Positions 1 through 32,850 of a DNA stretch of 32,850 nt are shown piece by piece. Origin of the DNA: a bacterium (GTDB lineage Bacteria; Patescibacteriota; Doudnabacteria; UBA920); contig JAJZRC010000006.1 of assembly GCA_021847435.1 (NCBI GenBank), positions 1 to 32,850 of the forward strand, written 5' to 3'. Below the pieces are notes generated by a model. That model saw only the letters and a program-made list of their open reading frames with translations, was not told where the DNA came from and searched no databases. Positions within the stretch are counted from its first letter, which is position 1. Each line of letters starts with the position of its first letter. Both the position numbers and the translations under genes were made by a program.

Positions 1-1
1 T

Positions 2-466
2 GATGCCGTGGCTAATACCCTCATTGCGCAGCTGCTGTTTTTGGACGCCGAAAACAGCAAGGAAGACATCAAGCTTTACATAAATTCCCCGGGCGGCAGC
101 GTGACCGCGGCTCTGGCCATGTATGATACCATGCAGCACGTAAAAGCCGATGTATCCACTATTTGCATCGGCCAGGCGGCTTCCGCCGCCGCCGTGCTGT
201 TGGCCGCGGGCAAAAAAGGCAAGCGTTTTTCCCTGCCCAATTCCCGCGTACTCATCCATCAGGTTATGGGCGGGGCCGAAGGACAGCAAAAAGACATTGT
301 GATCGCGGCCAATGAAATTACCCGCATCAAGAACCAGCTTAACCAGATTTTGTCCAAGCATACCGGGCAGAGCGTTAAGACCATAGAGGCTGATACGGAC
401 CGGGATTTCTGGATGACTTCCGAGGAGGCCAAAAAGTACGGAATTGTGGACAAAATCATCCAGTAA
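2..466 (+). CDS. clpP: ATP-dependent Clp protease proteolytic subunit ClpP, 5'-truncated by window edge
   Basis: Translation contains [34 protein letters not shown] (catalytic Ser region), LIHQVMGG (catalytic His region) and [23 protein letters not shown]. Frame is open to the window edge. Confidence 0.95.
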
Positions 467-493
467 TTATCACTTGACACCCAAGAGTGCTAA
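467..493 (+). promoter_or_regulatory. CIRCE-type HrcA operator
   Basis: TTATCACTT-N9-GAGTGCTAA. Compared with consensus TTAGCACTC-N9-GAGTGCTAA, the left half is 7/9, the right half 9/9, the spacer exactly 9 nt. Located upstream of hrcA. Confidence 0.8.
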
Positions 494-503
494 ATGCTAA
501 CAT
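474..503 (+). promoter_or_regulatory. Sigma70-like promoter overlapping the CIRCE
   Basis: TTGACA (474-479), 18-nt spacer, TAACAT (498-503). Confidence 0.55.
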
Positions 504-522
504 GCATTTAGCGCTCTTTTTT
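483..522 (+). terminator. Putative intrinsic terminator of clpP overlapping the hrcA promoter/operator
   Basis: AAGAGTGCTAAATGC-TAACAT-GCATTTAGCGCTCTT stem (15 bp, one G-U) followed by a T run. Confidence 0.6.
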
Positions 523-623
523 GTTAACTGCTAATTAATGGAAAACTCTAAAATAACCTCAAGACAAGCCCGCCCTGGCTTCGCAGGGCGCAAACTTAAC
601 AGTTATCAATTTAGATAATATTT

Positions 624-1376
624 ATGACGGCGAATGAATCTAAAATAACGGCGAGGCAAGCCAAAATTTTGGCTGCAATAGTGAAGGAAAATTGCGACAG
701 CTGCGACCCGGTTGCCAGCGCCGATTTGGCAAAAAAATATAATTTTGGGGTCTCGGCACCGACTATCCGCAATGAGATGCAGGAACTGGAAAAACAGGGT
801 TACATAAAACAGCCGCATACTTCGGCCGGCCGTGTTCCCACTGACAAGGGTTTTCGGTTTTTCGTAAATGAGCTTATGGACAGGGTGAAACTGAGCCTCA
901 AGGAGCGGGATGTTTTAAGGCGGGAACTTATCAAACTGCAAATGGCCCATATGGAAATGGGGCGGCGTTTGACAAAGCTGGTTTCCGAACACAGCCAGTC
1001 GGCCAGTTTTGCCTTGCTGGAGAACGAAATTTCCACTACCGGCCTGGCTAATATTTTAAGCAACCCCGCCTTGCCGGCGGAAGATGCCCGGGAGATTGCC
1101 CGGTTTTTTGACAATCTGGACAAACACGCGGAAAAGATGATCATGGAGTATTCGGAAAAAGGCCCTAAGACCATCATCGGCAAGGAAATTGAACTGTCCA
1201 AAACCAGCGACTATTCCATGATTGTTTCGGGATTAAAACTTCCGGACGGCAAAAAGGGCGTGATTGGCCTGGTGGGCCCAAAGAGCATGAAGTACCAAAA
1301 AAATCTTTCACTGATGGAGTATATTTCCAAATTGTTAGGAGGCAGCGCGATTCTATTATTCATTTTAACAAAATAA
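624..1376 (+). CDS. hrcA: Heat-inducible transcription repressor HrcA (short, 250 aa)
   Basis: N-terminal winged-helix pattern ITARQAKILAAIVKENCDSCDPVASADLAKKYNFGVSAPTIRNEMQELEKQGYIKQPHTSAGRVPTDKGFRFFVNELM. Gene order hrcA-grpE-dnaK. Confidence 0.93.
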   Translation: MTANESKITARQAKILAAIVKENCDSCDPVASADLAKKYNFGVSAPTIRNEMQELEKQGYIKQPHTSAGRVPTDKGFRFFVNELMDRVKLSLKERDVLRRELIKLQMAHMEMGRRLTKLVSEHSQSASFALLENEISTTGLANILSNPALPAEDAREIARFFDNLDKHAEKMIMEYSEKGPKTIIGKEIELSKTSDYSMIVSGLKLPDGKKGVIGLVGPKSMKYQKNLSLMEYISKLLGGSAILLFILTK

Positions 1377-1398
1377 CACGCCATATTGTTTAATTAAT

Positions 1399-1923
1399 AT
1401 GACAGACGAACAACAAAACGACAATAATCAGAATATTACATTAGAAAAGCTCCAGGCCGATTTAGACCAGGCCTTAAACGGATGGAAGCGGACAGCCGCG
1501 GACTTTGAAAACTATAAAAAACGCAAAGAGGCGGAAAACAAGGAATTAGTGGAATTTGCCAGCGAAGTGACAGTGGCAAAATTGCTGCCAACCTTGGACA
1601 CCCTGGAACAGGCATTAAAGCATTTGCCGGAGTACCGGAACGCCGGAGAGCCGGAAGTTCTGAATCCGGATTTTGAGAAACAATACCGGAACTGGCAGGC
1701 GGGCGTGGATGGGACCATAAAACAGCTGGATAAAGTTTTAGGGGAATTGGGGGTAAAAAAAATAGAAGCCTTGGGAAACAAGTTTGATCCGAATTTTCAC
1801 GAAGCCGTACGCGAGGTGGCAGGGGATGAGGATCAGGTTGTGGTGGAAGAACTGCAAACCGGCTTTGAATTGAACGGCAAAATTATTCGGCCTTCGCAGG
1901 TGGTCATTAGCAAAAAAAGGTAG
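1399..1923 (+). CDS. grpE: Nucleotide exchange factor GrpE
   Basis: LQADLDQALNGWKRTAADFENYKKRKE, C-terminal NFHEAVREVAGDEDQVVVEELQTGFELNGKIIRPSQVVISKK. Confidence 0.95.
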   Translation: MTDEQQNDNNQNITLEKLQADLDQALNGWKRTAADFENYKKRKEAENKELVEFASEVTVAKLLPTLDTLEQALKHLPEYRNAGEPEVLNPDFEKQYRNWQAGVDGTIKQLDKVLGELGVKKIEALGNKFDPNFHEAVREVAGDEDQVVVEELQTGFELNGKIIRPSQVVISKKR

Positions 1924-1998
1924 CGAATTATGCGTCAGTCATGGAGCAAATAAAATAACTGTCTTCCCGGTTGGGGACACAGAGAAAACAGCGAGCGC

Positions 1999-2292
1999 AT
2001 GAATATAAAAGACATGTTTGAGGTAGGGGCGATAATGGAAAGCGAAGACAAGGCTAAAAGCATTGCGGTTCTGGATGGAGACAACTGCGTGATAATGGGC
2101 AAGCTTCTGAATAAGAACAAGATTATTTTACAGATGAAGCGGCTGCTGGACGAATCCGCGGGGAATGTGTTCGTGAGGCTGAAAGACGAGTTCCATAAGG
2201 AGTTTTTGATATCCAAAAAATTGCTGGCCAGCAAGAAAGTTTTGGGCCTGACTTTAAATCAGTTTAAAAATTTTGAAATTTCGGAACTCTAA
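1999..2292 (+). CDS. Hypothetical protein between grpE and dnaK
   Basis: 97-aa ORF in the operon with no recognised family. Confidence 0.6.
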   Translation: MNIKDMFEVGAIMESEDKAKSIAVLDGDNCVIMGKLLNKNKIILQMKRLLDESAGNVFVRLKDEFHKEFLISKKLLASKKVLGLTLNQFKNFEISEL

Positions 2293-2396
2293 GCGGAAAT
2301 TTACAGCTTGAAAATTTAAATTTTGCCTTTTTTGGCTTTCGGGCCGGAACCGGCAAATCATATAAATTTAAATAAGATTAAGCAAGGAGAATATTT

Positions 2397-4298
2397 ATGT
2401 CAAAAATCATCGGTATAGACTTAGGCACTTCCAATTCCGCTGCCAGCGTCATGGAAGCGGGCAAGCCGGTAATCATTCCGGCCGCGGAAGGCGCGTCTTT
2501 GGGCGGCAAAGCCTTTCCGTCTTACGTGGCTTTTACCAAGGAAGGCCAGCTGCTTGTCGGGGAACCGGCGCGCCGCCAGGCCGTAACCAATCCGGAAGGC
2601 ACTATTTTTGAAGCCAAGCGCAAAATGGGCCAGAAGTTCAACTATACGGTTAACGGCAAGGATTATACCCCGGAACAGATCAGCGCTTTTATTTTGCAGA
2701 AAATCAAGAAAGACGCGGAGACTTTTTTGGGACAGCCCGTAGCCAAAGCGGTAGTTACCGTGCCTGCTTATTTTGATGATGCCCAAAGGCAGGCAACCAA
2801 GAATGCCGGCGAGATTGCCGGGCTGGAGATTGTGCGCGTAATCAATGAGCCGACCGCCGCGGCTTTTGCCTACGGCCTGGACAAGTCCGGAGCCAAGGAC
2901 CAGAAAATTCTGGTGTTTGACCTGGGCGGCGGTACGCTGGATGTGACCATTATGGATTTTGGCGAGCACGAAGGCCAGGCAACTTTCGAAGTGCTGTCCA
3001 CTTCCGGCGACACCCAGCTGGGCGGCAAGGATATGGACAAGGCCTTGATTGATTATTTGACCGCCACTTTCAAAACCGAAAGCGGCATTGACGTCTCCCA
3101 GGATAAAATGGCCATGAACCGGATCCGCGAGGCATCGGAAAAAGCCAAAATAGAATTATCCACCACTTTGGAAACCGATATTAACCTGCCGTTTATTACC
3201 GCGGACCAGAACGGCCCCAAACACCTGCAGCTTAAAATCACCCGGGCTAAGCTGGAAGAATTAATTAAGTCCATTGTGGACAGGATGCGCCATCCGGTGG
3301 AGCAGGCTATTAACGATGTTGCAAAAAAACTCGGCACTTCGTTCGGCCCCCAGAATATTGATAAGATTATTTTAATCGGCGGCCCTACCCGCATGCCGGC
3401 CGTGAAGAAATTCGTGGAGGATTTCATCGGCAAGGCGGTTGAAGGGGGCATTGATCCCATGGAAGCCGTAGCCAAGGGTGCGGCCATTCAGGGCGGCATT
3501 TTGGGCGGCGATGTCCAGGGCAAGGAAATTCTGCTTCTGGACGTAACTCCGCTGACTTTGGGTTTGGAAACCCTTGGCGGCGTGCGCACTCCATTGATTG
3601 AGCGCAACACCACCATCCCGACATCCAAAAGCCAGGTGTTTTCCACCGCGGCTGACAACCAGACTTCCGTGGAAATCCATGTACTGCAGGGCGAGCGCGA
3701 ATTCGCAACAGACAACAAATCGCTGGGCCGCTTTATTTTGGACGGCATTCCTCCGGCGCCCCGCGGCATTCCCCAGGTGGAAGTGGCTTTTGATATTGAT
3801 GCTAACGGCATTTTGACTGTCAAAGCCAAGGATAAAGCCACCAACAAAGAGCAGCATATTACCATTCAGGGCTCTTCTAATTTGAACAAGGACGAAATTG
3901 AACGCATGAAAAAAGAGGCCGAGGCTCACGCGGCCGAAGACCGCAAGCGCAAAGAAACCGTGGATGCCCGCAATCATGCCGATACTCTGATTTCGGTTTC
4001 CGAAAAAACTCTTAAAGATGCCGGCGATAAGGCCAAAGCCGAAGACCGCAGCGCGGTGGAAGAAAAAGTCAAAGCCTTAAAAGAGGTCAAGGACAAGGAC
4101 GATGTGGAGGCGATTAAAAAGGCCATGGATGCCTTGTCCGAAGCCGTGCAGAAAGTCGGCGCGGCTATGTACGAGTCCGGAAAGACAGACAAGCCGGAAA
4201 ATCAGAATACCGGAGGCTCCAGCCCGGAACAGGGCCCGTCGGCAGGCCCCGGAGCCGCAAGCGGACCGGTGGACGCGGAATTTAAGGAAGTAAAATAG
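2397..4298 (+). CDS. dnaK: Molecular chaperone DnaK (Hsp70)
   Basis: [80 protein letters not shown]-terminal [10 protein letters not shown]-like aaggag upstream. Confidence 0.98.
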
Positions 4299-4307
4299 TT
4301 TTGGTTT

Positions 4308-4335
4308 AAGCCTGCGGGCGGTTCCCGCGCGGCTT
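4308..4335 (+). terminator. Hairpin downstream of dnaK
   Basis: AAGCC-t-GCGGG-cggtt-CCCGC-gc-GGCTT inverted repeat. No strong T tract. Confidence 0.35.
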
Positions 4336-4354
4336 CAAAATTAAAAATATTGCC

Positions 4355-5098
4355 ATGTCAGCCAAAACTTTTTTGCTGCTGGTGTCCATCTTTTTAGCCG
4401 GTGCTTTTGCCTATTTAAGGATTCAGGCCGCCGGTTCGCCGGATTCTGAGTTTAACCGGACCACCCGGTATCGGCTGGGCCAAAATCAGCTCGTTCGCAG
4501 CGTCTTAAATTTACACCGCGCTGGAGATGCCCGAAGGTGGTATTTATCCGGCAGTTCCGCTTTGGTCATTGAGGTGGTTCAGGCCAAAGGCGGCAGCCTG
4601 GATGACGCGGTCATAGCGGATTTTGCGCAGAAAATAGGCGGGATATCGCGTCGCCCGGTTACCGTGTATAATACGGAAAAAATTCCCGAAGGCGCGCTGA
4701 ATGGCAGCGACCTCGCCCAAATCAGCAGTAAATTCAGGCGCCATGTCCTGTCGGGCCAGCCGAATTTATTTGTGGTATATGCTGAAGATTTGGCGGGTAG
4801 CGACGGTCAGGCGGCCCGGACCTTTGAGGAGTACGGCATCGCGCTTTCAGCCAAGAAAATTTCCGAAATGGCTGCCGGCCAGCCCCAAGCCTTGGCGGAC
4901 GCGCAGCGGCATTTGCTGCTGCACGAATTCGGGCACCAGCTGGGCCTTGCCGATAACGATTCGCCGGTATGCGTAATGCATCCCCAAACCGAATCCCTGT
5001 CCCGGCCAGTGGCGCTCAACGGCAAGTTCGCCGTGCTGGATTTTTGCAGCCAAGAATCGCAGCAGTTAAACGGATTGCAGCAAGCAGCAAATAATTAA
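4355..5098 (+). CDS. Secreted or membrane-anchored matrixin-like zinc metalloprotease
   Basis: N-terminal hydrophobic segment; HLLLHEFGHQLGLADNDSPVCVMHP fits HExxHxxGxxD plus a downstream Met. Confidence 0.75.
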   Translation: MSAKTFLLLVSIFLAGAFAYLRIQAAGSPDSEFNRTTRYRLGQNQLVRSVLNLHRAGDARRWYLSGSSALVIEVVQAKGGSLDDAVIADFAQKIGGISRRPVTVYNTEKIPEGALNGSDLAQISSKFRRHVLSGQPNLFVVYAEDLAGSDGQAARTFEEYGIALSAKKISEMAAGQPQALADAQRHLLLHEFGHQLGLADNDSPVCVMHPQTESLSRPVALNGKFAVLDFCSQESQQLNGLQQAANN

Positions 5099-5107
5099 TC
5101 TATATAT

Positions 5108-5398
5108 ATGGCAGAACAGCAACCCAACCAGGTGCAAGTTAAAATTAACGATGAAATACTCAAGGCCGTTTATGCCAACGGCGTGAATGTGGCTTATACC
5201 CCGGAGGAGTTTGTATTGGATTTTATGACCGTGTTTCCGCCCGCGGGAATTGTCAGCAGCAGGGTCGTGATGTCTCCCGGGCATATCAAACGGCTAGCCG
5301 GCGTCTTAAGCGAAAATATTAAGCGCTTTGAGGAGCAGCACGGGGAAATAAAGGCGGGCATTCAGAATGAACACAAGTTCGGGTTTAGAACGGAATAA
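5108..5398 (+). CDS. DUF3467-like protein
   Basis: VAYTPEEFVLDFMTVFPPAGIVSSRVVMSPGHIKRLAGVLSENIKRFEEQHGEI resembles DUF3467 family members. Confidence 0.75.
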   Translation: MAEQQPNQVQVKINDEILKAVYANGVNVAYTPEEFVLDFMTVFPPAGIVSSRVVMSPGHIKRLAGVLSENIKRFEEQHGEIKAGIQNEHKFGFRTE

Positions 5399-5470
5399 AT
5401 TATACAAACGGGTAACAAGAGACAAGCAACGAGGGCTTGCAGCTTGCTACCTGCAACTTGTCACTTGATT

Positions 5471-6619
5471 ATGGCCAAAGATTTTTATGACATTTTAGGC
5501 GTTTCCAAAACCGCTACCCAGGATGAAATTAAGCGGGCATTTAGAAAAAAAGCCCATGAGTACCATCCCGATAAGGGCAATGGCAACGCGGAAAAGTTCA
5601 AGGAAGTAAATGAAGCTTACCAGGTACTGTCAGACGCCGCCAAACGCCAGCGCTATGATCAGTATGGCTCGAATTTTGAACAGGCAGGCGGCTGGCAGGG
5701 CGGCAGCCCTTTCGGCGGGGGCGCTCAGGGCTGGGATTTTGGCAATTTTTCCGGCGGATTTGATTTTGGTTCGGATCTAGGCGATATTTTCGGCGATATT
5801 TTTGGTACCCGGCAGGAACGGTCGAGCCGCCGCAACCGCGGGGTCGACTTGGAAATGGGTATTGCGATCAGCTTTGAAGAAGCGGTTTTTGGCGTGGAAA
5901 AAGAAGCGGTCTTGGAAAAAAATGACGCGTGCAAAACTTGTGCGGGCAGCGGCGCGCAGCCGGAAAGCAAGATTGTAACTTGCCCTAAATGCCACGGACA
6001 AGGGCAAATTCGCACTACTACCAGAACGATTTTCGGCACCATGGCTTCCTCCATCGCCTGTGACCGCTGCCGGGGCATGGGCAAGCTCCCGGAAAATCCC
6101 TGCAAAACCTGCGGAGGCAGCGGTGTGCTGCGGCAGGAAAAAACCATTGCCGTAAAGATTCCGGCGGGTATTGATAATGGCCAGCGCATCCGTATTGCCG
6201 GAGAGGGGGAGGCCGGTTACCGGGGTTCCAGCCCGGGCGATTTATTTTTGGTTGTAAAAGTGGGCCCGTCAAAGGACTTTACCCGCGACGGCTTTACTTT
6301 AATGAAAGACTTGCCGGTGAGTTTTACCCAGGCTGCATTGGGAGCCAAAATTCTGGTAAAAACTTTGGATGGCGTAATTGAGCTGAAAGTCCCCGCCGGC
6401 ACCCAGAGCGGCACGGTCTTTAAGGTTAAAGACAAAGGGGTGCCGTATTTGAACGAAAAAAGCCGCCGCGGCAGCCTTTTAATTACGGTGCGCGTGGTTA
6501 TTCCAAAAAAACTTTCCAAAAAAGAAAAGGAACTCCTTGTGTCCATTGCCAATGAGCGGGGAGAGGTCGTGGAGGTGGATCAGGGTTTCTGGGACAGCAT
6601 CAAAGACGGTTTCCGTTAG
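5471..6619 (+). CDS. dnaJ: Molecular chaperone DnaJ (start reassigned from 5444 to ATG 5471)
   Basis: J domain MAKDFYDILGVSKTATQDEIKRAFRKKAHEYHPDKG with HPD; G/F region; zinc-binding CXXCXGXG-type repeats (CKTCAGSG, CPKCHGQG, CDRCRGMG, CKTCGGSG). Confidence 0.97.
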   Translation: MAKDFYDILGVSKTATQDEIKRAFRKKAHEYHPDKGNGNAEKFKEVNEAYQVLSDAAKRQRYDQYGSNFEQAGGWQGGSPFGGGAQGWDFGNFSGGFDFGSDLGDIFGDIFGTRQERSSRRNRGVDLEMGIAISFEEAVFGVEKEAVLEKNDACKTCAGSGAQPESKIVTCPKCHGQGQIRTTTRTIFGTMASSIACDRCRGMGKLPENPCKTCGGSGVLRQEKTIAVKIPAGIDNGQRIRIAGEGEAGYRGSSPGDLFLVVKVGPSKDFTRDGFTLMKDLPVSFTQAALGAKILVKTLDGVIELKVPAGTQSGTVFKVKDKGVPYLNEKSRRGSLLITVRVVIPKKLSKKEKELLVSIANERGEVVEVDQGFWDSIKDGFR

Positions 6620-6635
6620 TTTTTAAACCCCGGCA

Positions 6636-6657
6636 CTCCGCGGCTTAAGCCGCGGAG
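6636..6657 (+). terminator. Terminator-like perfect palindrome after dnaJ
   Basis: CTCCGCGGCTTAAGCCGCGGAG, 22-nt perfect palindrome shortly after the dnaJ stop. Confidence 0.5.
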
Positions 6658-6718
6658 CCGCCTTTATTTATGTTCCCGAATATGCTATAATTAATTTACA
6701 AAAATAAAAAATATTTTC

Positions 6719-7264
6719 ATGGCTTCCGCAAGCGAATTCAGCCAACTCATTCAAAATTTTAACTGGCATACTCCGTCCTGGGACTTGTTTATCATGCTTT
6801 TTTGGGCGGTGGCCAGTATTTTTTATGCTTTTGCCGCCGGGCGGGGGAGAATAATCAGCCTGCTGATGAGCTTGTACATAGCGAAGCTGCTGGTATTGCA
6901 GGCTCCATGGCTAACCAATGCCATAAACCAAAAACTTCCAAGCAGTTTGTCCAGCATACAGCAGCTGGTGAGTTTCTTGATTATTTTCATTATTTTGTTT
7001 GTGCTGCTGAGCCGCTATGCTTTCCGGACATCCGCAGACGGCAGGCATTTCGGTTCCATTGTTTTTACCTTGATCTTCGCCGTGCTGCAAGTCGGCCTGC
7101 TGATCAGCACGATTTTGGGCTATTTGGCGGTTTCCGGAAAAGAGTTTTCCCCGCTTGTCAGTTTTTTGTTTTTGTCCGGCACCTCGGCCTTTATTTGGCT
7201 TTTGGCGCCGCTGGCATATTTAATTATTTTGGGTCGCTCTGTGGCTGACCCTAGCGAAATATAA
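6719..7264 (+). CDS. Multi-pass membrane protein, CvpA-like appearance
   Basis: 181 aa with several hydrophobic helices. TATAAT (6686-6691) upstream. Confidence 0.6.
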   Translation: MASASEFSQLIQNFNWHTPSWDLFIMLFWAVASIFYAFAAGRGRIISLLMSLYIAKLLVLQAPWLTNAINQKLPSSLSSIQQLVSFLIIFIILFVLLSRYAFRTSADGRHFGSIVFTLIFAVLQVGLLISTILGYLAVSGKEFSPLVSFLFLSGTSAFIWLLAPLAYLIILGRSVADPSEI

Positions 7265-7268
7265 TTTT

Positions 7269-7649
7269 ATGAGACACACAATCTTGATGGTGGATGACGA
7301 CATGCTGATCCTGAATACTTTAAAAAAGCGTTTTGCCACCTGGGAAACCGAAGTTTACACGGCCAGCACGCCGGATGAGGCCAAAAAAATCCTTGCCAGC
7401 TTGACGCCGGAAATCGTTATTTTGGACCTGCTCTTGACCAAAGAAGACGGTTCTTCCGGCGTACTTGATTATTTGCACGGCGAGGAACGCCTAAAAAACG
7501 TCCCGGTGCTGGTATTGACCAACCTGGACAAGCCAGAGCTAAAGCAGATGCTCTTGTCCCAGGGCATAAAAGAATATTTGATTAAAGGCAGCATGACTCT
7601 GGACGACTTGTACGCCAAAGTAGCGGGATATTTGGAGCCGAAAAAATAA
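7269..7649 (+). CDS. Stand-alone response regulator receiver domain
   Basis: ILMVDDDMLIL, EIVILDLLLTKEDG (phospho-acceptor Asp), VLVLTNLD, and a Lys in KGSMT. No output domain. Confidence 0.88.
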   Translation: MRHTILMVDDDMLILNTLKKRFATWETEVYTASTPDEAKKILASLTPEIVILDLLLTKEDGSSGVLDYLHGEERLKNVPVLVLTNLDKPELKQMLLSQGIKEYLIKGSMTLDDLYAKVAGYLEPKK

Positions 7650-7658
7650 GCAGCAGAT

Positions 7659-8576
7659 TTACGCCCGCGACCAGCGGGCAAAAATTCCGGTGGAAATCAT
7701 TCTGCCGGAATTTTGTTTTAAGCAAAGCTCGCCGAACGTAATTTTGCCTTGAAGATTTTTTGTCGCGTCTTCCAGTAAATTTTGCAGAGCCAGAGCCGAG
7801 GAATTGGTGGCATATCCGTTGACCAGCAAAAATCTGGCATCTGGGGACAGCAGTTTTACGCAGTCGTTTAAGAGTTCGGGCAAATGCTCGTTGAATTTCC
7901 AGACTTTGCCGGAAGGAGACCGGCCAAATGCCGGCGGATCCATAATAATGCCGTCATAGCGCGCGCCGCGCTTGGCTTCGCGCTTGGCGAACTTGGCCGC
8001 ATCATCCAGGATCCAGCGGACTGCGGTTTGGGGAAGCTGGTTAAGCTTGCAGTTTTCCGAAGCCCAATTAAGGCTGGGCTTGGACGCGTCTACGTGGGTG
8101 ACCTGGGCCCCGGCCTTGGCCAAAACGACGGTGGCCCCGCCCGTATAGGCAAAAAGATTTAAGATTTTCAGCTGTTGGGATTGATGCGGGTTCGCAGTGC
8201 CAGAGGTTATATTTGGAATTGGAAATTTGGAATTGGAAATTTCTTTTAACATCCATTCCCAGTTCGCCGCCTGTTCCGCAAAAAGCCCCGTGTGTTTAAA
8301 GGGGGATAGGTGTAAATAAAACTTGATGCGGTTGAAAGCTATGGTCCAGCGATCAGGCACAGGCTTGTTGATTTTCCACTTGCCTTTTTCCCCGCCATGC
8401 CCCGCGACAAATACGGCGTGGGCGCGGTGCCAGTCCGCGGCCGGCAGGGTTTTTGGCCAGATGATTTGCGGGTCCGGCCGTGAGAGAATAATGTCGCCCC
8501 AGCGCTCCAAACGAAAACCGTCCCCGGTGTCCAGGAGTTCGAAATCGGGAAAATTTTTAAAATACAGCAGCTCCAT
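7659..8576 (-). CDS. Class I SAM-dependent methyltransferase, rRNA methyltransferase-like (RlmI/YccW type)
   Basis: KILNLFAYTGGATVVLAKAGAQVTHVDASKPSLNWASENCKLN and DGIIMDPPAFGRSPSGKVWKFNEHL. Confidence 0.8.
   Translation of the reverse strand: MELLYFKNFPDFELLDTGDGFRLERWGDIILSRPDPQIIWPKTLPAADWHRAHAVFVAGHGGEKGKWKINKPVPDRWTIAFNRIKFYLHLSPFKHTGLFAEQAANWEWMLKEISNSKFPIPNITSGTANPHQSQQLKILNLFAYTGGATVVLAKAGAQVTHVDASKPSLNWASENCKLNQLPQTAVRWILDDAAKFAKREAKRGARYDGIIMDPPAFGRSPSGKVWKFNEHLPELLNDCVKLLSPDARFLLVNGYATNSSALALQNLLEDATKNLQGKITFGELCLKQNSGRMISTGIFARWSRA
8212..8242 (+). repeat. Two perfect tandem copies of TTTGGAATTGGAAA plus TTT, inside the methyltransferase CDS
   Basis: tttggaattggaaa tttggaattggaaa ttt read directly. 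Confidence 0.9.
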
Positions 8577-8578
8577 AA

Positions 8579-8947
8579 TTATTCCTGTTCAGCCAAAGTA
8601 ATATCGCCCAGCATAAAATTTTGCAGGGAGCCTTGGTAGGTAACCCTTACCTGCTTGCCCAAAAGCCGGTTGAAGTCGCGGCTGGTTTGGATGTAAATGA
8701 CTTGTGCGGATGTTTTGAGCAGTAAATTTCCCTTGTCAGGATTGTCTGATTTTTCCAAAAGCCCTTCCCAGACATTAATTTGGGGTTTTTCCGCGGCAGC
8801 CGGCGGGTTGGCGTTCCGGGACGGCTCAGGACTGGCAGGCTTGTTGAAGCGCCGGCTGAAATTTGAATTTGCCGCTGCCCAGACAGCCAACAGTGCGATT
8901 GCTGCCGCAGCTGTCCATAGATACGCGGGTTTGATTTTAATTGCCAT
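8579..8947 (-). CDS. Membrane-anchored hypothetical protein (start probably internal ATG; ORF extends to 9007)
   Basis: MAIKIKPAYLWTAAAAIALLAVWAAANS signal-anchor followed by a Pro/Ala linker and a small globular domain. Confidence 0.6.
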   Translation of the reverse strand: MAIKIKPAYLWTAAAAIALLAVWAAANSNFSRRFNKPASPEPSRNANPPAAAEKPQINVWEGLLEKSDNPDKGNLLLKTSAQVIYIQTSRDFNRLLGKQVRVTYQGSLQNFMLGDITLAEQE

Positions 8948-9015
8948 AGCTTTTAGGTTAATAGAATGCTTTGCTTTTAGTTTTGCCTTTTTTTTGCCTT
9001 TTGTCAAAGCGGCTC

Positions 9016-9044
9016 TTGTGTTTTTTTGTTATTTATTGTAAAAT
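9016..9044 (+). promoter_or_regulatory. Putative promoter for the tRNA-Lys pair
   Basis: TTGTGT-N17-TAAAAT ending 28 nt upstream of the first tRNA. Confidence 0.45.
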
Positions 9045-9072
9045 ATCATAGATTTCATCCGTAAAATTTTAT

Positions 9073-9145
9073 GGGTTCGTAGCTCAGTTGGTAGAGCAGC
9101 GGCCTTTTAAGCCGTTTGTCGTGGGTTCGATCCCTACTCGCTACA
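9073..9145 (+). tRNA. tRNA-Lys(UUU)-like, possibly chimeric or degenerate (acceptor stem mismatched, no encoded CCA)
   Basis: D arm, anticodon arm (loop CTTTTAA) and T arm intact, but 5' GGGTTCG does not pair with 3' TCGCTAC. Confidence 0.6.
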
Positions 9146-9175
9146 TCTCGCCTTAAAAAAACTTAATAAATCCGT

Positions 9176-9251
9176 GGGACGGTAGCTCAGCTGGTAGAGC
9201 AGCGGCCTTTTAAGCCGTTTGTCCCGGGTTCGACCCCCGGCCGTCCCACCA
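9176..9251 (+). tRNA. tRNA-Lys(UUU) with encoded CCA
   Basis: GGGACGG/CCGTCCC acceptor, CCGGG-TTCGACC-CCCGG T arm, anticodon loop CTTTTAA, ACCA end. Full cloverleaf. Confidence 0.96.
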
Positions 9252-9270
9252 AGTAAATTTTCGGGACTTC

Positions 9271-9304
9271 AACCCCGCTTGTCTTTTACGACAAGCGGGG
9301 TTTT
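9271..9304 (+). terminator. Intrinsic terminator after tRNA-Lys
   Basis: AACCCCGCTTGTC-TTTTAC-GACAAGCGGGGTT perfect 13-bp stem followed by TT. Confidence 0.88.
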
Positions 9305-9431
9305 CGTATGCCCAAAATTTTACCTTCCGTGCCGGCGGGCACTCTTGAGCCGCCATATCTGCCAGGGTCTCCCGGGCAGGTTGCCGGCGCGGAGGACAAA
9401 ATTAATTAATCAGGAAAGGAGTACGAGGCCT

Positions 9432-9746
9432 ATGAACGCCAAACTCAAAAAAGAAATAAAAACTCTGCTAAAACAAAAAGCCCGGTACCTGGGTCAGGAG
9501 GATCGGTACAGCAAAAAGTCTGTTCTCTACCACACTGTGGATGAAAGGGTTATAGGAGAAACCCTGGATGAGATCGCAAACCAGGCCGGAGAGCTGATGG
9601 GCAGGCTCACCACCCTGGACGTGGAAGCCACGCCGGCCAACCCCCAGGCCAAGATCGACAAGGAAATCAACAGTGCCCATGACATGATTTACAACGCGCT
9701 GATTGACGAAACCATCAGACAATTAACCGAACATAAAACCATATGA
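9432..9746 (+). CDS. Hypothetical phage early protein (start reassigned from 9219)
   Basis: The 9219 start lies inside the tRNA. ATG 9432 has AGGAAAGGAG upstream. Confidence 0.6.
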   Translation: MNAKLKKEIKTLLKQKARYLGQEDRYSKKSVLYHTVDERVIGETLDEIANQAGELMGRLTTLDVEATPANPQAKIDKEINSAHDMIYNALIDETIRQLTEHKTI

Positions 9747-9979
9747 AAAAGAGTCAGAAGGCCAGGATAGCCAAAAATTATTTATTACTTAACATCCGGG
9801 TAATTATTAAGCGCGATGACGCCAAAAAGAATCCGAAAAGATTACTCCGGTGGTTCAAAGACGAGATGGAACAAATCGGAACCGAAGCAATATACCGGCC
9901 CGAATCGGCGCAGACCAGGGTAAAACTTCTTTTAGGAATTGCCAAGGCTTCAGACATAGATTTGATTTTTAAGAACTAA
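9743..9979 (+). CDS. Hypothetical protein, 78 aa
   Basis: Overlaps the preceding stop by 4 nt (translational coupling), same strand. Confidence 0.5.
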   Translation: MKKSQKARIAKNYLLLNIRVIIKRDDAKKNPKRLLRWFKDEMEQIGTEAIYRPESAQTRVKLLLGIAKASDIDLIFKN

Positions 9980-9984
9980 CGACC

Positions 9985-10299
9985 ATGAAATTACTCAAAC
10001 TTCTTACGGCCCACAAGGCAAGCGAAAAGGACCGCCTGGACACCAGCTACATCGGATTAATAACCATCCGTTACATCGACCTGACCGGCAAGCTCGGCAA
10101 GCCGCACAAAATAGGCAGCGGCGACAACAAGGTCGACGCCGAATGGAGTTATAAACTCGACAAGGCCACGGTGGTAACAATTTACAACTACAAGAGCAAA
10201 GACGAAGTCGCCTACGAAACCCGCTGGCACATAGGCGGCAAAGGAGACCGGGAATTAATCAGAGAATGGGTACAAGCGGTGTTCAACCAGAAAATATAA
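9985..10299 (+). CDS. Hypothetical protein, 104 aa
   Basis: Compact same-strand gene order; no family recognised. Confidence 0.5.
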   Translation: MKLLKLLTAHKASEKDRLDTSYIGLITIRYIDLTGKLGKPHKIGSGDNKVDAEWSYKLDKATVVTIYNYKSKDEVAYETRWHIGGKGDRELIREWVQAVFNQKI

Positions 10300-10311
10300 A
10301 AAGTTCCAGCT

Positions 10312-10346
10312 CCATCCAGCCTTTAAAAAATTGAAGGCTGGGATGG
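10312..10346 (+). terminator. Hairpin downstream of 9985-10299
   Basis: CCATCCAGCCTT ... AAGGCTGGGATGG with one bulge. Confidence 0.4.
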
Positions 10347-10458
10347 GGACAAGAACCCCAAAAAGGTCGAGGGCGCCGGACTGCCCAAATCAATTAAACC
10401 GGACAAAGCCATGAAGACATTAACGAGACAAACCTATGTATATCCGAAATAAAAAAAT

Positions 10459-10514
10459 AACTCCCCGGAGGGAGTTAAGAATCAAAGCAATCATATTCTT
10501 GCACACCCTCCGGG
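10459..10514 (+). promoter_or_regulatory. Structured leader with two mutually exclusive hairpins
   Basis: AACTCCC-CGGA-GGGAGTT (10459-10476) competes with CCCGGAGGG (10464-10472)/CCCTCCGGG (10506-10514); inner stem AAGAAT/ATTCTT. Confidence 0.5.
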
Positions 10515-10538
10515 AACTGTCAAGGAAAGGACTGGCAA

Positions 10539-10781
10539 ATGACCACGCAAGCGGGCCTGAGCGAAGTAAGTATGCTTCTTCAGGAGATTATCAACCACAA
10601 CCTGCGCTATAAAGGTCGGGTGGTCACAAGCTACAGTCCTGAAAGCGAGGAGATATTCGCAAAACTCCTCCCCTCTGACACAGCGGCCATAACGGTAGGA
10701 AAATACAAATATTTTCTCTATCTCATTTACAGCAAACAACATGGCCGTTTCGAAAAAGAGTTCCAATGTTTGCTCAATTAA
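10539..10781 (+). CDS. Hypothetical protein, 80 aa
   Basis: Same-strand ORF directly upstream of the ATPase. Confidence 0.4.
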   Translation: MTTQAGLSEVSMLLQEIINHNLRYKGRVVTSYSPESEEIFAKLLPSDTAAITVGKYKYFLYLIYSKQHGRFEKEFQCLLN

Positions 10782-10800
10782 TTCGATTAACCGAACGAGT

Positions 10801-11610
10801 ATGACAACCAACGCAATTGAGTTTATCAAAGCTGAGCGCAAACGGGCGAAGGCCAGAATCGCCCTGTGCGGACCAAGCGGGTCCGGCAAAACGCATTCAG
10901 CCTTGAGGGTAGCGGAAGGCCTGGCAAAAACGGGCAGGATCGCGGTCATCGATACGGAGAACAGCTCCGCAGAGATGGAAGCCGGCAAGCCGGGAATCCC
11001 GCCATTCGACGTAGTCGTGATGCACGCGCCGTTTGATCCGGCAAAGTACATCGCCGGAATTAAAGCGGCGGAAGCGGCCGGCTACGAAGTGCTGATAGTC
11101 GATTCCCTCTCCCACGCCTGGGCTGGCAGCGGAGGGCTGCTGGAGAAAAAAGACATCCTGGAAAAAATAAAAAAGAATTCCTTTACAGCCTGGCGCGAAA
11201 TCACCCCAATCCATAACAAACTGATAGAAACCATGCTCCAAAGCAACATGCATATTATCGCAACCATCAGGACCAAGACGGGCATGGCAATGGATACGGA
11301 CGGCAACGGCAAGGTTACGGTCAAGAAAGTCGGCATGGATCTGGTGCAGCGCGACGGCATCGACTACGAGTTTACGGTCGTCCTGGACTTAGACCAGGCA
11401 ACCCACGTAGCGACCCCGAGCAAGGACAGGACGTCTATTTTCGACACGCCGGACGGCAAGAATCTCGTAGTGCCTTCTGAAGAGATCGGGGTACAGATCA
11501 GGGAATGGCTGGAGGGCATGGAAGAAAAACAGCCCCAGAGTCCGGCCATTACAAACCGCAGCCGCATCACCGCGCGAACAGCCGCAGCCAAACAGCCGAT
11601 GCACGCCTGA
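10801..11610 (+). CDS. Phage RecA-like/AAA ATPase (Sak4-type recombination or nucleotide-binding protein)
   Basis: Walker A CGPSGSGKTHSAL, Walker B EVLIVDSLSHAW, small phage RecA-like layout. ATG 10801 preferred over 10741, which overlaps the upstream ORF. Confidence 0.75.
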   Translation: MTTNAIEFIKAERKRAKARIALCGPSGSGKTHSALRVAEGLAKTGRIAVIDTENSSAEMEAGKPGIPPFDVVVMHAPFDPAKYIAGIKAAEAAGYEVLIVDSLSHAWAGSGGLLEKKDILEKIKKNSFTAWREITPIHNKLIETMLQSNMHIIATIRTKTGMAMDTDGNGKVTVKKVGMDLVQRDGIDYEFTVVLDLDQATHVATPSKDRTSIFDTPDGKNLVVPSEEIGVQIREWLEGMEEKQPQSPAITNRSRITARTAAAKQPMHA

Positions 11611-11636
11611 AAACCAAACCAACCCTTAATACTTCG

Positions 11637-11681
11637 CTCCCGACCCTGCATGCCTTCCTTTAGGCAGACAGGGATCGGGGG
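11637..11681 (+). terminator. Long imperfect hairpin between ATPase and replication-type gene
   Basis: CTCCCGACCCTG-ca-TGCC-ttccttta-GGCA-ga-CAGGGATCGGGGG. Confidence 0.4.
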
Positions 11682-11694
11682 CTAAGTCAGTTCT

Positions 11695-12219
11695 ATGAAA
11701 TTTTATATCAACATCAACCAGGAAAAACTCATTGAACTGGCGCCGGATGCCAGGCTGGCGGACGGGGCGGTCATGGATTACGTGTATTGGCTCTGTTCAA
11801 GCCCGAGCCAGGAAGTGGAAAATTGCCGGATCATGTGGTGCGGCGAAAAATATACCTGGGTAAATTATGACTGGCTATTGCAGGATATGCCTTTGCTAAA
11901 AGGAAAAAGCAAATCCACACTGACGCCGGTTTTCAAACGGCTGGAAAAATGGGGCTTTATAAAAACCCACCAGATAGCCAGCGGACGGAAGTATGTACAT
12001 CTCGTGGATAAGGCCGACCTACTGTTCAGAAATCAGAACGGTCCCGTTCGGAAAACAAAACAGGGCCGTTTCGCAAACGAAACTAATCAGGGTACTAGTA
12101 ATCCGGATATTAAATCCGAAGCGAAAATTTCAAAAAATTTTGCAGGTTTAAAAAAATTAAACGCCATCAAACAAAAACTTTTAGGCAATAACCCATTATC
12201 AATTAACCGGACTAATTAA
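11695..12219 (+). CDS. Winged-helix replication-type phage protein
   Basis: WLCSSPSQEVENCRIMWCGEKYTWVNYDWLLQDMPLLKGKSKSTLTPVFKRLEKWGFIKTHQIASGRKYVHLV resembles phage helix-turn-helix replication proteins; variable charged C-terminus. Confidence 0.5.
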   Translation: MKFYININQEKLIELAPDARLADGAVMDYVYWLCSSPSQEVENCRIMWCGEKYTWVNYDWLLQDMPLLKGKSKSTLTPVFKRLEKWGFIKTHQIASGRKYVHLVDKADLLFRNQNGPVRKTKQGRFANETNQGTSNPDIKSEAKISKNFAGLKKLNAIKQKLLGNNPLSINRTN

Positions 12220-12230
12220 AGCCAAATAAT

Positions 12231-12533
12231 ATGAAACGCTCAAACCAGATTAACAAAGCAGAATTTATCGAGGAACTGGCAGCCGTAATCCAGCTGACAG
12301 CCAGCCAGACCGAACATATTGTAAATACTTTTATCAAAATGATTTACGTCCATTTGCACGAAGGCAAAATGGTCAATCTGTCAGGATTCGGCAGATTCAG
12401 CGTGTCCCACCGCGAAGCCCGTACCGGCGTAAACCCCCGCTTCCCCGAACAGAAGATAACCATACCGGAACTGAACACGCCAAAGTTCAAAGCCGGGGAA
12501 GCATTTAAATCAGCGGTTAAGCTACGTAAATAA
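12231..12533 (+). CDS. HU/IHF family DNA-binding protein
   Basis: INKAEFIEELAAVIQLT, GKMVNLSGFGRFSVSHREARTGVNPRFPEQKITIPELNTPKFKAGEAFKSAV. Confidence 0.93.
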   Translation: MKRSNQINKAEFIEELAAVIQLTASQTEHIVNTFIKMIYVHLHEGKMVNLSGFGRFSVSHREARTGVNPRFPEQKITIPELNTPKFKAGEAFKSAVKLRK

Positions 12534-12548
12534 CCGAAAGGCTGGGAT

Positions 12549-12597
12549 GCTCGTGGCGACACGGCATCCTGGCCGCCGTCTGCGGTCGACAGGCGGA
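12549..12597 (+). promoter_or_regulatory. GGTCGACA-containing intergenic element, copy upstream of the khpA-like gene
   Basis: GCTCGTGGCGACACGG...GGTCGACAGGCGGA. Confidence 0.5.
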
Positions 12598-12624
12598 AAC
12601 GAAAGAAAATAAAATCAGAAAATT

Positions 12625-12903
12625 ATGCTACAAGATAAAGAATTGCTGGAAGAAATCCTCAAGGCGATGGTCAAACAGCCCGAAGCGGTCCAGGTGGACA
12701 GAAACGTGGACGAGATGGGTGTTTTGCTTTCCGTGAAAGTCGGAGACGGAGATGCGGGCATCGTAATCGGAAAAGAAGGCCGCGGCATCCAGGCGCTCCG
12801 GACTATCATGAACACTGTCGGCCGCCGGGTCAACGCCAGAGTTAACATCAAACTCCTGGTGCCGGAACTGGCGGGACATACCCGCCGCAGCGAAATTGAT
12901 TAA
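12625..12903 (+). CDS. KhpA-like KH-domain RNA-binding protein, phage-encoded
   Basis: LLEEILKAMVKQPEAVQVDR...VLLSVKVGDGDAGIVIGKEGRGIQALRTIMNTVGRRVNARVNIKLLVPE: KH GxxG-type loop and KhpA-like length. Confidence 0.82.
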   Translation: MLQDKELLEEILKAMVKQPEAVQVDRNVDEMGVLLSVKVGDGDAGIVIGKEGRGIQALRTIMNTVGRRVNARVNIKLLVPELAGHTRRSEID

Positions 12904-12955
12904 CAAGTAAAGGCAGTCCGGAGGGTTATATCTTCCGGACTGCTCCCCTGAAATT

Positions 12956-13261
12956 ATGAACACATACAAGGCAGGCAATGAAATTGAAAAGAAAGCATAC
13001 GACCGGCTTATCGCCCAACACTACTGGGTTGAAAAGACGAGGAGGGCAAAATTCCAGCCCCAGGACTTTTTTTACTGCTGGGATTTTATCGCGGTCAACC
13101 AGAAGCACATAAGGTTTATCCAGGTCAGCGGCAAGCCGTTCACCCAAAGATCGAGGGCTGACAAAGAGCGGATGCTGGCCTTCCCCAAACCGGTTGGGAC
13201 CATAAAAGAATATTGGTATTGGGACGAACAAAATGAAAGATTTGAAATTCAAACAATATGA
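12956..13261 (+). CDS. PD-(D/E)XK nuclease-like small protein
   Basis: DFFYCWDFIAVNQKHIRFIQVSGK resembles the restriction-endonuclease-like core D...(E/Q)xS/TxK. Confidence 0.5.
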   Translation: MNTYKAGNEIEKKAYDRLIAQHYWVEKTRRAKFQPQDFFYCWDFIAVNQKHIRFIQVSGKPFTQRSRADKERMLAFPKPVGTIKEYWYWDEQNERFEIQTI

Positions 13262-13539
13262 TCAAAACAAGACTTGAAACTTTGGAAGATTTATATAATG
13301 TGGCCTATGAAGATTTGGTCCGTGCCGAGGTTAAGATCAAAAACCTTGATGATTTGGAAGACGATGACCCCATCCCAGGATTCAAAAAGAAAGGGTTGTA
13401 TGGAGATTACACCGAAGCGTCAAAAAAGGATGTTATAGAACAGGAACAGACAGAAATAAAGCGCCTGCTGAAAGTGATAGGCACCATAGAAAAACTTATT
13501 GACCAGGCAAAGGACGACAAAATTAAAACCAGAAAATAA
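13258..13539 (+). CDS. Hypothetical charged protein, 93 aa
   Basis: Overlaps the preceding stop by 4 nt; same strand. Confidence 0.5.
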   Translation: MIKTRLETLEDLYNVAYEDLVRAEVKIKNLDDLEDDDPIPGFKKKGLYGDYTEASKKDVIEQEQTEIKRLLKVIGTIEKLIDQAKDDKIKTRK

Positions 13540-13543
13540 ATTT

Positions 13544-14818
13544 ATGGACAAAAGTACAAAAGGGATAAAAATTTCAATCCTTAAGCATCCCAAATATAAC
13601 CCGCGGGAAATTACCCGGGAGAACATGGACGAGCTGAAGCGCAGCATAGAACGGTTTGGCCTGCGGGGACTCATTACCATCAATACCCGCAAAAACCGGT
13701 ACGGCATGATAGTAGCAGGCAACCTGACGGTAATGGTCTTAAAGGAACTTGGCTGGGAAACGATTCCGGAAAAAAATACGGACTTTGTGGATTTAAGTTT
13801 GGAGGATGAAGAAACATTAAGCGTTGCCCTTAACAAACTTGCCCAAAACCGTGAATGGAATGACGAAAAACTGGCAGAACTTATGTGGAACTTGAATCAC
13901 AGCGGATACGACACAAGCTATACCGGTTTCGGGGAAGTCGAAATCAGTAATTTGCTGGACAGCCAGATTCTAAATGAGCCGGATGAAGAGGAAGAAAAGA
14001 CTCCCGAAGAAGAATATGAGGATATAAAAAAACCGGAATCAAAATACGGCGAAGTCTACCAGCTCGGCCGCCACCGCCTTATGTGCGGAGACGCGACCAA
14101 GATCGAAGACATTAAAAAACTGCTGGGTGCGGCCAGGGCCGATATGGTCTTTACCGATCCCCCGTATAACGTGGCGCACGTAAGTCACGAAAAGAAAGGA
14201 AAGTTTCCGACAGAGCAGGGCAAAATATTAGGCGACCAGCAAAGCCAGGAAGATTTTGAAGCGTTCAGCGAAAAGATCTTTGCCAACTACAACGAAATCC
14301 TAAAATCAGGCGGCGTGATTTACGTCTGCACCGGCTACACCAGCTATCCGCTTTGGTATTACGAAATGCTGAATGCCGGCTTTGAATTTTCCTCCACGAT
14401 CGTTTGGGTAAAGCCTTCCTTCGCGATTGGCTGGGGTGATTACAAAAAGCAGTACGAGCAGGTAATGAAAGCCAGGCGGAGCAAGGGCAAAACCAAAGCC
14501 CAGCCGATTATGTATGGCTGGAAAAAAGGCGAACGCCATTTTTACTACGGCGACAACAACGAAAGCGACGTCTGGGACATGCCCCGAAAGGCCATCACTA
14601 AAATGGCTCACCCCACCGAAAAGCCGGAATGGTTGATTATGCGGGCGATTAAAAACTCCAGCCGGGTAGGCCAGACAGTGGTCGACTTTTTTGGCGGTTC
14701 CGGCAGTACGCTGTTTGCCGCAAACAAGCTGGAACGCACCTGCTACCTGCTGGAACTGGACCCGCGCTGGTGCGACGTTATCCGCAAGCGCTGGGAAAAA
14801 GTTAAACCGAAAACCTAA
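13544..14818 (+). CDS. ParB-like N-terminal domain fused to DNA methyltransferase (start reassigned from 13499)
   Basis: ParB-like: KHPKYNPREITRENMDELKRSIERFGLRGLITINTRKNRYGMIVAGNLTVMVLKELGW. Methyltransferase: ADMVFTDPPYNV then DFFGGSGSTLFAANKLERTCYLLELDPRWC. Confidence 0.9.
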   Translation: MDKSTKGIKISILKHPKYNPREITRENMDELKRSIERFGLRGLITINTRKNRYGMIVAGNLTVMVLKELGWETIPEKNTDFVDLSLEDEETLSVALNKLAQNREWNDEKLAELMWNLNHSGYDTSYTGFGEVEISNLLDSQILNEPDEEEEKTPEEEYEDIKKPESKYGEVYQLGRHRLMCGDATKIEDIKKLLGAARADMVFTDPPYNVAHVSHEKKGKFPTEQGKILGDQQSQEDFEAFSEKIFANYNEILKSGGVIYVCTGYTSYPLWYYEMLNAGFEFSSTIVWVKPSFAIGWGDYKKQYEQVMKARRSKGKTKAQPIMYGWKKGERHFYYGDNNESDVWDMPRKAITKMAHPTEKPEWLIMRAIKNSSRVGQTVVDFFGGSGSTLFAANKLERTCYLLELDPRWCDVIRKRWEKVKPKT

Positions 14819-14820
14819 AA

Positions 14821-15435
14821 ATGCCCAAACAAGTCCTCACAACCTCAAAGATGCCCGGAGAAACTGAACAGCAGTATACTGCATGGCTTTTATATTGCGA
14901 TGCAGGCAGCCTGGACAAGCTCCACCGGCTGTGGGAAGGATTGCACCAGGGCTTCACTGAAATTGCACCAGAAATTGCTGCTTTAAGAGGCCGTCTTGGG
15001 AGTGTACCCGTGCGTAGAACTTTAGCCTACTGGTCAAAAAAATATTGCTGGGTAGAAAGAAAAGACTTGAAATTAACGGAAGATTTAGTAGGTATCAGAA
15101 AACGGTCAAAAGAAATTACACAGAAAAAACTTGGAATTATTGGTGAACTGATGTGGGAGAAATTTCAAGGAATAAAAAGACAGATTAAAAAAGGCGAGAT
15201 TGCGACGGTGGATGAGGCAAAAAAACTATGGGAAATGTTCCGTACCGAGATGGGAGAATCCCTGGGCAAGCACGAGTTAAACATCAACGAAAACGAACAG
15301 CAGCCGCCAACTAACGGGGAGATGGCCGAGTTTGAAAGCATAAGCCGGGAATTCAAGGAGTTTTATGAACAACGCAGACGACCTGGAAAAGAAACTGGTA
15401 ACCTACTGGATCGCAAAAAACAAGATAAAAAATGA
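14821..15435 (+). CDS. Putative terminase small subunit
   Basis: Position immediately upstream of and overlapping terL; HTH-like N-terminus (PVRRTLAYWSKKYCWVERK). Confidence 0.6.
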   Translation: MPKQVLTTSKMPGETEQQYTAWLLYCDAGSLDKLHRLWEGLHQGFTEIAPEIAALRGRLGSVPVRRTLAYWSKKYCWVERKDLKLTEDLVGIRKRSKEITQKKLGIIGELMWEKFQGIKRQIKKGEIATVDEAKKLWEMFRTEMGESLGKHELNINENEQQPPTNGEMAEFESISREFKEFYEQRRRPGKETGNLLDRKKQDKK

Positions 15436-16909
15436 GGGTGGCGAACTAATAGAATTCGGCGACCACCGTTTCCTGTGGGAAATTTATGATGACCAAAGCC
15501 CTGTACTGGTCATCCGCAAAGGTTCACAAATCGGTGCCAGCACAATGGAAGTCCTGAAGACTTTCCACGCCGCGCGCTTTTGGGGAATCAACCAGATTTA
15601 TACTCTGCCGACAGTGGATGACGTGGCCGAATTTGTGAAAAGCAAAGTCAACCGCATCCTCAAAGTAAACCCCTGCATCCGCGACGGCGTAAGTTCAAAA
15701 GACGTCGATTCGGTAGAGCAAAAACAAATCGGCAAAGCATTTTTGTTTTTCAAAGGCACATACACAGAAAAAGAAGCCATAATGCTAACCTCGGACCGCA
15801 ACATCCACGACGAACTGGACAAATCCAAGCCGGAAGTTATTCGGGATTACATGAGCCGCATCGGCTTTTCCAAAATCCGGAGCCAGCATTACTTTTCCAC
15901 TCCGACCGTTCCCGACGTAGGCGTGGACAAGCTTTTTGCCCAGTCCGACCAGAAATACTGGCGCTTTAACTGTCCCCGTTGCAGCTACCGTCAGCACATG
16001 GAGTGGGAGAAAAATGTAGACCGGGAGCGCAAAATTTACGTCTGCCAAAAATGCCGCAGGGAAATTACATCAAGACAGGTTTGCGACCTCGGCAGATGGG
16101 AGGCAAAGTTTCCCGGCGAAGCCGCAAGCGGCTACTGGATAAACCAGATGATGTGCCCCTGGAGAACCGCCGCCGACCTGCTCAAGGAAGAATCACTGGC
16201 CGAAGATACCCAGTATTTTTACAACTTCGTCCTGGGACTGCCCTACCTCCCGGCCGATCTGCGAATCCCGGCCAGCCTTTTCCTAAAAAATCTTACGGAA
16301 ATAAATGCGGCATCCGAAGGAGGCAATGTCATGGGAGCGGATACCGGCAATGAAAACCATATTGTCATAGGCAACAAAAAAGGAATATTCTGGATCGGAA
16401 AACTTAAAGACCGTCCCAACCGGACGCGCTGGCAGCAGATGGCAGAACTCATCCAATTTTACGACATCCGCACCTGCGTGGTCGACGCCATGCCGTGGAC
16501 CGAGGAAGCGTTGCTGCTGGCCAAAAAATTCCCTTACCGGGTTTACGTGAATTTTTACAAAGAAGATCCGAAGATGCTGGAAGTGGTCAGATGGAACGAC
16601 GACAAAGAAGGCGAGGAAAAAGAATTCGAAGACGAAGTCAAAGTCCTGACCTCCCGCAACAGAATTATTGACGACACTATTTCATCGCTGCGGCGCGGGG
16701 AAATAAGGTTTGCCATGCCAAAAGATTCCCCGGCCTTCCGGATGCTGATGGACCACGCCCAGACAATGTACTCGAGAACCATAACCGACAAGCTTGGGCA
16801 GGAAAAGCGCGAATGGGAATCCACTACCGGCGCAGACCACCTCTGGCACGCACTCATCTATTGGCATATTGCATTAAAAAAGCGAAACAAATATGAACCC
16901 AACCGCTAA
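15365..16909 (+). CDS. terL: Phage terminase large subunit (GpA-like)
   Basis: SPVLVIRKGSQIGASTMEVLKTFHAARF (ATPase), CPRCSYRQHMEW...CQKCRREI zinc-binding cysteines, C-terminal nuclease-like region MGADTGNENHIVI...CVVDAMPWTEEA. Confidence 0.85.
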   Translation: MNNADDLEKKLVTYWIAKNKIKNEGGELIEFGDHRFLWEIYDDQSPVLVIRKGSQIGASTMEVLKTFHAARFWGINQIYTLPTVDDVAEFVKSKVNRILKVNPCIRDGVSSKDVDSVEQKQIGKAFLFFKGTYTEKEAIMLTSDRNIHDELDKSKPEVIRDYMSRIGFSKIRSQHYFSTPTVPDVGVDKLFAQSDQKYWRFNCPRCSYRQHMEWEKNVDRERKIYVCQKCRREITSRQVCDLGRWEAKFPGEAASGYWINQMMCPWRTAADLLKEESLAEDTQYFYNFVLGLPYLPADLRIPASLFLKNLTEINAASEGGNVMGADTGNENHIVIGNKKGIFWIGKLKDRPNRTRWQQMAELIQFYDIRTCVVDAMPWTEEALLLAKKFPYRVYVNFYKEDPKMLEVVRWNDDKEGEEKEFEDEVKVLTSRNRIIDDTISSLRRGEIRFAMPKDSPAFRMLMDHAQTMYSRTITDKLGQEKREWESTTGADHLWHALIYWHIALKKRNKYEPNR

Positions 16910-17141
16910 CAACAGGGCAAAACTCCACGGCAAAAAGTTAAAACCAGTCAAAAAAGAAGTAAGAAAAAAGTTAAATCAGGAGAACGAGACTCTTACGCTT
17001 GTGGATATCGCCAAAGCCATAGACGAAGTAAAAATAGACGGCTTCGGGCGGGTGGTTATATTTATACAAAACGGCCGTATTTACCGGTGGGAACAGGTCA
17101 AATCCAAGACCAGAAAAAATTTGACTTCTTTCGATTATTAG
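16893..17141 (+). CDS. Hypothetical protein, 82 aa
   Basis: Overlaps terL end; same strand. Confidence 0.5.
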   Translation: MNPTANNRAKLHGKKLKPVKKEVRKKLNQENETLTLVDIAKAIDEVKIDGFGRVVIFIQNGRIYRWEQVKSKTRKNLTSFDY

Positions 17142-17365
17142 TCAATGCTTTAGAGGGAAGCTGATTTAATCCTTAATTACGCTGAATTTTGACTGAATAG
17201 CAGATATATCGCGTAATAAATTTATTTAAAAAATACAGCCATGAAGCTCCAGAATCAAACAAATTTGATTGTGTTTAAGTACGCACCAGCCGGCATTTAC
17301 TGTTCGTTTAAATTCAGGCCTTTTCGAGGATTCGATAAAGGTCTTTAATTTTTAAGATCAAACAT

Positions 17366-18469
17366 ATGATGGACAACATCCCAAAGCGGAAACTTTTTAT
17401 AGGAGGAGGAATAACTGCCGTCGTAATTATCCTTTTAGGAATCGGCTACTGGTTCGCTTTTGCCGCACCCCAGAAACAAACCGGAACGGAAACCTTTATT
17501 GTGCCGCTTAAAACCTCCCGGCAGGGGGCAATCAAAATCCTGCGTGATAAAGGATTTATAAAACACGAATGGGCACTCAAGGTGATATGGGATTTGGAAG
17601 GATTCGACGACCTTACTATTCAGCCGGGAGGATACCAAATTTCCAAAAGCGACTCTCCTTGGAAAATCGCACAGGTCTTGGCGTACAAACAAAACATGAA
17701 ATGGGTTGTTATTCCGGAGGGGTGGAGAAAAGAACAGATAGCGGATCTTTTGGCATCAACCTTCAAATGGGAACCCAAAGTTAAAGATATTTGGGTCAAC
17801 ACCCTGACCGCAATGAAGTTTGATTACGTGGAAGGAGTTTACTTCCCCGACACTTACCTCATCCCCGTAGATGAAAGTCCCCAGCAGATAGCCGAACGGA
17901 TGCGCCGGAGATTTGACGAAAAATTCGTTCCCTATGCGAAAGAAGCGGCAAATCAAAATATCAAATGGACCACGGCCCTTAAACTGGCCTCCATTGTCCA
18001 GCGCGAAGCCGGCGGGAAAGACGACATGCCAGTTATAGCAGGCATCCTCTGGAATCGCCTGCTTAAGGATATGAAACTGGAAGTAGATGCGACGGTGCAA
18101 TACGCCAGGGATTCCAAACTGGCTTATGATAATGATCCTTGCGAGGATCCGAACAGCGACCAGCGCCAGGTGGGCAGCTGCTACAACCCCGAACGGATGC
18201 AGATGACAGCAGCTTATGTTGGTATAAAAGACTGGTGGAAACCCATAACCCCGGCCGACAAGGAACTCGGCTCGCTTTATAATACCTACCTTTACAAAGG
18301 CCTCCCTCCGCATCCGATAGATAATCCCGGATTGGATGCCATCAACGCAGTCCTCCATCCTGCGGAAACCGAATGCCTGTACTACCTCCACGACAGCAAC
18401 CGGCAAATCCATTGCGCCAAAACTTACGAAGAGCATTTAAACAACATCAGCCAGTATCTCAAGAATTAA
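17366..18469 (+). CDS. mltG: MltG/YceG-type endolytic transglycosylase in the phage module
   Basis: Single N-terminal TM helix; LASIVQREAGGKDDMPVIAGILWNRL, LEVDATVQYA, YNTYLYKGLPPHPIDNPGLDAINAVLHP, YYLHDSNRQIHCAKTYEEHLNNI. Confidence 0.93.
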   Translation: MMDNIPKRKLFIGGGITAVVIILLGIGYWFAFAAPQKQTGTETFIVPLKTSRQGAIKILRDKGFIKHEWALKVIWDLEGFDDLTIQPGGYQISKSDSPWKIAQVLAYKQNMKWVVIPEGWRKEQIADLLASTFKWEPKVKDIWVNTLTAMKFDYVEGVYFPDTYLIPVDESPQQIAERMRRRFDEKFVPYAKEAANQNIKWTTALKLASIVQREAGGKDDMPVIAGILWNRLLKDMKLEVDATVQYARDSKLAYDNDPCEDPNSDQRQVGSCYNPERMQMTAAYVGIKDWWKPITPADKELGSLYNTYLYKGLPPHPIDNPGLDAINAVLHPAETECLYYLHDSNRQIHCAKTYEEHLNNISQYLKN

Positions 18470-18508
18470 CAAATTAGTCAGTCCCGCTTCTGCCCCAAGC
18501 CGGTTGGA

Positions 18509-18539
18509 GCTTGTGGCGCACGGAGGGGTCGACAGGGCG
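18509..18539 (+). promoter_or_regulatory. GGTCGACA-containing intergenic element, copy upstream of 18573
   Basis: GCTTGTGGCGCACGG...GGTCGACAGGGCGGA; compare 12549-12597 and 20031-20041. Confidence 0.5.
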
Positions 18540-18572
18540 GAGAATCGAAATTAAAAAGAAACTAAAAGGAAT

Positions 18573-19379
18573 ATGGCTAAAAAAAATTACGTGATCGGCG
18601 CGGGAATACTGGCAGTAGCAGCAGGCCTCGCAATCGGTATAACCGGAGGGTTTCAGGCTGGCAAAGCCAGTCCTGTTTCAGCCTCAGTGCAAACCGTAGC
18701 CGGTCCGCTCACCAATGAAAAGGTGGAAGCCTTAAAGGCTGGCCTGGACAAAGTTGCCCAGTATGAGCTGGCGTACGGCTGTACCACGACCGACAAGTTC
18801 GGACGGAAGGAGTTCTGCGGAGAATCAAAACAAAAAGTTGATAGCCTGCATGCACAGCTTGCAGCCGAAGTCAGGAAGCTCCAGCAGCGCGATCCGGCAG
18901 CAGTGGCAGCCGTGGTCTCTAATATCCGGGTGCTCACAGGAGACTCAAATCTGGCAGTGGAATTTGACAGCAGTGCTGCCAACCCCTACACAGTCGGCAA
19001 TTCATTACGCATTGAACAATACCGAGACGCAAAAGGATTTGTGTACCTCGTAAATCCCGCTACCGATAAAGTTGTTCAAATGGGTCCGGGTCCGGACAGC
19101 AAAATCCGGTTTGCGGCATCCCCCAGGCTGACGACAGATCAGCTTCGCGGCAAAGCTCAAAATTTTCTTGCCGGCAAGGTCGATGGTTTCGACCAGGTTA
19201 AGTCGGACTTCTCCTACAGGGAAATGTCCAAGCCTGGCAATATGAGCTACGCATTCCGCTGGGAAGCCAGGAGCGTTCCCGCGGGCGAAGAAATGGCGCC
19301 GTTCGTCCAGGTGGTACTATCGCCGGCCGGTGAAGTCATGAGCTTCAACGACACCCGCAGCCTGTATTCCCAAAACTAA
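18573..19379 (+). CDS. Secreted or membrane-anchored PepSY-like protein (cassette 1, gene A)
   Basis: N-terminal hydrophobic signal; YRDAKGFVYLVNP, LTTDQLRGKAQNFLAGKV, VQVVLSPAGEVMSF motifs shared in order with 20081-20881. Confidence 0.65.
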   Translation: MAKKNYVIGAGILAVAAGLAIGITGGFQAGKASPVSASVQTVAGPLTNEKVEALKAGLDKVAQYELAYGCTTTDKFGRKEFCGESKQKVDSLHAQLAAEVRKLQQRDPAAVAAVVSNIRVLTGDSNLAVEFDSSAANPYTVGNSLRIEQYRDAKGFVYLVNPATDKVVQMGPGPDSKIRFAASPRLTTDQLRGKAQNFLAGKVDGFDQVKSDFSYREMSKPGNMSYAFRWEARSVPAGEEMAPFVQVVLSPAGEVMSFNDTRSLYSQN

Positions 19380-19380
19380 A

Positions 19381-19917
19381 ATGAACAAACTCTTTAAACA
19401 AGCTGGTATATTGGTCATTACGGCGGTTTTGGGATTAGTGGCTAAACCGGTTTTCGCGACAAACTACTACATGGCCAACGGCGGCTCGTACTGGGTGCAG
19501 ATAGGCTCGGAATGGCATACCATAAATAATGACGGCTATTGCGTAAGTGGCAGAGGGCCGTGCGGTTCCAGCCTGTGGTATCTGCAATGGTCGTATAACA
19601 CGGCCAATTGCAGCGCAACCGAAGCGGGACACTGGAACGCAGCCCAAGTACTACCGAACAACGGGTCAGTATATGCCTGGATAGATAGTTCCGCCGGTAA
19701 TATGAGCGGAGCTGATTACAGTGTTACCTACAATTACGGAAGCAACCTGAGCATGACCGTGGATCAAAGCCCCTACTATGAAGCCTGGGATCCGGTAATT
19801 ACGGGTTTGTACAGAATTGAGGGAGTAACACTGACCGATGGCTGGGGAAACCTAAACCCCTGCAACCCGACAACCGGCCTGATAGTAGAATTTGATGAGA
19901 TAAAACTGGTGATTTAA
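19381..19917 (+). CDS. Secreted protein with golvesin C-terminal-like beta domain (cassette 1, gene B)
   Basis: Signal peptide; NGSVYAWIDSSAGNMSGADYSVTYNYGSNLSMTVDQSPYYEAWDPVITGLYRIEGVTLTDGWG...IVEFDEIKLVI. Confidence 0.6.
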   Translation: MNKLFKQAGILVITAVLGLVAKPVFATNYYMANGGSYWVQIGSEWHTINNDGYCVSGRGPCGSSLWYLQWSYNTANCSATEAGHWNAAQVLPNNGSVYAWIDSSAGNMSGADYSVTYNYGSNLSMTVDQSPYYEAWDPVITGLYRIEGVTLTDGWGNLNPCNPTTGLIVEFDEIKLVI

Positions 19918-20030
19918 CCAGACGGTCATGCGATAGAAGGAACTTTTTCCAACCGCCAAAGCTCCTTCGCAAATTATTCTAAAATTTCTTGCCCGTTATT
20001 GACAACGGGTTGGCGAAATCAATAACAACA

Positions 20031-20041
20031 GGGGGTCGACA
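20031..20041 (+). promoter_or_regulatory. GGTCGACA element, copy upstream of 20081
   Basis: gggggtcgaca 40 nt before the ATG, preceded by hairpin CCCGTT-attgac-AACGGG (19992-20009). Confidence 0.45.
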
Positions 20042-20080
20042 AGAAATGAAATTAACCAAAATAAAGGATTACATCAGATT

Positions 20081-20881
20081 ATGAAAAGATATTACAAAAC
20101 AGCATTGTTCGTTGGAGCTCTGACGCTGGCCCTGGCCGGAGTCGGAACGGTTAAAGCCCTCCAGCTTAAAAAGGCTGATGAAACCCGGCTAAAGCAGGCA
20201 ATGAAGCCCGTTGTTCCGGTCGGCGAACGCACGGTGGATTTGATCGGAATATTCCCTCCGGGGTTTGATACCGAAGTCTCCTCCGCCAAAGCCGATTACG
20301 AAAAGGAGTACGGCACTGGCAACTTCCAGGTTGTCAACTATAAGGGATACACTATCATTGTGCCTCCTGCGAAAAGCGGCGAACTGGCGAAGTCTGAACA
20401 GGACGTAGATACGCAAATCGCGTCCGCGCAAAACGACACGCCTTCCACCAGCTTGCAGGCATCCCAGATTGCGGAAATCCGCAACGTATTCGGTACGGCT
20501 GGCGAGGTTGCCTATAACCCTTTGATGGGAGCGTATACTGATGAAAAAGGATTCCAGTATAACTTCTACAAAGGCGAGCTTATGGGCAAGCAAGTCGGCG
20601 TAACCAGCAGCCTCGCGGCAAAATTCGACAGCGCATACCCCTACTTCAAAGAGGGCGCCGTGCCTGCCGGAGCAGCAGCCCTGACCGAAGCCCAGGCTAA
20701 AACGCAGGCTGATAAAGTCGTGGCAAAAGCGCTGGGTTCAAACGCAGGCACGGTTATGGCCAAAGCCGGTTTTCTGCCGCTTAGCGGACCAAGGCTTGGC
20801 ATCACTTATGGCGACAACGAAGTGCAGGTGCTGGTTGACACGGTCAGCGGGGACGTAATCCACTTCAGCAGGAGCAAATGA
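20081..20881 (+). CDS. Secreted or membrane-anchored PepSY-like protein (cassette 2, gene A)
   Basis: N-terminal hydrophobic signal; YTDEKGFQYNFYKG, LTEAQAKTQADKVVAKAL, VQVLVDTVSGDVIHFSRS. Confidence 0.65.
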   Translation: MKRYYKTALFVGALTLALAGVGTVKALQLKKADETRLKQAMKPVVPVGERTVDLIGIFPPGFDTEVSSAKADYEKEYGTGNFQVVNYKGYTIIVPPAKSGELAKSEQDVDTQIASAQNDTPSTSLQASQIAEIRNVFGTAGEVAYNPLMGAYTDEKGFQYNFYKGELMGKQVGVTSSLAAKFDSAYPYFKEGAVPAGAAALTEAQAKTQADKVVAKALGSNAGTVMAKAGFLPLSGPRLGITYGDNEVQVLVDTVSGDVIHFSRSK

Positions 20882-20882
20882 C

Positions 20883-21419
20883 ATGAACAAATTTAAATTC
20901 GTTCTGGCTTCGCTCATTGCTGCGGTGGCATTCACAACCTCGGGCGTAGGCGTTACACAGGCCTCTATTTACAACTTCTGTCCGGGAACTGCCGGACTGA
21001 GCGGATGGTGGGGATCAATTTCCCCGTCCTATAGGCACTGCACCAACGACTACTACACCTGGAATACCAACAGCGGTCTGGGCAATGAGGAATCATGGTT
21101 TAAGACGGATCCGCACTACCTTGCATGCCAGTACTCCTCCACTAACGATCCGGGAAATATTCCCGCCAAGGTCTACATCCCGTCTCCTGATTCCCAGCAG
21201 ACTAATAATGGCGCGCACTACTACAGGTGGTACAATAGCAGCAACTACGTTATGATCGGCTCGGTCAACCAGTATTCGGTATTCGGTACCGCATGGCTGA
21301 ACACCGTGGACTGGAGCCAGTTCGACATGCTGAAGCTTACCGACTACACCAACGATACAGGGTACCACGCCAAGCACGTGGATCTGGACGAAGTCAGCTT
21401 TGACTGCTACTTCAAATAG
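20883..21419 (+). CDS. Secreted protein with golvesin C-terminal-like beta domain (cassette 2, gene B)
   Basis: Signal peptide; NIPAKVYIPSPDSQQTNNGAHYYRWYNSSNYVMIGSVNQYSVFGTAWLNTVDWSQFDMLKLTDYT...KHVDLDEVSF. Same length (178 aa) as 19381-19917. Confidence 0.6.
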   Translation: MNKFKFVLASLIAAVAFTTSGVGVTQASIYNFCPGTAGLSGWWGSISPSYRHCTNDYYTWNTNSGLGNEESWFKTDPHYLACQYSSTNDPGNIPAKVYIPSPDSQQTNNGAHYYRWYNSSNYVMIGSVNQYSVFGTAWLNTVDWSQFDMLKLTDYTNDTGYHAKHVDLDEVSFDCYFK

Positions 21420-21442
21420 CCAAAACTAAGCAGCAAAAAGAA

Positions 21443-21468
21443 GAGGCCTCTTCCAACTAAGAGGCCTC
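21443..21468 (+). terminator. Strong hairpin at end of cassette 2
   Basis: GAGGCCTCTT-CCAACT-AAGAGGCCTC, 10-bp perfect stem. Confidence 0.55.
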
Positions 21469-21535
21469 CCCACTACTGTCATTATACACCCCGTTACGAT
21501 TTTACCAAAATTTTACCTTTTCTTTAATTTTTATT

Positions 21536-21844
21536 ATGCGTATTCATATAGACTCGGAGGTGGAAAAATTTATATATTCCCTGGAAAAACAAACGATCGC
21601 CAAGACTTTAAGAACAATCGATTTATTGGAAAAGTTCGGCAACAAGCTCGCCATGCCCCACAGCAAAAAAGTAACGGGCAATATTTTTGAATTGAGGATC
21701 AGGGGCCAGCAGGAAGTAAGAATATTTTATTGTTTCCATAAAGACCAAATCCGCCTGTTGTCCGGGTTTGTCAAAAAATCCCAAAAAACGCCGGCAAAAG
21801 AACTGCTTAAAGCCGGCAATAAATATAAGAATTTAACGCCTTGA
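21536..21844 (+). CDS. higB: HigB/RelE-type (Gp49-like) toxin
   Basis: LEKFGNKLAMPHSKKVTGNIFELRIRGQQEVRIFYCFHKDQIRLLSGFVKKSQKTPAKEL. Confidence 0.88.
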   Translation: MRIHIDSEVEKFIYSLEKQTIAKTLRTIDLLEKFGNKLAMPHSKKVTGNIFELRIRGQQEVRIFYCFHKDQIRLLSGFVKKSQKTPAKELLKAGNKYKNLTP

Positions 21845-21869
21845 CAGAATATAACCTATAGAGTATATT
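21841..21869 (+). promoter_or_regulatory. Consensus-like promoter between toxin and antitoxin
   Basis: TTGACA (21841-21846), 17-nt spacer, TATATT (21864-21869). Confidence 0.65.
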
Positions 21870-21903
21870 GTATTTAGCAGACATTAACAAGACTGGAGTA
21901 TAT

Positions 21904-22176
21904 ATGAGCAGCTATAAAAACTTTAAAAAACAACTCTTAAAGGATAAGGAGATCAAAAAAGCCTACAAAGACTTGGGACCGGAATTTGCCGTGGTCGAAA
22001 TGATCATAGAAAAACGCCTTAAGGAAGGACTAACCCAAAAAGAGCTGGCTAAAAAAGCCAACACCAAACAACCGGTCATCTCCCGCCTGGAACGCGGCGA
22101 CTTCAGCCCTTCCCTGCAATTTCTGTACAGGCTGACTGAAGCACTGGGAGCAAAGTTGGAAGTTTCTATTTCTTAA
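21904..22176 (+). CDS. higA: HigA-type XRE-family antitoxin (start reassigned from TTG 21868)
   Basis: LTQKELAKKANTKQPVISRLERGDFSPSLQFLYRLTEALGAKLEVSI. Confidence 0.88.
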   Translation: MSSYKNFKKQLLKDKEIKKAYKDLGPEFAVVEMIIEKRLKEGLTQKELAKKANTKQPVISRLERGDFSPSLQFLYRLTEALGAKLEVSIS

Positions 22177-22243
22177 ATCCACATCCGATAAAAAAATTAT
22201 TCCTATTAGCTAAAACCATTTTGTCAAAAGTCTGTAATTTTGC

Positions 22244-22272
22244 TTGCCAGCAATAAAACGGCCGGCTATAAT
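22244..22272 (+). promoter_or_regulatory. Strong promoter for candidate small RNA
   Basis: TTGCCA (22244-22249), 17-nt spacer, TATAAT (22267-22272). Confidence 0.7.
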
Positions 22273-22278
22273 ACAACT

Positions 22279-22397
22279 AAGTTGAAAGTGACCAGCCTGA
22301 CGGCGTTCTATTTTTAGAACTAAAAGTACGGGGCTACAATTTCTGTTCTCAACCAATTTTTTAATTGGCTGGGGCTGAAATTGTAGCCCTGTTTTTG
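22279..22397 (+). ncRNA. Candidate structured small RNA or terminator-attenuated leader upstream of portal
   Basis: Starts about 7 nt after TATAAT; hairpin GTTCTA-TTTT-TAGAAC (22305-22320); 13-bp stem GGGCTACAATTTC/GAAATTGTAGCCC (22331-22343/22377-22389) enclosing CCAATT-TTTT-AATTGG; T-rich tail TGTTTTTG. No ORF. Confidence 0.6.
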
Positions 22398-22413
22398 TTT
22401 ACCTGTTTATTTT

Positions 22414-24321
22414 ATGGCGGAAGAAAATCCTGCAAAAGAACAAAAAATTAAGACTGAAAAACCGGAAAACCCCGGCAGGTATTCGCCGTCTGCCGATGAA
22501 CAGGCACTCATTGAAAAATGGAAGAAGCGGTTTAACCGCGCGGAGGAATTCTTAAGGCCCTACCGCGCCAAATGGCTTCGGATGTACAAGCTCTACCGGG
22601 CTTACCAGGAAAAAACCAACTACGCATACCAGACCAGACTGATGCCGCCTATAGCTTTTCAAATTGTAGAAACGGTTGTATCGAGAATCGCCGTGGCCAA
22701 ACGCAAGACGAGGGTACTTCCCCGGGACAGGAAAGACGTGGAATCCAAAGCCATCCAGTCATGGGACGACCTGGTCAACTATGATTTTGATGCCATGAGG
22801 CTGGAAAAGAAAATGCCGAGGTGGTTAAGGTCTACCAGCACTTACGGCAACGGCATAGCCAAAGTGACTTGGGCGGTTGACGAGGCTGCCGGATACGATG
22901 ATCCGTTTATGGTTATCTGCGACCTTTGGGACATCCTCCCCGCTCCGGAAACCGAGGATTTGCAGGATGACTGCCCGTGGCTGATACACCGTATCATAAA
23001 GTTTAAGGACCAGCTCGAACGGGATGAGAAAGCCCGAGGCGACAACCCTATTTATAAAAACCTGGAATTCGTTCAGCCAACCCAGGTGGAAGACTGGAAA
23101 AAAGTACGGTATGAACTAAACCAGAAAAAAATCGGACAAATCCAGACTACCGAATCAAAGGAAACCGAAGGCGGCACCATTAAAGTCGTTGGTGAAAAGT
23201 ACGAAAAGGAAAAACAGCTAGAGCTGTGGGAATGCTGGGACTTTGAAGAAGGAAAACTCATAACCATCGCCAACCGCGAAGTTCTGATTCGCAACGATGG
23301 CAACCCATACCAGAAAGTCAACAACGGCCGCATCTTCATAAACCTTCCCGACCATGAACTGAACTGGGAATTCTGGGCCGTGGGACACATCGAACCCGTG
23401 GAAACCGTGATCGTGGAAATAGCCGACTTGCGCAACCAGCGCATGGACGACGTGATACTGATGCTCGACCCTGTAATCAAGATTCGCAAGGATGCCGGCA
23501 TTTCCAAAAATGATATCGTATTCGCTCCCGGTGCCAAGTGGGAACTTCGCAAGATGGATGACGTGGTAGTAGAAAAACTCCCCGACGTAAACTTCTCCGG
23601 CATCAACGAAGAAAAAATGCTGCGGGACGAGATAGAAAGAACGCTGGCAATTTCCGAATATGCCCAAGGCATGCCCAAGTCGGCAACCGAACCTTTGGGC
23701 AAGGTGGCCATGCTCATAAGCCAGGGCAACCTGCGTTTAAGCTCGCTGGCGCAAAACGTGGCAAATGCGCTAAGCCTCCTCGCCAACATTCTCATTGCCA
23801 TGAACCAGGAATTTTTGGGACAGGACAAGCTCTACCGTATTGTCGGCGACCAGGTCAGCTTTAAGGAATTCAAACTGGCAGACAAGGAAGTAAAGGTTGA
23901 CGCGATAGTGGAAGTCGAACCCGTGGTGCCGCCCGACCAGGACGCCAGGCTCAATAAGGCCATGCTGTTGTATACCAAGTTCGTGGCCGAAGACAAGCCG
24001 GACGTAAATGATACTGGCGAAGTGACGGCATGGAAAAAGCGCAAGCGGTTTATTCAGGAAATGATTTTGGATGAGCTGGACAAGTCCGCCTACAAAACAA
24101 TACTGCTCGGCAGCGATGCGCAACCGCCTGAAAAGTCTGAAGCCCCTGCCCCCCAGCCGCCCCCATCCCTTCCCGGCCCCGTTCCGGAATTACCGGCCGA
24201 AGCAGTTCCCCAAAAACCGCCGGGATTTTTCCAAAGACTGCTTTCAAAACTTCCCGTTATCGGCAAAAGTCAAAATAATTTTAAACAACCAAACCAACAA
24301 CGTTATGGCAAAAAACAGTGA
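22414..24321 (+). CDS. Phage portal protein
   Basis: 635 aa; PPIAFQIVETVVSRIAVAKRKTRVLPRD, STYGNGIAKVTWAVDE, Pro-rich C-terminus; position between terminase and capsid. Confidence 0.75.
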   Translation: MAEENPAKEQKIKTEKPENPGRYSPSADEQALIEKWKKRFNRAEEFLRPYRAKWLRMYKLYRAYQEKTNYAYQTRLMPPIAFQIVETVVSRIAVAKRKTRVLPRDRKDVESKAIQSWDDLVNYDFDAMRLEKKMPRWLRSTSTYGNGIAKVTWAVDEAAGYDDPFMVICDLWDILPAPETEDLQDDCPWLIHRIIKFKDQLERDEKARGDNPIYKNLEFVQPTQVEDWKKVRYELNQKKIGQIQTTESKETEGGTIKVVGEKYEKEKQLELWECWDFEEGKLITIANREVLIRNDGNPYQKVNNGRIFINLPDHELNWEFWAVGHIEPVETVIVEIADLRNQRMDDVILMLDPVIKIRKDAGISKNDIVFAPGAKWELRKMDDVVVEKLPDVNFSGINEEKMLRDEIERTLAISEYAQGMPKSATEPLGKVAMLISQGNLRLSSLAQNVANALSLLANILIAMNQEFLGQDKLYRIVGDQVSFKEFKLADKEVKVDAIVEVEPVVPPDQDARLNKAMLLYTKFVAEDKPDVNDTGEVTAWKKRKRFIQEMILDELDKSAYKTILLGSDAQPPEKSEAPAPQPPPSLPGPVPELPAEAVPQKPPGFFQRLLSKLPVIGKSQNNFKQPNQQRYGKKQ

Positions 24322-24499
24322 AAATCAAATTCCCTCCAAAACAGTTACGGTCATAAGCAAAACCATGAGCGGCGGCGACTTATTGGTTACGCTCCAGGAA
24401 AGTCAGGGCTGCGTGCATACCCTGCAATTGAAAAAAGAGGATTCCGCGCAGCTGGATTTAGGAGACAAAATAAAAATCACAATACAAAAGGTCGAATAA
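24305..24499 (+). CDS. Small hypothetical protein (start reassigned from 24071)
   Basis: ATG 24305 overlaps the portal stop; 64 aa. Confidence 0.5.
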   Translation: MAKNSENQIPSKTVTVISKTMSGGDLLVTLQESQGCVHTLQLKKEDSAQLDLGDKIKITIQKVE

Positions 24500-24522
24500 C
24501 AAATTAAACAAATATTATTTTT

Positions 24523-24867
24523 ATGATGAAAAATAAATCAGACAATCAGATGGAAAAGGCAGGGGCTCCGGCAGAACAGGACCAGGGCAGTAAAATCGGC
24601 CTGAAACCCCAGCGGGAAGAAGAAAGCGATGCCAAGAAAGAAGCACGGTGGCAAAAAATTTCGGCCATATTCGAGGAAGCGCATAAAGCTTACACCGGCG
24701 GGGCTGGCTTTGGTGAGGTGGTTGCCAGCCTGATCGAAACTTTGATGAACCTTGGCAAAAGCGAAATGCCCCACGCTATGGGAGGACTTGGCATAAATGA
24801 CGGTCCGCAAATGGATTTGCCGGCGCAAGAACCTCCGGCCGATGAAGCCGTCCAACAGGAGCAATAA
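24523..24867 (+). CDS. Hypothetical phage protein, 114 aa
   Basis: Same-strand ORF in the structural operon. Confidence 0.5.
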   Translation: MMKNKSDNQMEKAGAPAEQDQGSKIGLKPQREEESDAKKEARWQKISAIFEEAHKAYTGGAGFGEVVASLIETLMNLGKSEMPHAMGGLGINDGPQMDLPAQEPPADEAVQQEQ

Positions 24868-24869
24868 TT

Positions 24870-25136
24870 ATGCCTGGTATCGACGAAGAAAAATTCAGCA
24901 CCGGGCTCTCTGTCCTGGAAATGACCAGAACAGCCGGCTGGCACTGGCTGGAGGCGGAAATCCGGAAGGAGCTGGAGATGGAAACAAAAGAACTGCAGGA
25001 TTTTGACCTTGATGGTTTAGGCACGGAACAGATTGCCGCCGAATATCTCCGGCACAAGGCTAACGTGAATGCCTATAAAAATGTTCTTTTTATAGTCCAA
25101 TCGGCCATTGACGGCAGGGATGAAACGGGCCGATAA
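24870..25136 (+). CDS. Hypothetical phage protein, 88 aa
   Basis: Same-strand ORF in the structural operon. Confidence 0.5.
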   Translation: MPGIDEEKFSTGLSVLEMTRTAGWHWLEAEIRKELEMETKELQDFDLDGLGTEQIAAEYLRHKANVNAYKNVLFIVQSAIDGRDETGR

Positions 25137-25156
25137 ACAGTTAATAACAAATACAT

Positions 25157-25369
25157 ATGCCATACAGTATAAAAAACAAAACTAAACAGTGGGAAAAAAC
25201 GACCAAAGCCGGCAATGAAATTGACTCAAAGATTGAAGCCTGCGTGAACCGCCTGTTAGGCGACAAAAGTTTTAAACCACAGGAGGGTGAAGACAAAAAA
25301 ACTGCGGCCATCAAGGTCTGCAAAGCCACCATAATGCGTTCGTCTGAAATCAGAAAAAAATTAGGATAA
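25157..25369 (+). CDS. Hypothetical phage protein, 70 aa
   Basis: Same-strand ORF; ACVNRLLGDKSFKPQEGEDKKTAAIKVCKA. Confidence 0.5.
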   Translation: MPYSIKNKTKQWEKTTKAGNEIDSKIEACVNRLLGDKSFKPQEGEDKKTAAIKVCKATIMRSSEIRKKLG

Positions 25370-25399
25370 AAACTAAATCAAATAATTAATATTTTTATT

Positions 25400-26296
25400 A
25401 TGGACGAAAGAACCAAAGAACTGGGCAGCCAGCTGAATTCCGCTGCCGAAGAATCAACGGAAAAAAACGACGGTGAAAAGGACGAGGAAGAAAAGATTGA
25501 AAATTTGGAAGAAGAGGAAGACGGGGAAGAATCCGAAAATGACGGTGGGAAGAGCGAAGAAAAAAAAGATGCAGCAGACAAGGAAACAAAAGAAACCGAA
25601 GAGGAGGCAGAGGGAAAAGAACCGGAAGAAGAAGACAAAACCAAAACCCAGGAAACTTCCAAAACCGACAAGCAGGACCGTTGGCACGGCAAAAGCCGCG
25701 AGGAAGTTATTAAATCTTACGAAGAGCTGGAAAAGCAGGCAGAAGAATTAAAAACCGGCAAGGCCGGAAAAACTGAAGAGCCGGAAAAACCCGAAGCTGC
25801 CGAAACCAAAACGGACGAACCGGAAATTCCGACCGATGAAGAGCTGGCCAAAATGACGCCCAAAGGATTTGCGGAATGGATGATAAATACGGTCGGCAAG
25901 ATGGTCGACAAAACTTACGAAACCCGCGGCAAGGTAAAAGATGCCGTGACGGCGGAAATCAGGGAAGCCCAAAAAGACCATCCCCTTTTAAAGACTAACC
26001 AGGAATACCGGGAAATGATACTGGCGCTGATTGACGCCGCCTCCCAAAAAGGCTCGGTCATGCCGCTTAAGGAAGCCTGCGTAAAAGTCGACACCATGAT
26101 CGGCAGGGTCAAGGGAGACGGCAACAAAGTTTCTGATGAAGATAAGGCTCGCCTTAAAAAGGCGAAAGCTCAAGTCGAGAGAGGAGCGGGTGCTCCGGCC
26201 TCAACCGGCGAAGAGAAAGGGGCGGAACAAAAACGCCTCGAAAGCATCTTCGGAACCGGCAGGTCAAAAAGTCCCTTTGGAGGATTGGGGGTATAA
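25400..26296 (+). CDS. Putative capsid scaffolding protein
   Basis: Very Glu/Lys-rich coiled N-terminus, located immediately upstream of the capsid gene. Confidence 0.6.
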   Translation: MDERTKELGSQLNSAAEESTEKNDGEKDEEEKIENLEEEEDGEESENDGGKSEEKKDAADKETKETEEEAEGKEPEEEDKTKTQETSKTDKQDRWHGKSREEVIKSYEELEKQAEELKTGKAGKTEEPEKPEAAETKTDEPEIPTDEELAKMTPKGFAEWMINTVGKMVDKTYETRGKVKDAVTAEIREAQKDHPLLKTNQEYREMILALIDAASQKGSVMPLKEACVKVDTMIGRVKGDGNKVSDEDKARLKKAKAQVERGAGAPASTGEEKGAEQKRLESIFGTGRSKSPFGGLGV

Positions 26297-26344
26297 ACCC
26301 CTGAAAGGTCGGCCTCCGATAATAATTAATAAAGGAATTTTACA

Positions 26345-27526
26345 ATGCCTTCAGCAAATGGAATTAGAGACGCGGCAAGTTTGGGAGTTACGCGCAAGTA
26401 CGACGTAGCCGATGTAATATCACTGCTTGATGCCGAACGCTACCCGCTTCTGGCCATTTTGACCAATGCGGGCAAAGACCCTGTTTCCAAGCAGGGCAAA
26501 GCTCTGAAAAAGAAAGAAGTGACGGATCCGGAATTTAAATGGTTTGAAGACAAATTTGGCGCCCGCGAGGACATCGTGGCGGCCAACCAGACCGGCGCGA
26601 CTTCCCTGCAAGTTACCAACGGCGGCTACTTCAGCATCGGCGACGTGTTGCTTTGCGTCAAAACCGCCCAGGCTACCAACAACCCTATAGGCGAAGTCAT
26701 GCTGGTTACCAATATTAACGTAAATGTCTTAACCCTCCAGCGCCAGATTGGCGACGGTGGTTCCGGCGGCGGACTGCTCCAGCAGAACGACGTGATTTGG
26801 ATTATCGGCAATGCCAACGAGGAAGGTGCCAGTTTGCGCGACATCAAGGCCACGGCCATAGCCGAAGTGATAAACTTCTGCCAGATTTTCCGCACCCCGA
26901 TTGGCCTGACCGAAACCGCCAGGAACACCAAGGGCTGGGTCAAGGAGAGTGACTTCGACTATCAGACCCGGAAGAAAGCCATAGAACACCTGGTCGACGT
27001 GGAGCGCGCCTTTTTGTTCGGGAAGAAAGAAATTTTGACCTCCGGCTTAACCCACCCCAAACGTTTTACTAGCGGGATTTTTCCCCGCATTGCCCAGGTT
27101 GTCAGCAACGTGGCGACACGGGCTGACTTCAACAATTACCTTCAGGTGTTGTTCGCGCATGGCAATTCAGAAAAGTATCTGATGGCCTCGCCTTACGCAG
27201 TCAGCAAAATTAACGAATTCGCGATGGACAAGTTGCAGGTGCTTCAGGGAGAAAATACTTTCGGACTGACCGTGATCAAGTACCTGTCCCCCTACGGCAC
27301 CCTGAACATCATCAAGCACGATTTGGTTACCGGCGATTTGTACGGAAAGAGCGCGGCCGGACTGGATATGGAATCCCTGACTTACTGCTACCTCACCAAC
27401 CGGGATACCAAGCTCCTGACCAACAGACAAAACCCGGGAGAAGATGCCCGCGTAGACGAATATCTGACAGAGTGCGGCCTGCAATTCGAGCAGCCCGAGC
27501 GCCACGCCGTGGTTAAATTCTCCTGA
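26345..27526 (+). CDS. Major capsid protein, HK97-fold, SU10-like appearance
   Basis: Position after scaffold; YDVADVISLLDAERYPLLAILTNAGKDPV...FKWFEDKFGAREDIVAAN...LVDVERAFLFGKKEI resembles SU10-type capsid proteins. Confidence 0.7.
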   Translation: MPSANGIRDAASLGVTRKYDVADVISLLDAERYPLLAILTNAGKDPVSKQGKALKKKEVTDPEFKWFEDKFGAREDIVAANQTGATSLQVTNGGYFSIGDVLLCVKTAQATNNPIGEVMLVTNINVNVLTLQRQIGDGGSGGGLLQQNDVIWIIGNANEEGASLRDIKATAIAEVINFCQIFRTPIGLTETARNTKGWVKESDFDYQTRKKAIEHLVDVERAFLFGKKEILTSGLTHPKRFTSGIFPRIAQVVSNVATRADFNNYLQVLFAHGNSEKYLMASPYAVSKINEFAMDKLQVLQGENTFGLTVIKYLSPYGTLNIIKHDLVTGDLYGKSAAGLDMESLTYCYLTNRDTKLLTNRQNPGEDARVDEYLTECGLQFEQPERHAVVKFS

Positions 27527-27638
27527 TCGAAGTTTCGTCTTAAGGCTCTGGCCGGGCGGCCTGGAAATAACGTCCTGCCCGGCCAGGGTCAAAAAGCGGG
27601 GCCGGGTCGAGCTTCGCTACTAATACAGCAATATTTTT

Positions 27639-28082
27639 ATGGCACAAAAAACCAATTCAAAAACCGAAAGACCGTCAAAACCGGCCGCAAAAAACCAGGA
27701 CAAAAGCAAGCGATATGCCACCCGCTTTGGCCAGCACTATAGCATCGTCAGGGTGCCAAGCGTGACCGAAGTCATCAACGGCATCCCGGTCGTTAAGCCC
27801 GGCAAAACCGTTGAGTTCAAAAACGGGATTTACGAAACCAGCGATCCGGAAGAACAAAATTTCCTGGATACCTCTCCTTACGTCGGCGTGGATTACATGG
27901 AAGTTACGAAAGAAGTTGACAGCGCCCTGAAGGCCAAACTACTGGCCGAAAAAGAGGAAGAACTGAAAGCAAAAGAAGAAGAACTCCGCAGGCGGGAAAT
28001 GGAAATGCAGGATCAGCCGGAAGCGCCAGGTTCTCCCTCTGAAAATCAGACAAAAACAAAAAACAAACAGCCAAAATTTTAA
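27639..28082 (+). CDS. Hypothetical phage head-associated protein
   Basis: Directly after capsid gene; charged coiled C-terminus. Confidence 0.45.
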   Translation: MAQKTNSKTERPSKPAAKNQDKSKRYATRFGQHYSIVRVPSVTEVINGIPVVKPGKTVEFKNGIYETSDPEEQNFLDTSPYVGVDYMEVTKEVDSALKAKLLAEKEEELKAKEEELRRREMEMQDQPEAPGSPSENQTKTKNKQPKF

Positions 28083-28135
28083 AAACAAAAAGTAGCGCTT
28101 AAAGGTCGATAAAATAATCACAAAGCACAAACGAT

Positions 28136-28429
28136 ATGGCGGTAGAAAGCAGACCATCATTTGCTGTCGGTGATATAACCGTTGCTGCGGCCGGAACTCC
28201 TGTTCAGCTCCCGGGTACGAAAGTCGGCCAGGGCTGTGATTTGGTGGTAAAGGCAAAAAAAAGCAATCAGGGCGCGATTAAAGTCGGGCAGTCTTCCGCT
28301 GACGCGCTTGCCGGCAAGTTTCTGCTGGAACCGAACGAAGCGGTTAAGCTGCGTATCGACAATGCGAGCAAAGTCTGGATAGATGCGGAAGTCAGTGGCG
28401 ATAAAGCAAGCCTGATCGTTGAACAATGA
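28136..28429 (+). CDS. Hypothetical small virion protein, possible decoration protein
   Basis: 97 aa, beta-rich, within structural operon. Confidence 0.4.
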   Translation: MAVESRPSFAVGDITVAAAGTPVQLPGTKVGQGCDLVVKAKKSNQGAIKVGQSSADALAGKFLLEPNEAVKLRIDNASKVWIDAEVSGDKASLIVEQ

Positions 28430-28434
28430 CACCT

Positions 28435-29013
28435 ATGGCGGACTTTATTCCCAACCAGGGCGACTTAAGTTTCCTGCGTTTTAAAAAAACCGGCAGGTAC
28501 TTTGGCTCGTTCTTTACCGGCGGCGCCCAGACTACCCAGGCCATAGCCACGGTCAATTCACTGCGGGCTTTTCCCTTTTATATTCCCCTAAACGTAAAGT
28601 TTGACCGCATTGCCATAAGGGTTACGACGGCCGCGACCGGCACTACGCCGAGGGTGCGGCTTGGCGTTTACCAGGACAATGGCAGTGTATATCCGGGCAA
28701 ACTGGCACTGGACGCGGGTGAAGTGAGCGTTAACACCACAGGAATAAAAGAACTGACAATCGATTTAACTTTAAAAAGCGGCAAGCTGTACTGGCTGGCT
28801 TTTATAGGACAGGATACCACCTCGCTCGCTGTCGGGGCCATTCCCTCGGGCGACGCGCTGGCAACCTTTTTGGGTTGGGACGCAAGCCTTGCCGGAACGC
28901 CTCCGCTCGGGTACGCGGCGACCCAGACCTACGGCGCGCTTCCGGCGGATTATCCGGCCGGAGCCGCCGACTGGAGCCTGCCGGTTCCGCTGATTGCCCT
29001 GCGCAAGGCGTAA
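28435..29013 (+). CDS. Jelly-roll or fiber-like virion protein
   Basis: Beta-rich NVKFDRIAIRVTTAATGTTPRVRLGVYQDNGSVYPGKLALDAGEVSVNTTGIKELTIDLTLKSGKLYWLAFIG. Alternative start at 28426. Confidence 0.5.
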   Translation: MADFIPNQGDLSFLRFKKTGRYFGSFFTGGAQTTQAIATVNSLRAFPFYIPLNVKFDRIAIRVTTAATGTTPRVRLGVYQDNGSVYPGKLALDAGEVSVNTTGIKELTIDLTLKSGKLYWLAFIGQDTTSLAVGAIPSGDALATFLGWDASLAGTPPLGYAATQTYGALPADYPAGAADWSLPVPLIALRKA

Positions 29014-29021
29014 ATCCTTAC

Positions 29022-30662
29022 ATGAATTATGTTTCAAAGATTCACACCACGATCGCCGAAACCCCGGATGACGGCCGCGAACAGGACGACGCAACCTGGA
29101 ATTCCAAAGGCAATGCCGGAAATGTCATTAGCGTCGGCAACATAAGCGGTTCGCTGTATTCAGCCGGGCTCCGTTTCAGGAACATAGCCGTCCCGCGCAA
29201 TGCCAAAATCGTGCTGGCCCGGATAAGAATCAGACCGGCAGTGACTGACTCGGCTGATCCCGACGTAAAGCTGATTATCAGAGGAATCAAAGAGCCTGAT
29301 TCCAAACCCTTCACGCAAATCTCCAGACCGAGCCAGCGGGCAAAGACTGTAAACAGCGCTGCCTGGCATATTATAAAAAAATGGGAAGTGCACGAATGGG
29401 CGCAGACTGCGACTCTTGGCTTAATTATAGAGGAGCTGGTGGCGCAAAACGGCTGGAAACCGGGCAACGCAATGGCCTTTGAGATCAGGGACAACGGATC
29501 CGCTTTAAACCAGGCTGAATCCTTCTGGGACAAAAGCAAGGGCGAGGGCTACCAGGCAGAACTGGACATCTGGTATACCACCAAAACCGTGGCAACAGGC
29601 ACTCTTTCCGGAACCGACCGGGATGGCGTAGAAACCAATAAAACTGTATGGCAGTCAAACCCCGCGGGAAACGTAATCACTTTGGGCAACGATGGCTCAT
29701 CAATAAACGAAGGCGGCTTCATATTCAGCTCGTTAAATATTCCCCGCTACGCCAGTATAATCGGCGCTTACCTGCTGCTCACCCAGGCAGACCAGAATAA
29801 CCGGTTTCCGAATCTTCTGGTAAAAGGCTTTGCCGAGGATGACGCCCAGCCCTTTGCCGCGGACGGATCCAACCGCCCTTCTCTCCGCCCAAAAACCGGC
29901 GCCCAGATTGAATGGACAATCGGACATAGCGAAAACGGCGTGTTCGTTGGCGAACACTGGTCGGCAAACAGCGTTTATGAATCGCCGGACTTGAGGGAAA
30001 TCGTGCAGGAAATTGTAGACCGGGAAGGCTGGACCACGGCAAACAGGCTCGGACTGGTCCTGGAAAATTTGTCTTCGTGGTCAGGCCAGTACAAGCTGCC
30101 GTGGGACTGGATAAAAAACACCGGGGAATTCGCAGTCAAACTTATCGTGGTCTGGGATTATGTCCGCACGGTCAAATCAACCGACAAGGATTTGCCTAAG
30201 TACGAAAAAGCCAACTACCCGGAATATATTATTGTGCACCATTCCGCCACGCCGCGCGACTCAACCCATTTCAGCACCATAAAGAACAACCATATTGGTA
30301 TTGGGTGGGGTGACATTGCCTACCATCACTGGATCGCGGGGGCGTTGGACGGCAATGGCGTACACTTTGCCGGCCGGCCGGAAAATAAAATCGGCGCGCA
30401 TACGGACACCCAAAAAATGAATTACCGCTCCATCGGCATTGCGGTATGCGGCGACTTCCATCCAACCAGCGGCAACGAGCAGCCTACGGCAGAGCAACTG
30501 GCGACCCTGCAGGTGATTCTCGATTCCGTAAGAAAACAGCGGGGCATACCGAGAGAACACGTAATTGGCCACCGCGAAGCGCCCGATGCGACCAACTGTC
30601 CCGGCGATAACCTTCTGGCTTACATACAGCTTTACCGTGCTACCGGCAAACTTCTGCCATAA
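29022..30662 (+). CDS. Virion-type protein: two N-terminal beta-sandwich repeats plus C-terminal N-acetylmuramoyl-L-alanine amidase (start reassigned from 28875)
   Basis: C-terminus YIIVHHSATPRDS...IAYHHWIAGALDGNGVHFAGRPENKIGAHT...SIGIAVCGDF...VIGHREAPDATNCPGDNLL is Amidase_2/PGRP-like. Confidence 0.88.
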   Translation: MNYVSKIHTTIAETPDDGREQDDATWNSKGNAGNVISVGNISGSLYSAGLRFRNIAVPRNAKIVLARIRIRPAVTDSADPDVKLIIRGIKEPDSKPFTQISRPSQRAKTVNSAAWHIIKKWEVHEWAQTATLGLIIEELVAQNGWKPGNAMAFEIRDNGSALNQAESFWDKSKGEGYQAELDIWYTTKTVATGTLSGTDRDGVETNKTVWQSNPAGNVITLGNDGSSINEGGFIFSSLNIPRYASIIGAYLLLTQADQNNRFPNLLVKGFAEDDAQPFAADGSNRPSLRPKTGAQIEWTIGHSENGVFVGEHWSANSVYESPDLREIVQEIVDREGWTTANRLGLVLENLSSWSGQYKLPWDWIKNTGEFAVKLIVVWDYVRTVKSTDKDLPKYEKANYPEYIIVHHSATPRDSTHFSTIKNNHIGIGWGDIAYHHWIAGALDGNGVHFAGRPENKIGAHTDTQKMNYRSIGIAVCGDFHPTSGNEQPTAEQLATLQVILDSVRKQRGIPREHVIGHREAPDATNCPGDNLLAYIQLYRATGKLLP

Positions 30663-30668
30663 ATCATT

Positions 30669-31310
30669 ATGCAGCTACAGGAATTTTTACAGGACTTAAA
30701 CGCCCGCATGTCGGCCGCCAAAACGACCGGCCTGTGGAGCGAGGCGGATAAAACCAGGTGGATCAACAAGGCTATAGTCCGGGCCTGCAATTTTGCCAAG
30801 TGGGTATTCCTTGGCCACCATTCCTCCCAGCTGACGGAGAAAGACAAAGAATCCTACTTCCTCCCGTTCGATTACAAGCCGGGTGGAATGATGTTTATGA
30901 AAGTTGATGGTCAGGAACACACCAAAGTCAGCGTGGAAAATTACCAGAGCGGCAACCACATCCGGGACAATGTCTTTACCATAGTCGGCGATGAATACCT
31001 GATCAAACCAACTCCAGCGGAAGACGGCAAGATCATCGATTTATATTACCGGCGCAGGCCCATTCCGATGGTTAACCCGACGGATGAACCTGTTACGCCG
31101 GAAGAAATGGACGAACCCGTTGTGAAAATCGCGCTTGGTATCTGCCTGAAAAAAGAACCGAACAAAAGCAGTGAGGGAGACAAGGAAATCATAGAAGCTA
31201 CCGCCATGCTGCAGCAGATCAAAGACAGGCAGGACGAAGAAATCGGCGAAGCGGGATTTGCCGGGCAGGCAACGAGCACGCGCTTCATTTACAAAGGCAG
31301 CAACGAATAA
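30669..31310 (+). CDS. Putative head-tail adaptor protein
   Basis: 213 aa; LQEFLQDLNARM...TRWINKAIVRACNFAKW resembles podovirus-type adaptor proteins; position. Confidence 0.5.
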   Translation: MQLQEFLQDLNARMSAAKTTGLWSEADKTRWINKAIVRACNFAKWVFLGHHSSQLTEKDKESYFLPFDYKPGGMMFMKVDGQEHTKVSVENYQSGNHIRDNVFTIVGDEYLIKPTPAEDGKIIDLYYRRRPIPMVNPTDEPVTPEEMDEPVVKIALGICLKKEPNKSSEGDKEIIEATAMLQQIKDRQDEEIGEAGFAGQATSTRFIYKGSNE

Positions 31311-31315
31311 AAGCT

Positions 31316-32758
31316 ATGGCATTAAACGCCTATAAATTACAAGGCTTCAAGGCAGGCTTGGCAGACGATGCATATAAAGGAGTGGCGGGATCGTTCCGGT
31401 TCGGATACTGCCTGAATATCCGCAGCATCGCTGACACTTTAAAGTGCAACCAGGCGCTCAAGAAAGATTTCGGAAGCGTAGTCACTGATCTTATTTTATC
31501 CTTCGTACCGGCAAGCAATGGTAAACTATACGGTTTTGGTGACACCGGCAGAATTTACCGCAAAGCTTCCATAACCGATCCCTGGGAACTTGTCTATACC
31601 GATCCGAACGGAAAGATCACGGGCGCCGGGGAATACACAAACAACAATGGCGCCGGGAATTACCAGCCCTACCTTTATTGGGCAACGGAAACGACACTCA
31701 AGCGAATTCCCCTCTCCGGCAACTGGGCAACGGATGTTCAGAACTTCGGCACATTAAATGGCGATCTTTCCTGGCACACCATGAGTATAGCCGTTGGCGT
31801 ACTGATGATTTGCGATGGCGGTTATTTGGGACTGGTGGATTACGAAGGAAATTTCAACAACCGAGCATTGGACATAATACCGGGTAACCGTACCAAATGC
31901 CTCCTGCCTTTGGACCAGACCGTGGTTATAGGATCAACCAAAGGCGATAAAGTGGAAGAGGGCTGGCTGTGGACATGGGACAAGCAGCAGCCTTCATGGA
32001 TTCTCAAACGCATGATCGCCGAAAAGGGAGTCAACTGCCTGGTCCAGGGAGAGTTTATAATCATCCAGGCTGGCATAAACGGCGGTGTGTATTACTGGGA
32101 TACGGCAAATCTTCTAAGGATCAAACAGTTCCCCGGCGGAGGCTGGGTGAACCCGGGCGCTACCGCTAACTTAAAAGGATTGCCTTTATTCGGGGTAACA
32201 GGATCGGACAAGGGCGGTGTATATTCTTACGGCAGGTTGAACAAGAATGACCCTTATGCGATGAACCTGGAATACATTCCCTCGCACGGCAAGCTGTCCG
32301 GCACGGAGATTGGCGCGCTCTGCATGTATAACGACAAGCCGTTCGTATCCTGGCGGGACGGGTCAACCTGCGGTGTCGACACCATAGATGACCAGAATAA
32401 AGCACCGGCAAGGTACGAAGGACTGGTCTTTGACGGCGGAGAACCTTTTGTGCAAAAACATTTCCGCTACATCAAACTGCTTACCAAACCCCTGCCGGCT
32501 GAATGCTCCATCGAAGCCTATTACCGGACTAACGAACAGGGTGACTGGAAACAGGCTTTTATGGAAGACGGCAGCGACAGGTTTGACAAGGAAGGCAACA
32601 CCAAGGCGGTGTTTACCATTGAAACCGGGAACGAGGAAGATGAGGAAAAAGGCAAAGGAGAAACTTACGAAATTGCTTTAAACCTGAACCCTGCCGGAAA
32701 TGACACTCCGGAAATCGTGGCTACTATGACTTACTTTGAGGCAGTGGGAATATTCTAA
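31316..32758 (+). CDS. Putative tail/neck protein, beta-propeller-like
   Basis: 480 aa beta-rich repeats (GKLYGFGDTGRIYRKA, QPYLYWATETTLKRIPLSG, GVYYWDTANLLRI); position after adaptor. Confidence 0.45.
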   Translation: MALNAYKLQGFKAGLADDAYKGVAGSFRFGYCLNIRSIADTLKCNQALKKDFGSVVTDLILSFVPASNGKLYGFGDTGRIYRKASITDPWELVYTDPNGKITGAGEYTNNNGAGNYQPYLYWATETTLKRIPLSGNWATDVQNFGTLNGDLSWHTMSIAVGVLMICDGGYLGLVDYEGNFNNRALDIIPGNRTKCLLPLDQTVVIGSTKGDKVEEGWLWTWDKQQPSWILKRMIAEKGVNCLVQGEFIIIQAGINGGVYYWDTANLLRIKQFPGGGWVNPGATANLKGLPLFGVTGSDKGGVYSYGRLNKNDPYAMNLEYIPSHGKLSGTEIGALCMYNDKPFVSWRDGSTCGVDTIDDQNKAPARYEGLVFDGGEPFVQKHFRYIKLLTKPLPAECSIEAYYRTNEQGDWKQAFMEDGSDRFDKEGNTKAVFTIETGNEEDEEKGKGETYEIALNLNPAGNDTPEIVATMTYFEAVGIF

Positions 32759-32762
32759 AATC

Positions 32763-32850
32763 ATGGCGGAGTTAATAAACAAAATTTTTACCAACAGCGA
32801 AATACCGGACATGCCTTTTCCGGAAATTCCGCCCCATTCCCACGATGGAG
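32763..32850 (+). CDS. Partial phage tail/fiber protein, truncated by window edge
   Basis: Open frame MAELINKIFTNSEIPDMPFPEIPPHSHDG; HSHDG is typical of tail-fiber-like proteins. Confidence 0.4.
   Translation, partial: MAELINKIFTNSEIPDMPFPEIPPHSHDG

Follow-up and report, generated by a model that had tools for sequence, protein, structure and literature searches.

The interval between the terminase (TerL) and portal genes of a Patescibacteria prophage could serve as a cargo bay, in which an endolytic murein transglycosylase (MltG) and exported proteins of two types, here called A and B, would be co-regulated with head genes and act on the host wall during infection; this reading is held tentatively, at a probability of roughly 0.4. 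Taken as a whole, this zone looks like an exchangeable collection of envelope genes linked to phage late genes. Phage entry into and exit from ultra-small CPR cells are little understood. The phage-owned MltG seen repeatedly here and the exported proteins linked to it provide concrete genes to test, and the leader motif, which ties the exported genes to head genes, provides a concrete regulatory element.

Gene organization of the prophage

The window, i.e., the whole stretch of DNA analyzed (32,850 nucleotides), is an entire contig (C26) of a tiny, Doudnabacteria-type Patescibacteria genome of 1.0 Mb. Host chromosome occupies bases 1-8600 (hrcA, grpE, dnaK, dnaJ) and is followed by a tRNA-Lys and then by a prophage reaching the contig end, so that the contig stops within the prophage and the right prophage end lies beyond it. 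The prophage encodes, in order, an AAA protein, a KhpA-type KH protein, a ParB-like/methyltransferase, TerL, a small protein, MltG, A1, B1, A2, B2, a Gp49/HTH pair, portal, capsid, and amidase (Table 1). An earlier note, made from the bare sequence, had described A1, B1, A2, and B2 as two pairs of genes with N-terminal signals between terminase and portal; the four reading frames, their lengths, and their placement were recovered as described, and putative signal or other hydrophobic segments are visible at the N-termini of the proteins. The full MltG directly upstream and the leader common to A1 and A2 were absent from that note.

A tRNA-Lys fragment lies just upstream of the intact tRNA-Lys (9079-9134 and 9176-9251, 93% identity) and is possibly an integration scar. 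The Gp49-like/HTH pair after B2 (21536-22176) resembles a toxin-antitoxin system and has a GC content of 0.40, compared with about 0.50 nearby; the prophage of another genome, G002, also has this pair. Between dnaK and dnaJ, within the heat-shock operon of the host, lies a gene (4355-5098) whose protein matches matrixin weakly (PF00413, E 0.0054).

Table 1. Positions of the phage features discussed, in window coordinates
Feature	Coordinates	Strand	Evidence
KhpA-type KH protein	12625-12903		PF13083, E 1.1e-18
TerL	15365-16909		phrog_675, E 7e-99
MltG (YceG) endolytic murein transglycosylase, phage-lineage copy	17366-18469	+	PF02618, 227 bits (cut-off 32.4)
A1 leader, GGTCGA motif at 18527	18484-18540	+	Decamer GGGGTCGACA common with A2 leader
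A1, predicted membrane-anchored, 268 aa	18573-19379	+	ORF; family in other genomes; AlphaFold model
B1, putatively secreted, golvesin-like protein, 178 aa	19381-19917	+	ORF; Golvesin_C below cut-off
A2 leader, GGTCGA motif at 20034, possible stem	19984-20047	+	Shared decamer; hexamer scan
A2, putatively exported or anchored, A position, 266 aa	20081-20881	+	ORF
B2, putatively secreted, probable distant B1 relative, 178 aa	20883-21419	+	ORF; B profile z 3.15-3.35
Portal	22414-24321		phrog_156, E 2.6e-13

A phage-lineage MltG beside the A genes

The gene upstream of A1 encodes a full MltG whose family score lies above the cut-off, and its catalytic region aligns to that of 4IIW with a kept glutamate, which we take to be the catalytic residue by reference to E. 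coli MltG. Most phage MltG copies across CPR genomes share 50-57% identity, with closer pairs between the window and G002 (85%) and between G034 and L030 (91%), and the host copy (contig C25) is only about 31% identical to the phage copies. An A gene has MltG, or a fragment resembling it, as its neighbor in the window, G002, G034, L030, L025, G224, G176, and G075, with the fragments of G075 and G176 being weak matches. Furthermore, MltG and two other exported-looking genes lie between TerL and portal on an IMG/VR contig (L101). The PHROGs gave no credible match to the phage MltG (E 0.031), and the INPHARED phages yielded distant matches only, none above 30% identity and many from short unannotated records.

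The A family

Relatives of A1, the named ones mostly from Candidatus Doudnabacteria, were found in G034 (53-55% identity), G001 (about 42%), G003 (about 40%), and G021 (35-38%), with distant members in G075, G002, G224, G176, and others. The members in G001, G003, and G021 have neither MltG nor B nearby, which counts against the main reading. An AlphaFold model of A1 built from ten sequences (pLDDT 74.6) comprises a low-confidence N-terminus, where the hydrophobic segment lies, together with a helical hairpin and two units that each combine one helix with four strands. A1 is predicted to be anchored in the membrane and to have two tandem alpha-beta4 domains of the cystatin/PepSY-like type. The PDB matches of this model were weak, and the best of them, copper amine oxidase entries, reached only E 4.6e-3, which also counts against the main reading; the N-terminal domains of these oxidases are presumably cystatin-like. 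Matches to DUF4901 (YcdB/YcdC) were obtained for 6 of 10 A relatives, all sub-threshold (best 17.6 bits, cut-off 27), with A1 itself unmatched and no A member reaching the gathering score. These sub-threshold hits agree with the cystatin-like pointer from the oxidase matches, DUF4901 being grouped with PepSY.

None of the four proteins matched a described family above cut-off, and neither A nor B had a relative among the INPHARED phages. Searches of solved structures with the A and B profiles returned nothing credible, Foldseek against viral models returned nothing below E 0.001, and A, B, and MltG were all without a match in PADLOC. In the G002 prophage, the bay (L022 5810-11288) additionally encodes a protease of the matrixin family (PF00413, E 2.6e-7), and its A protein carries a fused N-terminal domain that is also found by itself.

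The B family and recurrence of the A-B pair

Against the Pfam family Golvesin_C (PF25275), B1 scored 16.4 bits (E 0.0096) and its G075 relative 19.1 bits (E 0.0015), both below the cut-off of 31.6 bits. The golvesin-like pattern that had been read from the sequence is thus borne out as a sub-threshold likeness, with B1 falling short of the gathering score. When the pair was sought in other genomes and phages, A1-B1 was found again in four other loci (G034, L025, L030, and G075), and B1 relatives were located solely right behind an A gene. Since G034, L025, and L030 represent one close phage lineage, the four loci are not independent cases. A more distant B protein (B_G002) occupies the position behind A in G002.

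The A-B-A-MltG segments of L025, a contig assigned to Dehalococcoidales, and of L017, a Doudnabacteria contig, are almost identical, for which misbinning and a shared element are the suggested alternatives. In G034 (L017 12195-19001, and L069) and L030 (11732-16699), the bay extends into genes for a response regulator and a kinase and a Fic-like gene, and that of G034 also has restriction-modification-like genes; no portal was recognized in the stretch read from either.

A GGTCGA motif in the leaders of A1, A2, khpA, and head-module genes

The decamer shared by the two leaders, GGGGTCGACA, precedes the start codon by 48 nt for A1 and 49 nt for A2. An unbiased scan covering 33 phage gene leaders gave GGTCGA as the top hexamer, which occurs before khpA, A1, A2, and three head-module genes at 24523, 27639, and 28136 (p 5e-7; the best 1% of shuffles reached 6e-5). 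This statistic takes genes as independent and concerns a motif spotted by eye before the scan. GGTCGA or GGTCGG stands 32-38 nt ahead of four genes of the head module, the capsid gene included (sites at 24490, 26307, 27605, and 28104), which makes the motif a candidate leader element of the phage as a whole, and in the related prophage of G002 the capsid gene likewise has GGTCGG before it. GGTCGAC precedes both A and khpA in G034 and in L030, GGCCGAC precedes the G002 A gene, and on L101 one exported-looking gene in the TerL-portal interval has a GGTCGAC leader. The motif is absent from the G075 and G224 phages, which counts against the main reading. A looser scan for GG[TC]CG[AG], run over coding sequence as well, added terL and B1, among others, to the list, and the unbiased hexamer scan was therefore relied on.

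The motif lies beside a possible stem in several leaders (combined p 3e-4 with mononucleotide shuffles), and the khpA leader carries GGTCGAC in a short possible hairpin (window 12584-12903; L017 3421-3755; L030 from 2960). RNAalifold on a plain MAFFT alignment of the leaders gave a weak result, Rfam had no family at the leaders, and folding energies were not consistently better than those of shuffles, so that structure in the leader RNA is no more than suggested. The phage KhpA-type protein could be the regulator of the motif. Consensus promoter and terminator scans were uninformative as to whether the pairs have their own promoter or terminator. By eye, GGTTGG in the leader (18500-18508) faces CCAACC in a hairpin after B (19936-19968), with GATTGG and CCAATC as counterparts in G034 and equivalents in L017 and L022, and a loop-loop pairing across the cassette is possible.

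These results bear on the earlier proposal of lysogenic-conversion (moron) genes, for example a surface adhesin plus partner, in which B would coat the lysogen and bind sugars or neighboring cells, A would anchor B, and the gain would be a surface advantage or a superinfection block. Export signals, a golvesin-like B, and variable cargo between the same phage genes speak for such a proposal, but the GC content shows no marked difference (A1 0.54, B1 0.49, phage 0.48-0.51), the leader is common with head-module genes and khpA, and a phage-lineage MltG recurs in the zone beside A. Because of these last two observations, a self-contained moron is less favored than the cargo bay, and the adhesin or moron reading is regarded as possible but rather unlikely.

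Relationship between the two pairs

Gene order, lengths, leader, and coupling are alike in the two pairs, the gap within each pair being 1 nt, and an old tandem duplication of the whole cassette had been proposed. Pairwise BLASTP was not significant for either half (A1-A2 E 0.33, B1-B2 E 0.91), and against shuffles the A1-A2 comparison gave a chance-level local alignment (z 0.05) and a global p of 0.02. A2 and B2 were also scored with family profiles against shuffles and real ORFs. On the B profile, only B_G002 and the B proteins already known scored above B2 in a set of 180 ORFs (p 0.002 for the mature protein), and the C-terminal half of B2 alone scored lower (z 1.1-1.9); on the strength of this profile result B1 and B2 are probably related, B2 being the distant member. 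A2, in contrast, was unsupported as a relative of A1 by the A-family PSSM (z 1.6-1.95), the conserved-block test (p 0.35), and hhalign (rank 70 of 171). The motifs cited in the earlier note are present, among them YxDxKGFxY in both A proteins (YRDAKGFVY in A1, YTDEKGFQY in A2), although the overall pairwise similarity stays at chance level for A and for B.

Among the approaches set aside, an early 9-sequence profile placed A2 in the expected register of the A family (E 0.016), a match that was lost with a larger profile, and a structure model of A2 from its single sequence was unusable (pLDDT 39). A1-A2 duplication by sequence found no support from BLAST, shuffles, hhalign, PSSM, or conserved blocks.

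The duplicated cassette is thus supported as regards layout, leader, and the B2 profile and unsupported as regards A. Judging from these comparisons, the A halves would have been replaced or have diverged beyond detection, with common descent detectable in the B halves only; a common fold of A1 and A2 may be compatible with the absent sequence signal. Alternatively, A2 and B2 could be unrelated orphans under a copied leader, their equal lengths and order being coincidental. This would account for an A2 that matches no A member, for the non-significant B1-B2 comparison, and for the lack of clear relatives elsewhere (A2 in 380 genomes, B2 in 49 genomes, and both in viral contigs and the phage collection), but it has to set aside the profile support for B2, the identical decamer at the same offset, and the repeated order, lengths, and coupling, and we consider it unlikely.

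Proposed role at the host wall

Given the gene content and synteny described above, it is reasonable to suggest that the recurrent element of the bay would be a phage-lineage MltG flanked by one or more membrane-anchored A proteins, followed in some phages by a small secreted, golvesin-like B whose gene lies a few bases from the A gene or overlaps it. In the window, a second A-position/B pair follows the first and has its GGTCGA leader in common with it, and this shared leader would set both pairs in the same expression program as the head genes. MltG would cut nascent glycan strands, the anchored A proteins may hold, tune, or localize this wall enzyme, as PepSY-bearing YpeB does with SleB, and the B proteins may bind outside the membrane; the joint outcome could be host wall remodeling for virion release or against competing phages. 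Our results also raise the more general, and in our estimation rather improbable, proposal that Patescibacteria phages carry their own wall-remodeling module, comprising MltG, anchored cystatin/PepSY-like partners, and secreted B, which would be switched together with head genes through GGTCGA, a motif that also precedes a phage KhpA-type RNA-binding protein as possible regulator.

The precedents for control by PepSY-bearing proteins suggest MltG as a possible target of A, or else a sensor in those elements of the G034 type that have a kinase next to them. Modulation of a sensor kinase as the general role, with A acting as DbfQ does on DbfS and B as a secreted output or ligand, would draw on the A-B-A-MltG group directly followed by response regulator and kinase in L017 and L030, on a WalK-YycH model that ranks low in the PDB list for A1, and on reports that PepSY genes lie near two-component genes far above chance and that DbfQ binds DbfS (PMC12714742), but the pairs of the window, G002, G075, and G224 all lack a neighboring kinase gene, and we regard it as quite improbable.

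Comparison with known systems

B1 and its G075 relative match Golvesin_C over the same stretch, and both differ from it in their low scores, B1-type proteins having an additional N-terminal part. The repeated domain of YcdB/YcdC is likewise matched weakly, at the second unit of the A relatives, below cut-off and with A1 left unmatched. The pairs resemble phage morons as accessory exported genes within a structural module, whereas here the leader is common with core phage genes and MltG recurs as a neighbor instead of a random insertion.

Another parallel is YpeB-SleB of Bacillus, in which a tandem alpha-beta, PepSY-type protein works together with a spore lytic transglycosylase; this is an analogy only. 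No sequence match to YpeB was found, the partner here would be MltG, and the location is in a phage. The PepSY-bearing protein interacts with SleB and inhibits it in vitro, which favors the main reading, but the inhibiting part is the N-terminal domain of YpeB and not the PepSY region, which counts against it (PMC6660665). PepSY-bearing proteins are also linked to penicillin-binding protein control in passages of the CopD paper (PMC10653890). The upstream gene itself is a full member of MltG/YceG with the catalytic region aligned, and it differs from the known enzyme in being a phage-lineage copy that lies between TerL and portal and is separate from the MltG of the host.
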